A DNA stretch of 64,000 bases from Flavobacterium sp. (lineage in GTDB: Bacteria > Bacteroidota > Bacteroidia > Flavobacteriales > Flavobacteriaceae), in the NCBI RefSeq assembly GCF_024642105.1, contig NZ_JAHEBT010000052.1, positions 372,001 to 436,000 of the forward strand, in the 5' to 3' direction. Positions 1 to 64,000 of the stretch are shown one piece after another. The notes beneath the pieces are model-generated. The model made no database searches. It saw nothing but the letters and a program-made list of their open reading frames with translations, and was not told the origin of the DNA. Both the position numbers and the translations under genes were made by a program. Each line of letters starts with the position of its first letter. Within the stretch, counting starts at the first letter, position 1.

Positions 1-315
1 AAGCAATTCTGGATACGGTTTTAAATAATTGTATAATGGAGTAAGATTATTTCCTTCTTTATCCACATATACAAAACTAGCACCATAGGTACTGAAATTG
101 ATAGCTTTTAAATTATAATCTTCTAAGGCTTCCATTTCGGCCAAACGATAGACAATCCAATTCCTAAGTGACGTTATATCTTCACAAGGAAATCCATCTT
201 CATCTACTGTTTCTGGAAAAACAACCGACTGCTCCCATACAATTTGGTAGTTTTCATTAAAAAGAAAAACTTTTTTATTCGTCTTTCCAATATCAAAAAC
301 AGCTACTACATTCAT
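1..315 (-). CDS. rhaB: FGGY-family carbohydrate kinase, probable L-rhamnulokinase (N-terminal part, truncated by window edge)
   Basis: Not in the ORF track. Reverse complement from ATG at 315 reads MNVVAVFDIGKTNKKVFLFNENYQIVWEQSVVFPETVDEDG..., a sugar-kinase DIGKTNKK N-terminus, open to base 1; it follows the isomerase gene. Confidence 0.85.
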   Translation of the reverse strand, partial: MNVVAVFDIGKTNKKVFLFNENYQIVWEQSVVFPETVDEDGFPCEDITSLRNWIVYRLAEMEALEDYNLKAINFSTYGASFVYVDKEGNNLTPLYNYLKPYPELL

Positions 316-326
316 TTTTGATTGTA

Positions 327-1601
327 TTATAATCCTGTTGCAACAGTTTTTGTTCCTCTTTCTTTGATTAGCTCTTGTCTTACCGCAAAATCACGATACA
401 AAGCCACTGGATTTAATGCAGCACCTGAACGCAAACGTGCCTCAGCTACTAAAGCTCTAACATCGGTACGGAAGGCATTCTGTAAAATTTCTTGTGCTTT
501 TACCACATCATTTTCATTTTGCGCAATTTCTAAAGCTTTTCTATCTACTAATAACGCTTGTGCATAAGCAATCATAATTGCTTCAACAGATTGCAATAAA
601 TCTTCTAATGGATCTTTAACATTATGAGAAGCATCAATCATCCATCCCAAATCTTTGGCATGATTCATTCCTCTAGCATCCATACCTTCTACCAACTCAT
701 TGAAAATCAAAAACAATTGGTAAGGCTTCATTGCTCCTGCAGTCAAATCATCATCTCCGTATTTAGAATCGTTAAAATGGAATCCTCCCAATTTACCTTC
801 CATTAACAATATCGCTACAATTTGTTCAATATTAGCATTTGGCAAATGGTGTCCTAAATCCACTAAAGTAAAGGCTTTATCTCCTAATTTTTTTACATAT
901 GAATACGATTGTCCCCAATCAGCCACAGTAGTAGAATAGAAATTAGGCTCGTTGCTCTTATACTCTAAGTACATCTTCCAATTTGATGGTAAAGCGGCAT
1001 AAATTTCCTCTAAACTTTCCAAGGTATTTTGGTAGGCTTTGCGAAAATTCAACTGCCCAGGAAAACAAGATCCATCGGCCAACCAAACTGTTAAAGACTC
1101 TGAACCCAATGCAATTCCTTGTTGAATTACTTCAATGTTATGTGCAATGGCTTGTTTACGAATAGCTTTATTTACATTCTGTAAAGAACCATATTTATAA
1201 GTGTATTCTTGATTGGTTTGGTCTTGAAATGTATTTGAATTTACCGCATCAAATTTCAGTCCGTGTTGAGAAGCCAAGTTTTTGATAGCTTGATAATCTG
1301 TTGGAATATCCCACGGAATATGTAATGAAATCGCACCTGAAGCATTGTTCAAAGCATGCAACAATCCTACATCTTCTATTTTTTCTTCCAGTGAACGAGG
1401 CTCTCCTCCTCCTGGAAAACGACCAAAACGAGTTCCCCCTGTACCTAATGCCCAAGATGGAATAGCGATTTGAAAATCAATTAATTTTTGGATTATATTT
1501 TCTGTTTCACCAATTTCTGATGCAGTGAAAACTAATTTATTAGCATGCGATTTAAGCAAATCAGCATTATGAGAAGCTATTTTATTTGAATCAAGTAACA
1601 T
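327..1601 (-). CDS. rhaI: L-rhamnose isomerase, Pseudomonas-type (TIM-barrel sugar isomerase)
   Basis: 424 aa; motifs VPSW/IPSWALGTGGTRFGRFPGGGEPR, SLHIPWD, FDAVNSNTF, LVDLGHHLPNANIEQIVA, GGFHFNDSKYGDDDL match the P. stutzeri-type L-RhI family as remembered. Confidence 0.92.
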   Translation of the reverse strand: MLLDSNKIASHNADLLKSHANKLVFTASEIGETENIIQKLIDFQIAIPSWALGTGGTRFGRFPGGGEPRSLEEKIEDVGLLHALNNASGAISLHIPWDIPTDYQAIKNLASQHGLKFDAVNSNTFQDQTNQEYTYKYGSLQNVNKAIRKQAIAHNIEVIQQGIALGSESLTVWLADGSCFPGQLNFRKAYQNTLESLEEIYAALPSNWKMYLEYKSNEPNFYSTTVADWGQSYSYVKKLGDKAFTLVDLGHHLPNANIEQIVAILLMEGKLGGFHFNDSKYGDDDLTAGAMKPYQLFLIFNELVEGMDARGMNHAKDLGWMIDASHNVKDPLEDLLQSVEAIMIAYAQALLVDRKALEIAQNENDVVKAQEILQNAFRTDVRALVAEARLRSGAALNPVALYRDFAVRQELIKERGTKTVATGL

Positions 1602-1658
1602 AATATTTTTTTTAAAGGTAAATAAAAAAGAGAATTAGACAACGATTTTTAAAATTAA

Positions 1659-1692
1659 ATCTCTAACGCCCAAACCAAGAGACGTTAGAGAT
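1659..1692 (-). other. Intra-operon hairpin between aldolase/dehydrogenase and isomerase genes
   Basis: Perfect 10-bp inverted repeat atctctaacg (1659-1668) / cgttagagat (1683-1692) in the 115-bp gap. Confidence 0.7.
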
Positions 1693-1716
1693 AAAAAACA
1701 AAAACCAATCTAAAAA

Positions 1717-3858
1717 CTATCGATAAAATCCCATTGACACCCCACCGTCAACATTCAAGGCATTTCCTGTTGATTTATTCAACAAACCTCCTACGAATGC
1801 ATAACAAGCGTTGGCGATATCATCTGGTAATATAATTTCATTCAACAAAGTACGCTTAGCGTAATAAGCAGGTAATTCTGCTACAGTAATTCCGTAGGCT
1901 TTTGCACGACCTTCTGCCCAACCTCCTGACCAAATATTAGAATCAGAAATTACTGCATCTGGATTAACTGTATTCACACGAATTTTATCTGCACCTAATT
2001 CAGCTGCCATTAATCGTGTTAAGTGAGCCTGAGCCGCTTTGGCCGAACCATATCCAGGATTGTTTGGGCCTGCTACCACTGCATTTTTAGAAACGATATT
2101 CACAATATCTCCTCCAAAACCTTGTTTGCGCATGACCTCAATTCCAGCTTTTGAAACAATAAATTGTCCTTTCACTAAAATATCATACAATCTATCCCAT
2201 TCTTCTAGACTATGTTCCGCAATTGATTTTGAGATACTGATTCCGGCGTTATTCACCACAATATCTACTCCACCAAAGGCTAAACAAGCCGCATCTAGTG
2301 CTTTCTCTGTACTGTTTTCATCGGTCACATTTAAAAGTGCACTTGAAACCGCATCTTTACCAAACATTTTAGTAAAATCTGCCGTAGCTCCTTCTAAACG
2401 TTCTTCATTAATATCATTGATAATTACACAAGCCCCTTCTTCAGCGAAGCGTTTAGCAATTGCTTTTCCAATTCCTCCTGCTGAACCTGTAATTAAAGCT
2501 ACACGTCCTGACAATGCTTTTGGTTTTGGCATACGTTGCAACTTAGCCTCTTCCAATAACCAATATTCAATATCGAAGGCTTCTTGATGAGGCAATGAAG
2601 TATATTCTGAAACTGCTTCAGCTCCTTTCATTACATTCACCGCATTCACATAGTATTCTGAAGCCAAACGGGCCATTGTTTTATCTTTCGCAAAAGTGAA
2701 CATACCAACACCTGGATATAAAATTACCACAGGATTTGGGTCACGCATTGCTGGTGAATTCGATTTTTTACAAGCATTGTAATAGTCTGAATACATAGCT
2801 CTATAGGCTTCAAAAGCAGGTGCTAACTTTGCTTTGATTGCTTCCACATCCGACAAATCTTCATTTGGAGTTAACTCCAATACCAAAGGACTAATTTTAG
2901 TTCTCAAAAAGTGATCTGGGCAAGAAGTTCCAAGCGGCGCTAATCGTTCTAAATCGTTCGAATTAATAAACTCTAATACCCTAGCATCATCTGTATAATG
3001 ACCAATCATTTTGCGCTCTGACGAACAAAATCCACGTAAAATTGGAGCTACTTTAGCGGCTTGTAATTGACGAGAATCTATCGCTAGACTTTCTAGTTTT
3101 TGCCCACCAAAAACAGGACGTTTTTTCCCGTAATTGCTTTCTAAATATTCGGCACATTTCTCAATTACTTCCAAAGTATTGATATAACTTTCATAAGCTG
3201 TATCGCCCCAAGTGAATAATCCGTGAGAACCTAGCATAATTCCTCTTAACTTTTTCCCGCGAGACGCCGCTTCTTCTAAACACGCTCTTAATTGCAATCC
3301 TAAGTCAAACCCTGGTTTTTGCCATCCTACCCAACCGATTTCTCCATTGAATAATTCTTCTGTGATTTTAGCACCGTCTTTAGCGGCTGCAATGGCAATA
3401 GCTGCATCTGGGTGTAAGTGATCAATATGTTTAAAAGGCAAAAATCCATGTAAAGGGGTATCAATAGAAGGTGCTTTTGAAGCCAAATCAAAAATACAGT
3501 GGTTGAATAGCTCTACCATTTCATCTTCAAACTCAATCCCTCTGTACACATTTTCCAAATTGCGCAAACGCTCTAAATAAAGTGCAGCACAACCTGATTT
3601 AGTCAATGTTCCAATATCTCCACCAGAACCTTTAATCCACATTACTTCTGAATCAGCTCCTGTTAATGGGTCTTTATCTGTGATTTTTACTGAAGTATTT
3701 CCTCCTCCGTAATTCGTTAATCTTAAATCAGCTCCTAATAAATTAGAACGGTAAATAAAAAGTGCTACCTCATCTCCTGCTAATGCCTTCGCTTTAGTTT
3801 CATCCCATAAGTAGCTCACGTGTTTAAAAGTCATGTTATCTGTATTTATATTTGACAT
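1717..3858 (-). CDS. rhaD: Bifunctional rhamnulose-1-phosphate aldolase / L-lactaldehyde dehydrogenase (class II aldolase + SDR fusion)
   Basis: 713 aa; N-terminal class II aldolase (NYGGGNTSVK, MLGSHGLFTWGDT) and C-terminal SDR (GRVALITGSAGGIGKAIAKRFAEEGA, NNAGIS, YGSAKAA). Confidence 0.93.
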   Translation of the reverse strand: MSNINTDNMTFKHVSYLWDETKAKALAGDEVALFIYRSNLLGADLRLTNYGGGNTSVKITDKDPLTGADSEVMWIKGSGGDIGTLTKSGCAALYLERLRNLENVYRGIEFEDEMVELFNHCIFDLASKAPSIDTPLHGFLPFKHIDHLHPDAAIAIAAAKDGAKITEELFNGEIGWVGWQKPGFDLGLQLRACLEEAASRGKKLRGIMLGSHGLFTWGDTAYESYINTLEVIEKCAEYLESNYGKKRPVFGGQKLESLAIDSRQLQAAKVAPILRGFCSSERKMIGHYTDDARVLEFINSNDLERLAPLGTSCPDHFLRTKISPLVLELTPNEDLSDVEAIKAKLAPAFEAYRAMYSDYYNACKKSNSPAMRDPNPVVILYPGVGMFTFAKDKTMARLASEYYVNAVNVMKGAEAVSEYTSLPHQEAFDIEYWLLEEAKLQRMPKPKALSGRVALITGSAGGIGKAIAKRFAEEGACVIINDINEERLEGATADFTKMFGKDAVSSALLNVTDENSTEKALDAACLAFGGVDIVVNNAGISISKSIAEHSLEEWDRLYDILVKGQFIVSKAGIEVMRKQGFGGDIVNIVSKNAVVAGPNNPGYGSAKAAQAHLTRLMAAELGADKIRVNTVNPDAVISDSNIWSGGWAEGRAKAYGITVAELPAYYAKRTLLNEIILPDDIANACYAFVGGLLNKSTGNALNVDGGVSMGFYR

Positions 3859-3889
3859 AGTTTATTATTTGTTTTAAAAAAATCTACAA

Positions 3890-4939
3890 TTATAATGAGT
3901 TTCCAATACCCACTATAAAAATGGATGCCAAGATTAGACCGATTCCTAAAAGAAATGTTCGGAACGTTTTTTTGGAAACGCCTGACCATTCTTTTAAATA
4001 AAATCCCCAAAAATTAGCCGTTAAAATGATCGTAGCCATGTGTAAAATCCATGAACTCGCCCCATTACCTAATTTACTTTCTCCCATTCCATAAAAGAAA
4101 AATTGTAAAAACCACATGGTCCCTGCAATAGATGAAAACAGCACATTTTTAGCTATAGGTGTGGCGGTATTGGTGTAATCTACAAATGATTTATTTTTGA
4201 AGTTCAGGTACATACACCAAATGAAGTTAGTGGTTAATCCTCCCCAAAGGATCACGATATAAGTCACGTTATTTTGAAACAACGGGTTAAATCCTTGTCG
4301 CACTGCTTCATCTGCCATTGGCTTTCCAGCTTCGATTCCGAAATTGAAAAATGAACTCAAAATACCCGAAATAATAGCAATAATTAATCCTTTTACTAAA
4401 CTAAAATCTTTGTCTTTATCTTCATGACCTGTAGCAAAATCAGCTTCTTTTAGCATTCCTGCTTTCCCAGAAATTGCTATTCCAATCAGACAAACTAAAA
4501 CTCCAAACAACACCATTTGACCTCCTGTATTAGAAATCATATCCGTAAAAGAAACTTTTCCCTCAACAGGGTAAAAATTATAATAAATAGAAGGGACTAA
4601 TGCTCCAAAAGCAGAACAAAAACCTAATGTTATTGAATTTCCTAAGGACATTCCCAAATAACGCACACCTAATCCATAGGTTAATCCGCCAATACCCCAT
4701 ATCAATCCCATAGTATAGGTTACTGTTTTAATAGAAGGAGCAGTAGCACTAATAATAGCAGAAAAATTAGGAACCGTTAAATAAGCTGCGATGGGTGGTA
4801 CAATGAGCCATGAAAAAAAACCTCCTACAATCCAGTAGCTTTCCCAAGACCATCCTTTTACCTTTTTAAAAGGCATATAAAAACTTCCCGAGGAGAAACC
4901 TCCTATCGAGTGAAATAAAATTCCTAATAATGATTCCAT
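3890..4939 (-). CDS. rhaT: L-rhamnose/proton symporter RhaT
   Basis: 349 aa, about 10 hydrophobic segments; MESLLGILFHSIGGFSSGSFYMPFKKVKGWSWESYWIVGG is typical of RhaT; first gene of the rhamnose operon. Confidence 0.92.
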   Translation of the reverse strand: MESLLGILFHSIGGFSSGSFYMPFKKVKGWSWESYWIVGGFFSWLIVPPIAAYLTVPNFSAIISATAPSIKTVTYTMGLIWGIGGLTYGLGVRYLGMSLGNSITLGFCSAFGALVPSIYYNFYPVEGKVSFTDMISNTGGQMVLFGVLVCLIGIAISGKAGMLKEADFATGHEDKDKDFSLVKGLIIAIISGILSSFFNFGIEAGKPMADEAVRQGFNPLFQNNVTYIVILWGGLTTNFIWCMYLNFKNKSFVDYTNTATPIAKNVLFSSIAGTMWFLQFFFYGMGESKLGNGASSWILHMATIILTANFWGFYLKEWSGVSKKTFRTFLLGIGLILASIFIVGIGNSL

Positions 4940-5003
4940 TCTTTTCTATTTTTTTAATTACTAATTTTCGTTTGGTAAAATAAAAGAATGTAAAAAACAA
5001 AAC

Positions 5004-5023
5004 TATCCTGTACTATCCTTTAC
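5004..5023 (-). promoter_or_regulatory. Operator site 1 of the ACAGGA direct-repeat regulon (rhaT operon)
   Basis: Plus strand tatcctgtactatcctttac; gene orientation AAAGGATAGT-ACAGGAT, 65 bp upstream of the rhaT ATG. The -7 box is poor here (TATTTTAC at 22 bp spacing). Confidence 0.7.
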
Positions 5024-5256
5024 TAAAAAAGAATTTTAATTCTAATTTATTTTTACAATTATCTCAATTGATTAGCAAACAAAACCTTCGAAATAATAAC
5101 ATCTAATAGCATTGTAGGATTAAATTTAATATATATATTTGAGCCGTTTATTGTACCTAAATAACAACACCTTTTTGCATTTTAAACTAGAGCTTATTTT
5201 GTAGAGATTCCCAATATCGTCAAAAACTAAATACGAATAGAACACCTGTATTTATT

Positions 5257-6303
5257 ATGGAAATGATTAAATTTATCAATATAGATGAAAATTCACGAGT
5301 ACCAAAATACAAGCAAATTGTAGACTCTATCATTTATAATATCTCTATTGGAAATCTTCAAATAAATCAAAAGATTCCATCAATAAATATGTTTAGTGAA
5401 GATTTTTATATCTCTAGAGATACCGTAGAAAAAGCATACAATATTTTAAAAGAGCGAAAAGTAATTTCTTCCATTAAAGGAAAAGGGTATTATATTACCC
5501 GTACCAATTTAATTTCTAAAACAAATATTCTTTTTTTAATTAATAAACTAAGCCCATACAAAATGACAACGTATAACTCTTTTGTCAATAGTATTGGAGC
5601 TAATTCAAACACTGATTTATTGATTTATCATTGTGACGAAACTTTATTTTTAAATCTTTTGGATAAAAACAAAGACGATTATGATTACTATGTAATCATG
5701 CCTCACTTTAAAACAGACGATTTAAAACATGTGAGTTATACCGAAGAAGTGGTAAAAGCTATAAAGAAAATCCCTAAAGAAAAGCTTGTTATTATGGATA
5801 ATATTAAGCTCGGAATGGATGGCCAAATCGTTGAAATTTACCAAGATTTTGAAAATGATATTTATAATGCACTAAAAGAAGGTCTATCTAAAATAGCCAA
5901 TTATGAAAAATTAATTCTAATCTATCCAGATAAAGCAGTTTATCCGTACCCAAGAAGAATTTTGCATGGATTTAGAAAATTTTGCGTAGAGTATTCTATT
6001 AATTTTGAAATTTTGAATGAAGTCTATGATGATATGATCCTGAAAAAAGGGGATTTATTTATCACTATTGAAGAATCTGACTTAGTGAGTTTAGTAAAAC
6101 AAATCAGAGATAGTACATTCACTTTAGGAGAAAATATCGGGATTATTTCTTATAACGACACCCCTCTAAAAGAATTACTTGGCATAACCGTTATGTCTAC
6201 CGATTTCAAAGTAATGGGAGAAAGCGCTTCTCAAATGATTATGAACAATGAAAAAGGCACCGTTAAAGTCCCATTTAATTTCATTGATAGGAATTCTATT
6301 TAA
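5257..6303 (+). CDS. GntR-family transcriptional regulator with LacI-like sugar-binding C-terminal domain
   Basis: 348 aa; N-terminal winged HTH (VPKYKQIVDSIIYNISIGNLQINQKIPSINMFSEDFYISRDTVEKAYNILKERKVISSIKGKGYYI); the remainder looks like a periplasmic-binding-protein-like sensor. Divergent from rhaT. Confidence 0.88.
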   Translation: MEMIKFINIDENSRVPKYKQIVDSIIYNISIGNLQINQKIPSINMFSEDFYISRDTVEKAYNILKERKVISSIKGKGYYITRTNLISKTNILFLINKLSPYKMTTYNSFVNSIGANSNTDLLIYHCDETLFLNLLDKNKDDYDYYVIMPHFKTDDLKHVSYTEEVVKAIKKIPKEKLVIMDNIKLGMDGQIVEIYQDFENDIYNALKEGLSKIANYEKLILIYPDKAVYPYPRRILHGFRKFCVEYSINFEILNEVYDDMILKKGDLFITIEESDLVSLVKQIRDSTFTLGENIGIISYNDTPLKELLGITVMSTDFKVMGESASQMIMNNEKGTVKVPFNFIDRNSI

Positions 6304-6322
6304 ATTTTCAAATAACAATATC

Positions 6323-6344
6323 CTTTTGTCTTAAAGACAAAAAG
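6323..6344. terminator. Convergent stem-loop terminator
   Basis: cttttgtcttaaagacaaaaag palindrome between convergent GntR and PL11 genes. Confidence 0.55.
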
Positions 6345-6366
6345 AGGCATCTCAAATAAAATATTT

Positions 6367-8256
6367 TTATTTCTTTTTTATCAAATTAAATTGATTGAAT
6401 GGAAGCAATATAATATTAGGTTTTGAAACAGATTTCATCCCTTTTCCCATATAAAAACTAGTGTGAGGTGGCTGATTATATCCAACATTTTGCCAAGCAA
6501 TGCTCAATCTGTATTGAGGATCATGCATCAATGTATATTGTTTAATCTCAGTTGGAATAGTGGTTGTATAAATTCTTAATTCTTTATTATCTGAGCTTCT
6601 TAGAATAAGTTCTTCTCTCCAATCACCGAAGATATCAGCAGAAAGTGCTGGAGTTGATTTAGTCCCATTATTAGATGCCGCGCCTTCAGCTGTAAATAAC
6701 CTTCCAGAACCATACTTATCGATGGTGTTAGAATTGAGCAATTCTCTACTCGAATCTCCGTCCCAATAAATTAAAAAATTAGTTGATGCAGGAACTTTCC
6801 CTACTATGTTTCCTTTAATATCAAATAAAAAAGGAGATCCTGACGACCACATTTGCGCCCCCTCTTTAGTGGCATCAATATTATCCGCAACACCTCTACC
6901 AACATCCTTATTTTGTGAACCTAAAAACAAAATTTCTCCATTAATAGCTGAAAACAAAGCCACTCCAGGACCTGTGGTTCCTTCTTCAATTTCATGAACT
7001 CCAAAAACTTCTAGTCCAGGAATAGTTGGGTCAAAATCACTTACGTGCAAGGCGTCCCCATGTCTCAAACCAGTAGTATACAATCCTTTTCCATTGTCAT
7101 CTACACACATAGAACCAAAAATAATTTCATCCCGTCCATCATTATCTACATCGGCAACCGAAAGATTATGATTCCCCATTCCTGAATAAGGGTCATTCCC
7201 ATTCTTAGTATCGAATACCCATCTAGAACTCATTTTTTTATCTTTGAAATCCCAGGCAGCCAAAACAGTTCTTCCATAATATCCTCTACCCATTACTATA
7301 CTTGGATGAATCCCATCTAAATAAGCCACACAAGCTGTAAAACGATCTGATCGGTTCGCAGTTTTGTCGTTTTTTCCATTACCTCCTTGACCTCCCCAAG
7401 CCCCTAAATCTCCTCTAGATGGAATATAGTCAACGGTACTAATCAATTCTCCTGTTTTTCCATTAAAAATGGAAAGATATTCTGGCCCTTCTACTATTTT
7501 ACCATAAGTAGGTGAATCTGTTTTTTTATCCCTCCAATCTTTGGAAACATCCCCCACTGATTTTCCGAGACTATCCGTAGTACCATCTGCTGTTTTACAT
7601 ACAAATTCCGAAATCCCATCACCATCAAAATCATACACTAAAAATTGAGTGTAATGTGCCCCTTCACGAATATTAATTCCTAAATTGATTTCCCATAAAA
7701 AAACGCCTCCTAAAGTATACGCTTGAAAAACAGGAGGGTCTGTCATTCCTGTAAAAGAAGGATCTAGTCCTTTGCCTGTTAAATGAACTATTAACTCGTA
7801 CTGCCCATCTCCATTCAAATCTCCTACAGCAACATCATTAGGAATGTATCCTATTTTCTCTTTTATAGGAATGGATAAATATTGTCTTTCTAAACTATTA
7901 GAAGGAAGTGTAAAACTCCCTAAGGGATCACTTTCAACACCATCAAGAACGGTGGTAACATACCATGTATTTTCATCCCTAACTTTAGCTTTGGTATCTA
8001 TAAAATTAGTTGCCCCTACGATAGGCGCTTTATTAAGTCGAATTGCAGTGTTACCTGCACTCTTGCGGTATAGGTTAAAGGCCAAATTATCAGGGTCGGT
8101 ACCTAAAACTCTCCATCCAATAAAAAAATTACCATTATCATTTACTACAATTACACCTCTGTCTAGTGCTTCCATTTGTCTTTGACCAAAAAGGGTCCAA
8201 CCAGACAAAATGAATAAAACCAACAATAAGTGACTTTTTTTAAAAAAATTTATCAT
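6367..8256 (-). CDS. Secreted rhamnogalacturonan lyase, PL11 family
   Basis: 629 aa with signal peptide; RQMEALDRGVIVV...NFFIGWRVLGTDP, VGDLNGDGQYELIVHL, DFDGDGISEFVCKTADGT, DRFTACVAYLDG, VMGRGYYGRTVLAAWDF are PL11 hallmarks. Confidence 0.93.
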   Translation of the reverse strand: MINFFKKSHLLLVLFILSGWTLFGQRQMEALDRGVIVVNDNGNFFIGWRVLGTDPDNLAFNLYRKSAGNTAIRLNKAPIVGATNFIDTKAKVRDENTWYVTTVLDGVESDPLGSFTLPSNSLERQYLSIPIKEKIGYIPNDVAVGDLNGDGQYELIVHLTGKGLDPSFTGMTDPPVFQAYTLGGVFLWEINLGINIREGAHYTQFLVYDFDGDGISEFVCKTADGTTDSLGKSVGDVSKDWRDKKTDSPTYGKIVEGPEYLSIFNGKTGELISTVDYIPSRGDLGAWGGQGGNGKNDKTANRSDRFTACVAYLDGIHPSIVMGRGYYGRTVLAAWDFKDKKMSSRWVFDTKNGNDPYSGMGNHNLSVADVDNDGRDEIIFGSMCVDDNGKGLYTTGLRHGDALHVSDFDPTIPGLEVFGVHEIEEGTTGPGVALFSAINGEILFLGSQNKDVGRGVADNIDATKEGAQMWSSGSPFLFDIKGNIVGKVPASTNFLIYWDGDSSRELLNSNTIDKYGSGRLFTAEGAASNNGTKSTPALSADIFGDWREELILRSSDNKELRIYTTTIPTEIKQYTLMHDPQYRLSIAWQNVGYNQPPHTSFYMGKGMKSVSKPNIILLPFNQFNLIKKK

Positions 8257-8283
8257 GATTTTTTAATTAATTATTATCCTCTT

Positions 8284-10407
8284 TTAAAACATCTTTTTAA
8301 ACCCTTCACTTTGTACTTTCCAAGTACCATCTTTTGGGAATCCAGGATTGACCTCTGTACTTCCATCCCATCCAGCACACATCATAGCAACAGCTGCTAA
8401 CACTCCTCCATTTCCTGGCAAATACAAGCGAAGTCGTTCATCTTGAAAATTATGCCCATTTTTTAAATAGGTATTGGTTCTAACATTCATAAACAAAGCA
8501 TCCACAGCTTTTTCTGGAAGCTGTAAACGTGCCGCACACATAGCAGTCATTGGAAAATCCCATCCCCATGTTTTTTCCCAAGACCAATTGTCCCAAATCA
8601 AATTAAATGTATTTTTCATTATGGATTTATCCAAAAGGCTTGTCTCTGGAAGCATTCCAAAGGTCCCTAACACCGAAGGATGATCTGTCTTAAATTCGGG
8701 ATTTGTATAGGAATCTGTAGCACTTTCTGTGGCAAGATATACTTGATTCTTCACAGGAAGAGGGGCTAATTTTATAGCTACTTCTTTCCATCGTTCTGGA
8801 ACAGATTCATTCAATCTTTTCTTCCAATTAATGGCAGTATTTAATGCCCAATTCCAATACGCCAACTCATACGTTGGGTTAAACGTTTCCATTGCCTTAA
8901 AACGTTCTTGTGCAGGAATAACTCCGGGTCCCAAATTATAAACTTTCTTTTCAGGATCATATTGTGCAAACGAAGCCATAAAATCTGCCGTAGCAAAAAC
9001 ACGTTCTTTGTATTTTTCTAAAGTCAGCTGAGTAGGTAAGGAACGGTACAACAACTCCGCATAGGTAATAAAATGAGGTTGTTGCCAAATAAGAAAAGAA
9101 CCTATTGAAGATGGGCTTTCATTGCCATCAGGGTCAGTCATTTTTTGCCATCTAGCACCCTCGAATCCTTGTCTTTGGGCAATTATTTTAGCTTTATCGA
9201 AAACTTTTTGATACCACGGAAGACTTTTTTCAAGTAACTCCGGACGATTCCAGAGTGCAAAATGTACCCCGTGCCACCAATGCATTTCTAAATGGGGTTT
9301 TCCGTACCAACTGTTATAGGTCAAACCTGTTTCTTGAGGAGGTACTGTTCCAGTACACTGTAGTTTTGTTACATATTGAGAAAGGATGACTCTTCGTTCC
9401 AATTCATGGGCGCGTTTGTCTGTGCTTCCCGAAAAATCAACCGCTGCACCACTCTCCCAAAAATGTTGCCAACCTGATGTACTACTAGTTTGAATCTCCG
9501 AAAATGAAGGAACTGTTTGTTCTTTATTGGTTGTTGGGGCAAACAAACAGCTCAGTTCTATGGTGTTTGTTTTAAAAGGTTCTATTAGAAAATAATGATT
9601 GCCTTTCTTTTTTAATTGAGCATTCCCTTTCCAATTCAAACGAATAGCATAAGAGAGACTATCCATCTCATGCGTCACAAGAGCCGATGTCTTAGTTTTT
9701 TGGACAACCGTACTTATATAATCTTCAACACCTTCCCATTTCGTTCCTGTATCGTCCCAATTTCCTGTTGGATACGGAATTTTTAATCGAATTTTCAACC
9801 TCCCACTTTGAAGTAAATCAGATTGTATTTTAACCCCTATCGCGTCTTTATTTTGATGGGAAGAAGTTTTCACCTTCACTGGTATTCCTTCAAGGATGAA
9901 AGAACTTTCAATTTCACCAGTCCATAAATTTAATACCTGAGAAATCGATTTAATATCCTTAGGTTGAGCCAAGGTGCCATCTTTTTTAACCAACTCAAAT
10001 CCTAAATTACCTAATTGCAATAAATGTGGATTTTGCCTGAACCAATTGACCGCTTCTTTAACTCTTTCGGGGGTTTTCAACTGAGTCGTATACGAGATAT
10101 TTCGACCAAACTGTTTAAATTCTTTTAAGGTTTCTGAAAATTTATACTGATTCTTATTTTTATAACTATCCCAACCCCATTCTGAAGCTGTGCCTAATGG
10201 AACTCCATTCTTATAGGTATCTGGAAAAGTTTGCAATCCTGTAGCATCTACCGTAAATGCAAAAGTACCATTCCCTACCGTTAAAGAAGCTAAAGTATCT
10301 ATCTCGTGGACATGAACATTATGACGACTGACTAACGCTTTTCGGTCTATTTTAGATTGCGCTAATAGGGAAAAAGAGAATAATAAGAGTATAAAATTGT
10401 ACTTCAT
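8284..10407 (-). CDS. Secreted (alpha/alpha)6-barrel (six-hairpin glycosidase-like) protein of uncertain activity
   Basis: 707 aa, signal peptide MKYNFILLLFSFSLLAQS; catalytic-domain-like segments WYGKPHLEMHWWHGVHFALWNR and QGFEGARWQKMTDPDGNESPS. Confidence 0.65.
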   Translation of the reverse strand: MKYNFILLLFSFSLLAQSKIDRKALVSRHNVHVHEIDTLASLTVGNGTFAFTVDATGLQTFPDTYKNGVPLGTASEWGWDSYKNKNQYKFSETLKEFKQFGRNISYTTQLKTPERVKEAVNWFRQNPHLLQLGNLGFELVKKDGTLAQPKDIKSISQVLNLWTGEIESSFILEGIPVKVKTSSHQNKDAIGVKIQSDLLQSGRLKIRLKIPYPTGNWDDTGTKWEGVEDYISTVVQKTKTSALVTHEMDSLSYAIRLNWKGNAQLKKKGNHYFLIEPFKTNTIELSCLFAPTTNKEQTVPSFSEIQTSSTSGWQHFWESGAAVDFSGSTDKRAHELERRVILSQYVTKLQCTGTVPPQETGLTYNSWYGKPHLEMHWWHGVHFALWNRPELLEKSLPWYQKVFDKAKIIAQRQGFEGARWQKMTDPDGNESPSSIGSFLIWQQPHFITYAELLYRSLPTQLTLEKYKERVFATADFMASFAQYDPEKKVYNLGPGVIPAQERFKAMETFNPTYELAYWNWALNTAINWKKRLNESVPERWKEVAIKLAPLPVKNQVYLATESATDSYTNPEFKTDHPSVLGTFGMLPETSLLDKSIMKNTFNLIWDNWSWEKTWGWDFPMTAMCAARLQLPEKAVDALFMNVRTNTYLKNGHNFQDERLRLYLPGNGGVLAAVAMMCAGWDGSTEVNPGFPKDGTWKVQSEGFKKMF

Positions 10408-10418
10408 GATTTTAATTT

Positions 10419-13400
10419 TTATCTAGCTAAGGTAACACTCATTAATCCAATGACTACATCATTAGCAATTGTTCGTAACGTAAGACTTTTCAATTTTTTG
10501 TTTTTATTCAAGGGTAAATCTAAAATGGTAGCAGCTCCACCATCAATTGATTTCCCATTGTATTTTTCTTTTGACTCCTTTCCAGAAACGATTGTTCCTG
10601 TTTTTAAATGAACCCGCATAGGCCGTGGTATTTTCAATGCAAAAGCAAAACCATCTGTATAATAATCTTGTTCTATTGGCCACCAGGTTTCTGGATTTCG
10701 TAACACCAATTTATCGGTTGTGCCATCAGTATATTCAATAATTACAACACCATTATCAAATTGGCTTTGCATAGGATTTGTAGAACCCGCCATTAAAAAC
10801 CACGCGTGAGAAGCATTTCCTGTAAGTGGAATGGTTTTCTCTTTTGGATAATTATCCCATTGCGAAGTGAATAAAATATTGTTGGCACCTTCTATCCCTG
10901 GGGTTGAAAATAAAACACCCTGAGGAAGTGTGATTGTGTTCTTTTCTCCTGCTAATTTGCGGAAACCACCATCATCTACATCAAATGTTCGTAATGAATG
11001 TGGCCAATCGCCTATCCCTTGCCAAGGGAGTTGTAAAGTAGTAACCTGTGGTCGTGGAGACAGGTATTTATTTTTAAAGATTTGGGTAACCTTATCATTA
11101 AAATACCCTGACAAATCAACAGTTTCTAGCTTATCTTTTGTAGTAGCCTGCCAATTGTATAACGATTCAGTTACAATTTCACCATTAGAAAGTGTAATGG
11201 TTACGAGATTTGTTCCTGTCATCAGGTTGTTTTCAGGAACTACTACCTCTGTACTAAATTTACCCGAAGGAATGTCGACTGATGTAGTAAATCCGTTGAC
11301 ACGTACAACTGCTTGTACAGGACTGTTTGTATTATTCTGCAATACAAAACTATTGCTATTTTCCTCCGAATCCTTTCTTGTAATTAAACGAACCGCCTTT
11401 TCAACTTTGAAACAAATGGGCATCCACCACGATAATTTTCCTTGTTGTAATTGTAGAAATACAGTATAATTTCCAGCTGAAGCATTAACTTTAGCTGAAA
11501 ATCCCGATGATTGAGTAACAATATTCTTCAATGCGTTTTGTGGGTCATTTACTTTTAAAACAGTTGCTCCTGAAAAATTTTCGTTTATCAAACTACCATT
11601 TATATATGTTTTTTCAGCAGGCGGCAATACCGGTTTATCTCCTTGCCAAGTAATATGGATTACATATTTATCAGATGCGGTTGTGTTAATTTCGATTACT
11701 GGTTTGCCTACAGCTGAAGCTATATTTATCCAACTAACCGATTTCCCATTTATAGTAATGTTTTTTACCTGACCTTTAGCAATAGCTTGGAATTTTAAAT
11801 TAAGACTTTGAGGTAATTTAGGTTCCAATGTATACACATCTTTTGGACCACTACGTTTAAAATCAAACGAAATATCTGGTGTGGCAAAAGAAGCGTAATT
11901 CCAAGTTGAAGGCAAACCTGGGCGAATAGTAAGTCTGTTACTCAACCCATTTGGTACAATCCCAAAAAGACCTTCTACCAAAGCTCTTGAAAACATTCCT
12001 ATAGGATCGCCAAAATCTCTGTAAGCTTCATTACGTATCGCGTCATAATACGAAATTTGCACAAAATTACCAGGGCTTCCGCCAAGGTACATCGAAGCTA
12101 GCACCTCACTTTTAAATAATTTATACGCTTCGTCAGTACGACCTCCTTGCCAATTGGCAAGTGCTGTATGCATCGATTCTGCCAATACCGAATTGTTTAA
12201 TGACCACTCATAAGGCATCCATTTGGTAGTAGAAAGCGTATAATAACCATCATCATCTAAACCTTTTGCTTTTATGGGAATATGTGGTATTTCATTATCG
12301 ATGTAACGCAAACTCTGATAGGCCTGAAATGGGTTCGTCGTTTCCGAATCTAAACTGTGATAAACCGTCCATAATGCAGGTGCCGAATGCAATAAACGGT
12401 TTCCCAATGCATCTTTATATTCGGCAAAAGTCCCCTTATCTTTCATCCATAATTGAGTATTCATCGCGTTCAAAATCGTATCAGCCTCATTACGGTAAGG
12501 TGTTGGGTCTTCACCAAGAATAGTGGCTATTTGTGCCGCTTTTTTGAATGCATAATAATTATAAGCCGATGAATGTGCCACACCTCCGCCACTATATTGC
12601 AAGGCATCGCTCGCCCAAATAGCTGCATAAGCATCGTACAAACCATCTCTATCCGAATCAAAATTGCGAGTCTCCCATTCTAGATGACGCTTTACTACCG
12701 GCCAAGTTTCCTTTAAAAAAGTCATATCAGCCGTCCATTCGTAATGCCGCAATAATATATCGATATATACTAAATTCATATCGTAATGATGTGCAGTTAG
12801 TTTTTCTCCATTAGGATTTCTACTAATATAACCACTCGTAAACATTCCTACTCCAAGTTTCTCAAGACTTCGAGACAGATGATGTACCGTATCGGCAATA
12901 ACAGATCCGCTCATTGGGCTTGTTAGTTGAGATTTAGCATAGCTTTCTAAATGCATTTTGGCTCGGTCATGCCAACCCAAAGCATCTGCAGTATATGCAC
13001 CTCGCCAACCATTCAATCGCATACGCCAACCTATTGAACCGTGCATATAAGACGGTGCTTCCCAAGTAGCATCTGATGCTATCGCCAAAGTTCCACCAAG
13101 AGTATTAATATAAGGATCTGGAGTAGTGATGGTAATACGATCTGCTATTGATTTTCGAGCTATTTCTGCCTTTGCAAAAACCTGAGGTACCTCACTATAA
13201 TTAAACGCAATTTTAGTAGCTGGATTATGGATAGTAAAGTAATAATCCGTATTGGTTTTAGCATCTATTCTACCTGCTAAAGCGGGCGCACCTTCTGCAT
13301 TCGAATCATAAAATCCTTGTGGTGTGTTTAATTTAGTAGCCTCACTTATTTTTAGTGTAGCCTCTGAAGGAAAAGTTCCTACTAATACTTGTGCTTTAAG

Positions 13401-14087
13401 TTTTTTAGATTCTTGCTTTAAATCTTCTACAAAATAGCGACCGTCTTTTCCGACTTCTAATCCCGTTCCGTATTGCAAAGTAAAGCCTGTGTTTTCAATC
13501 GTATAATTATTATCCTTGCAATTTTCGGGTTTTAGGTAAAAACTTGATTCAGGATCTGGCCCCATGTCTCCATCACGACTGAACTTTTTACCCGAAGCAC
13601 CACCAAAAGCCCAGAATAATACAACGGGTGTTTTTACATCTTGCATTTTTGCTTTTATAATACAACCTTCCGCATCTGCCATTGCCAATACTTCCAGCAA
13701 CAATTTTCCAGTTCCAAGCATCGGGTCTTCTATAGTATAAAGCATCGCACCAGCTCTATATCTTGCCGTAATTGTTTTAGCTGTAGTAAGCCATTTACTA
13801 GTAGTGCCTGTACCAATACCTAATTTAAAATTACCTCCCATTCCTGGCATATACAAAGCAAATTCTGGTAAATCACCGGCCTCAACTCTAAACGCTGTAT
13901 GGGTTCCATAGAGCGCTCTATTGAATTTTCTTGTACCATTTTTCAGAAGAAAACTATCTCCATCAGGCACATAATGCATTGTACGGACATTTCCGTGCCA
14001 AAGGGCTTTTTCTTGACCAATAATTATAATTGGCAATAAAAAAAACAGACAGTTAAAAAAAAGACGAGGTATTTTATTATGTATCAT
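10419..14087 (-). CDS. DUF4450-like large secreted (alpha/alpha)6-barrel protein, predicted glycosidase
   Basis: The track ORF starts at 14129, but internal Met15 (ATG at 14087) gives a signal peptide (MIHNKIPRLFFNCLFFLLPIIIIGQ) and the operator-to-ATG spacing seen at the other sites; GHxxAKMHLESY, YDMNLVYIDILLRHYEWTADMTFLKETWPVVKRHLEWE resemble six-hairpin glycosidases. Confidence 0.72.
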   Translation of the reverse strand: MIHNKIPRLFFNCLFFLLPIIIIGQEKALWHGNVRTMHYVPDGDSFLLKNGTRKFNRALYGTHTAFRVEAGDLPEFALYMPGMGGNFKLGIGTGTTSKWLTTAKTITARYRAGAMLYTIEDPMLGTGKLLLEVLAMADAEGCIIKAKMQDVKTPVVLFWAFGGASGKKFSRDGDMGPDPESSFYLKPENCKDNNYTIENTGFTLQYGTGLEVGKDGRYFVEDLKQESKKLKAQVLVGTFPSEATLKISEATKLNTPQGFYDSNAEGAPALAGRIDAKTNTDYYFTIHNPATKIAFNYSEVPQVFAKAEIARKSIADRITITTPDPYINTLGGTLAIASDATWEAPSYMHGSIGWRMRLNGWRGAYTADALGWHDRAKMHLESYAKSQLTSPMSGSVIADTVHHLSRSLEKLGVGMFTSGYISRNPNGEKLTAHHYDMNLVYIDILLRHYEWTADMTFLKETWPVVKRHLEWETRNFDSDRDGLYDAYAAIWASDALQYSGGGVAHSSAYNYYAFKKAAQIATILGEDPTPYRNEADTILNAMNTQLWMKDKGTFAEYKDALGNRLLHSAPALWTVYHSLDSETTNPFQAYQSLRYIDNEIPHIPIKAKGLDDDGYYTLSTTKWMPYEWSLNNSVLAESMHTALANWQGGRTDEAYKLFKSEVLASMYLGGSPGNFVQISYYDAIRNEAYRDFGDPIGMFSRALVEGLFGIVPNGLSNRLTIRPGLPSTWNYASFATPDISFDFKRSGPKDVYTLEPKLPQSLNLKFQAIAKGQVKNITINGKSVSWINIASAVGKPVIEINTTASDKYVIHITWQGDKPVLPPAEKTYINGSLINENFSGATVLKVNDPQNALKNIVTQSSGFSAKVNASAGNYTVFLQLQQGKLSWWMPICFKVEKAVRLITRKDSEENSNSFVLQNNTNSPVQAVVRVNGFTTSVDIPSGKFSTEVVVPENNLMTGTNLVTITLSNGEIVTESLYNWQATTKDKLETVDLSGYFNDKVTQIFKNKYLSPRPQVTTLQLPWQGIGDWPHSLRTFDVDDGGFRKLAGEKNTITLPQGVLFSTPGIEGANNILFTSQWDNYPKEKTIPLTGNASHAWFLMAGSTNPMQSQFDNGVVIIEYTDGTTDKLVLRNPETWWPIEQDYYTDGFAFALKIPRPMRVHLKTGTIVSGKESKEKYNGKSIDGGAATILDLPLNKNKKLKSLTLRTIANDVVIGLMSVTLAR

Positions 14088-14150
14088 ACTTTGTTTTTCT
14101 TTGATGTGTTTTGAAAAACTGAAAGGCAATTTCTTTATTTTAAAATGATT

Positions 14151-14171
14151 TACTGTCCTGTACCTACCTGA
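14151..14171 (-). promoter_or_regulatory. Operator site 2 (DUF4450/PL11 operon)
   Basis: tactgtcctgtacctacctga; gene orientation TCAGGTAGGT-ACAGGAC. 14-bp core is a perfect inverted copy of site 3. The -7 box at 21 bp (GAAATTGC) is poor. Confidence 0.8.
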
Positions 14172-14198
14172 TATTAGGTAACTTTTTACCTCAACTTG

Positions 14199-14244
14199 TC
14201 AGGATGGTACAGGACAGTAATACAAACTTCAACAACTATTTTTG
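14199..14244 (+). promoter_or_regulatory. Operator site 3 plus -7 box (SGNH esterase/GH2 operon)
   Basis: TCAGGATGGT-ACAGGAC, then exactly 21 bp, then TATTTTTG at 14237-14244. Confidence 0.85.
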
Positions 14245-14275
14245 AATACTACGTACATCTTTATTTATTGTTTTT

Positions 14276-15634
14276 ATGACTTTAAAAAAACTATTTGTTC
14301 TTGTTTTTCTCTTTGGTTCTGCCAATATAGGTTTCTCTATGAATTGGTTTGATTCCCAAAACGATCCAACTAAAAACAACACAATCAACGGTATAAATAA
14401 GACGAAAATTCAGCAGTTTATTTTTGGCAAAAACAAAAACAAGACAGGGATTATAATTGATTCTTCTATTCAATATGACTCCAAGACAGGCTATGGATTT
14501 GACTTCAATACTGCACAAAATGTACAAATTAAGGCTAATAACTTTAGCGCTATAAAGCCAACTTATTTTTCAATTAAACTTCCTGAAGGTAATTATAGCA
14601 TTAAAGTCACCATGGGGAGTAGTGAGCAAGAATCTAATATCACTATTAAAGCGGAATCCAGACGAATACTGCTCGCCGAACTCCGAATTCCAAAAGGAAA
14701 AGAAATATCCAAAACTTTCAATGTGAATGTAAGAAACCCTAAAATCGACACTAATTCCTCTATTACTCTTAAAGAAAGAGAACTAAGTGACCTCAACTGG
14801 GACGATAAACTTTCTTTAGAATTTCTTGGAATCGTGGCTATCCATAAAATTGAAATCATCCCCATATCAAAAATAACGACCCTTTTCTTGGCTGGAGATT
14901 CTACTGTGACTGACCAAGATTTAGAACCTTGGGCGTCTTGGGGACAATGTATAACTCAGTATTTTGACACTGCTATTGTAGTAGCTAACTATGCTGTTTC
15001 TGGAGCCTCTCTGAGTTCTTTCAAATCAAGTGGCCGATTAAAAAAAATAGAAACATTAATTCAACCAGGAGATTATCTCATTATTGAATTTGGTCATAAC
15101 GACGAAAAAATAAAAGGCGAAGAAAATGGTCCATGGCGTTCTTATTCTGACTTGCTCACTGAATTTATTCAAATGGCAAAATCGAAAGGAGCAATTCCTA
15201 TTTTAGTAACTCCAACTCAACGTCGCTTTTTTAATGAAAACGGAACCTTAAAAGCCACTCACGGGGAATTTCCTGATGCCATGCGCGCAGTAGCTACAAG
15301 AAATAATGTATCACTTATTGACATTACTAAAATAACTACTGATCTCTACGAAGCATGGGGAGACCCTCTTTCTAGAAAAGCATTTGTGCAATACCCAGCC
15401 AATACTTTTCCTGGTCAAACGAATATTTTAGAAGACAATACGCACTTTAATAGTTTTGGTGCTAATGAAGTTGCACGATGTGTAATTACAGGAATTCAAA
15501 AATTACCGATTCCGTTAAAACAACACATCTTACCATCTGTTACTACTTACAACCCAAAACAACCTAATATGTTTTCAAATTGGACCCTTCCAATGAGTTC
15601 TCGATTTGAAGCAGTAAAACCAGATGGCAATTAA
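14276..15634 (+). CDS. Rhamnogalacturonan acetylesterase-like protein, SGNH/GDSL (CE12-type) with N-terminal galactose-binding-like domain
   Basis: 452 aa; TLFLAGDSTVTDQD, YAVSGASLSSF, IIEFGHNDEK, DNTHFNSFGANEVA. Confidence 0.88.
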   Translation: MTLKKLFVLVFLFGSANIGFSMNWFDSQNDPTKNNTINGINKTKIQQFIFGKNKNKTGIIIDSSIQYDSKTGYGFDFNTAQNVQIKANNFSAIKPTYFSIKLPEGNYSIKVTMGSSEQESNITIKAESRRILLAELRIPKGKEISKTFNVNVRNPKIDTNSSITLKERELSDLNWDDKLSLEFLGIVAIHKIEIIPISKITTLFLAGDSTVTDQDLEPWASWGQCITQYFDTAIVVANYAVSGASLSSFKSSGRLKKIETLIQPGDYLIIEFGHNDEKIKGEENGPWRSYSDLLTEFIQMAKSKGAIPILVTPTQRRFFNENGTLKATHGEFPDAMRAVATRNNVSLIDITKITTDLYEAWGDPLSRKAFVQYPANTFPGQTNILEDNTHFNSFGANEVARCVITGIQKLPIPLKQHILPSVTTYNPKQPNMFSNWTLPMSSRFEAVKPDGN

Positions 15635-15647
15635 TCTATCTTGAATC

Positions 15648-18518
15648 ATGATTTTAAAAAAAATATTCTCGTACCTCATTATTATTCTTTTAGCATTTTT
15701 TTCAAAAAAAAGCGTTGCTCAACAAACCGATAAAATATTCCTTTCTGGAAAAGATTTTGAACATCCCATTCAATGGGATTTTTATTGCACTGATGGAAAT
15801 AACAGTAAAATCTGGTCAAAAATAAACGTGCCTTCTCAATGGGAATTAGAAGGTTTTGGAGAATACACCTATGGAAGATGGTACAAAGAATTAAACCAGA
15901 AAGAGCCTAGTAAAGAAGAAGGTCTTTATAAATACGAATTTGAAATTCCTGCCGACTATAAAGACAAAGATGTAGTGATTGCTTTTGGTGGAGCCATGAC
16001 TGATACCGAAGTGAAAATAAACGGTAAATTAGCTGGAGAAATTCACCAAGGTGGTTTTTATGAATTCAAATACGACATTACTTCTTTATTACAATTTGGC
16101 ACCAAAAACAAGCTGGAAGTTCATGTATGGAAACATTCAAGTAACAACTCTGTTAATGCTGCAGAACGAAGAGCAGATTGGTGGTTATTTGGCGGAATTT
16201 ATCGTCCAGTATGGCTAGAAGTTTCACCAAAAACACAAATTCAGCATATTGCAGTTAACGCCAAAATGGATGGTTCAATCACTATTGATATGAATCTTAA
16301 AAACATTCCTAAAAGTACCGTGCTAGAAGCATCTCTTAAAGGATTGAACGGAGAAAATTTTCAAACATTCTCTTTTCCAATTAAGGCAAAAAGTGGTAAA
16401 GAAACTATTGCTGCCCAATGGAAAGATATCAAACCGTGGAATACAGAAACCCCCAATTTATACAACTTAGAACTAGCTCTAAAACAAAACGGGACGGTAC
16501 TTTATAAATTGGACAAAAAAATTGGTTTCAGAACATTAGAATTCAAGAAAAAAGACGGAATTTATGTGAATGGCACCAAGATCATAATGAAGGGTATCAA
16601 CCGCCATTCCTTTTGGCCAGAGGGCGGGCGAAGCACCAGCAAACGCATTAGCATATTAGACGGTCAGTTGCTAAAAGACATGAACATGAATGCTGTTCGG
16701 GGTCATTACCCACCCGACGATCATTTTATGGACGTTTGCGACTCATTAGGACTTTTTGTTTTGAATGAATTGGCTGGATGGCAAAATTCGTACGACACCC
16801 CAACAGGAACTAAATTAGTTCAAGAAATGGTGCGTCGCGATGTTAACCATCCTTCAGTAATTATTTGGGACAACGGAAACGAAGGGGGATGGAATTACGA
16901 AGTGGATAACGTTTTTACCGAAAATGATCCACAAAAAAGAATCGTGATTCATCCTTGGTCGGACTTCAATGGTTGGGATACGCACCACTACCCTACTTAT
17001 TTAACAGGAATGCACCGATTCAACAGTGGAGAAAACGTATTTTTTCCAACAGAATTTATGCACGGAACTTACGATAACGGACACGGTGCCGCTTTAGAAG
17101 ATTTTTGGACGAGATACAAGCAAAGTCCTTTATTTGCAGGGGGATTTATGTGGGCTCTTTTAGATGAAGCTGTTTTACGTTCAGATTGGAAAGGAGATGC
17201 GAAATTTGACTCGAAAGGTTCTTTAGGAGCAGACGGAATTTTAGGCCCTCATAGAGAAAAAGAAGGAAGTTATTATACCGTGAAAGAAATTTGGGCACCT
17301 ATCCAATTTCAGCCAAAACAAGTAACCAAAGATTTTGATGGTTCCTTTTTAATAACCAACGATTACCTGTTCAGTAATTTAAATTCCTGCAAAATGGAAT
17401 ACAAAATAATACAATCAGATGCTGACATTCTTTATTCAGATGCTGTTTCTAAAGAAATACGTTCTGGAAAAATTGATATTCCAAGTATTGAGCCCGGCGA
17501 AACCCGCAAAATTAAATTTGCGGTTCCTGATAATTTCTTCGATGGCGATGTTTTATCAATAACTGCGTATGACATACATGAAAAGGAAATTTATACTTGG
17601 ACTTGGCCTATTCATAAAGCCAATTACTTTGCCTCTAAGTTTTTACTATCCAAAGACACTAAATCTAAGGCCGTGGCAACTCGTAATGGAAATCAAGTTG
17701 TTTTAACAGGAGCCAATGTTACGGTTACTTTGGACAGTACAACTGGGGAAATCGTAACGATTAAAAACGCAACTGCTGTAGTTCCTTTAACGAATGGTCC
17801 TCGTCCTATAGGAATGAAAGCTAAACTGAAAGAGGTAAAACTTTCACAAGAAGGTGAAAAAGCAGTCTGCACAGTAACTTACTCTGGCGGATTAAACACT
17901 ATAAAATGGATTATGCATCCTGATGGTAGATTGAAAATGGAATTGATTACTTTGAAAAACGCAGAAAATTCAGGTGGTTTTGACGGAGCTTATTTTGAAG
18001 ACAAAATTAATTCCTTTGGAGTTACATTCAGTTTTCCTGAAAAGGAGGTCACTGGAATAAAGTGGTTCGGAAGAGGGCCTTATCATGTTTGGAAAAACAG
18101 AATCAAAGGAACTACTTATGGTGTTTGGGAAAAGAGCTATAATACCACAATAACAGGAGAAAGTTTTGAGAATTTAGTTTATCCGGAATTTAAAGGCTAT
18201 CATGCCAATTTATTAGGTGCCAATTTAAAAGCAGGTACATCATCATTTAAAGTTTTCAGTGAATCTGACAATTTGTTCCTGCGCTTATTTACTCCTGATT
18301 TACCTAAAAATGGGTTCCCAGGAAGTAATCCACAACCTGCTTTTCCTGAAGGCGACATTTCCTTTATGTATGAAATTCCAGCGATGCGTGATTTCAAACC
18401 ATTGGAGCAACAAGGTCCAGAAAGTCAACCCACTAATATTCGCATCAAAAAAGGGGATGACGGAATTTCAATGAATCTATGGTTTGATTTTAGGACCTAT
18501 AAACAACATTCTAATTAA
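15648..18518 (+). CDS. Secreted GH2 beta-galactosidase (LacZ-like)
   Basis: 956 aa; VPSQWELEGFGEYTYGRWYKE, GINRHSFWPEGGRS, NHPSVIIWDNGNEGGW, GGFMWALLDEAVLR; C-terminal Bgal-small-like domain with WFGRGPYHVWKNR. Confidence 0.9.
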   Translation: MILKKIFSYLIIILLAFFSKKSVAQQTDKIFLSGKDFEHPIQWDFYCTDGNNSKIWSKINVPSQWELEGFGEYTYGRWYKELNQKEPSKEEGLYKYEFEIPADYKDKDVVIAFGGAMTDTEVKINGKLAGEIHQGGFYEFKYDITSLLQFGTKNKLEVHVWKHSSNNSVNAAERRADWWLFGGIYRPVWLEVSPKTQIQHIAVNAKMDGSITIDMNLKNIPKSTVLEASLKGLNGENFQTFSFPIKAKSGKETIAAQWKDIKPWNTETPNLYNLELALKQNGTVLYKLDKKIGFRTLEFKKKDGIYVNGTKIIMKGINRHSFWPEGGRSTSKRISILDGQLLKDMNMNAVRGHYPPDDHFMDVCDSLGLFVLNELAGWQNSYDTPTGTKLVQEMVRRDVNHPSVIIWDNGNEGGWNYEVDNVFTENDPQKRIVIHPWSDFNGWDTHHYPTYLTGMHRFNSGENVFFPTEFMHGTYDNGHGAALEDFWTRYKQSPLFAGGFMWALLDEAVLRSDWKGDAKFDSKGSLGADGILGPHREKEGSYYTVKEIWAPIQFQPKQVTKDFDGSFLITNDYLFSNLNSCKMEYKIIQSDADILYSDAVSKEIRSGKIDIPSIEPGETRKIKFAVPDNFFDGDVLSITAYDIHEKEIYTWTWPIHKANYFASKFLLSKDTKSKAVATRNGNQVVLTGANVTVTLDSTTGEIVTIKNATAVVPLTNGPRPIGMKAKLKEVKLSQEGEKAVCTVTYSGGLNTIKWIMHPDGRLKMELITLKNAENSGGFDGAYFEDKINSFGVTFSFPEKEVTGIKWFGRGPYHVWKNRIKGTTYGVWEKSYNTTITGESFENLVYPEFKGYHANLLGANLKAGTSSFKVFSESDNLFLRLFTPDLPKNGFPGSNPQPAFPEGDISFMYEIPAMRDFKPLEQQGPESQPTNIRIKKGDDGISMNLWFDFRTYKQHSN

Positions 18519-18524
18519 AATACA

Positions 18525-20033
18525 ATGAAAATAATCAAAATAGCCTTAGTGCTACTTATAGCACTCTTATTTTTCAATTTTAAAGATAAAGACCACCCTA
18601 AACCTGTTATCTATCTCGTAGGTGACTCCACTGTAAAAAATGGAAAAGGTGATGGAGCTGGCGGACTTTGGGGTTGGGGCGATTTCATCGGACAATTTTT
18701 GGATACTACAAAAATAAGCGTTCAAAATCATGCCTTAGGCGGAACAAGTAGCCGTACTTTTCAAAGTAAAGGATTATGGGAACCCGTTTACAATAAGCTT
18801 AAAAAGGGAGATTATGTAATAATCCAATTTGGTCACAACGACGATGGACCATTGAACGATACACTTCGTGCAAGAGGTACCATCAAAGGCATTGGAGAAG
18901 AAACCCAAGAAATTGACAATATGCTAACCAAAAAACATGAAACTGTTCACAGCTACGGTTGGTATATACAAAAAATAGTAAAAGAGGTCAAATCAAAAGG
19001 GGCAATCCCAATCATTTGTTCCCCTATTCCAAGAAACGATTGGGCAGCAGGGAAAGTACCAAGAAACGACAAATCGTATGGATTATGGACCAAACAAATT
19101 GCTGAAAAAGAAAACGTGACTTTTATCGATTTGAATGCTATAATGGCTCTTAAAATGGATACATTAGGAGAATCTAATGTTACGGAAACTTATTTTTACA
19201 AAAGAGATCATACACATACTTCTGCAAAAGGGGCTGTGATGTCAGCTACTTCAATTATTGAAGGTTTGAAAGCGAGTGATAACCCATTAAAAAAATACAT
19301 TTTAGACAATCCAAAAATTATACTTCCTGCCAAGAAAAAAATCTATTTGATTGGCGATTCGACAATGGCCAATAATGGCAACAATCCTAATGCCGTAGGT
19401 TGGGGAGTTGCCTTCCCTAAATATTGCGACACCACTAGAATTGAAGTTATCAATAAAGCCCGTGGTGGAAGAAGCACTCGTACTTTTGTTAAAGAAGGAT
19501 TGTGGGATATGGTAAAAAATCAATTAAAACCCGGAGACTTCATTATGATTCAATTTGGTCATAACGATGCTGGAGCGATTGATAAAGAAAAATTTAGAGG
19601 TTCGTTAAAAGGAAATGGTAATGAAACACAACAAGTGGTTCGAGATAGTATCACTGAAACGGTGCAAACTTTTGGTTGGTATATGGAAAAATTCGTCAAA
19701 GAAGCGAAAGAAAAAGGAGCTATTCCAATCGTTTTGAGTCAAACGCCAAGAAACGAATGGCCAAACGACAAAGTGGAACGAAGAGCTGATTCTTACGGAG
19801 GATGGTCGAAAATTGCAGCAGAAAATACAGGTGCTTTTTTCATCGATTTAAACGAACTTGTAGCCTTGAAATACGAGCAATTAGGTAAAGAAAAAGTCAA
19901 TACCTTTTTTCCAAAAGACCATACACATACAGGTATTGATGGGGCTATTTTTAATGCCGAAACGGTTGCCGAAAGCCTAAAAAAAATCAGAAAAATTGGC
20001 CTTGAAGAATATATTATACTTCCAAAAAAATAA
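18525..20033 (+). CDS. Tandem double-SGNH rhamnogalacturonan acetylesterase-like protein
   Basis: 502 aa; two complete modules, VGDSTVKN/GGTSSRTF/IQFGHNDDG/DHTHTSAKG and IGDSTMANN/GGRSTRTF/IQFGHNDAG/DHTHTGIDG. Confidence 0.9.
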   Translation: MKIIKIALVLLIALLFFNFKDKDHPKPVIYLVGDSTVKNGKGDGAGGLWGWGDFIGQFLDTTKISVQNHALGGTSSRTFQSKGLWEPVYNKLKKGDYVIIQFGHNDDGPLNDTLRARGTIKGIGEETQEIDNMLTKKHETVHSYGWYIQKIVKEVKSKGAIPIICSPIPRNDWAAGKVPRNDKSYGLWTKQIAEKENVTFIDLNAIMALKMDTLGESNVTETYFYKRDHTHTSAKGAVMSATSIIEGLKASDNPLKKYILDNPKIILPAKKKIYLIGDSTMANNGNNPNAVGWGVAFPKYCDTTRIEVINKARGGRSTRTFVKEGLWDMVKNQLKPGDFIMIQFGHNDAGAIDKEKFRGSLKGNGNETQQVVRDSITETVQTFGWYMEKFVKEAKEKGAIPIVLSQTPRNEWPNDKVERRADSYGGWSKIAAENTGAFFIDLNELVALKYEQLGKEKVNTFFPKDHTHTGIDGAIFNAETVAESLKKIRKIGLEEYIILPKK

Positions 20034-20037
20034 CAGT

Positions 20038-20066
20038 ATACCCCCGATTAAAAACGGGGGTATTTT
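20038..20066. terminator. Bidirectional rho-independent terminator
   Basis: atacccccg attaaaaa cgggggtat followed by T-rich tract, between convergent genes. Confidence 0.9.
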
Positions 20067-20074
20067 TATAAAAA

Positions 20075-20401
20075 TTAATCCAAATGAAACACCTCTTGTA
20101 ACGGAATTGCAACAGGAGAATTATCCGGATTAGTTTCCATAATATCCGCCATATAACTCCACCACTTTTTAACCACAGGATGGTTAGGCAGATACGATTC
20201 ATTAAAGCCTTCATCTAATTTTTGAAAAGCAAAAAGAGTTAACGTTTCTTCATCAAGAAAAATACTATAATCATGGACTCCTGCTTCAGAAAGCAAGTCT
20301 TGTAATTCAGGCCAAATTTCATCGTGCCTTTTTTTATACTCTGCCTCAAAACCCGGTTTTAATTTCATTTTGAAAGCATTTCGATAGGTATTCTTTGTCA
20401 T
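20075..20401 (-). CDS. rhaM: L-rhamnose mutarotase
   Basis: 108 aa; [67 protein letters not shown]. Confidence 0.93.
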
Positions 20402-21411
20402 TTTTTATGTTTTAAATTAATCTTCACAATTTGATCACGATGACACATAATTTCACCATTTTTATATTCAAGCTCTGCAAGTTGAATAGAACTTCTTCTA
20501 GTATCGTAAGTATCTTTTCCTTTGTTTTCTGGAATTCGGCCAGGGTGTGTAAAATAAAAAATATAAGCCTTGTTTCCATTTATAATCACATCAGGATGTC
20601 CCCCAATAACTTGATCATCTTGTCCAACCCCTGGAATTTGCAAAATATTTTTCTCTTGTCGATTCCAATTTACAAAATCTTCTGACGAATAAACGCTTAG
20701 TCCATTCCAAGTATCACAAATCATCCAGTTTTTACCTTTCCAATGAAATACTTTGGGCCCTTCTCCTCTATCCTTTATAACCTGCTGATTGATATCTACC
20801 CAGTGGTATAAATCAGGACTATCTGCGTAATAAATAGACTTCTTATCCCGTTCGTTATTGTAATACATTCGCCAATGCCCATTTGGTAATCGAAATACAG
20901 AAGCATCGATACAACGATCTGAAGCCAATTTCAATTCCGATTGAAAATCCCAGTCTAATAAATTTTCACTTGTTAAATGAATAATATAACGTGGATGATT
21001 CCAATCTTCAAAAACACCTGGAACTATGGTCAGGTACATATGAAAAATACCGTTATGTTCAATTACATCTGGTGCCCAATAGGTCGCATTTTCAAGAGCA
21101 TAATTAATCCTACAAGTTTGTTTATAGCTCCAGTGTGCTCCATCTGTAGACGCTGCGATTCCGATAGGAGTGCCATGAACCCAACTCACTCCTTTACTGT
21201 CTTTGTCATTGGCTCTCCTATTAGTGTAGAACATAAACCATTTCTTTTCTTTTAGATTCCAAATTACCGTTGGGTCTGCAGCACCATCGTAAATAGTATC
21301 TCTAAATAACGGTTTACTTGCTATATGACGAGTTTGTGCAATTAAAGGCAAGAATAATACACTAAAAATTATTGAAAGTAAAATCTTATTTTTATCTATT
21401 ATAATTTTCAT
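20398..21411 (-). CDS. Secreted GH43/GH117-like five-bladed beta-propeller glycosidase
   Basis: The track ORF begins at 21441; Met11 at 21411 ([26 protein letters not shown]) fits a signal peptide. [61 protein letters not shown]. Confidence 0.78.
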
Positions 21412-21462
21412 CTTTACATGTTTATAAAACATCAATTCCATATAATTAATTTCTACAACTAA

Positions 21463-23007
21463 TTAAAAATTCATATACGTTTTCTCTGGCCAATCATCAG
21501 TACGGAATGGTGATGCTGGCAAATTCTCTTTATTATATAAATTAGGTTCTGGAATGGCTTTCCATGCAAATCGAACCGCTACTGGTTTTTTTACTTTTGA
21601 CGAAGAAACCAACACAGATTTACCCTTTATTACTGCCTCAGCAGGATAAAATAATTTATCTTCTCCTGCAATTTCAAATTCTGTTAGGTGTTCTCCTTTT
21701 TGCATTAGACCTGAATCAGCGTAATCAAAATAAATTTGGATACGAGACCCTACTAATTTCATATGATTGTATATTGGTCCCGAATAAGTCAAATTAGATT
21801 CTCCATACGTTTTAGCACGAGCCCAAATAGCAAGTCTTTTTCCAACTGTTTGTTTGTCAATTGGATGAATATTTTTAGCATCCCCTACATCTGTTGTAAC
21901 CACCATCCCTGAATTATTTATAGTTTTCAAGGCCAATAACTGTGCTTCTCTTATCTCTGCATTTTGGCCTTGGTGAGGTGTTATTTGAACATAATAAAAA
22001 GGGAAATCGCCTTGTTTCCAATCGTCTCTCCAGTTTTTAACCATCGCTGGAAATAAAGTTCTATATTGATAAGCCCTTTCTGAGTTACTCTCTCCTTGGT
22101 ACCAGATAACTCCTTTCATAGTGTAGTTAATCAATGGATAAAGCATTGCATTGTACAACACACAAGGTTCTTTATTAACACTCTCTTTTGTTGGTTTTTT
22201 AAATACCGCTTTAGCTAAATCCGAATCCTTATTGGTTTCTAATTTTTGCTGACGAATATTTAAATAATATTTTTCTAAAGCGGCATTGTATTCTTTTTCT
22301 TTGACAGCATTACGCTCTAGAATAGGTAAGAAATCAGGATTGGATTCTAATACTTGTTGCGAAGTCCATGCCTCAGCTTTGGTACCTCCCCAAGAAGAAG
22401 AAATCAAACCAATTGGAATACGTAAATTTTCATAAAGATCTCTACCAAAAAAATAAGCTACAGCCGAAAAGGTAGTAATTGTACTCGAATTGCATTCTTT
22501 CCAACTACCTTTAACATCATTTAAGGGCTTTTGGGAAGCATCTAATGCCACCGTAAACAGTCGTATATTGGGATAGTTTGCCTTTTCTACTTCTTCTTGA
22601 TAGTTCTTAACTCCTGTTTTCCAAGTTTTCTCTTCTCTTCCTACAGGGAAAAACATATTGGATTGACCCGAACATATCCATACTTCTCCAATCAAAATAT
22701 TGTGAAGTATAATTTTATTTTTTCCTTCTAATTCAATAGTATACGTTTTTGTGCTTCCTGCAGGAGTTGTAACAGTTGTTTTCCAATTGCCTTCTGTATC
22801 AGCTATGATTTCTAAAGGAAACGTTTGCCAGCCCGTCTGAATACTAATTTTCTCATTTGGCGATGCCCATCCCCATAAATTAACCACAGCGTTTTGTTGT
22901 AAAACCATATTGTCTCCTACTAAAGACGGCAATTTAATTTGGGCATTGGCCGAAAACAGGAAACAAATAAAGGCTACAAATACTGTTATTTTTTTTAAAC
23001 TCATCAT
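21463..23007 (-). CDS. Sialate O-acetylesterase-like SGNH esterase (SASA family)
   Basis: 514 aa; LPSLVGDNMVLQQ, VWICSGQSNMFFPV, IGLISSSWGGTKAEAW, MKGVIWYQGESNSERAYQY. Confidence 0.9.
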   Translation of the reverse strand: MMSLKKITVFVAFICFLFSANAQIKLPSLVGDNMVLQQNAVVNLWGWASPNEKISIQTGWQTFPLEIIADTEGNWKTTVTTPAGSTKTYTIELEGKNKIILHNILIGEVWICSGQSNMFFPVGREEKTWKTGVKNYQEEVEKANYPNIRLFTVALDASQKPLNDVKGSWKECNSSTITTFSAVAYFFGRDLYENLRIPIGLISSSWGGTKAEAWTSQQVLESNPDFLPILERNAVKEKEYNAALEKYYLNIRQQKLETNKDSDLAKAVFKKPTKESVNKEPCVLYNAMLYPLINYTMKGVIWYQGESNSERAYQYRTLFPAMVKNWRDDWKQGDFPFYYVQITPHQGQNAEIREAQLLALKTINNSGMVVTTDVGDAKNIHPIDKQTVGKRLAIWARAKTYGESNLTYSGPIYNHMKLVGSRIQIYFDYADSGLMQKGEHLTEFEIAGEDKLFYPAEAVIKGKSVLVSSSKVKKPVAVRFAWKAIPEPNLYNKENLPASPFRTDDWPEKTYMNF

Positions 23008-23033
23008 TGTAAATAAATTTTAACGGATAGATT

Positions 23034-23081
23034 TTAAAGATACTAGAGCTAATTAATATGAGTATCCTGTACTAGCCTGCA
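23034..23081 (-). promoter_or_regulatory. Operator site 4 plus -7 box (SASA/GH43-like/rhaM operon)
   Basis: Gene orientation GCAGGCTAGT-ACAGGAT, 21 bp, TATCTTTA. Confidence 0.82.
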
Positions 23082-23086
23082 AAATA

Positions 23087-23114
23087 AAAAGGCGCTATAA
23101 GTATAGCGCCTTTT
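23087..23114 (-). terminator. Terminator after SusC/SusD operon 1
   Basis: aaaaggcgctata/tatagcgcctttt, perfect 13-bp stem, 20 bp downstream of the SusD stop. Confidence 0.85.
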
Positions 23115-23133
23115 AAGGAATTCAAACAATTTA

Positions 23134-24651
23134 TTAATATCCAGGATTTTGAGTATATAATCCCGGTGCAGCTAAAATTTCTTGCAAAGGAATTGGATAT
23201 AGCAACGAATTTTTATCAATAGTAAGTATCTTATTATTGATATCTTCTGTCGCTTTCCAAGCATTCATAATAGTCAAAGCATTTCCTGATCGAATTAAAT
23301 CAAACCATCTAGTCCCTTCAGAGAAAAATTCTTTTCTTCTTTCATCAAATAATTGATCTAAAGTTGTATTCAAAGCATTTGCAGGAATACCAGCTCTCGT
23401 TCTAACTTGATTCATAATAGCATCTACGTCAGCTTGAGTTCCTCCACCTCCGTGAAGCGTACATTCAGCCATCATCATTAAAATATCTGTATAACGCATC
23501 ACCATAAAATCAACACCCCAATCTGTTCTAGATAATCCATATCTAGTTTTATCAATGTATTTTTTGAAAACAGGTAACGTATAAGCCACATTTGAAGCCG
23601 TATAACTCGTTGCTATACCTTGTATTTTTCTTTTATCAACGGAACTAAATTTATTAAGAAATTCATTTGAAATTGGTCTAGCTTCCAAAGAACCTTGCTG
23701 TGCTAAACCTAAAGAAGTGAAATACGGCTCATATCCTACTTCAATAACAAAATTACCTCCTACTCCATTTCCAGTTCCTTGTGTGTATGGAATTGTTAAA
23801 ACATTTTCTTTATTTGCGAGACCTTCAACTGTAAAAATAGCCGCATAGTCTGTTCCAAATGCATACAACCCACTATTCTTGATATCTAATAATTGTTGGT
23901 ACGCTTTATCCCATTCATTCAATCCTAGAGTAGAACCATCTATACCGTATGTTGGACTAGAACGAGTCATATACACTAATCCTAAGATTCCTTTTGCAGC
24001 ATATTTAGTCGCTCTTCCGTAATCTGCAGCTGCGTAAGATGCTGGTAAATCAGCTATTGCTTTTTCTAGGTCAGAAATAATTAACGTATACACGTCTTTA
24101 ACAGGGGTTCTTCCAATTTTTGCTGCTTCTTGAGCTGACATCGTTTTATCGATTAACGGCACACTTCCAAACCATCTGATTAAATCAAAATAACAGAACG
24201 CACGTAAAAAACGAGCTTCGGCCGCCATTGTTGCTCTATCAGTAGTATTAGTGATAATAGAACCTTTTTGGTCTATTTTTTCTAATAATTGATTGGCTAA
24301 ATAAATAGCTTTATAATTACTTACGTAAGCTTCTTTCAAATAAGAATTAGAAGCTATTGAAGTATAAAAACTATTAATCCCTTCCCATTCTCTTGATGCA
24401 GTAGTAGTAGCATACAAGTTGTCAGATCTTGTTTCACTCAAATTCAATACTCTATTGGCATACCCATATTCGTTAGCTCCGTGGAATGCAAACGAATAAA
24501 CACCATTTCTAGCCTGAATAAAATCATTAGGCGTTGAATAGAAGTTCTCTGTAGTACCTTGGGATAAAGGAAGTTGATTTAACTCCTCATCACATGACGC
24601 TAGAACAAATAATATAAAAATATTTGCTACTAAATAAATATATTTCTTCAT
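23134..24651 (-). CDS. susD: SusD/RagB-family outer-membrane glycan-binding lipoprotein (1)
   Basis: 505 aa; lipobox LFVLASCDEELNQLP, EARFLRAFCYFDLIRWFGSVPLID, DERRKEFFSEGTRWFDLIRSG, C-terminal NPGY. Confidence 0.95.
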   Translation of the reverse strand: MKKYIYLVANIFILFVLASCDEELNQLPLSQGTTENFYSTPNDFIQARNGVYSFAFHGANEYGYANRVLNLSETRSDNLYATTTASREWEGINSFYTSIASNSYLKEAYVSNYKAIYLANQLLEKIDQKGSIITNTTDRATMAAEARFLRAFCYFDLIRWFGSVPLIDKTMSAQEAAKIGRTPVKDVYTLIISDLEKAIADLPASYAAADYGRATKYAAKGILGLVYMTRSSPTYGIDGSTLGLNEWDKAYQQLLDIKNSGLYAFGTDYAAIFTVEGLANKENVLTIPYTQGTGNGVGGNFVIEVGYEPYFTSLGLAQQGSLEARPISNEFLNKFSSVDKRKIQGIATSYTASNVAYTLPVFKKYIDKTRYGLSRTDWGVDFMVMRYTDILMMMAECTLHGGGGTQADVDAIMNQVRTRAGIPANALNTTLDQLFDERRKEFFSEGTRWFDLIRSGNALTIMNAWKATEDINNKILTIDKNSLLYPIPLQEILAAPGLYTQNPGY

Positions 24652-24658
24652 CTTATTT

Positions 24659-27600
24659 TTAATTAAAATTAATGTTAAGTCCTAGTACCAATGATTTTGC
24701 CAAAGGTGCTCCTCCGTAATCAACAGGCAAAGCAAATGCTCCATCAGAACTTGCGGCAGTATTAACCGCTTCTGGATTGTATCCTACTTTGTATTTGTTC
24801 CAATAGAACCAGTTCTCTCCACTTATGTAGATTCTAGCTTTATCAATTCTTGTTAAAGATTTTACAGCTTTAGACAAATCATATCCTAGAGTAATATTTC
24901 TGACACTTAGATAATCTGAACTATATAACCAATCCGTATTAGCTTGGTAACCAAAAGAAGTTTTCCAATTACCTCTTACAGCAGGATTTACATCTAAATT
25001 ATTTTCTCCAGCCGACATCCCTGTACGATTAATACCTCTACCTATCAATCCGTATACAGTACCTCCATTTTGTCCTTGAACTAGAACATTCAAATCAAAA
25101 TCTTTATACTTAAATGTATTAGTGATTCCCCAAGTAATTTTAGGTGTTGGATTCCCAACATCAACTCGGTCATCCGCAGTAATTTTTTTGTCCCCATTTT
25201 GGTCAACATATCTTGGATCTCCTAATTTTAAAACATTCCCTCCAATTGTTGTTCCTCCTTTATCAATATCAGCTTGAGTAACTACACCATCCTGAACTAG
25301 CATATATAAAGTATACATTGGTTTCCCTACTTCTAATTTTACGTATGGAACTCCATTAAGACTTGTAGATATTTCAATCTTAGATTGACCCGGACCTAAA
25401 GCTAAAACTTTATTTTCATTGTGACTTAAATTAAGTGAAGTCTTCCATTTGAAACTTTTTGTAGCAACATTAGAAGTATTCAATTCAAATTCCCATCCTT
25501 GGTTTTGTACTTTACCAACATTAGTCAGATAGTTAGTAAATCCAGACGCACCCACTACAGGTACTTGTAATAATAAATCGCTATTGATTTTTCTGTACAC
25601 CTCAAATGTTCCTGAAATTCTGTTTTTCAAAATTGAAAAGTCCAAACCTAAGTCGGTACTTTTAGATTCTTCCCAATGTAATAATGGGTTCGGTATTGAA
25701 CCAACACCTTGACCTAAACTATTAGCACCTCCTAGGGTGTAATTATAACTTGCTAAAGTAGAATAAGCTGCGTAATTACCAATATTATTACTACCATTAA
25801 CCCCTGCACTCGCTCTTAGTTTTAAATCATTAATCCAATCCACTTTTTTCATAAAACCTTCTTGGGTAACTCTCCAACCCAAAGACAATGATGGAAATAC
25901 TCCCCAACGTTGTTGAAACCCAAATTTAGAAGACCCATCTCGTCTAATACTAGCAGAAATTAAGTACTTCTCTTTAAAATCATATTGTAACCTTCCAAAG
26001 TATGAAAGTAATGTATTCTTTTCTGAATTGGTAGTCCCTGTTGAACCTGTAGGCAAAGTCTCAATAGAAAAACTATTATAAAGAGCACCTGATGCAAGAT
26101 TAGACCTAGTCATTTGGTAGGAACTGAATGATTGTCCTAATAATAAATTGAAACTATGATCTTTAAAAGATTTGATATAATTTAAAGTATTCTCATTTAC
26201 AATGTTTTGTCTTCTATAAGTATTATATGCCCCGATAATACCTGTTAGAAGGTTACTTGGTGTATAATTCTCAGTGGTATTATCTGTATTATCAAAGTTT
26301 ATTGTACTCTTTAACGTTAAATTGCTACTTAATTTATAACTCGCATAAGATGAAATTAAATTTCTATACATCGAGTTTTTTCCTTTTCTAGCCAATAAAT
26401 TTAACATACTAGTAGTACTACTACCCCAAGCATATCGAACAGTATACTGCTCACCTAAATCATTAAAGGCGTTTTCAAAAACAGGAGGAGCACCAAGAGC
26501 TTTGTGTAAAGTATTATCTTTACCTTCAACTCCCGGATCGTCTTTAATAGAATAAGATGGTGCTAAATTAAATCCTACTTTAAAACTATCTGATAATTTG
26601 ATATCAATGTTTGCTCTAGCAGAAAACAATGAATATTCTGTACCAATAATATAACCTGTGTTTTTTGAATAATTAGCAGACACGTAGTAATTTACCGCAT
26701 CTGATGCTCCTGAAGCTGACAACTGATAATTTTTAAATTCTCCTGTACGGAAAATTTTATCCTGCCAATCAATATAATCAAGACCCGGATGACCTGGCAT
26801 ATCCCATCTAGCATCATATACATACGAAGTATATTTAGAATTACTTGGTATCAAAGGTGTAGATGGATATCTTAGATTATAAGTGGCTATTCTTTCTGCT
26901 ATAGTTTGAGTAGCTGTTGCTCCTGGTATTCCTGATGTTATCCAGTTATCATCTATAAATGTTTTTTGTCTAGCTATCCATTGATCTGCATTCAAAACAT
27001 CAACTCGATTAGCTTCCTTACTTAATCCTGAATAAGTATTAAACGTGAATTTAGCTTTTCCTGCTTTACCTCTCTTGGTGGTGATAAGCACCACTCCATT
27101 TGAAGCTCTAGAACCATAGATTGCAGCGGCGGCGGCATCTTTAAGAACTTCAACAGAGGCAATATCGTTGGGATTCATATTATCTAAGGGGCTTCCATTT
27201 GAAAAACCTCCTGCACTGTTCCCTCCTTCTGTGTGAATAGGAAATCCATCGATAACGTACAAAGGTTCATTACCCGCAGAAATAGATCCTGCTCCTCTAA
27301 TCTCCACACTGAAAGGTTGGCCTGGCAAACCTGTAGTTTGTTTTACTCTAACCCCAGCTATTTGTCCTACCATTCCTTGATCTAATCTTGAAATAGGTCT
27401 CTCCGTAAAACTTTCTGTTTTAATAGAAGACATAGAACCTGTAGTAACTTTTTTCTTTTGAGTACCGTAACCAACAACCACGACCTCGTTTAAGGACTCA
27501 TTTTCGGTTTCTAAAGCAATAGTATACGAACTCGCACTACCCACTTTTTGTTCTTTGGATTTAAAACCTATATAAGAAAACACTAATGTACCTCCATTAG

Positions 27601-27799
27601 ATACGGAAATACTAAATTTCCCATCGAAGTCTGTACTTACTGCCTTTTTAGTTCCTTTTACCAAGACAGTAACCCCTGGTAAAGGTTGGCCTGAAGGATC
27701 GTTAACCTTCCCTGTAACCAATTTTTCTTGAGCAAACGCTGATGTACACATTAATGTATACATAATGATGCTCATTAAAAGAATAATTTTGTTCTTCAT
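24659..27799 (-). CDS. susC: SusC/RagA-family TonB-dependent transporter (1)
   Basis: 1046 aa; carboxypeptidase-D-like N-domain, NEVVVVGYGTQKKK, plug IRGAGSISAGNEPLYVIDGFP, KDAAAAAIYGSRASNGVVLITTKRGK. Confidence 0.96.
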   Translation of the reverse strand: MKNKIILLMSIIMYTLMCTSAFAQEKLVTGKVNDPSGQPLPGVTVLVKGTKKAVSTDFDGKFSISVSNGGTLVFSYIGFKSKEQKVGSASSYTIALETENESLNEVVVVGYGTQKKKVTTGSMSSIKTESFTERPISRLDQGMVGQIAGVRVKQTTGLPGQPFSVEIRGAGSISAGNEPLYVIDGFPIHTEGGNSAGGFSNGSPLDNMNPNDIASVEVLKDAAAAAIYGSRASNGVVLITTKRGKAGKAKFTFNTYSGLSKEANRVDVLNADQWIARQKTFIDDNWITSGIPGATATQTIAERIATYNLRYPSTPLIPSNSKYTSYVYDARWDMPGHPGLDYIDWQDKIFRTGEFKNYQLSASGASDAVNYYVSANYSKNTGYIIGTEYSLFSARANIDIKLSDSFKVGFNLAPSYSIKDDPGVEGKDNTLHKALGAPPVFENAFNDLGEQYTVRYAWGSSTTSMLNLLARKGKNSMYRNLISSYASYKLSSNLTLKSTINFDNTDNTTENYTPSNLLTGIIGAYNTYRRQNIVNENTLNYIKSFKDHSFNLLLGQSFSSYQMTRSNLASGALYNSFSIETLPTGSTGTTNSEKNTLLSYFGRLQYDFKEKYLISASIRRDGSSKFGFQQRWGVFPSLSLGWRVTQEGFMKKVDWINDLKLRASAGVNGSNNIGNYAAYSTLASYNYTLGGANSLGQGVGSIPNPLLHWEESKSTDLGLDFSILKNRISGTFEVYRKINSDLLLQVPVVGASGFTNYLTNVGKVQNQGWEFELNTSNVATKSFKWKTSLNLSHNENKVLALGPGQSKIEISTSLNGVPYVKLEVGKPMYTLYMLVQDGVVTQADIDKGGTTIGGNVLKLGDPRYVDQNGDKKITADDRVDVGNPTPKITWGITNTFKYKDFDLNVLVQGQNGGTVYGLIGRGINRTGMSAGENNLDVNPAVRGNWKTSFGYQANTDWLYSSDYLSVRNITLGYDLSKAVKSLTRIDKARIYISGENWFYWNKYKVGYNPEAVNTAASSDGAFALPVDYGGAPLAKSLVLGLNINFN

Positions 27800-27828
27800 T
27801 TTACAATAATTTTGGTTGTTAATTAAAC

Positions 27829-27877
27829 CAAATGTATTTATAACGTTTTCGCTTTCTGTCCTGTACTTTCCTGTAGG
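27829..27877 (-). promoter_or_regulatory. Operator site 5 plus -7 box (SusC/SusD operon 1)
   Basis: Gene orientation ACAGGAAAGT-ACAGGAC, 21 bp, TACATTTG. Confidence 0.88.
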
Positions 27878-27960
27878 AATTGTTGTAACTGAATTAAAAA
27901 ATACTAATTAAATATTTAAACAATTGAAAATCAATTATTTAAATATTTTATTTTGCAATA

Positions 27961-27997
27961 AAAAAAACGCACTTTTTTGAAAAAAGTGCGTTTTTTT
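27961..27997 (-). terminator. Stem-loop terminator after GH2
   Basis: aaaaaaacgcacttttttgaaaaaagtgcgttttttt. Confidence 0.85.
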
Positions 27998-28059
27998 GAA
28001 ACTTTTCCTTTTTTTAAATCATAAAAAAATCATTACAATTTACTGTATTGGTTTAATAA

Positions 28060-30474
28060 TTACTTTACTGTTAAGGTCTTCTCAATTCCTTTCAATCCCG
28101 TAGCTGAAACTTTTAGTTTTACAGTTCCTCCTTTTTGTGATGAACGTAAAATTGCCATTGCAAAACCGTTGTAAAGTTTCTTTTTATTACCCGAAAACAA
28201 ATCATCACTTGAATGATTTCCATTGTCTACTGCAATTATAGCAGCAGGACCACTAACATCAAAAGTTACTTCTCCAGAAACAGTTGCTACTTTATTGCCA
28301 ATACTATCCACAGCATACACTTTAACATACTGAAGATCCATTCCATCTGCTTTCCAGTTTGGATTTTCTGTTTCTAATTTTAGTGCTACTGCTTTTCCAG
28401 TCGTCTCCAACTCGTGACGAGCTACTTCTTTGCCTCCTTTTCGAGCAATAGCCGTAATTTTACCCGCTGAATATGGAACGTTTTTCCAATAAATAGTATT
28501 GCGTTTTGTTACTTCAGTACTATTTTGCTGTACACCTATAGACTTTCCATTTACTACTAATTCTACTTCATCTGCGTTAGTATAGGTGTACAAATTATAT
28601 GCATTCCCTTCTATGCGGTTCCAATGTGACGAAATTACTTTTTGCCCAACCACTTGGTCGTTCCACATTTTGGATTCCCCTTCATTATCCACTATACCGA
28701 TATAAACTAAAGGTTCATCTGTAAAAATACTTTTGGTTAACCATGCTTGAGGAAAAGGTTCCATCGAATGATTGAAAAACGAATAGTTCCATCCTTTTCT
28801 TGGCCAACCTTGAGATTCACCCCAATATTCAATTCCTCCCCAATACGCCAGTCCGACCATTTTTTCTCTGTCCATTCCAAAATAAGGTGCAGCCAACTCA
28901 TTGGTTACCGCTTCACTTTGATAAACAATCATATCAGGCGCATGTTTTAGATACTCTTGGTAATCCTCCCAAGTATAATTAAAACTAGCCACTTCGGTAA
29001 CGGTTGCCAACTCAGGCGGAACAATATTTTCTTTGATACGAAAGTCCGGATTGGCTCTAATAATCCCTCCGGCGCGGGCTGGATACATAGCAACTGTTGT
29101 TTTACGGGTAGGATCATAGCGTTTAGCCACTACATCCATAATTTTATAGGTAGTTACACCCCAATCAGTTGTTGGCCAATTCCATCGTTCTTCCTGAAAC
29201 TGTAATTCATTTCCAAAACTCCACAAAATTACCGAAGGATGATTACGGTCACGTTTAATCCACTCTTTCATATTATTGTACCATATATCATTCCATGGTG
29301 CACTCCCTGCCCATGCTGTTTGGCTCCCCCACTTGTCGTATAATTCATCAACCACTAAAATTCCTTTTTCATCGGCAAGTTTAAAAAAAGACTCTGAATA
29401 GGGATTATGAGAAGTTCGAATGTGATTAAAACCAAAAGCTTTTAACTTATCCATCATTCTAGCAATTGCCGTTTCATGAGCAGCTGCACCTAACGCACCT
29501 AAATCATGATGATTAGCAACACCTTTAAGAAAAACTTTTTTACCATTTAATTTAAGTCCAAATTCTTTTGAAAACTCAATGGTGCGAATTCCAAACTTTT
29601 CAGTAAGCTTATCAGTCACTTTACCGTCTACTACCAATGACACTTCAGCTGAATACAAATGAGGTGTTTCGCAAGACCAAAGCTGTGGATTAGCGATATT
29701 AACCTTTGGCAATGCAACTTCTACTTCAACAAGATTTGACTTTTTGGGAGCCATCGTTTTTGTTTCGGCTACTTGTTTCCCTTCGGGAGAGACTATTTTT
29801 GTAATAATTTCTAATTGGTATTCTTTATTTTTAATACCTGCCACTTCAACCTGTACATTCACTTCTGCATTTTGATTAGAAATTTTTGGAGTCGTTATAA
29901 AAACACCATGACGCGCAATAGAAATTGGGTCTTTAACTACCAAATGTACATCTCTAAAAAGTCCGCCACCGGTATACCAACGAGAACCTCCCTCTGTAGA
30001 AGAACGAACAGCAACTACATTGACATCATCATATTTAATAAGATTAGAAATATTTGTTTCAAAACCAAGATAACCATAACTAGTTCCGCCTATTTTCTTC
30101 CCGTTCAGCCAAACTTCGCCATGCAGCATAATCCCCTCAAAATCAAGAAAAACTTGTCTCCCAACCCAACTAGCATCTGCTTTGAATGTTTTACGGTACC
30201 AAGCAATACCAAGAGTTTTAAATCCACGCCCTTTATTGGCTGTTTGATCCCAAGGTTGTTCAAACTGAAAATCATGTGGTAAATCCAGCACACGCCAATC
30301 ATTATCATTAAAATTGAGTTCTTGAGCGTTTGGAATCTCACCTGATTTGAATTTCCAACCAAAATTGAAAAGTTGGTTTTTTCTTATATTATCATTAGTG
30401 CTTTGAGCCAAAGTTGATATACACATCAGAACACAAATGATGGTGCCCATTAAAAGAATAGTTTTATTCTTCAT
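28060..30474 (-). CDS. Secreted GH2 beta-galactosidase-like protein
   Basis: 804 aa; FNFGWKFKSGEI, DLPHDFQFEQPW, SSTEGGSRWYTGGGLFRDVHL, FNHIRTSHNPYSESFF, NHPSVILWSFGNEL; DUF4982-like C-terminal half. Confidence 0.9.
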   Translation of the reverse strand: MKNKTILLMGTIICVLMCISTLAQSTNDNIRKNQLFNFGWKFKSGEIPNAQELNFNDNDWRVLDLPHDFQFEQPWDQTANKGRGFKTLGIAWYRKTFKADASWVGRQVFLDFEGIMLHGEVWLNGKKIGGTSYGYLGFETNISNLIKYDDVNVVAVRSSTEGGSRWYTGGGLFRDVHLVVKDPISIARHGVFITTPKISNQNAEVNVQVEVAGIKNKEYQLEIITKIVSPEGKQVAETKTMAPKKSNLVEVEVALPKVNIANPQLWSCETPHLYSAEVSLVVDGKVTDKLTEKFGIRTIEFSKEFGLKLNGKKVFLKGVANHHDLGALGAAAHETAIARMMDKLKAFGFNHIRTSHNPYSESFFKLADEKGILVVDELYDKWGSQTAWAGSAPWNDIWYNNMKEWIKRDRNHPSVILWSFGNELQFQEERWNWPTTDWGVTTYKIMDVVAKRYDPTRKTTVAMYPARAGGIIRANPDFRIKENIVPPELATVTEVASFNYTWEDYQEYLKHAPDMIVYQSEAVTNELAAPYFGMDREKMVGLAYWGGIEYWGESQGWPRKGWNYSFFNHSMEPFPQAWLTKSIFTDEPLVYIGIVDNEGESKMWNDQVVGQKVISSHWNRIEGNAYNLYTYTNADEVELVVNGKSIGVQQNSTEVTKRNTIYWKNVPYSAGKITAIARKGGKEVARHELETTGKAVALKLETENPNWKADGMDLQYVKVYAVDSIGNKVATVSGEVTFDVSGPAAIIAVDNGNHSSDDLFSGNKKKLYNGFAMAILRSSQKGGTVKLKVSATGLKGIEKTLTVK

Positions 30475-30510
30475 ATTACAATAATTTTATTTTGGTTGTT
30501 AATGAATTTC

Positions 30511-30557
30511 AAATTTATTTACAATGAACACATACTCCGTCCTGTACTTTCCTGTAG
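30511..30557 (-). promoter_or_regulatory. Operator site 6 plus -7 box (GH2)
   Basis: Gene orientation ACAGGAAAGT-ACAGGAC, 21 bp, TAAATTTG. Confidence 0.88.
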
Positions 30558-30603
30558 ACATTAATAATAGAATTTAAACCATTAGTGATATAATTAAAAA
30601 ATA

Positions 30604-30634
30604 AAAAAACGTGATTTATTAAAATCACGTTTTC
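30604..30634 (-). terminator. Stem-loop terminator after GH28 operon
   Basis: aaaaaacgtgatttattaaaatcacgtttt. Confidence 0.75.
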
Positions 30635-30664
30635 CCGATTATTAAGGTTCCTATTTATAGATAT

Positions 30665-31990
30665 TTACTGTATTTCTTTACTATTAAAATAAACATTCTT
30701 AAGAGTAATTCCTTGTATTAAACTTTTATCCATTTCATCGTTCAAGGTTTTAATTTTCAAATTTTCAAATGAAAAATTTGACAACCGAACATTTGGATCT
30801 TTTTCTACCCCATAAAAAACATCACAACTAAGTTCAATATTTTTTAAGGTGATATGGTCTCCATATGATAGCGGAATATCGGGACGGCCTTTTAAATCAA
30901 AAAACTGTTTCCACGCAAAAACAGCCAATCCAGTTTTTGCATCGCCTTTTATATTCTCCACTCTAATATACTCATATCGTTGAGGAGTATCCGGTCTCAT
31001 TTTGAGCCATAATAGTCGTGATGCATCTTTCACCTCACAATTACGCATGATAATGTTTTTATTATGAATCGCCTCACTTCCATTGGTCAAAGCCGAATGG
31101 CAAAATCCAAAATTGCAGTTTTCAATTATCACATTGGTATTTTCTCCGTTATTTTTATCTTGGTCGGCATAAGGTCCTTTACCTCCTTTTAAAGCAATAG
31201 CATCATCATTAACCGACATATAACATCCTTTGACCAAAAAATTAGAACAAGCGTCAATATCTATAGCATCTGTACTCGGCGCTTTTACACCAATATGCGG
31301 GGAATAAATATACAAATCCAAAAGCTTCACATTAGTACACTTATAATAATGACTCGTCCAAAAACCAGAATTAATTAATTTGACGTCTTGAATTTGTACA
31401 TTATTAGAATTCCAAATAAAAACCAATCTAGGTCTAGAAACTTCAAGATTCGTACATTTTGGATTCTCTTTGCGTCGTTGCCAAAAAGCCTTCCAATAAT
31501 TCAATCCGTTTCCATTTATAGTCCCTTTACCCGAAATAGAAAAACCATCTACCTCATAAGCATTGACTAAAGCCGGAAAATAATCCAAGTTTTGACCTTC
31601 CATTCTTGAAGGCATAATTGGATAATCAGCAATCAGGTCTGATCCTTTTAAAACTCCATTCGCCACAATATGCAAATGCGTTTTAGGTTTAAAAAAAAGG
31701 GCTCCACTCAAAAAGACGCCTTTGGGAATCACAATAACTCCACCGCCATTTGAAGCCGCTAAATCAATCACTTTTTGAATCGAAGTGGTTTGCACTTTGG
31801 TACTATCTTGATTTACTCCAAAATCGGTTATGGTATAAGTCTTACCCAAATCTTTTAATTTAATCTTAGTATTCTCTCTAAACCAACTCGGAATTATAGT
31901 CCCATCTGGAAAAGTAGTATCATCAGTTTGTGAATAGGCAGTTTGAAAAAATCCCAAAAGACCTAGTATTACAATCAAAAAATGTCTCAT
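30665..31990 (-). CDS. Secreted GH28 (polygalacturonase / rhamnogalacturonan galacturonohydrolase type)
   Basis: 441 aa; ITDFGVNQDS, SISGKGTINGNG, DAIDIDACSNFLVKGCYMSVNDDAIALKGG, GFCHSALTNGSE. Confidence 0.9.
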   Translation of the reverse strand: MRHFLIVILGLLGFFQTAYSQTDDTTFPDGTIIPSWFRENTKIKLKDLGKTYTITDFGVNQDSTKVQTTSIQKVIDLAASNGGGVIVIPKGVFLSGALFFKPKTHLHIVANGVLKGSDLIADYPIMPSRMEGQNLDYFPALVNAYEVDGFSISGKGTINGNGLNYWKAFWQRRKENPKCTNLEVSRPRLVFIWNSNNVQIQDVKLINSGFWTSHYYKCTNVKLLDLYIYSPHIGVKAPSTDAIDIDACSNFLVKGCYMSVNDDAIALKGGKGPYADQDKNNGENTNVIIENCNFGFCHSALTNGSEAIHNKNIIMRNCEVKDASRLLWLKMRPDTPQRYEYIRVENIKGDAKTGLAVFAWKQFFDLKGRPDIPLSYGDHITLKNIELSCDVFYGVEKDPNVRLSNFSFENLKIKTLNDEMDKSLIQGITLKNVYFNSKEIQ

Positions 31991-32010
31991 TTCAGTATCG
32001 TTTATTTAAA

Positions 32011-33363
32011 TTATTTTCGTTCCAACCACTCTTTTGGAACTTTTACTATACAAATATTCATTGACCTATTATCTTCCGAAAGCATAGCCGACTGAATTTG
32101 TATTTTAGTCCCATCTGGACTAAAAGTAGGATGAACATGATCTGCAGCGGTTTCTTTATGCCCTGTGGTAAGAAGTTTCATTTCTTTTGTTTTTCGATCA
32201 ATCAAATACAAACTTCTTGAGAAGTCGTCTCCGACGGCCCATTTACCATCTGAAGAACCATGCACATGCCATAAACCACTACCACTTGACGTTTGACCTA
32301 CAATTTCCATTTCTCTAGTTCGTAAATTTACGATAGCCAACCCTGTTGGTTTTTCTCGAGTTCCCGAAGGTCCCCAATTGCTTTCTTGACCCGGATTAAT
32401 TGGATTTCGAACCTCTTTGCTGTCAGTAACTTCAACCGGTTTCTCTTTTTGTACGTCTATTTTTCGATGCCCCATGATGGCCATAGCTACCTCATCTTTT
32501 GAAATTACAGCCTCGTGCGTTACCCATTCGTAGTCTGATTCCGGATAAAGTGGGCGTAAGCCTGTTCCATCAGACATAACCGTCCAAGTACGTTGTGGCG
32601 ACTTTCCTCCCGTTTCCCAGCAAAAAACAATTTCGCCTGGATTCCAAATATTAGACTGAATATGTCCTACCTGAAAAGGTACAGAAACTACGTGTTTAAA
32701 AACCCCTGTTTTAATATTCATACTTCCAATTCCTCCAGGTCCTGCCCCCATATTACGAGGACCAAAGTTATTTTCAAGTTGAATTCCAGGAGACAAATGT
32801 CTTGCAGCCTCCTCTTTTCCTATTCTGAAATAAATTACATCTTCATTCGCATCCAAAGCCATATCACCCGAAGCTCCCATATCTGGAGAGGTAATTCCAC
32901 ATATTTTTTCATAGACGGCAACTGGCTTCATCTTGCCCGATTTACTATCTTCAAAAACTTTTGCTAAATCAACTTCAATAATTTGCATCGCTTTTTCATT
33001 AGCTTGTCTCATGAAATATAGTTTCATGGATTTTTGGGCAATACACAAAGTGCCATTATAGCCTCCTTCTGTAACCTGAACAATCGCTCCCGATTTTTCA
33101 TTCACAGCCATGGCTTCGCCTTTTACTCTATTGGAACGAAAAACAAGCCATTCTCCATCTGATGTCCATTGCGGATGGGTAGGATAGGTCTTTGAATCCC
33201 CAGCCTGTTTTGTGGTTAAGAAAAGTAACTCTTGTCCTGTTATTGGGTCTACAACCACCTTTTTTTCTGAAGGGAATCGAGTTCCTATTTGGCTAAAAGC
33301 CAATGATCCTATCAAAAAAAATGCAGTGCTCGCAATGGTAGATAAACTTGATTTAAATTTCAT
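32011..33363 (-). CDS. Secreted oligogalacturonate-lyase-like seven-bladed propeller (PL22-like, divergent)
   Basis: 450 aa, signal peptide; GTRFPSEKKVVVDPITGQELLFLTT, HPQWTSDGEWLVFRSNR, HVHPTFSPDGTKIQIQSAM, VPKEWLERK. Confidence 0.7.
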   Translation of the reverse strand: MKFKSSLSTIASTAFFLIGSLAFSQIGTRFPSEKKVVVDPITGQELLFLTTKQAGDSKTYPTHPQWTSDGEWLVFRSNRVKGEAMAVNEKSGAIVQVTEGGYNGTLCIAQKSMKLYFMRQANEKAMQIIEVDLAKVFEDSKSGKMKPVAVYEKICGITSPDMGASGDMALDANEDVIYFRIGKEEAARHLSPGIQLENNFGPRNMGAGPGGIGSMNIKTGVFKHVVSVPFQVGHIQSNIWNPGEIVFCWETGGKSPQRTWTVMSDGTGLRPLYPESDYEWVTHEAVISKDEVAMAIMGHRKIDVQKEKPVEVTDSKEVRNPINPGQESNWGPSGTREKPTGLAIVNLRTREMEIVGQTSSGSGLWHVHGSSDGKWAVGDDFSRSLYLIDRKTKEMKLLTTGHKETAADHVHPTFSPDGTKIQIQSAMLSEDNRSMNICIVKVPKEWLERK

Positions 33364-33386
33364 AGAATCTAAGGATTTTAAGTTTG

Positions 33387-34721
33387 TTATTTTTTAACTT
33401 TAAGTTGTAATGAGCTATCGTTAATTTCAAATTCATTGTTTTTTAACAACAATAGCACTTCTGAACCTGCTAATAAAACCGGTCCGTAGCCATGAGCTGC
33501 AAACAAATTCACTGGACGATAGTAGTAGAAAGCAGGGTCAAATCCCATTCCTGTCCCCACACAAGTACCCTCTACTTGTCCTTTTGGATTGACTTTCGTC
33601 GCCACTGCATTCCATCCCAAAAGTACTGCTGGAGCAAAAGCCATTTTATCTATATACCCACGATTGATAGCTCTAGCAATGGAATAAGTATAAATAGCCG
33701 TTGCCGAAGTTTCTAAATAAGTATCATTTTTATCAATCAATTGGTGCCAAAATCCTGTTCCGTCTTGGTATTTTACCAATCCATTAATATGGGCCTGTAA
33801 TTGTGCCAAGACTCCCGCATATCCAGGATGATTTTTTGGCAAAACTTCCAATAATTCTACCATAGTCATTACTGCCCAACCATTGGCTCTAGCCCAGTGA
33901 AATTGAGGATGAACTGACATGGATTGCACCCATCCGTGCATATAAATCCCTTTCTCTTTGTTGAACATTCTTTCTGAAAACTGATTGACTTGTTTAACCG
34001 CATCATCAAAATATTTTGTATCTCCTGTGTAACTTCCCATTTGGGCTAAAGCTGGAACTCCCATAAACATATCATCAAGCCATAGCGTATTGTCTTGTGG
34101 TCTATTACGAGCTAAAGTACCATCTTTAAGTCGGAATTCTTTTTCACTGATGTAAGTAACTAAATTGTTAATTAAAGGATCAATATCGCCTTTAAACCCA
34201 TTTCTCTTTGCCTTAATAAAAGCGGCACAAACTGCTCCTCCATCATCCAATGCTCTTGGATGCAATAGCGAATGGATTGGGGTATCTTTTTCATTTTTAG
34301 GCTTATAATTTTCCGCCAAGTCACTCAATAATTTTAATCTACTATTCGTGTAATCTGCAAAATATTTTTCGCCTGTAGCCTCAGAGGCCAAAAGCATTCC
34401 GGCGTAAGTAACGCCCCATTCATAACTGGTCAATCTAAACGCTCCTGGTTCAAAAATCACATTCTCTTTTACTTTCTTAAGATCTTTAATTTCTTGTTTG
34501 GTAGTAGCATCTATTACTTTAGAAGCCGTATTCTGGTTTAAAAAAGTATATACTCTATCCAAAACAGCTTTAACATTCTCCTTTTGAGGCACACCATACG
34601 GAGTAGGATATTCTGGTTTAAGTAAATGCAATGGTGTAGTAACATCGTTAGTCTGAGCATTTACCGAGGTAAAAAACCCAATACACAATAAAGCTAAAAT
34701 GTTGGTTTTTAAAATTTTCAT
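33387..34721 (-). CDS. Secreted GH105-family unsaturated rhamnogalacturonyl hydrolase
   Basis: 444 aa; LWLDDMFMGVPALAQMG, QFHWARANGWAVMTMVELLEVLP, DGTGFWHQLIDKNDTYLETSATAIYTYSIARAINRGYID. Confidence 0.9.
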   Translation of the reverse strand: MKILKTNILALLCIGFFTSVNAQTNDVTTPLHLLKPEYPTPYGVPQKENVKAVLDRVYTFLNQNTASKVIDATTKQEIKDLKKVKENVIFEPGAFRLTSYEWGVTYAGMLLASEATGEKYFADYTNSRLKLLSDLAENYKPKNEKDTPIHSLLHPRALDDGGAVCAAFIKAKRNGFKGDIDPLINNLVTYISEKEFRLKDGTLARNRPQDNTLWLDDMFMGVPALAQMGSYTGDTKYFDDAVKQVNQFSERMFNKEKGIYMHGWVQSMSVHPQFHWARANGWAVMTMVELLEVLPKNHPGYAGVLAQLQAHINGLVKYQDGTGFWHQLIDKNDTYLETSATAIYTYSIARAINRGYIDKMAFAPAVLLGWNAVATKVNPKGQVEGTCVGTGMGFDPAFYYYRPVNLFAAHGYGPVLLAGSEVLLLLKNNEFEINDSSLQLKVKK

Positions 34722-34728
34722 AGAATTA

Positions 34729-36021
34729 TTAATTAATAGTGATTGTAATTTCAGTTGAAAGTTGTTGGGCTAAATTGATAACATATTGATTAAAATAGCT
34801 CGAGTCTTTAAAATTTTTATCTGTGCTCAGTTCCCAAGCCGCAATTGGATAATAACTAATAGTCTCATTATTTTCTACAGCAAACTTAGCTAAATACGAA
34901 TTGGTCAATTGCCCCGTTTTAGGCGCTTCCATATAGCCTTTAAATCCTTTTTTGGGAACAATAATTGCTATTCCCATAATCCATTCTCGATTATAGCCTA
35001 AATTATCATGTTGAATAAGACAAATAAAATTGCCTGCTTCAACTATATTTAAAGGTTTTTGATTATTAATATTAGAAAGTGCAATAAGCAACATTTCGTT
35101 TCCTTTAAGTCCTTCTAAACTCACTGTGTTTTTATACCCGTACATCCCCGGCCAAATCGAAGTTGTTTCTTTAACTTGGTATTGATTCCCTGATACCAAC
35201 CAATTTTGATACGTATAACGCAATACGGAATTTTCTGAACCTTCGGCTACTATTTTAAAAGTAGTTTTTTCAATATTATTCAAAGTATCAGTGGTGATAA
35301 TTCCTAATCTATTGATTTCATCACCTACCAATAATGCATAACCTCCTAAACCTGCTGAATTGCCAACAGGAAAAATATCTCTACCCCAATCCCACATGGT
35401 ATGATAATTATCTTCTACCGCTCCTTCGCTATTAATCCCAACATTCTCTGGGGTAATGGCTGATACTTTTTTACCAAAAACATCTTTAGCGTTTCGGCCA
35501 TCCAAATAATGTCGAAAACCAATCTTGTCGTTTTCCCATGTGGGTCCATCGGTTTGGTATTTTTGGAATCCTAATTTTTTATGCACTTGATTGGCTAATA
35601 GTATTTCTTCTGTGGCAGGTTGAACAGGCAGGTTTTTAGCTTCTCTTTTACCAAACCGAACACTTGTTCTGATTGGAAATTGTGGTGCTTTTTTTACCCA
35701 ACTTAGCTGAATTGTTTTGGTTTCTTTCGCGGCAAAATTTGTCGCCAAAAAAAGCTCATCCCATTTCCCATCCCCGTCTAAATCGTTTACCTGAGAAGGA
35801 ACGACAACTCCATTATACGTGAGCAATGGAAACCCTTTTTGGTTTAAACTAGCGTCTATGCTATTTCTTTTTATACTCACTGCTTTATCTGTCAAAGCTA
35901 TTTCGGCAGCATTGGTCAAAGTGATTGATGTAGCCTTTTTTTGTTGGGCTACTACATTACACGCTAAGAATACTGTTGCAACCATAAATAGAGGCAAACT
36001 CATTTTAAATTTAATTTTCAT
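34729..36021 (-). CDS. DUF4861-like secreted protein of unknown function
   Basis: 430 aa, signal peptide; HYLDGRNAKDVFGKK, YHTMWDWGRDIFPVGNSAGLGGYALL. Confidence 0.75.
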   Translation of the reverse strand: MKIKFKMSLPLFMVATVFLACNVVAQQKKATSITLTNAAEIALTDKAVSIKRNSIDASLNQKGFPLLTYNGVVVPSQVNDLDGDGKWDELFLATNFAAKETKTIQLSWVKKAPQFPIRTSVRFGKREAKNLPVQPATEEILLANQVHKKLGFQKYQTDGPTWENDKIGFRHYLDGRNAKDVFGKKVSAITPENVGINSEGAVEDNYHTMWDWGRDIFPVGNSAGLGGYALLVGDEINRLGIITTDTLNNIEKTTFKIVAEGSENSVLRYTYQNWLVSGNQYQVKETTSIWPGMYGYKNTVSLEGLKGNEMLLIALSNINNQKPLNIVEAGNFICLIQHDNLGYNREWIMGIAIIVPKKGFKGYMEAPKTGQLTNSYLAKFAVENNETISYYPIAAWELSTDKNFKDSSYFNQYVINLAQQLSTEITITIN

Positions 36022-36036
36022 TTGAATTACTTTTTA

Positions 36037-37134
36037 TTATTTTACTGCCACGTCCCAAACTTTTGAGCGTCTTGATTTTCCTTTAGGTCCTGCTATGTCT
36101 AAAACAACGATATATTTTCCTGCTTCTTTATATTGATGTATTGGACTTTGTTCTGAAGAAATGGTTCCGTCTCCAAAATCCCATTTCCAAGACGTAATTT
36201 CTCCCTCTGAGGTATCGACAAAAGCTACTTTTCGTTGATTTTTATCGATAACAGTAAAAGTCCAATTGGCTGAAATGGCTGTCTTGAATTCGTTTTCCAA
36301 AGGCATCAACTTGAAAGGCAAACTATAAGATGCATTGCCATACATGGTGTGTTCTTTTGACAGGTTCCAAAATCCATTATTTTTTTCACTGTTCACATCA
36401 TCATAATCAATCACCGCCCAGCATAGCCCAATATTCTTATTCTCTTCCAAGATAGATTCAACAGCTCTTTTGGGGTCATTCCCTGCATAATCAAAAGGCG
36501 TTATCCAGAACTCTAAGGTCAATTTTCCTGAGGTTCCTGGTTTAAAATTATAGTGATACGCCGCATTGGAATAAGGCATTTCTTTTATCCAAGGCTGACT
36601 TCCCCAAACTAAAGCCCAATCTTTTCCCTCGGCGGGTGTGAAAATATGATAGTTTTGGGCATGAACACCATGAAAAGAAAAATAGGCATCCATTGGATTC
36701 AAATTTTTGTTAGGATGAAATCGATCAATAAATGGCCCTCCAGACTGGTCTGCATCTACAATAACTTCAAAAGTATCATTATGCAAACCTGGCAAAGAAA
36801 AATCCCAATAATCATCGTACGCTTCATACAGAAAATACAATCTATTCAATCCTTTTACCCAAGCTACCTTAACACTAACCTCTATGTTTTTAGGATTGAC
36901 TTTACTGTGTTTTCCACTATCCTCCCATAATTCATTCATTCCAACTGTATAAGCCTCGGGAACTAGTTTCCAGTCTTCTGAGTTTCCATCAATCATTGGA
37001 ATTTTATTGGCTGGAAACTGAAAAACCTTGAAACTTCTAGTGTCTTGAGACCAAAGTTGGAGTGTAAAAAAAAGCAACAGTAACACTTTTTTAATGACAC
37101 TAAAATTTGGAATATAAAATCTCTTATTAATCAT
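36037..37134 (-). CDS. CBM9-like carbohydrate-binding + PKD domain protein, likely non-catalytic
   Basis: 365 aa; N-terminal PMIDGNSEDWKLVPEAY...FLYEAYDDYWDFSLPGLHNDTFEVIVDADQSGG; C-terminal PKD SWKWDFGDGTISSEQSPIHQYKEAGKYIVVLDI. Confidence 0.82.
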   Translation of the reverse strand: MINKRFYIPNFSVIKKVLLLLFFTLQLWSQDTRSFKVFQFPANKIPMIDGNSEDWKLVPEAYTVGMNELWEDSGKHSKVNPKNIEVSVKVAWVKGLNRLYFLYEAYDDYWDFSLPGLHNDTFEVIVDADQSGGPFIDRFHPNKNLNPMDAYFSFHGVHAQNYHIFTPAEGKDWALVWGSQPWIKEMPYSNAAYHYNFKPGTSGKLTLEFWITPFDYAGNDPKRAVESILEENKNIGLCWAVIDYDDVNSEKNNGFWNLSKEHTMYGNASYSLPFKLMPLENEFKTAISANWTFTVIDKNQRKVAFVDTSEGEITSWKWDFGDGTISSEQSPIHQYKEAGKYIVVLDIAGPKGKSRRSKVWDVAVK

Positions 37135-37190
37135 CGAATAAAAAAATTAGCCCAATTCATTGGTTACTTTATATAAAACACTAGTTTTTT

Positions 37191-37236
37191 CAAATTTATT
37201 GAATTCAAAAAAACAAACTATCCTGTGGCATCAGGT
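37191..37236 (-). promoter_or_regulatory. Operator site 7 plus -7 box (CBM9-PKD/DUF4861/GH105/PL22-like/GH28 operon)
   Basis: Gene orientation ACCTGATGCC-ACAGGAT (weak distal half), 21 bp, TAAATTTG. Confidence 0.78.
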
Positions 37237-37259
37237 TACTGTTTAACTTTAAAAAAATA

Positions 37260-37293
37260 AAAAGCGCTATAATTTTTCAACTATAGCGCTTTT
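37260..37293 (-). terminator. Terminator after SusC/SusD operon 2
   Basis: aaaagcgctata/tatagcgctttt, perfect 12-bp stem, 10-nt loop, downstream of the SusD stop. Confidence 0.85.
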
Positions 37294-37323
37294 AAAATAA
37301 TCTTATTCAATTATCAAATAGCA

Positions 37324-39276
37324 TTAATATCCAGGATTTTGCATCGCTTGTTTCTCAGCTGCAGATAGTGGTTTTCCACTTGCGTAAACCGCATCTAAGA
37401 AAGTCTGAGGTATTGGGCGTAGATTATGCTTATCTTGAACATTTGGAGCTGCTTCTGGATTGTAAGCCTTAGCTCTAGCAACCAAAGTTTTGGTTCTACT
37501 CAAGTCTTCCCAACGATGGAATTCTCCACAAAGCTCTCTAGTACGCTCGTTTAAGATTAAACATAACATTTTATCATACTCACTAGTGTATCCCAATTTT
37601 GCGATTACAGCTAAATCTTGATCTGGATAAGTCCCTGCAGTGATAGTTAAGCTTGTAGCAGCTGTTGTTGCTGTAATATTATTTGATTCATAATATGAAT
37701 TTTCAGCCATAAATGAACTATTTCTACCTCCAAGAACAGCAACAGTAACCGCAGCAGAACCATCCGTATAAGCAGCACGATCTTCTCCTGCTTTATAAGC
37801 AGCACGAGCTCTAACAGCATTTATATAAGGCAATGCATCTGCAAAAGATCCTGTACCCGCTTTAGCTAAACGTACTTTAGCCTCAGCAGCCATTAAATAG
37901 GTCTCTGCTGAACGAGCTAAAACAAGATCACGAGTTCCTTTTGTTGCGTTATAATCCAATCTAGCACCATCCATATATTTACTCAATGACGGAAATCTAA
38001 CTCCTGCCATTAGATTACCATTATCCGCTGCATAAGCCACGAAAACACTTGGTATTTTTTTACCTGTTTTTGCATATACTATATTATCTGTCAATCCATT
38101 ATTAGTTTTAGCAAAACGAGTATTATCTGTTGATTTATTGACTACATACATAATTCCTAAATCAGTACCATTTACATATCCAGATGCCGCCTTATTAATA
38201 GCGCTCTTGGTTTGAAAACTTTTCCAAAAACGAGAATCATTAACATTATCAAATACATCAAAAGTAAAATACGTTGGTGCTAAACGACTGAATGGTCTTC
38301 CTCCCCCTGTATTACGTTCCATTTGAGGCAATTGATCATAGGTTGATAAGAAAAATAAATGTTGTTGGTTTTCACCAGAGTTTAATGCATTAGAGTTATA
38401 ACTAGCAGACAAAATTAATTCTGGTAATTTCTCATTAGCGCCATCTGGAGCTTTATAATCCCATAAATTAACATAGTTAGCTGCCAATGGGTGATTAGCA
38501 ATTACTTGGTCTGACAAAGTAACTACCTGTTGTAAATCAGCCGTTTTTGTGTCTGAATTCCAAGAATCATTGATTTCACTAGCACGAGTCAAATAGGCTT
38601 TTGCCAAATAGTGTGCCACTGCATCTTTAGTAATTTTAGTAGGACCACCCGTATTAGCTAAAAGTCCGTACGCTTTTGTAAAATCGTCTATTACTTGAGC
38701 CAAAACCTCTTTTGCACTAGCTCTAGTAAATTCTAACTCTACAGTAGAACTTGTTTTTAGTTTTAAAGGTACTCCTCCATATTGTCTCACCAATTTTAAA
38801 TAATTATAGGCTCTTAAAAAATATCCTTCCCCTAACGCTGTTTTTTTGATAGCATCTTTTGTTGAAGTACTTGCAGTTGCCGATTCAATTAATTGATTCG
38901 CATTTCCAATTCCTATATATAATTTATCCCAATTGGTATTTGCTGCAACAGTATTTGCATTGTTTACTGTTACAAAGGAAGATAATCCAGAAGCATACGA
39001 ATTCCAAATATGATTGGACGCATCTCCTCCTGCATGAAATTCATCTGTCCCTGATTCTGTAGATGCAAGAGGGACTTCACGAATATCGGTTGAGTGGTTC
39101 AGTACTTGATAATAAGTTCCTATAGCTAAAGCCTGAATTCCTTCTTCAGTTTTTAAATAGTCTTTACTGTAAGCTGTTGTTAAATTTTCATCTAGAAAAT
39201 CTTGACTACAGGAGCTACTTAATGCCAAAGTAGCTACTAGCATTAAGTTGATGTATAATGTTTTATAATTTTTCAT
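37324..39276 (-). CDS. susD: SusD/RagB-family outer-membrane glycan-binding lipoprotein (2)
   Basis: 650 aa; lipobox LALSSSCSQDFLDE, ALGEGYFLRAYNYLKLVRQYGGVPL, NERTRELCGEFHRWEDLSRTK, C-terminal NPGY. Confidence 0.95.
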   Translation of the reverse strand: MKNYKTLYINLMLVATLALSSSCSQDFLDENLTTAYSKDYLKTEEGIQALAIGTYYQVLNHSTDIREVPLASTESGTDEFHAGGDASNHIWNSYASGLSSFVTVNNANTVAANTNWDKLYIGIGNANQLIESATASTSTKDAIKKTALGEGYFLRAYNYLKLVRQYGGVPLKLKTSSTVELEFTRASAKEVLAQVIDDFTKAYGLLANTGGPTKITKDAVAHYLAKAYLTRASEINDSWNSDTKTADLQQVVTLSDQVIANHPLAANYVNLWDYKAPDGANEKLPELILSASYNSNALNSGENQQHLFFLSTYDQLPQMERNTGGGRPFSRLAPTYFTFDVFDNVNDSRFWKSFQTKSAINKAASGYVNGTDLGIMYVVNKSTDNTRFAKTNNGLTDNIVYAKTGKKIPSVFVAYAADNGNLMAGVRFPSLSKYMDGARLDYNATKGTRDLVLARSAETYLMAAEAKVRLAKAGTGSFADALPYINAVRARAAYKAGEDRAAYTDGSAAVTVAVLGGRNSSFMAENSYYESNNITATTAATSLTITAGTYPDQDLAVIAKLGYTSEYDKMLCLILNERTRELCGEFHRWEDLSRTKTLVARAKAYNPEAAPNVQDKHNLRPIPQTFLDAVYASGKPLSAAEKQAMQNPGY

Positions 39277-39296
39277 AATCTATTTTTTTATTATTT

Positions 39297-42200
39297 CTAG
39301 AATTGAACGTTTAATCCTAAAGTAAATCCGCGATTTGAATAGGTGGTTTGAGTATCAAAATCCATCCATTTTGCTTTAGAGAATAACATTCCTGGATTAG
39401 AAGCTTGAAGGTACATTCTTAATTTAGAAACACCTATTTTTTCTGCCAATTCATCTGTGAAATTATAACCAAGAGAAATGTTACGGATTTTCAAGAATGA
39501 ACCATCTAAATATCCTAAAGTTGGATGGTATTGATCTCCAGTTGCCGCAGAATAAATTGGTTTTTGATACGCTGCATTGATATTATTTTCTGTATAATAA
39601 TCCAATACTCTTTGGCTTGTTTTACCACTTAAATTTTCTGCTCCAGCACTAGAAAGATAATTCATTCGTCCATAGATAAAGAAAGATAATTCGAAATTCT
39701 TGTAATTAAAAGTATTAGTCAATCCTGTCACAAATTTAGGTTCAGTACTACCAATAATTACACGGTCATTGGCATCAATTTTATAGTCCCCATTTTGATC
39801 TACAGGTCTTGCGTTTCCGAAAGAGAATCCAGCACTATTAGCATTGAATTTTGCCATTTCAGCAGCGTCTTCAGGTTTCCAAATTCCATTAGATGCAAAA
39901 CCGTATATAATACCTTGAGGCTGACCAATAAAACGAGTATTGTTTATATCATCAAATTTTCCGTTTTGTAACTCTACAATTTTGCTTTTCTGCCATGAAG
40001 CACTCAAACTTGAACTCCATTCAAAATCAGCTGTTTTAACATTAACAGTATTCAAAGTAAGTTCCACTCCATTACCTTCTGTTGCGCCCACATTTTCAAG
40101 TGTTGTTGCAAAACCTGTAACTGTTGGAATAGTTCTACTTAATAATAAATCAGTTGTTTTACTAGTGTAGTATTCCAAACTTCCTGAAATTCTACTATTC
40201 AATATAGAGAAATCAACTCCATAATTGTATTGTGTTGTTTTTTCCCAGGTAAGATCTAAATTACCCAAACTTGTATTGTTACTAAGTCCAGATCCAAATG
40301 GATGAACAATTCCTACCAAAGGTGGTTGGGTAGCGTAAGCTGCTACCGCAGCATTTCCTGTAATACCATAACCCGCTCTCAATTTCAATTGGTTAATCCA
40401 AGAAACGTTTTGTAAAAATTCTTCTTTATCCAAACGCCAAGCTAAAGCGGTACTAGGGAAAAATGCCCATTTATTTCCTGGAGCCAATTGTGAAGCCCCA
40501 TCAAAACGACCTGAAGCCGTAATTAAATATTTATCTGCATACCCATAATTAATTCTTCCCATATAAGACAACAAACCCGTCTCTGTTAAATCAGAGCTAT
40601 ACGATGCAAGTACTGGCACATTTGAAGGAATCAATGCATTCCATTTGTTAGCCGAATTTGGAATTTTTTCAGCTGACATAGCATTTCCTTCATTTCTATA
40701 TTGAGTTTGACTCTGCAACAATGTCAATCCAAAATTATGATTGCCTAATGTTTTGTTGTAGAAAAGTAATTGATCTAAAGTATACGAGATAGTTTGATCT
40801 TTTGATAATGAAGCATAACTAGTTCCTGAACGAGCCGAAGACTGCCCATCTAAAAACACTCCGTTTCTATACGCTGTGATATCGGGACCAAAATTAACAC
40901 GGTATTTAAGCCCATCTAATTTTGAAGAAATTGCTCCTAAATCCAATTGCGCATAAAAACTACCAAAAGCACGTAAAGTTACACGTTGATCTTGTGAATA
41001 CAAATGCTCATCATAAACATTTCTAATAGTAGAATCCCCACCTGGATTAATAATTCTAACTCCATTGGCATCAAAAGGCATTGCATAAGGCAAGTTTTGT
41101 CTTGCTGTTTGGTAGATTCCCCCTGATGAGGCTACTGCAGATCTACCTACTGTAGATTGACCGTATTCATTAACTCCATAACTAGTATTTAAATTAGCTC
41201 CCATTGAGAACCATTTGTTTGGCGCAATATCAACACTCACGTTACCATTATAACGTTTGTAACTTTGACCTTTTAAAGTTCCCGTATTGTCCATGTATCC
41301 AAATGACCCATAAGCCTTTGTCTTTTCTGTACCTCCACTAACACTTAAAGTATGTTGTTGTGTCACTCCAGTTTGTGTTACAAATTTAGCCCAATCAGTG
41401 GTAGCTACTTTAGAACCATCCCATGTTCCAGAAGCCCATCCCTGTGCAATATTGTTCCAAGCCGTTGGATCAGCGGTATCTAAAAATATTGTTCTATCAT
41501 TTGCAATAGTTGGCGCATCACCTCTTGGGAAACCTGCTGGATTTGAATAGTATCTAGCCCAACGACGCAATTCAATATATTCTGCAGAATTCATCATTCT
41601 TGCATTTTCATGAATTGTTTCTGTAATTATAGAAGTATCATAATTTAAAGTATACTTTCCGTTTTTACCTTTTTTAGTTGTTACAATGATAACCCCATTA
41701 GCCCCACGAGAACCATAAATAGCGGTAGCTGAAGCATCTTTTAATACATCAATTGACTCAATATCATTAGGATTTATAAAATCAATCCCCCCTGAATTTA
41801 ATGGGATTCCATCTACTACGTACAATGGTGAATTTGAAGCAGAAATAGAACGCGCTCCACGTATTCTAATACTTCCAACAGTTCCTGGACGCTCATTTGA
41901 AGAAATATCTACACCAGCCGCTTTTCCTTGTATTGCTTGAACTGCATTTTGAACAGGTCTAGAAGCAATTTCCTCTGCACCCACACTTACAATTGAACCC
42001 GTAAGATCTTTTTTCTTCTTTGTTCCATACCCAACAACAACAACTTCTTCTAAAGTATTGTTGCTATCAGTCAGTTTAACATCATAAACAGATGATTGAC
42101 CAATGGTTTTTTCTTCAGTTTTAGAACCCGTATAGGTAAAAACCAATACCTGACCAGTAGCAGCGTTGATAGTATAATTACCATCAAAATCAGTACTCGT

Positions 42201-42359
42201 ACCTTTCTGAGTTCCTTTAATAATTACGTTAGCACCTGGCAAAGGAAGTCCTGCAGCATCTGTGACTTTACCTTTAACCACCTTGCCTTGCGCATAGCCC
42301 GATGAATACATTAGAGTAAACAAAGCTATAATAAACAAATAGGTAATTTTGTTTTTCAT
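39297..42359 (-). CDS. susC: SusC/RagA-family TonB-dependent transporter (2)
   Basis: 1020 aa; GKVTDAAGLPLPGANVIIKGTQKGTSTDFDGNY, EEVVVVGYGTKKKKDLTGS, IRGARSISASNSPLYVVDGIP, KDASATAIYGSRGANGVIIVTTKKGK. Confidence 0.96.
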   Translation of the reverse strand: MKNKITYLFIIALFTLMYSSGYAQGKVVKGKVTDAAGLPLPGANVIIKGTQKGTSTDFDGNYTINAATGQVLVFTYTGSKTEEKTIGQSSVYDVKLTDSNNTLEEVVVVGYGTKKKKDLTGSIVSVGAEEIASRPVQNAVQAIQGKAAGVDISSNERPGTVGSIRIRGARSISASNSPLYVVDGIPLNSGGIDFINPNDIESIDVLKDASATAIYGSRGANGVIIVTTKKGKNGKYTLNYDTSIITETIHENARMMNSAEYIELRRWARYYSNPAGFPRGDAPTIANDRTIFLDTADPTAWNNIAQGWASGTWDGSKVATTDWAKFVTQTGVTQQHTLSVSGGTEKTKAYGSFGYMDNTGTLKGQSYKRYNGNVSVDIAPNKWFSMGANLNTSYGVNEYGQSTVGRSAVASSGGIYQTARQNLPYAMPFDANGVRIINPGGDSTIRNVYDEHLYSQDQRVTLRAFGSFYAQLDLGAISSKLDGLKYRVNFGPDITAYRNGVFLDGQSSARSGTSYASLSKDQTISYTLDQLLFYNKTLGNHNFGLTLLQSQTQYRNEGNAMSAEKIPNSANKWNALIPSNVPVLASYSSDLTETGLLSYMGRINYGYADKYLITASGRFDGASQLAPGNKWAFFPSTALAWRLDKEEFLQNVSWINQLKLRAGYGITGNAAVAAYATQPPLVGIVHPFGSGLSNNTSLGNLDLTWEKTTQYNYGVDFSILNSRISGSLEYYTSKTTDLLLSRTIPTVTGFATTLENVGATEGNGVELTLNTVNVKTADFEWSSSLSASWQKSKIVELQNGKFDDINNTRFIGQPQGIIYGFASNGIWKPEDAAEMAKFNANSAGFSFGNARPVDQNGDYKIDANDRVIIGSTEPKFVTGLTNTFNYKNFELSFFIYGRMNYLSSAGAENLSGKTSQRVLDYYTENNINAAYQKPIYSAATGDQYHPTLGYLDGSFLKIRNISLGYNFTDELAEKIGVSKLRMYLQASNPGMLFSKAKWMDFDTQTTYSNRGFTLGLNVQF

Positions 42360-42418
42360 TAGTAGTTTGAATTTAGTTAGTAAAATAAATTATTTTATTG
42401 ATGGATAAATCTTATTTA

Positions 42419-42440
42419 TAAATTTATGCAATCGATTACA
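42419..42440 (-). promoter_or_regulatory. LacI-type-like palindrome overlapping the predicted promoter of SusC (2)
   Basis: Gene orientation TGTAATCGATTGCA (near-perfect palindrome centred on ATCGAT), immediately followed by -7-like TAAATTTA. Confidence 0.5.
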
Positions 42441-42648
42441 CAAAACTATTACATATTTTTTTATTATCCTAATTAAAAATTCAAAAAAAAACGATGTGCA
42501 TATAAAATAACAGGTATAATTATATATGTTGTAAATATTATTTGCATTTATTGCAGTTTTCTCATTAGCATCTGTTTTTAAAACTTGCTCTGTTTTATCC
42601 TTCCAATATTTAACAAATCTTACACTATATATTTTCTCTATTTATTTC

Positions 42649-43719
42649 TTATTTCAATTTAAAAATAAACCCCGAAGCCGTTTCATATTTTCCTCCTTGA
42701 GATGCTGCAAACAAATAAGTTGGCTTTCCTTTTTGAAATAATAATTGGGGACGTTCTAATCTTCCATATCGATTTAAGTGCTTAGGAGCTTCTGGCTGAT
42801 TTACATATTTATTCAAGGACTGAAAAGCAATTAATGGGTCGCTCCATTGTTTACCATCTAAGGAGTCCATATATAACCCATCATCTATACCAAAATAACC
42901 TAAATCTCGAGTTAACATCTTAAATTTCTTATTTTCATACCAAACAAAAGCATCTTCACATTGTTTGTTATCCCCTGTTTTGGAAAAATCAACTATTGGA
43001 TTCTCTTCAAATTTTTCATAAGGACCATACAATGATTGAGAAATAGCCAAGCCGTATTTCCTATTTCCACGAATATCAAATTTTGGATTTTCATAACCTG
43101 CCGCATCCAATGACTTATAATAAAGCCAATATTCTCCATTAGGGTGTTTTAAAAACGAAGGATTGGTAGTAATATAATCATCCCAACTGCCTTTTTCTCC
43201 AGGAAGTAACAACGGCTTATCTGGTCTCTCCCAGGGTCCATAAAGCGAATCCGAAGTCGCAAGCCCTATGCGTTTTGTATTCATTTTCCCGTTAGAATTT
43301 CCCATAAAAAAAAGCGCATATTTCCCATCCACAAAATGAATACTTGGATTATGACAAGTAGTTGCATCCCAATAATCGCCACCTCTAGGCGATAGAACTG
43401 TACTAACATAAGTATAAGGACCTTCAGGTTGATCTGCTACAGCATGGGCAATTTCTGAACTATTAATCCAGCCACTCATTTTTTTAGCTTTGGGCCATCG
43501 AGAGAAAAAAACATGTATTTTACCATCAGGACCTTCAATTGGACTGTTACACCAAACGTAATAATCTTCAAATTCTAAAGCACGACCAATAGGTTGAAGT
43601 CGTTTTTCAAAATCAGAAAGTCTTGGGTCTTTTTCTAAAGCATTACTACTGGCTGAAAATGGAAGCCCTAAACCAACTAAAGCTAGTGAATTCCCAATTA
43701 TGAATTTGCGTCGGTTCAT
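42649..43719 (-). CDS. GH43-like beta-propeller glycosidase with Tat-like signal
   Basis: 356 aa; MNRRKFIIGNSLALVGLGLPF leader; DYWDATTCHNPSIHFVDGKYALFFMGN, TNPSFLKHPNGEYWLYYKS, CEDAFVWYENKKFKML. Confidence 0.78.
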   Translation of the reverse strand: MNRRKFIIGNSLALVGLGLPFSASSNALEKDPRLSDFEKRLQPIGRALEFEDYYVWCNSPIEGPDGKIHVFFSRWPKAKKMSGWINSSEIAHAVADQPEGPYTYVSTVLSPRGGDYWDATTCHNPSIHFVDGKYALFFMGNSNGKMNTKRIGLATSDSLYGPWERPDKPLLLPGEKGSWDDYITTNPSFLKHPNGEYWLYYKSLDAAGYENPKFDIRGNRKYGLAISQSLYGPYEKFEENPIVDFSKTGDNKQCEDAFVWYENKKFKMLTRDLGYFGIDDGLYMDSLDGKQWSDPLIAFQSLNKYVNQPEAPKHLNRYGRLERPQLLFQKGKPTYLFAASQGGKYETASGFIFKLK

Positions 43720-43865
43720 TTTTTTTGATTAGGATTAGAGATTAAGGAAAAACTTTAAAAAGTAATTATTACAAAATTTCGATTGTATTTATCGTATTAT
43801 TTAATAAACAATTAAAATATCTAGAACTAAACACTCTAAAAATTATTAAACTATTAAAAACACAT

Positions 43866-46745
43866 TTAATGATTATTCTTTAATAATTCTATACTAAATT
43901 CACCTACGAAATATTCTCCAGTGTTTGTTAAAAGTTGTGGAATAGATTCATCTGCTTTTCGACCTTTTTCTGGTCTACCTAATACGCCCAATAATATGTT
44001 TACAGTTTCCGGTTTAGCAGTATCGTGCTCCAAATAACCTAGATTAGAAATACGTACTACGCCAATTTCACCACTTTGTTCTACCCAACGCATTACTTTT
44101 GTTCCGCTAGTTTCCTTATCTTTATTTAATCCTCCCCAGACTCCTAAAATCGGTGCAGATTGTTTGTTTGCATAAGCATCGTATGGACCAAGTCCCAACC
44201 AATGCAAACGGTTTAGCTCAGGTACCGCATCTACAGCCATTCCTACAATTGGCAAACTTGGCACCTCCACTTTGGTTTGAATCTGATAATGAACATCTAA
44301 TTTCCCATCCAATCCAATTGAATATCGGTAAATTGTAGTAAATTGATTTTTACTATCCACTAAATAATTCACTGTCGCTTTTATAACAATACTAGATTGA
44401 TTTTCTTCTACATTCCAATCTATAACCGATTGTTCATAAAGATTAAGATTGACTGCTTGGCTAGATTCTTTTTTACCGATTACACTAACTTCCGCTCTAT
44501 CTAATTTACGCCATATAACTGGTCTCAAATCATTTAATAATGCTTTACCCTTTAAACTTGCCGAAATCAACTGACCTATTTTAGGGTCAAATACATAATG
44601 TACTTCTCCTGCATCAATGGTAACTTTTTCCCCTTTTATAACTGACAATCTTCCCTCTGGAGATTTTTTAGTCAACCCCTCCATACGCGGACAAAGTTCC
44701 ACCGCTTTACGATTAATCTCCATCCCCTCTGGATTGGTAAAAATAAACCAAGCATAATACGTTTTTCCTATACTAATAGAAGTCAAATTATCTAATGGCA
44801 ATTTAAAGGTCGACTCAGTGTGGGGTTGGCCTTCAATTGTTCCTGAACCCGAAGCCAATTCCTTTTGGTCTTCTCGAATAGACCAACTAATTTTTATCTT
44901 ATTAAAATTCGTAAAGTCAAAATCATTTTGCATAGGAATACTGACCGTTTTTTCACCAGGAGTAAAAAGCACCTTATTCAAAGTAGGATATACCTGAGCA
45001 TAAACCGCTTTTGTCTCCCAGTAATCTCTTGTCAAATTACGGTAAGAGTCTACAATACCATCCCAACCCGCGTCATCAATCCGAAGGTAATCATCTCCTT
45101 CGCTCAATTTTGAGAGCTTTTCTTTAGGTCTCAAAACTGGCGTTTTGATCCCTTGGTCTGCCCACATCCAGATTGCAGCTCCTGTACCAGAAGGGTGTTT
45201 AGTTAATGCTTTCCAACGTGCTCCCAAACCACCAAATCCATCAACTCCAAAAGAATGAGTATATTCTGTAGAAATGATTGGACGATTAGATCTGCAAGCT
45301 AATAGGTCATACTCTTGTGGTTTCCAATAATGAGGTGCGAGAATATCTACTTCTGCTGGAAGCCATTCTTCCGCGCGCCAAGGCAGTAGAACAGGACGAG
45401 TCGGATCCAAATTTTTAACCAATTTTACCGATGCCATATGTAAGCTAGTTAAAGCATCTTCGTTCCCTATTGACCAATAAATAATAGAAGGTCTATTAAT
45501 ATCTCGTACAACCGTCTCATACGATCTTTGTAGTACTGCCCCAGAAAAGGATGCGTCATACATTAAATCAGCCGCTCCTCCAAGCGAAACTTCTTCACCA
45601 ACGTACATCCCCAATTCATCGCAGAGCTCTACAAAACCTTGTGCATGAGCATAGTGAGCCATTCGAACATAATTAATATTTGCAGCTTTCATCAGTTTAA
45701 TATCTTGTAACCAGTGTTCTTTTGTTGTTGCTCTACCTACATCTGGATGTTCGTCATGCCTATTCACACCTCGTAACTTTACTGCTTGACCATTAATTCT
45801 GAAAACTCCTCCTGCAGTAGAAATCTCGCGAAATCCTACGTGTTCGGTACGAGAATGTACCACCATATTTTTTTCTAAGAGTTCAACACGAAGTCTATAA
45901 AGATAAGGAGTTTCTGCAGTCCAATGTAGAGGATTATTCACACGCATGGTCATCAATACTTCTCTATTTGTTGCAGTATGTGCTGGCACTAAAATTTCTT
46001 GATGTTCCAAATCCTTTCCATCTTTTGTATATAAAGTAACCCTCATATTGTATGACTCACCTGGACTTGGATAATTTCCTGGAAGAGTTTCCTTATTCCT
46101 ATCTCCCACCATTATATTTATCTTTAGTTGAGCATCTTTATATAATTCATCGAATTCTGTCTTCACAATGAGACGATCAATCCATCTTTTCTTTGGCATT
46201 GCCTCAAGAAAAACATCTCTATAAATACCTCCTAATGTCCAATCATCATAAACATCAAATTTATAATCGGGGTTAACTTGACGTACACGCACCGCAAGTT
46301 GATTAGACTCACCCGCCTTAAGCTTTCCATCGACATCAAAACTAAATGAGGTATATCCGCCATTGTGAGTTCCTATAAAATTTCCGTTAAGCCAAACTTC
46401 GGCTGATGACCACACTCCACCAAAATGAAGCTTAACATACTTTTCTTTCCAATCAGCTGGAACTTTGAAATCATATAAATAAAAACCCTCACTTGCTTTA
46501 TCTCCTTCAAAACCTCTATATACAGGTTCCTCGTAGCCAAGAACAGACCAGTTTGAAGGAACAGGAGTTGGTTTAAAACTTCTGCTGTCATATTTATTGG
46601 TAAAAAAATTTGACAAACTATCAGCCTCTTTTTCAGTTTTAGCAAGCATAAATCTCCAAGTACCATTCAAATTTAGTTGTTCTTGAGCGATAATTTGAAA
46701 ATTTACAAGTAGTAATGTGATTGCAAGAATTACACGTATATTCAT
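43866..46745 (-). CDS. Secreted GH2 beta-galactosidase (LacZ-like)
   Basis: 959 aa; LNLNGTWRFML, PVPSNWSVLGYEEPVYRGF, WTLGGIYRDVFLEA, GVNRHDEHPDVGRATT, INRPSIIYWSIGNEDA, WLGLGPYDAYANK. Confidence 0.92.
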   Translation of the reverse strand: MNIRVILAITLLLVNFQIIAQEQLNLNGTWRFMLAKTEKEADSLSNFFTNKYDSRSFKPTPVPSNWSVLGYEEPVYRGFEGDKASEGFYLYDFKVPADWKEKYVKLHFGGVWSSAEVWLNGNFIGTHNGGYTSFSFDVDGKLKAGESNQLAVRVRQVNPDYKFDVYDDWTLGGIYRDVFLEAMPKKRWIDRLIVKTEFDELYKDAQLKINIMVGDRNKETLPGNYPSPGESYNMRVTLYTKDGKDLEHQEILVPAHTATNREVLMTMRVNNPLHWTAETPYLYRLRVELLEKNMVVHSRTEHVGFREISTAGGVFRINGQAVKLRGVNRHDEHPDVGRATTKEHWLQDIKLMKAANINYVRMAHYAHAQGFVELCDELGMYVGEEVSLGGAADLMYDASFSGAVLQRSYETVVRDINRPSIIYWSIGNEDALTSLHMASVKLVKNLDPTRPVLLPWRAEEWLPAEVDILAPHYWKPQEYDLLACRSNRPIISTEYTHSFGVDGFGGLGARWKALTKHPSGTGAAIWMWADQGIKTPVLRPKEKLSKLSEGDDYLRIDDAGWDGIVDSYRNLTRDYWETKAVYAQVYPTLNKVLFTPGEKTVSIPMQNDFDFTNFNKIKISWSIREDQKELASGSGTIEGQPHTESTFKLPLDNLTSISIGKTYYAWFIFTNPEGMEINRKAVELCPRMEGLTKKSPEGRLSVIKGEKVTIDAGEVHYVFDPKIGQLISASLKGKALLNDLRPVIWRKLDRAEVSVIGKKESSQAVNLNLYEQSVIDWNVEENQSSIVIKATVNYLVDSKNQFTTIYRYSIGLDGKLDVHYQIQTKVEVPSLPIVGMAVDAVPELNRLHWLGLGPYDAYANKQSAPILGVWGGLNKDKETSGTKVMRWVEQSGEIGVVRISNLGYLEHDTAKPETVNILLGVLGRPEKGRKADESIPQLLTNTGEYFVGEFSIELLKNNH

Positions 46746-46817
46746 AATTAAAAATTGATTAAAATCACTAATTAACCCTTTGAGAATAATTTTTTAAGCT
46801 ATTTGGGTTCGATGTGA

Positions 46818-46863
46818 TAAAAATAATAATGTTAATTAGTAGTGGTATCCTGTGCCTCCCTGC
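46818..46863 (-). promoter_or_regulatory. Operator site 8 plus -7 box (GH2)
   Basis: Gene orientation GCAGGGAGGC-ACAGGAT, 21 bp, TATTTTTA. Confidence 0.8.
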
Positions 46864-46940
46864 CTATAGGCAAGGAATAGATTTAATGGAATAACCGCTT
46901 CATTTAAATATTAAGGATATAAAACAAAGAAGCATTCTAC

Positions 46941-46986
46941 ACAGGATGCAACAGGATAGCATTACAAATTAGATATTCTATTTTTA
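46941..46986 (+). promoter_or_regulatory. Operator site 9 plus -7 box (PL22/GH106/GH105/esterase operon)
   Basis: ACAGGATGCA-ACAGGAT (46941-46957), 21 bp, TATTTTTA (46979-46986). Confidence 0.85.
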
Positions 46987-47013
46987 CTTAAAATCTTTCG
47001 ATAAATTTTAGAC

Positions 47014-48276
47014 ATGAGAAATAGCAAAATCATATTATTCATTGTGACATTATTATGTTTTTCTTGTAAAGAGAAACAAAGCATCATTAACTCTAAGAGT
47101 AATATAATTCGTAGTCAAAATACGATTCCTATTTTAGAAACTTCTAAGGAAAGTTCACAGACTAAAGTATGGATTGACTCAGAAACGGGACATCAAATAG
47201 AAAAGTTAGTGGACAGAGAAGGTAACAACAGTAGTTTCTATTTTCACAACAATCCTTTTTTGCCGACTAGAGACAAAAAAAACTGGCTAATGGTTTTTCA
47301 TGGAAGTACCGCAAATGGAGAACAATTATTTACGATCGATTTAGAATCAAAAGAAATTGTTCAACTCACAAATACGCCCGGATCAAAAAGCGGAGAAATC
47401 GTAGGAGTGAAAACAAGACAAGTCTACTATAGAATAAAAGACAGTATATTTTCTACTCATATCGATTCTCATAAAACTAAATTTATTTTCAAATTCCCGT
47501 CTGATAAAATTGGTTCTGTAGCGACTTTAAATGCAGACGAAACATTACTTGGAGGGGTGATATCTTCAAAAGAAGAACAAGAAATATTTAAAAACAATCC
47601 AGAGAAAAAAGATTTCTTTGAAAAAATTTATAACGCCAAACTAAAACGTACTTTAATCACAATTGATGTTGCTACTGGAAACTTAAACGAATTATTTTCT
47701 GAAAATGCTTGGTTGAACCACGAACAATTTTCGCCTACAAACCCCAATTTATTTATGTATTGCCACGAAGGTCCTTGGCACAAAGTGGACCGTATATGGA
47801 ATATCGACATTCGTTCAAAAGACCGAAAAAAAATCCATAATAGAACTGTAGAAAGAGAGATTGCCGGACACGAATTTTTTAGCCCAGATGGAAAAACAAT
47901 CTGGTTTGACCTCCAAATTCCTAGAGGAGAAACATTTTTTTTAGCCGGAAAAAATTTAGAAACCAATGAAGAAAAGCGTTATACTTTAGAGCGCGACGAA
48001 TGGTCCATACACTACAATATAGCTCCAGACATGAAAACCTTTGCCGGGGATGGCGGAAACGAGGGACAGGTAGCTCACGCAACAAATGGAAGATGGATTT
48101 ACCACTTTACCCCTAAAGGAGACCAGCTAATTTCAGAAAAATTGGTAAACATGAAAAATCATAACTACAAATTAGAACCTAATGTTCATTTTTCTCCTGA
48201 CGGAAAATGGATTATTTTTAGAGCTAACTTTGAAGGAAATTCTCAAATCTACGCTGTAGCCATCAATAAACCCTAA
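47014..48276 (+). CDS. Exported oligogalacturonate lyase-like lipoprotein (PL22)
   Basis: 420 aa; lipobox TLLCFSCKEK; NAWLNHEQFSPTNPNLFMYCHEGPWHKVDRIWNIDI and GHEFFSPDGKTIWFD resemble the Ogl FCHEGP/HEFW signatures. Confidence 0.85.
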   Translation: MRNSKIILFIVTLLCFSCKEKQSIINSKSNIIRSQNTIPILETSKESSQTKVWIDSETGHQIEKLVDREGNNSSFYFHNNPFLPTRDKKNWLMVFHGSTANGEQLFTIDLESKEIVQLTNTPGSKSGEIVGVKTRQVYYRIKDSIFSTHIDSHKTKFIFKFPSDKIGSVATLNADETLLGGVISSKEEQEIFKNNPEKKDFFEKIYNAKLKRTLITIDVATGNLNELFSENAWLNHEQFSPTNPNLFMYCHEGPWHKVDRIWNIDIRSKDRKKIHNRTVEREIAGHEFFSPDGKTIWFDLQIPRGETFFLAGKNLETNEEKRYTLERDEWSIHYNIAPDMKTFAGDGGNEGQVAHATNGRWIYHFTPKGDQLISEKLVNMKNHNYKLEPNVHFSPDGKWIIFRANFEGNSQIYAVAINKP

Positions 48277-48279
48277 TTT

Positions 48280-51015
48280 ATGTCAACAAAATCAAACCTT
48301 AACCATATTATAATTATTTTATTCTCGGTTTTTTCTCAAGGAATAGTAAGTCAAACAATCGCTTCTCCTTGGCCAAAAATAACCAATACCAGTCAACCTT
48401 GGGCTCGTTGGTGGTGGATGGGAAGTGCTGTAGACAAACCCAATCTCAAAAAAAACCTGATTGATTTACGAAAAGCTGGAATTGGAGGAGTAGAAATTAC
48501 CCCAATCTACGGGGTTAAAGGGCAAGAAAATAATTTCATAGATTATCTTTCTCCTAAGTGGATGGAAATGTTAGATTATACCATCAAAATTGCAGACAGT
48601 ACAGGTATGCAAGTAGATATGGTTTTAGGTACTGGATGGCCTTATGGAGGTCCTCAAGTAGATGTACCTCATGCTGCAACCAAACTAATTGTAGAAAAAT
48701 ATACTGTAAAAAAAGGGGCTAAATTCATTCAAGAAATCAAGATAGACCCTACCAAAGAAAAAACACCAGCGCAATTACTACATGTTGTTGGTTATGGAGC
48801 TGACGGCAGTTATATAGACTTAACCAATCAATTAAAAGAAAACATATTAGAATGGACAGCCAAAAAAACAGACTATACCTTATATGGCGTTTTTAGTGGT
48901 AAAACCGGACAACAAGTAAAACGTGCTGCACCTGGTGGCAAAGGATACACTTTAGACCATTATTCAGAAGAAGCACTCAATACTTATGTGACTCCTTTTA
49001 ATACTGCTCTTAAAGGTTTTGAAGGTAGAATTCGCTCTATTTTCAATGACAGCTACGAAGTATATGGCACTGATTTTACACCTCAATTCTTCAAAGAATT
49101 TGAGAGTCGAAGAGGATACGACCTTAAAAAAGAATTGCCAAAACTTCTCAGCAAAAACAATCTAGAAGCCGACAATAGAATAAAAAGTGACTACCGCGAG
49201 ACGCTATCCGATTTGTTGTTGAATCGTTTTGATAAACCTTGGACCAATTGGGCGCACTCTAAAAACTTTAAAACAAAATTACAAGCACACGGTTCTCCTG
49301 GCAATCTAATAGATTTATATGCTTCAGCAGACATTCCTGAATGCGAGACTTTTGGTTCCATGCCATACGACGTTTTAGGATTAAGACGAGAAAAACAAGA
49401 CATTCGCGAAGGCGATGCCGACCCTGTAATGCTAAAATTCTCATCTTCGGCAGCTCATATTTCTGGCAAACCATTAGTTTCATCAGAAACATTTACTTGG
49501 TTACGTGATCATTTCAAAATAGCCTTATCTCAGTGCAAACCCGAAGCAGAAGATTTACTCTTAAACGGTGTTAATCATATTTTCCTGCACGGCTCTACCT
49601 ACTCACCAGAAAATGCAAAATGGCCGGGTTGGAAATTTTATGCGTCGGCTAATTTTAATGCTAACAACACCACTTGGGAAGATGCTCCTGCCCTATTTTC
49701 TTATATTGCCAATTGCCAATCGATGTTGCAACAAGGAAAATCAGATAATGAAACTTTATTGTATTGGCCTGTATATGATACTTGGAGTCACTATCTTGAA
49801 GGCTCTTTATTCATCGAATTTAAGATCCACTCTTTGGGTGAATGGTTAAAAAACACCCCTTTTTATACTACCACACAAAACTTGATAAAACAAGGTTATG
49901 GAGTCGATTTTATCTCGGATAATTTCATTGCACAAGCCCAAGTAGTAGATGGAAAAATAGCGCTCCCTGGAGGCACATTCAAATCATTAATTGTCCCTCC
50001 TTCCGAAAAAATGCCATTAGCTACATTAGAAAAATTAATCGCACTAAAAAAAGCTGGCGGCAAAATTATTTTTGAAGGACTTCCCTCATCTGTTCCTGGA
50101 TATTTTGAATACGAAAATCAAAACAAACAAATGATTGCTTTGCTTGACGCTAATAAAGAAATTCTTCAACCAACAAGCGATATCTCAAAAGCACTAGCAG
50201 AGGCTAAAGTATATCCTGAAAAATTAATTGAAACTGGATTAAAATACATCCGAAGAGATAGCAACGGTGAGAAAATATACTATATCGTTAACCACACTTC
50301 AAAAACGATTGATGATTTTATTCCGCTACAAATTGCTAATAAAGAGGTAGTGATTTTTGACCCATTAACTAAAGATTATGGTAACGCGATTGTACAGAAA
50401 CAAAACGATATAACTATGGTTAAAGTCCATTTAGAGTCGGGGCAAGCCTTGTTCTTGAAAACCGAAAATCAAGCTTCTCAACCAAAATGGAAGTACACAG
50501 AAAAAACAAACGAACCCATCGCATTAAATGGCAATTGGAAAATATCCTTCGACAAAGGAGGACCTCAACTTCCTTCTAAAGCTTCATTGTCTAGTTTAAA
50601 ATCTTGGACCACATTAAGCCCCGAAGCCGAAGCATTCTCTGGAACAGCAACCTACAGTTTATCTTTTAACGCACCTAACATAACCGCTGATAATTGGAGT
50701 TTGAATTTGGGCGACGTTCGCGAAAGCGCTCAAGTATGGCTTAATGGTGTTTTTATCGGAACAGCATGGGCAAACCCATTTAGTTTGAATATTGGAAAAC
50801 TAAAAAAAGGAAAAAACGAACTCACGATTAAAGTAACTAATCTTGGTGCCAACCGTATCCGAAATATGGAACTAAAAGGGGAAGAATGGAAAATATTTTA
50901 CGAAATCAATATGGTAGACAAAGACTATAAAAAATTTGATGCAACTAAATGGGAACCTACTCCTTCAGGATTATTAGGACCTGTAAGTATCACACCTTTA
51001 CAAAACAAGAACTAA
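48280..51015 (+). CDS. Secreted GH106 alpha-L-rhamnosidase
   Basis: 911 aa; ARWWWMGSAVDKPNLKKNLIDLRKAGIGGVEITPIYG, GTGWPYGGPQV, FNDSYEVYGTDFTPQFFKEFESRRGYDL, SSETFTWLRDHF; C-terminal galactose-binding-like domain. Confidence 0.93.
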   Translation: MSTKSNLNHIIIILFSVFSQGIVSQTIASPWPKITNTSQPWARWWWMGSAVDKPNLKKNLIDLRKAGIGGVEITPIYGVKGQENNFIDYLSPKWMEMLDYTIKIADSTGMQVDMVLGTGWPYGGPQVDVPHAATKLIVEKYTVKKGAKFIQEIKIDPTKEKTPAQLLHVVGYGADGSYIDLTNQLKENILEWTAKKTDYTLYGVFSGKTGQQVKRAAPGGKGYTLDHYSEEALNTYVTPFNTALKGFEGRIRSIFNDSYEVYGTDFTPQFFKEFESRRGYDLKKELPKLLSKNNLEADNRIKSDYRETLSDLLLNRFDKPWTNWAHSKNFKTKLQAHGSPGNLIDLYASADIPECETFGSMPYDVLGLRREKQDIREGDADPVMLKFSSSAAHISGKPLVSSETFTWLRDHFKIALSQCKPEAEDLLLNGVNHIFLHGSTYSPENAKWPGWKFYASANFNANNTTWEDAPALFSYIANCQSMLQQGKSDNETLLYWPVYDTWSHYLEGSLFIEFKIHSLGEWLKNTPFYTTTQNLIKQGYGVDFISDNFIAQAQVVDGKIALPGGTFKSLIVPPSEKMPLATLEKLIALKKAGGKIIFEGLPSSVPGYFEYENQNKQMIALLDANKEILQPTSDISKALAEAKVYPEKLIETGLKYIRRDSNGEKIYYIVNHTSKTIDDFIPLQIANKEVVIFDPLTKDYGNAIVQKQNDITMVKVHLESGQALFLKTENQASQPKWKYTEKTNEPIALNGNWKISFDKGGPQLPSKASLSSLKSWTTLSPEAEAFSGTATYSLSFNAPNITADNWSLNLGDVRESAQVWLNGVFIGTAWANPFSLNIGKLKKGKNELTIKVTNLGANRIRNMELKGEEWKIFYEINMVDKDYKKFDATKWEPTPSGLLGPVSITPLQNKN

Positions 51016-51039
51016 TTCAATTACTACACTTATAAAAAA

Positions 51040-52164
51040 ATGAAAAAGCTATTTTTACTCTTAACTATTACACTCATTAGTTCTGCAAATACAATTGCAC
51101 AACAAGCATTTGATAAAAAATTAATTTTAAAGCAAATGCAAACAGCCAATGGTTATTTTATGGACAAATGGCCTGATACAGGTAAAACCATTATTACCAA
51201 CAAAGAACGTCCTAGCAATATTTGGACACGAGGAGTGTACTATGAAGGGCTAATGGCACTACACGAAATATACCCAAAAGAAACGTATTATAACTACGCT
51301 TATGCTTGGGCAGAATTTCACAAATGGGGTTTTAACTCTGGAAATACAACTAGAAATGCCGACAATTATTGTGCGGCTCAAACCTATATTGATTTGTACA
51401 ATTTAGAACCTGACGCTAAAAAATTAAAAAACACAAAAGCAACTATGAATATGTTGTTGAATACCCCTCAATTGGATGATTGGTCGTGGATTGACGCCAT
51501 CCAAATGGGAATGCCTGTTTTTGCTAAAATGGGAGTGTTAGAAAAAGACAATCGTTACTTTGAAAAAATGTACGAAATGTATATGTACTCCAGAAATAAA
51601 CATGGTGACCGCGGCCTTTTTAATACTAAAGATGGACTATGGTGGCGCGATGCCGACTTTGACCCTCCGTACCAAGAACCTAACGGCCAAGATTGTTACT
51701 GGAGTCGTGGAAACGGCTGGGTAATTGCAGCTTTAGCCAAAGTATTAACCATAATCCCAAAAGATGCGCCACACAGAGACCAATACGTTACAGATTTAAA
51801 AACCATGGCGGCGGCTTTAGTTCCAATTCAAAGAGTGGATGGATTTTGGAATGCAAGTTTGCACGACCCAAATAATTATGGAGGAAAAGAAGCTTCAGGA
51901 ACTGCACTTTTTGTTTACGGAATTGCATACGGAATCAACAATGGAATCTTGAAAAAAGAAATTTATCTACCTGTGATCCAAAAAGCATGGAAAGCACTTA
52001 CTGAAGAAAGCCTGCACGAAAACGGATTCTTGGGTTACCTTCAATCAACGGGAAAAGAACCTAAAGACGGGCAACCACTATCATACGATAAAATTCCAGA
52101 CTTTGAAGATTATGGATTGGGTTGTTTCTTATTAGCAGGGACAGAAATCTATAAAATGAAATAA
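51040..52164 (+). CDS. Secreted GH105-family unsaturated rhamnogalacturonyl hydrolase
   Basis: 374 aa; IWTRGVYYEGLMAL, DNYCAAQTYIDLY, DDWSWIDAIQMGMPVFAKMG, DCYWSRGNGWVIAALAKVL. Confidence 0.92.
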   Translation: MKKLFLLLTITLISSANTIAQQAFDKKLILKQMQTANGYFMDKWPDTGKTIITNKERPSNIWTRGVYYEGLMALHEIYPKETYYNYAYAWAEFHKWGFNSGNTTRNADNYCAAQTYIDLYNLEPDAKKLKNTKATMNMLLNTPQLDDWSWIDAIQMGMPVFAKMGVLEKDNRYFEKMYEMYMYSRNKHGDRGLFNTKDGLWWRDADFDPPYQEPNGQDCYWSRGNGWVIAALAKVLTIIPKDAPHRDQYVTDLKTMAAALVPIQRVDGFWNASLHDPNNYGGKEASGTALFVYGIAYGINNGILKKEIYLPVIQKAWKALTEESLHENGFLGYLQSTGKEPKDGQPLSYDKIPDFEDYGLGCFLLAGTEIYKMK

Positions 52165-52205
52165 AGTACTATTAAAATACAATTGAATAGTTAAAATAGA
52201 ATTGT

Positions 52206-54014
52206 ATGAAAAACAAAACCAATAATCTAAAAATGACTAAATGGACGCTGCTTTTGCTGCTTTTTGGAACAGCATTATCATTTGCTCAAAATAAAGAAAT
52301 CCCTTTATGGGAAAAAATCCCAAGCGCTATCCAAAATTCAGAATATAAAGAAGAAACCCTTTATGATTCAGAACAAATTATAAAAGGAGTGAACAAAGTG
52401 GTCCAACCAACACTAACCCTCTTTTTAGCCGATTCTAAGAAATCAAACGGAGCAGCTGTAATTATCTGTCCAGGGGGAGGTTATGCTCATTTAGCTATTA
52501 ATAAAGAAGGTTTTAAAGTAGCTAAATGGCTCAATAGTCTAGGGATTTCAGCATTTGTTTTAAAATACAGATTGCCAAACGATGCTATTATGAAAGATAA
52601 AACCATCGGTCCTCTACAAGATGCTCAAGAAGCCATAAGAACAATCAGACGCAATGCAAAAGAATGGCACCTAGACCCAACAAAAATAGGAATTATGGGA
52701 TTTTCAGCAGGTGGACATTTAGCCACTACATTATCAACTCATTACCAAGATAACGTATATGAGTCCGACGCAACTATAAGTGCACGGCCTGATTTTTCTA
52801 TCTTGATATACCCCGTAATTTCAATGGAAGATGGTATAACCCATAGTGGGTCTAAAGTGAACCTTTTAGGCACCAATCCAAGTCAAAATTTAATTGAGAA
52901 ATATTCCAATGAAAAGCAAATCACTTCAGATACTCCAAAAGCATTTCTAGTTCATGCCTCTGATGACAAAGCCGTTCCGGTTGTAAATTCAATTAATTAT
53001 TACCTTAATTTGAGAAAAAATAACGTACCTGCCGAAATGCATCTATATGAAAATGGCGGACATGGATTTGGTTTAGGTACTGGAGGTACTCATAAAGATT
53101 GGCCAAAAACCTGCGAGAAGTGGTTAGTAGAAAATGGTTATGTTACACCATCCGAAGGCTATCTTTTTTCTTATTTCAAAGGCAACGGACAAGATGGACT
53201 ACATTTGGCATACAGCCAAGACGGATACAAATGGAAAGCATTAAAAAATGACTCCTCTTTCTTAGCTCCCGAAGTGGGAAAAGACAAATTAATGAGAGAC
53301 CCTAATATCATTTTAGGGGCCGATGGTTGGTATCACATGGTTTGGACGGTAAGTTGGACAGACAAAGGAATTGGTTATGCCTCATCAAAAGATTTAATTC
53401 ATTGGTCAAAACAAGAATTCATCCCCGTAATGAGCCGCTTCAAAACAGCACGCAACACTTGGGCCCCTGAAATAACATATGATTACAAACATAAAAAATA
53501 CATTATCTATTGGGCTTCCACAATTGATAATAAATTCTCTGAGACCAAACCAACTGTTGAAAATGGTTATAATCATAGAATCTATTATACCACAACCCGA
53601 GATTTTAAAAAATTCAAACGAACAAAACTTTTATTTGATCCTGGTTTTAATGTAATTGATGCAACAATTGTTCATCAAGAGGATGGCTATGCTATGTTTA
53701 TGAAAGACGAGACTCCTAACCCAGCTCAAAAAAACATTAAAATTGCTCATAGCCAAAAAATAACTGGACCTTATCACAATGTTAGTCTACCTATTACAGG
53801 AAAATATTGGGCTGAAGGACCAAGTGTAGCTAATATAAATGGGAAACAAATAGTATATTTTGACAAATACAAAGACAAAAAATACGGTGCCGTAATCAAA
53901 ATGGCTAATGAGTGGAAAGACATCTCAGACGAAATCAGCTTTCCGGAAGGAACAAGACATGGAACAATAATTCAAGTCCCAACAGAATTGATTAATTTAT
54001 TAAAAAAAGAATAA
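52206..54014 (+). CDS. Alpha/beta-hydrolase esterase fused to a GH43-like beta-propeller
   Basis: 602 aa; N-terminal ICPGGGYAHLAINKEG, IGIMGFSAGGHLATTLS, HASDDKAVPVVNS, HGFGLG; C-terminal LMRDPNIILGADGWYHMVWT, TWAPEITYDYKHKKYIIYWAS, AEGPSVANINGKQIVYFD. Confidence 0.9.
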   Translation: MKNKTNNLKMTKWTLLLLLFGTALSFAQNKEIPLWEKIPSAIQNSEYKEETLYDSEQIIKGVNKVVQPTLTLFLADSKKSNGAAVIICPGGGYAHLAINKEGFKVAKWLNSLGISAFVLKYRLPNDAIMKDKTIGPLQDAQEAIRTIRRNAKEWHLDPTKIGIMGFSAGGHLATTLSTHYQDNVYESDATISARPDFSILIYPVISMEDGITHSGSKVNLLGTNPSQNLIEKYSNEKQITSDTPKAFLVHASDDKAVPVVNSINYYLNLRKNNVPAEMHLYENGGHGFGLGTGGTHKDWPKTCEKWLVENGYVTPSEGYLFSYFKGNGQDGLHLAYSQDGYKWKALKNDSSFLAPEVGKDKLMRDPNIILGADGWYHMVWTVSWTDKGIGYASSKDLIHWSKQEFIPVMSRFKTARNTWAPEITYDYKHKKYIIYWASTIDNKFSETKPTVENGYNHRIYYTTTRDFKKFKRTKLLFDPGFNVIDATIVHQEDGYAMFMKDETPNPAQKNIKIAHSQKITGPYHNVSLPITGKYWAEGPSVANINGKQIVYFDKYKDKKYGAVIKMANEWKDISDEISFPEGTRHGTIIQVPTELINLLKKE

Positions 54015-54032
54015 TTTTAAGGGCAGTATTAA

Positions 54033-54899
54033 TTACAAATCAAATAAATAAGCTGCCGAAAAATTAAAATAATTGGTGTTTTTTAAATTAGTTTCGGTTC
54101 CTATTGGCGATGGAAAATTGATATTGTAACCCAACTCAAAATCAAAAGAGTTGACGCTAAATTGAATTGGGAAATTGACTTGCTTATTGATCAAATAAAA
54201 TTGTTTATTTGTCGTGTAATCTGTTACTAAACGACCATTCTGAATATAAGTCCGAGACAACTCAACGGTTTGGTCTCCAGCAATTACACTGAATTGAGGC
54301 CTAATGTCCAATCGGTATTTTGGCGTTTTGATTAGTTTAACTACAAAATAAGTGGTCGATGCTAGTTGAAAAGCTTTATCAGCACCAAATAAATACGATC
54401 CTGAAAGTTGTGTCCCAATTGTTTTCTTCTTATTCTTAATTCCAACTCCAACATTAATATCGTTTTCAAACGAGTTAGAAAGACCATTGTTGTAAAAATA
54501 TCTTGTGTATGAAGTATAATATTTAAAAGTAGTATTCTTTCCTAAACTTTTTCCATAGCCAATATTTACGGTAGTCAAATCCCATTTAGGGTCAAATTTA
54601 TCATAGTAAATACCAGACACATTTAACGATAATCCTGAATAGTGAAGATAACTTATCTTAGGACTCAAACTATATTGATGAACGCCTATATCTCGTCCAG
54701 AAAAATAAGTGTTACTGTTGTAGTTCATAGAAAGGTATAAAAGCTGATACTCGGAAAATGAAGCTAAGACTTCATCTAAGGTTTTATTGTTTTGGAATAG
54801 GTCATCAATAAAGTCATCCGTCTCTTTATCTGCCATTTCTTGCGAGAAAGAAGTAAAAACTATTGAAATAAAAAAAAATAAAGTAATGTATTTTTTCAT
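54033..54899 (-). CDS. Predicted outer-membrane beta-barrel protein
   Basis: 288 aa; signal peptide, alternating amphipathic strands, aromatic C-terminus (YFNFSAAYLFDL). Confidence 0.6.
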   Translation of the reverse strand: MKKYITLFFFISIVFTSFSQEMADKETDDFIDDLFQNNKTLDEVLASFSEYQLLYLSMNYNSNTYFSGRDIGVHQYSLSPKISYLHYSGLSLNVSGIYYDKFDPKWDLTTVNIGYGKSLGKNTTFKYYTSYTRYFYNNGLSNSFENDINVGVGIKNKKKTIGTQLSGSYLFGADKAFQLASTTYFVVKLIKTPKYRLDIRPQFSVIAGDQTVELSRTYIQNGRLVTDYTTNKQFYLINKQVNFPIQFSVNSFDFELGYNINFPSPIGTETNLKNTNYFNFSAAYLFDL

Positions 54900-54971
54900 T
54901 TTGGCCTAAAATTAAAAAAGTAAGCAATCGAAACAATCAATTACTTACTTGGACACAAGATATGAAAAAAA

Positions 54972-55397
54972 TTAATTTTTTCTCATTTTCCGTTCTTTTA
55001 TCTCATTTATTTTTTCTCTAATTTTATTTTCGTTTTGGGAATGTAATTGTTGCCTTTGCTCCTTTGTGATAGTTGTTCTAAATTCTTCTTTAAGTGCTTT
55101 AGCTCTTTCTCTATTTTCACTTAAAATGGCTTTTTGAGTTGCTGTAAAAGTTGCCACAAGAGCAGATTGCTGTTGTTCTTTAGTTAACGTCCGGTCTTTT
55201 AGAATGGCTAATTGCTCGGCTGTAAGCGATGCCTTAAAAGCATCTCTATTGGCCTTCATAAGATCACGTTGTTCTTTTAAAAGTTTTTGTTGCTCTATGG
55301 TAAGATTTTCTATTGCATCTTTGTCTTGCGCCATCGTCTTTGTCGGACTTAAAAGTAACATAAACGCAATAATTAAAAGTGTAGTTGTTGATTTCAT
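54972..55397 (-). CDS. Spy/CpxP-like periplasmic protein
   Basis: 141 aa; signal peptide; repeated LTxEQ-type helices (LTIEQQKLLKEQRD, LTAEQLAILKDR, LTKEQQQ). Confidence 0.6.
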   Translation of the reverse strand: MKSTTTLLIIAFMLLLSPTKTMAQDKDAIENLTIEQQKLLKEQRDLMKANRDAFKASLTAEQLAILKDRTLTKEQQQSALVATFTATQKAILSENRERAKALKEEFRTTITKEQRQQLHSQNENKIREKINEIKERKMRKN

Positions 55398-55429
55398 TTA
55401 TTTTTTTTGACTATAATTTAGAATTAAGT

Positions 55430-55954
55430 TTAAATGTCTTCTAGAATAGAATTTTCAATATATTGATCTACTTCGGCTTCTTCAAGAAATAATGATTTGA
55501 CTAAGATATCATTTTCATTTTGAACAACATTATCTACTTTCGTTTTTTGATGTTCAATATACTTATTGGTTTTAGACATAATTGATTCTAAGTTTTCAAT
55601 ATCTCGATTTGAATCTGATTGTACTAGCGATTGGTTAATTTCATTAGAAGATTCTTTTTCTACTATTGATGCTTCATTAGTGCCTGAAATAGTATTAGAT
55701 GAAAACTGAAAATAGACTGCGATTCCTACAACAAGAGCTATACTAGCCGCAATTTTCAAAATATTCTTTTTGTGCAAAAACCAATTTACTGTATGACTAG
55801 TAGTATCATTAGTGGTTTTCATCAAAATTTCATTTTTTGATTGAGCAAAGTATCCTTCCGGAAAATCTAATCCTAGTTCTTCTTTATGGATTTTATTTAG
55901 CTTTTCATCCTGTAACTGATGTGTTTCTATCACATTTTTTCTGTCTTTTCTCAT
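55430..55954 (-). CDS. Predicted membrane anti-sigma factor
   Basis: 174 aa; single TM segment (NILKIAASIALVVGIAVYF) and adjacent to the ECF sigma gene. Confidence 0.6.
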   Translation of the reverse strand: MRKDRKNVIETHQLQDEKLNKIHKEELGLDFPEGYFAQSKNEILMKTTNDTTSHTVNWFLHKKNILKIAASIALVVGIAVYFQFSSNTISGTNEASIVEKESSNEINQSLVQSDSNRDIENLESIMSKTNKYIEHQKTKVDNVVQNENDILVKSLFLEEAEVDQYIENSILEDI

Positions 55955-55972
55955 TTTATCGCTAATTTAATC

Positions 55973-56542
55973 TTACTTTTTTAAAAGTGAAATATCTATA
56001 TTTTCAATTTTACTCTGGATGACACTTACCGTATTATAATATGATGTCTTCAAACTTCCTTCTTTCATTCCTGTAATTTCGGCAATTTCCCTAAATTTTA
56101 AATCGTCATAATATTTCATATTGAATACTTCTCGATGCTTATCTGGCAATTCTGAAAGTATTTGCTGTAATTTTACTTGAAGTTCGTCGCCTTCAAAAAA
56201 AGAATCTCCCATTAAATTATCCAAATACTTTCTATTGACATCATCAATTGAAATATGATATTTTTTTTTGTTTTGCTCTATAAAACGGAGCGATTCATTA
56301 TACGCAATTCGATGCATCCAAGTGTACAAGGTGCTATCTTGTGAAAAATTAGGCAGGCCTTTATAAATTCTAATAAAAGTATTTTGTAAAACATCATCTG
56401 CATCTTCGTGAGTCCCTACTAACTTACGAATAAGCCAATACAACTTTATTTGATACAGATCCAGCAATTTTTTAAAGGCAGCATCCTTTTGATTATTGCT
56501 GATCAACCTCTTTACAAAATCAACCTCATTCTCCAATTGCAA
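55973..56542 (-). CDS. ECF-type RNA polymerase sigma factor
   Basis: 189 aa; HEDADDVLQNTFIRIYKGLPNF, LYTWMHRIAYNESLRFI, ILSELPDKHREVFNMKYYDDLKFREIAEITGMKEGSLKTSYYNTV. Confidence 0.92.
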   Translation of the reverse strand: MQLENEVDFVKRLISNNQKDAAFKKLLDLYQIKLYWLIRKLVGTHEDADDVLQNTFIRIYKGLPNFSQDSTLYTWMHRIAYNESLRFIEQNKKKYHISIDDVNRKYLDNLMGDSFFEGDELQVKLQQILSELPDKHREVFNMKYYDDLKFREIAEITGMKEGSLKTSYYNTVSVIQSKIENIDISLLKK

Positions 56543-56713
56543 GTTATTAAATTTAATATTTAAGCCATTTAATTTACCTAATCTATCTATTAGACCCTAA
56601 TTATCTGATTTAGTTTTTATAAATAATTTTTTTTCTATATATAAAAATAATACATTTTGTTTTAGCATTCAAAAACCACAAAAAACATTCCATTCATTTT
56701 TAAAATACAGGCA

Positions 56714-56743
56714 CAAAGGCTATCAATCAATTGACAGCCTTTG
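56714..56743 (-). terminator. Stem-loop terminator after the 5-repeat lipoprotein gene
   Basis: caaaggct...agcctttg with a flanking T-rich tract. Confidence 0.65.
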
Positions 56744-56776
56744 CTTTTGTATTTTGAAAAAGGGATACTTTCTTAA

Positions 56777-57976
56777 TTAGCTTTTAATTTTTAAGAACAC
56801 TCCTGTTGCGCTAAAATTTAGTTTAACTTTAATTCCCGCAGCTGTAGTAATAATTACATCATAGGTACCATCTGATTCTATATGAGCCTCTTTAACTGTA
56901 GCACCGACATAATTTGTTGCAATATACGTTTTGATATCAGCAAGTAAATTAGCTATAGCAACTGAAGCCTCATTAGATGGGTAATGATTATTGCTGTGAG
57001 AGCTTAATGAAACAAAAGTACCATCAGCTTTAAATTTTAATTCTAATTTTAAACCATCTGCTGTAAGAATATGCACCTCAAAAGTACCATCTGATTCTCT
57101 TTCTGCACTAACTATTGTTGAACCCACATAATTTGTAGAGATATAAGTCTTGATTATAGCAGACAAATCAGCAACTGCTATTACAGTTCCATTGTCTGAG
57201 TGATGAATATCATCTGAACTCACAGCAACAAAAGTACCTGAAGCAGAAAAATTAATATTCAATTTAGCTCCTGATGCAGTTGTAACAAAAACATCAAAGC
57301 TTCCATCTGATTCTTTGTGTGCCGAAGTAATGGTGGCTCCTGTGTAATTAGTAGAAATATAAGTAGTAATTGCAGGCAACAAATCAGCTATTGCAACTGG
57401 CGTATGATTATTAGCATGATTGTGTCTATGATTACCATTGGCCTTTAAGGCTCTCTCAGAAACAAAAGTACCATCTGCTTTAAAATTTAATTTTATTTTA
57501 TTTCCATCAGCAGCAGTTATCATAACATGAAAACTACCGTCTGATTCTATGTGTGCATTATTAATAACAGCGCCCACATAATTAGTAGAAATATACGTTG
57601 TAATCGCTGGCAACAAATCGGCTATTGCCACAACAGATTGCACTTTAGCGGAAATCAATGCTCCTTTAGTTGTAAAACTTAATTTAGTTACAACCGTATT
57701 TGCTGCTGAGCTAGTTGATTTTGCAGTCGTCGCCGAAGTTTTAGCCACATATACGACATACGTCCCATCTGAAACTAAATTAACTTCTGTCGTTGTTGCT
57801 CCAACATAATTAGATGCAATATAGGTCGAAACAGAAGTAGGCAAAGCAGTTGCAGCTACTACTTCATAAGTTGAACTTGTAGCAGCAGTAGCACCGACAC
57901 CAACAGGCTCATCATTTGAACAACTAAAAAGCACTACTGATAATGCTAAAGCAATAAGAATTTTTTGATTTTTCAT
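56777..57976 (-). CDS. Lipoprotein with five tandem PepSY-like repeats
   Basis: The track ORF starts at 58030; internal Met19 (57976) gives lipobox leader MKNQKILIALALSVVLFSCSNDEP. Repeat units of about 60-80 aa contain TYISTNYVGAxIxxAHxESDGSFxVxxTxAxGxKxxLxFxAxGTFV. Confidence 0.8.
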   Translation of the reverse strand: MKNQKILIALALSVVLFSCSNDEPVGVGATAATSSTYEVVAATALPTSVSTYIASNYVGATTTEVNLVSDGTYVVYVAKTSATTAKSTSSAANTVVTKLSFTTKGALISAKVQSVVAIADLLPAITTYISTNYVGAVINNAHIESDGSFHVMITAADGNKIKLNFKADGTFVSERALKANGNHRHNHANNHTPVAIADLLPAITTYISTNYTGATITSAHKESDGSFDVFVTTASGAKLNINFSASGTFVAVSSDDIHHSDNGTVIAVADLSAIIKTYISTNYVGSTIVSAERESDGTFEVHILTADGLKLELKFKADGTFVSLSSHSNNHYPSNEASVAIANLLADIKTYIATNYVGATVKEAHIESDGTYDVIITTAAGIKVKLNFSATGVFLKIKS

Positions 57977-58135
57977 TTTTAAAAGATTTAAGAAATTATT
58001 TGTAATTTTTATATTAATTATTTGTCTCATTACTTTAGACCTAGAAACAGTAAAAAAGTTTTTTTTATTTCAAAAAAAAAATAAATTTAGCTCTAGAATA
58101 AAATATAAATACTTGATTATTAGCAAGGTTATTAA

Positions 58136-58170
58136 ATACAAAAACCTCAAGATATCTTGAGGTTTTTGTA
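58136..58170. terminator. Strong stem-loop terminator
   Basis: tacaaaaacctcaagatatcttgaggtttttgta perfect palindrome. Confidence 0.85.
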
Positions 58171-58186
58171 TTTAATTTATTATGTC

Positions 58187-58864
58187 CTAATACTGAATCT
58201 TTCCTATATGCCGCATTACACGAACAATTCTTGCTTTTCTCCTATTGATAAAAGCCGAAGAATTAGACGCTTTAAATTTTCTTGGATTGGGTAAAATAGC
58301 CGCAATTCCAGCCGCTTCCATTTTAGTTAAACTCGAAGCATCTTTACCATACCAATACTGTGTGGCTGCATGCGCTCCATAAATCCCATCGCCCATTTCG
58401 ATACTATTCAGGTATACCTCCATAATGCGCTCTTTACCCCAAATCAATTCAATCAAAACCGTAAAATAAGCCTCTAACGCTTTTCTAAAATAACTTCTGC
58501 CCTGCCATAGAAATACATTTTTAGCCGTTTGTTGAGATATAGTACTCCCTCCTTTTATTCTTTTCCCGTTTGAATTATTTTGAAATGCTTTTTGCATGGC
58601 GCTAAAGTCAAATCCATGGTGTCGTAAAAAAGTGCCGTCTTCACTAGCAATTACTGCTTTTTGCAAATTCATTGATATGTTTTCAATGGGTTCCCAATTG
58701 TGCTCAAAATAAATCGGTTTTTTATCCCACTTATTTTCAATAATACGAATACCCATTAAAGGTGTAAATGGCACAGGGACAAATTTGAAAAAGACTACTA
58801 AAAAAACAGAAAGTCCAAAAAACCACAACACAACTTTGTACAAAATACGTTTCAACTTCACCAT
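58187..58864 (-). CDS. mtgA: Monofunctional biosynthetic peptidoglycan transglycosylase
   Basis: 225 aa; AVIASEDGTFLRHHGFDFSAMQKAFQNN, GGSTISQQTAKNVFLW, RIMEVYLNSIEMGDGIYGAHAATQYWYGKDASSLT. Confidence 0.93.
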   Translation of the reverse strand: MVKLKRILYKVVLWFFGLSVFLVVFFKFVPVPFTPLMGIRIIENKWDKKPIYFEHNWEPIENISMNLQKAVIASEDGTFLRHHGFDFSAMQKAFQNNSNGKRIKGGSTISQQTAKNVFLWQGRSYFRKALEAYFTVLIELIWGKERIMEVYLNSIEMGDGIYGAHAATQYWYGKDASSLTKMEAAGIAAILPNPRKFKASNSSAFINRRKARIVRVMRHIGKIQY

Positions 58865-59103
58865 AAAAAAGAATCTAAAAATGCTTTCAAGAATTAAACA
58901 CTATTTGAATAGGCATAAAAATAATACTTTTTTGGAGCTATCTCCAGCTGTCCACTATATCTTTTTCTTTTTTTTATCCCAAAACCTCCCCTCATCCAAA
59001 AAAAGAAAAAGGATGCCGTTCCCATCTGGGCTAAAATTTCGCATTAAAATCGCGTTTCTCATTAGAATTAATTATTTTTATGAACCGAAAAACAATAAAT
59101 GTT

Positions 59104-60999
59104 ATGAAAAAAATAATTCTTTTCACTTTAATCAGTTTACATGCCATGGCGCAAAACACAATGACTCCTGAACTACTTTGGAAATTAGGCAGAATTAGTC
59201 CTTTAGGTATTTCTAAAGACGGCAAAAATATTGTCTATAAAGTAAGTACGCCCTCTGTAGCAGAAAACAAATCCAATTCAAAAACCTACATTTTACCGAT
59301 TACTGGAGGTGTGTCAACAGAAATTAAAGACAGTAAAACTATCTTGACCGACAAAAATATCTCGCCTGATGGAAAATATATCGTGTACAACGAAGAAGTA
59401 AAAATTGACAAAGTACATGGAAAAGACTTTTATCCAGAACTACAAAAATCTGACGTACAAATCTACAATGGATTAGACTACCGTCATTGGGACACTTGGA
59501 ACGAAGGGAAATTCAATCACGTTTTTTACAAAGAAAACAAAGAAGGAGCTATTGGAATTGACATCTTAAAAGGAGAAAACTTCGATAGTCCACAAAAACC
59601 TTTTGGCGGAGACGAAGATTATATTTGGTCGCCAGACAGCAAAAGTATTTTGTATGTATGCAAGAAAAAAGCAGGCACACAATATGCTATTTCGACCAAT
59701 ACTAATATTTATCAATATGACTTAGCTACAGGAAACACAACTAATTTAACCGAAGATAACCAAGGGTATGATATGGCACCTCAATTTTCATCTGCTGGGA
59801 ATTTAGCTTGGTTACAAATGAAACGTGACGGGTATGAGGCAGACAAAAACGATATCATTGTTGCCTTCAAAGGAATGAAGTTAAACTTAACGGAGAATTG
59901 GGACGGAAGTGTGGATCATTTTTTATGGAGTAAAGACGGCAAAAGTATCTACTTTATTGCGGCTGTTGACGGAACCAAACAACTTTTTGAAGTGAACTTT
60001 CCAGGCATGACAAAAACAGCAATTCAGGTGCGCCAAATTACCAACGGCGATTTTGATATGAATGATATTATTGGTTTTTCTGGAGATACGATCCTCTTAA
60101 CTCGTGCCGACATGAACCATGCCGCTGAAATTTACTCGTTTCATCTAAAGAAGAAAAACTGGACTCAATTGTCTAATGTGAACACAGCAACTTACAACAC
60201 TTTGGCGCTAAGCAAAACGGAAAGACGCTATGTAACTACTACCGATGGGAAGAAAATGTTAGTTTGGGTAATTTTACCTCCTAATTTTGATGCTACAAAA
60301 AAATACCCAACCTTATTATATTGCCAAGGAGGACCTCAAAGTGCTTTGACACAATTTTATTCGTACCGTTGGAATTTCCAATTAATGGCAGCTAACGGTT
60401 ATATTGTAGTCGCTCCCAACCGTCGTGGAATGCAAGGTCATGGTGTAGCATGGAATGAGCAAATCAGTAAAGATTGGGGCGGACAAGTAATGGACGATTA
60501 CCTATCAGCGATTGATGACGTGGCCAAAGAATCGTATGTAGATAAAACACGTTTAGGATGTGTGGGCGCTAGTTATGGTGGTTATTCTGTATTTTATTTA
60601 GCTGGTATCCACAACAACCGTTTCAAAACTTTTATTGCTCACGATGGAGTGTACAATACCCAAAGTATGTTTGGTACTACCGAAGAAGTCTTCTTTAATA
60701 ATTGGGATTTTGGAGGTGCGTATTGGGAAAAAGACAATGCCGCAGCGCAAAAAAGTTACACTACGTTCAATCCAATGAATCTTGTAGACAAATGGAACAA
60801 ACCCATTTTAATTATTCAAGGTGGAAAAGATTTCCGTGTGCCAATAGGACAAGGTCAAGAAGCGTTCCAAGCCGCACAACTTCGTGGTATAAAAAGTAGA
60901 TTTTTGTATTTTCCAGAAGAAAATCATTGGGTATTAAAACCTCAAAATGCGCAAATTTGGCAAAAAGAATTTTTCAAATGGCTGAAAGAAACTTTGTAA
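59104..60999 (+). CDS. S9-family serine peptidase (prolyl-oligopeptidase/DPP-type)
   Basis: Start at Met9 of the 639-aa track ORF gives a signal peptide; GCVGASYGGYSVFYLAG nucleophile region, GGKDFRVPIGQ, EENHWVLKPQN. Confidence 0.9.
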   Translation: MKKIILFTLISLHAMAQNTMTPELLWKLGRISPLGISKDGKNIVYKVSTPSVAENKSNSKTYILPITGGVSTEIKDSKTILTDKNISPDGKYIVYNEEVKIDKVHGKDFYPELQKSDVQIYNGLDYRHWDTWNEGKFNHVFYKENKEGAIGIDILKGENFDSPQKPFGGDEDYIWSPDSKSILYVCKKKAGTQYAISTNTNIYQYDLATGNTTNLTEDNQGYDMAPQFSSAGNLAWLQMKRDGYEADKNDIIVAFKGMKLNLTENWDGSVDHFLWSKDGKSIYFIAAVDGTKQLFEVNFPGMTKTAIQVRQITNGDFDMNDIIGFSGDTILLTRADMNHAAEIYSFHLKKKNWTQLSNVNTATYNTLALSKTERRYVTTTDGKKMLVWVILPPNFDATKKYPTLLYCQGGPQSALTQFYSYRWNFQLMAANGYIVVAPNRRGMQGHGVAWNEQISKDWGGQVMDDYLSAIDDVAKESYVDKTRLGCVGASYGGYSVFYLAGIHNNRFKTFIAHDGVYNTQSMFGTTEEVFFNNWDFGGAYWEKDNAAAQKSYTTFNPMNLVDKWNKPILIIQGGKDFRVPIGQGQEAFQAAQLRGIKSRFLYFPEENHWVLKPQNAQIWQKEFFKWLKETL

Positions 61000-61034
61000 T
61001 ATAAATAGGAAGAGAGCGGCCAAAAGTAAAAAAA

Positions 61035-61117
61035 TTGTCATTCCGAATTTATTTCGGAATCTATAAATAGTTCAAATCAATTATTTTAAAGAAACTGAAA
61101 CAAGTTCAGTTTGACAA
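61035..61117. repeat. Small non-coding REP/MITE-like intergenic element
   Basis: ttgtcattccgaatttatttcggaat ... gaaactgaaacaagttcagtttgacaa: short terminal inverted ends (ttgtca/tgacaa) and two internal mini-palindromes. Confidence 0.45.
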
Positions 61118-61128
61118 GAATATGGATT

Positions 61129-61605
61129 TTAGGACGCCCTCTTTTTATTATTGACAATATCTTCAATAATATTTAAATGATGACCTGTGTGAATTTCAAG
61201 AAAACGGATTGTTTCTTTTAATTTTAATTTTCCAAAGTAAGGATGTTCAAAAAAGTGATCTTTGGAAACTACCTCCAACGCTTTAATTGCGTCTCTTGTT
61301 TTAGACAAATGTTCTTGTAAATCTTCATTGTTTATGAGTGCTTTTGGGACCACAACTTTGGGTGCTTTTGCTTTTCCTCTGGGAATTTTTTTCGTTGCCA
61401 ATACAACCAACTTCATCAAACTAAACTTCCAGTTATAATCTTTCGGATTGGACTGTTGTACAGCGCTAACAATCCCATTTATGGTTAAAAGCGAATGTTC
61501 AATTTGCCATCCAACAGTAGATTGTGATACTTGTGGATTAATCAATTCACTACTTGGAATATGGAATTCTAATTGATTCAATAAAGCCGCTAAGTTGTTT
61601 TTCAT
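61129..61605 (-). CDS. DUF1569/DinB-like family protein
   Basis: 158 aa; FFEHPYFGKLKLKETIRFLEIHTGHHLNIIEDI. Confidence 0.7.
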   Translation of the reverse strand: MKNNLAALLNQLEFHIPSSELINPQVSQSTVGWQIEHSLLTINGIVSAVQQSNPKDYNWKFSLMKLVVLATKKIPRGKAKAPKVVVPKALINNEDLQEHLSKTRDAIKALEVVSKDHFFEHPYFGKLKLKETIRFLEIHTGHHLNIIEDIVNNKKRAS

Positions 61606-61731
61606 TTTATGGTTTTGAGTAATTAGAATTTGTCTCCAACCAAAAATACGAAAATGAAAATTAGATTGGATGGATAATTTATGAATCTGCTCTGATAGAG
61701 CAAAATTGAGATTGCTTATGCACGACTTAAA

Positions 61732-61765
61732 ACAAAAAAACCTTGCATTGCTGCAAGGTTTTCTA
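61732..61765. terminator. Stem-loop terminator downstream of accC
   Basis: aaaaaaaccttgcattgctgcaaggttttct. Confidence 0.8.
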
Positions 61766-61784
61766 TGAAATGTTTTTTTATTTC

Positions 61785-63158
61785 TTATTCCGGATCATTC
61801 ATTTTGAATGTGTCCATGAAAGCTGTTGTGTAATCACCCGCAATATAACGAGGATCGTCCATCAACTGTCTGTGGAACGGAATCGTAGTTTTAACTCCTT
61901 CAATTACGAATTCGTCCAATGCTCTTCTCATTTTACTGATAGCTTCTTCACGTGTTTGTGCTGTTGTAATCAACTTAGCAATCATAGAATCGTAGTTTGG
62001 CGGAATAGAATACCCTGAATATACGTGAGTATCTAAACGCACACCATGACCGCCTGGCATGTGCAAGGTGGTGATTTTTCCTGGTGACGGACGGAAGTCA
62101 TTGTACGGGTCTTCGGCATTGATACGACATTCAATAGCGTGTAATTGTGGCAAGTAATTTTTACCAGAAATTGGCACACCAGCTGCCACTAAAATTTGCT
62201 CACGAATCAAGTCGTAATCAATTACTTGTTCTGTAATTGGGTGTTCTACTTGGATACGCGTATTCATTTCCATGAAATAGAAATTACGGTGTTTGTCTAC
62301 CAAGAATTCTACTGTTCCAGCTCCTTCATATTTAATATATTCTGCAGCTTTTACAGCAGCTTCTCCCATTTTTAGACGCAATTCATCGGTCATAAATGGA
62401 GAAGGTGTTTCTTCTGTTAATTTTTGGTGACGACGTTGTACAGAACAATCTCTTTCAGAAAGGTGACAGGCTTTACCGTAAGAATCTCCTACGATTTGGA
62501 TTTCGATATGACGAGGCTCTTCGATTAATTTCTCCAAGTACATTCCGTCATTTCCAAAAGCTGCAGCTGACTCTTGACGAGCGCCTTCCCAAGCTTTTAA
62601 TAAATCTTCTTCTTTCCAAACAGCACGCATTCCTTTTCCACCACCACCAGCAGTGGCTTTCAACATTACTGGGTAACCAAATTGGTTAGCCAATTCTGCT
62701 GCTTGTTCGTACGATTCTAAAATACCTACTGAACCTGGAACACAAGGAACTCCTGCTTCAATCATGGTCGATTTAGCCGAAGCTTTGTCTCCCATTCTAT
62801 CAATCATTTCTGGAGCTGCACCAATAAATTTGATACCGTGTTCTTGACAGATTTTTGAGAATTTTGAATTTTCAGAAAGGAAACCGTATCCTGGGTGAAT
62901 TGCATCAGCATTAGTAATCTCTGCTGCTGCAATAATATTGGACATTTTCAAATACGATAAATTACTTGGAGCGGGACCAATACACACTGCTTCATCTGCA
63001 AATTTTACGTGTAAACTTTCCGCATCAGCAGTAGAATAAACAGCAACTGTTTTGATTCCCATCTCTTTGCAAGTACGAATTACACGAAGTGCAATTTCTC
63101 CTCTATTTGCAATTAATATTTTTTTAAACATAGATTTTTTAATTTGAAAATTAAACAA
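61785..63158 (-). CDS. accC: Acetyl-CoA carboxylase biotin carboxylase subunit
   Basis: 457 aa; [55 protein letters not shown]. Confidence 0.97.
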
Positions 63159-63202
63159 TTTGAAAATTTGAAAATGAATTCAAATGACTACATTTTTTCA
63201 AA

Positions 63203-63694
63203 TTAAGACGGATCTACTAAGAATAATGGTTGATCGAATTCTACTGGAGACATATCATCCACTAAAATTTTAACAATTTTACCAGAAACTTCTGATTCGA
63301 TTTCGTTGAATAATTTCATTGCTTCAATTACACACAAAACATCTCCTTTACCGATACTACTTCCTACCTCAACAAAAACAGGTTTGTCTGGAGAAGGTTT
63401 TCTATAGAAAGTACCAATAATTGGTGATTTGATCGTAATATATTTAGACTCTTCTGCTACTGGTGCTGCTGGTGCTACTGGTGCCGCAGCTACTGGAGCT
63501 ACTGCTTGAGGAGCTACTGCTTGTTGCAACATGGGTTGTGCAGGCATTTGCTGAACATACGTTGTTGTTTCTGTAGCATTACCTTCTAAAGTCGTTCTGA
63601 TGGTCACTTTTACATCGTCCATCTCCAATTTAACCTCTGCAACTCCTGAGTTTGCAACAAATTTGATTAGGTTTTGAATTTCTTTTAAATCCAT
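63203..63694 (-). CDS. accB: Acetyl-CoA carboxylase biotin carboxyl carrier protein
   Basis: 163 aa; Pro/Ala linker, [49 protein letters not shown]. Confidence 0.96.
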
Positions 63695-63717
63695 AATGAT
63701 TTGTTTTTAGTTTACAT

Positions 63718-64000
63718 TTATTTTTTGTCGTAGGCCCATTTCAAATAAATAGAACCCCAAGTAAATCCACCACCAAAAGCAGCAAATATTATTGTATCTC
63801 CTTTTTTGAATTGTTTTTCAAAATCATTCAATACTAATGGTAAAGTAGCCGAAGTAGTATTTCCATATCGTTCGATATTCATCAATACTTTCTCTTCTTC
63901 TAAGTTCATTCTGCTAGCAGTAGCATCAATGATACGTTTATTAGCTTGGTGTGGCACTAACCAATCTACGTCTTCATTAGTCAAATTATTTCTTTTCAAG
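63718..64000 (-). CDS. fabH: Beta-ketoacyl-ACP synthase III (C-terminal part, truncated by window edge)
   Basis: NEDVDWLVPHQANKRIIDATASRM and AAFGGGFTWGSIYLKW. Confidence 0.93.
   Translation of the reverse strand, partial: LKRNNLTNEDVDWLVPHQANKRIIDATASRMNLEEEKVLMNIERYGNTTSATLPLVLNDFEKQFKKGDTIIFAAFGGGFTWGSIYLKWAYDKK

Follow-up and report, generated by a model that had tools for sequence, protein, structure and literature searches.

Two adjacent secreted (alpha/alpha)6-barrel proteins encoded beside PL11 in Flavobacterium sp. as probable exo-glycosidases of RG-I breakdown

In this study, we describe two neighbouring genes of Flavobacterium sp., encoding a 707-residue protein (P707) and a larger DUF4450 protein, as a pair that travels with the enzymes for utilization of rhamnogalacturonan-I (RG-I), a component of pectin. 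We infer hydrolysis, inversion and a periplasmic location for both proteins, and it is very probable that they are RG-I exo-glycosidases in the general sense. The fuller proposal, that they are co-inherited, secreted, inverting, exo-acting glycosidases which work on RG-I oligosaccharides in the periplasm in the roles set out below, is probable, though we hold it less firmly.

The window is the whole stretch of 64,000 nucleotides that was analysed. The SusCD pair, PL11, GH105, GH106 and GH28 that define an RG-I utilization locus are all found in it, the kit comprising SusCD twice, PL11, two GH105, GH106, GH28 and GH2; the GH106 scores 1033 bits to the BT4145 model, under its cut-off of 1300. 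The same enzyme kit makes up the RG-I locus BT4145-BT4183 of Bacteroides thetaiotaomicron, to which, as reviewed, no enzyme of the P707 or DUF4450 type is assigned (PMC8002723). A literature search found no mention of DUF4450, and a search on BT4147 and neighbouring locus tags gave unrelated papers or passing matches only. The genes for DUF4450, P707 and PL11 follow one another on the minus strand with gaps of 11 bp (DUF4450-P707) and 27 bp (P707-PL11), in keeping with the single operon of very short gaps described in the sequence-only reading (Table 1). The shared upstream site which that reading had placed over the operon also stands, as the motif CTWTCCTGTACTWTCCTG occurs seven times in the window at <=3 mismatches against 0.13 copies expected. 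Two copies lie between the DUF4450 gene and the divergent SGNH gene at 14276, and a further copy at 5003 lies near the gene for the GntR-type regulator, which on this ground is the probable reader of the motif across the locus. The right end of the DUF4450 gene is taken as 14087, as it had been before, because the ATG at this position opens the signal peptide; the alternative reading frame (10419-14129, minus strand) begins at a TTG and encodes 1236 aa.

Table 1. Coordinates of the operon, its surroundings and the predicted functional elements of both proteins (positions in the window)
Feature	Position	Strand	Remarks
GntR-type regulator	5257..6303	+	PF00392 E 1e-9
PL11 rhamnogalacturonan lyase, operon gene 3	6367..8256	minus	RGL11_C E 4.1e-194
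P707	8284..10407	minus	707-aa ORF, ATG start; secreted; (alpha/alpha)6, GH65/GH95/GH139-like
P707 (alpha/alpha)6 barrel, residues 331-678	8374..9417	minus	Model; GH65-hydrolase profile alignment E 1.4e-10
P707 D617 (TWGWD), predicted relocated general base	8557..8559	minus	Invariant 90/90
P707 E501, predicted general acid	8905..8907	minus	Invariant 90/90; aligned with GH65 acid Glu
P707 R419 and K422 (RWQKM), predicted basic +1 subsite	9142..9153	minus	Invariant in 56-member alignment
P707 N-terminal beta-sandwich, residues 31-291	9535..10317	minus	Secondary structure of model
DUF4450 protein	10419..14087	minus	1222 aa from ATG; secreted; (alpha/alpha)6, GH94/GH116-like
DUF4450 conserved terminal beta domain, residues 990-1222	10422..11120	minus	Model; mean identity 54%
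DUF4450 (alpha/alpha)6 barrel, residues 330-707	11967..13100	minus	Model; mean identity 61%
DUF4450 E687, D691, D694 (EAYRDFGDP), base candidates before helix 12	12006..12029	minus	Invariant 53/53; model
DUF4450 D494 (WASDAL; D508 from TTG), predicted general acid	12606..12608	minus	Invariant 53/53
DUF4450 N-terminal beta-sandwich, residues 40-287	13227..13970	minus	PF14614 match, model
Two inverted copies of operator-like motif	14153..14217	.	Upstream of DUF4450 and divergent SGNH gene

The six-hairpin fold that had been claimed for both proteins is confirmed by their AlphaFold models, each of which consists of a beta-sandwich and an (alpha/alpha)6 barrel (mean pLDDT 86.9 in either case), and by fold searches. 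The absence of any Pfam or NCBIfam match to P707, in Pfam even at E <= 1, agrees with the earlier view that this protein lies outside the characterised GH families. P707 resembles GH65, GH95 and GH139 along its full length. Its best solved fold in Foldseek is 7fe3, a GH65 alpha-1,2-glucosidase (E 4e-25, TM 0.69/0.73), and the GH139 fold is shared as well (9hyq, E 2e-16, TM 0.57/0.55), the latter being a comparison of fold only. The GH65 architecture of beta-sandwich, helical linker and barrel is present, and profile comparison gave E 1.4e-10 with GH65 hydrolases as against 0.06 with GH65 phosphorylases. P707 does not reach the cut-off of the Pfam GH65 central domain; among 56 relatives, nine match this model at E <= 0.01, with individual scores seen of 18.6-22 bits against a cut-off of 27, and 13 match NF053734 (kojibiose hydrolase) at the same threshold (best 3e-11). 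The Pfam GH95 catalytic model had no match in the P707 of the window and is absent among the families matched by the 56 relatives. Thus, on profile comparison and Foldseek, P707 is a remote relative of the GH65 hydrolases, GH95 and GH139; together with the placement of the DUF4450 barrel nearest GH94/GH116 (see below), this refines the sequence-only reading.

The GH65 hydrolases (FjGH65A, NF053734, human PGGHG) and P707 are alike in domain order, fold and position of the general acid, and differ at about 15-19% identity in that the -1 'WD' is 'LE' and the +1 Trp-Glu is Lys-Met in P707. The general acid of GH65, Glu472 in FjGH65A (PMC8626586), stands before helix 6, and P707 has E501 at this place. 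No acid of P707 is aligned to the FjGH65A base Glu616, and a search of the alignments for an invariant acid in the loop before helix 12 found none. The phosphate site of the GH65 phosphorylases (Ser-Ser, His) is likewise missing, its place being taken by W614-G615 and Y662. P707 shares its fold with GH95, and helix 2 of both bears an 'EM..W' signature (TEMNYW in GH95, LEMHWW in P707). The GH95 base machinery, an Asn-x-Asn pair and an Asp, is absent: Asn421/Asn423 (PMC10154630) correspond to K370/H372 in the ungapped motif, and Asp766 to P664. With GH139 it is the fold that is common. The lack of a catalytic acidic pair, which the sequence-only reading had named as counter-evidence, applies to P707 by half: it keeps the acid and has lost the base of both GH65 and GH95, while an alternative Asp is invariant. 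This is D617, found where an inner helix begins; its loop aligns with the one that carries the phosphate-binding Ser-Ser in the GH65 phosphorylases. To judge from alignment and model, D617 could perhaps be the base of P707, for which the chances are slightly under even; it would then stand in for the lost canonical residue, on the loop by which those phosphorylases place their phosphate nucleophile.

The DUF4450 protein contains the whole of PF14614 (profile positions 1-212 of 212; E 3.7e-71, 239 bits against a cut-off of 27). The solved domain of this family, 4e0e, is a chain of 178 residues without a barrel, whereas here PF14614 forms the sandwich within an entire glycosidase. The extra C-terminal beta region noted earlier is seen in the model; conservation comes to 54% in its last ~230 residues, close to that of the barrel (61%), as against 21% for the stretch ahead of the terminal domain. 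That the protein falls outside the characterised GH families also holds, as it is a DUF with marginal GH116/MGH1-like scores: the GH116/DUF608 model gave 31.6 bits against a cut-off of 26.3 and covered profile positions 95-211 of 361 only, so that the catalytic model is not reached over its length, and weak DUF608/GH116 matches occur in 38 of 41 relatives. Pfam GH94 had no match in the protein or its relatives. In Foldseek, GH94 was matched at E 3.8e-22, the fold matches to GH94 and GH116 comprising 8hob (E 4e-22), 4zlf (TM 0.63) and 8ic6 (E 9e-19), and D494 is aligned with Asp492 of the GH94 chitobiose phosphorylase 1v7v, so that both the fold and the acid Asp position of GH94 are present. 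Profile comparisons with GH94 (hhalign, E 0.005 across 53 columns, profile of three sequences) and GH116 (E 0.04, one-sequence profile) were weak because of the few sequences in the profiles. From the fold search and the alignment with 1v7v, the barrel is nearest GH94/GH116, from which it differs by its 11-13% identity and its additional conserved C-terminal beta domain. The protein could conceivably be a GH78 rhamnosidase, as weak Bac_rhamnosid6H matches occur in 22 of 41 relatives and a paralogous group aligns along the barrel (E 1.4e-18), but GH78 structures come well under GH94 in the fold search. The acid candidate stands in the loop ahead of helix 6 and the base candidates in that ahead of helix 12, both being canonical loops; D494 and E687/D691/D694 are all invariant, and a putative catalytic acidic pair is not lacking in this protein. 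The carboxylates before helix 12, which set it apart from GH94/GH116, point to a hydrolase, with D494 as the putative acid and one of E687, D691 and D694 as the putative base.

In a sample of 295 Bacteroidia genomes, P707 is present in ten and DUF4450 in nine, all nine of which have P707 (p 2e-16); PL11 is found in nine genomes, eight of them with P707 (p 3e-13). As a point against the proposal, one genome carries two copies of P707 without PL11 or DUF4450. In 80 relatives the genes near P707 include those for GH28, GH105, PL11 and rhamnose catabolism, and DUF4450 adjoins P707 in 38. Natural fusions join GH28, GH105 and P707 in one protein and an SGNH esterase and P707 in two, and minimal SusC-SusD-P707-DUF4450 loci occur in putative Bacteroides. 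The pair was found in Flavobacterium, Chryseobacterium, Pedobacter, Sphingobacterium, Chitinophaga, Hymenobacter and others. Beside the P707-DUF4450 locus of two genomes lies a set of aldo-keto reductase, amidohydrolase, MFS and Zn-dehydrogenase genes. We reject the reading in which P707 simply stands in for GH106, as a GH106 of the RG-I length class, a class assigned by frame length and position, is present in nine of the ten P707 genomes.

Synteny, co-occurrence and fusions thus uphold the RG-I role suggested by the sequence-only reading; the new specificity it envisaged is a surmise, and GH106, GH28 and GH105 cover the known backbone linkages. In B. thetaiotaomicron these three are reported to finish RG-I (PMC8002723), and with all of them alongside, GH106 being of the RG-I type, there is no known gap for P707 or DUF4450 to fill. 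In our proposal, RG-I oligosaccharides would be imported by SusCD and then trimmed by the two proteins. The Trp391/Glu392 pair forms the +1 subsite of FjGH65A (PMC8626586), and K422 is aligned with its Trp, a mapping that comes from a profile alignment at 19% identity. An invariant Arg and Lys at the predicted +1 subsite, where GH65 has Trp and Glu, predict an acidic sugar there, which in RG-I would mean cleavage of Rha-alpha-1,4-GalA; this linkage is our leading guess, and a tentative one. GH105 would first take off the unsaturated cap, and P707 would then cut the bond, E501 protonating the leaving group. DUF4450 would attack a neighbouring linkage or substituent in the same oligosaccharide, and to name any one linkage for it would be quite doubtful.

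Alternatively, the pair might remove an RG-I sugar that belongs to a side chain or forms a cap (e.g., alpha-L-fucose, L-galactose, glucuronic acid or a rare substituent) and leave the backbone alone, which we regard as conceivable but on balance unlikely. The backbone links are already handled by GH106, GH28 and GH105, P707 is similar to GH95 and GH139, families of alpha-L-fucosidases and relatives whose targets are residues of L-fucose and L-galactose, and a gene set as in oxidative fucose use adjoins the P707-DUF4450 locus in two genomes. However, this set is convergent and limited to those two, the fusion partners of P707 are an SGNH esterase and two backbone enzymes, GH28 and GH105, and the window holds genes of rhamnose catabolism while none of fucose catabolism were seen within it. 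Somewhat less likely still is that P707 is an exo-alpha-1,2-galacturonidase for GalA-alpha-1,2-Rha, a counterpart of GH28 in which Arg419/Lys422 would hold the carboxylate in the -1 subsite. The closest solved fold is an alpha-1,2-glucosidase, the RG-I backbone has no alpha-1,2 link other than GalA-Rha and the invariant Arg and Lys are close to the active centre, but their counterparts in FjGH65A belong to the +1 subsite and GH28 is often found in the P707 locus. Since P707 no longer has the standard base, one or both proteins might also be taken for non-catalytic binding accessories; this is very improbable given active-centre residues near-totally conserved over 90 (P707) and 53 (DUF4450) sequences, acid positions that show no decay and the fusion of P707 to catalytic modules. 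That P707 is a phosphorylase, as its relation to the GH65 phosphorylases and want of a canonical hydrolase base might hint, is rejected as scarcely credible on its profile E values and missing phosphate site, and the signal peptide also speaks against it.

Known families are described as sufficient for the whole of RG-I breakdown, but P707 and DUF4450 accompany their kit across many Bacteroidota. Either the known pathway misses steps or substituents, or parallel enzymes act on the same bonds. It is conceivable, though on balance unlikely, that P707 is the founder of a GH family placed between GH65, GH95 and GH139, with its base shifted from the helix 11-12 loop to an Asp on the helix 9-10 loop, and represents another type of rhamnosidase for the RG-I backbone, and that DUF4450 founds a further family with an unforeseen RG-I linkage. 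P707 offers a direct test case for the relocation of the general base among GH65-like inverting enzymes.

The operon that joins P707, a secreted 707-aa (alpha/alpha)6 protein, to the secreted 1222-aa DUF4450 protein (gap of 11 bp) and to the rhamnogalacturonan lyase PL11 (27 bp) lies within a full rhamnogalacturonan I (RG-I) locus of a 3.0-Mb draft genome. The operator-like motif CTWTCCTGTACTWTCCTG occurs in 7 copies in the window versus 0.13 expected, ahead of operons, and two inverted copies separate the DUF4450 gene from the divergent gene. The probable reader of the motif is the GntR-type regulator at 5257. Because of this locus content and the repeated motif, P707 and the DUF4450 protein very probably are members of the RG-I regulon.

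Features of the RG-I locus in the window and of related loci in other genomes
Feature	Position	Strand	Remark
DUF4450 protein	14087-10419	minus	first gene of operon
P707	10407-8284	minus	second gene
PL11	8256-6367	minus	third gene
Rhamnose isomerase, aldolase-dehydrogenase, RhaT	327-4939		catabolic part
GntR regulator	5257		
CTWTCCTGTACTWTCCTG sites	5003, 14153, 14200, 23062, 27856, 30537, 46942		
Two SusCD pairs			carbohydrate uptake
Three GH2, GH28, two GH105 (PF07470), GH43			around operon
GH106			BT4145 type
PL22-like proteins, DUF4861, SGNH or sialate-type esterases			also in locus
DUF4861 protein	34729-36021		within GH28/GH105 operon
602-aa protein	52206-54014		BD-FAE-type esterase with GH43-like domain
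Minimal SusC-SusD-P707-DUF4450 loci	L051, L272, L274, L277, L278, L281		probable Bacteroides genus; some with GH28
Aldo-keto reductase, amidohydrolase, MFS, Zn-dehydrogenase	L051:3871-8110; L274:14398-18639		convergent with P707-DUF4450, two genomes; as in oxidative fucose use

P707 is present in 10/295 Bacteroidia genomes. Strong DUF4450 matches occur in nine of the 295, all with P707 (p 2e-16), and PL11 in nine, eight of them with P707 (p 3e-13), p values that assume independent genomes and so exaggerate the significance. There are at least 589 P707 relatives among GTDB species genomes. Of the best 80, 45 have DUF4450 within 10 kb, and in 38 it directly adjoins P707 and shares its strand; 33 have GH28 nearby, 27 have PL11, 12 have rhamnose isomerase, 12 have the aldolase and one has a housekeeping control gene, the BLAST counts being lower bounds from one query per family. 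Natural fusions combine GH28, GH105 and P707 in one 1608-aa protein, and an SGNH esterase with P707 in two proteins. Another genome (L056, L057) carries P707 twice and lacks both PL11 and DUF4450; the neighbours of one copy are SusCD, a GntP permease and a protein with a beta-lactamase fold. At L233, L234, L235 and L236, PL11 sits inside 1215-1553 aa frames with large extensions of unassigned type.

P707 was also found in 28/61 genomes of one genus, commonly as SusC-SusD-P707-DUF4450, sometimes with GH28. This genus is probably Bacteroides, since its standalone DUF4450 protein is 57% identical to PDB chain 4e0e, which originates from B. thetaiotaomicron.

The nearest relatives of P707 are almost exclusively from Flavobacterium (about 70-79% identity), and it has no family name in Pfam or NCBIfam. 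A ten-member profile matched the PDB GH65 chains of kojibiose phosphorylase (E 2.5e-6) and human PGGHG (E 7.6e-6), and profile-profile comparison gave E values of 1.4e-10 for GH65 hydrolases, 5e-5 for GH95 and 0.06 for GH65 phosphorylases. The top Foldseek match was the GH65 alpha-1,2-glucosidase FjGH65A (E 4e-25, TM 0.69/0.73), followed by GH65 phosphorylases, PGGHG, GH95 and GH139; identity to P707 was 11-15% throughout. At E <= 0.01, the kojibiose hydrolase model matched 13/56 relatives and the Pfam GH65 model 9/56, the individual Pfam scores seen falling under the cut-off. P707 is therefore beyond GH65 as the curated model defines it, yet in the GH65 neighbourhood. Newly opened CAZy families may already contain P707 or the DUF4450 protein.

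Ten acids are invariant in a 56-member P707 alignment. The FjGH65A study (PMC8626586) assigns the acid and base of this clan to two loops, one joining helices 5 and 6 and the other joining helices 11 and 12; in FjGH65A they are Glu472 and Glu616, respectively. E501 of P707 aligns to Glu472; Glu616 aligns at or near N653, around which P707 has no invariant acid, residue 656 being D or E in only 83%. The phosphate-binding Ser-Ser loop of GH65 phosphorylases (HESSLSP) aligns to KTWGWDFP, the P707 segment that contains D617. In GH95, Asp766 activates Asn421/Asn423. These asparagines are the GH95 base, with Asp766 alongside (PMC10154630); P707 has K370, H372 and P664 at the three positions. We propose as putative general base D617, invariant in 90/90 sequences and beginning an inner helix in the predicted model, from an alignment at about 19% identity. 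Since K422-M423 align with the +1 pair Trp391-Glu392 of FjGH65A and R419 is invariant, the alignment suggests that the +1 subsite takes an acidic sugar.

In the DUF4450 protein, PF14614 spans the N-terminal sandwich only; the predicted model (mean pLDDT 86.9) has, in addition to this sandwich, a barrel and several beta domains. The best Foldseek matches were GH94 phosphorylases (E 3.8e-22; target TM 0.60-0.63), and below them ranked GH116, GH65 and GH78. D494 aligns to Asp492 of chitobiose phosphorylase, the GH94 acid, and E687, D691 and D694 stand immediately ahead of helix 12. Across 53 sequences none of these four DUF4450 residues varies. The terminal domain is retained in shorter relatives of about 1000 aa and is probably functional, as the last 230 residues are 54% conserved. 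One homologue in a same-genus genome (L017) carries an in-frame TGA, and a standalone DUF4450 protein without the barrel (L040, 261-aa frame) adjoins GH28.

The analysis supports the prediction that P707 and the DUF4450 protein are two secreted glycosidases acting on imported RG-I oligosaccharides. The RG-I pathway of B. thetaiotaomicron finishes with GH105, GH106 and GH28 (PMC8002723). That P707 simply substitutes for GH106 was rejected, because 9/10 P707 genomes also hold a GH106 in the RG-I length class; P707 may serve a different chain length, acetylation state or substituent. Our leading guess, a tentative one, is that P707 would take off rhamnose, with GalA bound at the basic +1 subsite, because that subsite fits GalA and because of the exo-cycle logic of the GH28-GH105-P707 fusion: if P707 removed rhamnose, this single protein would constitute a full exo-cycle.
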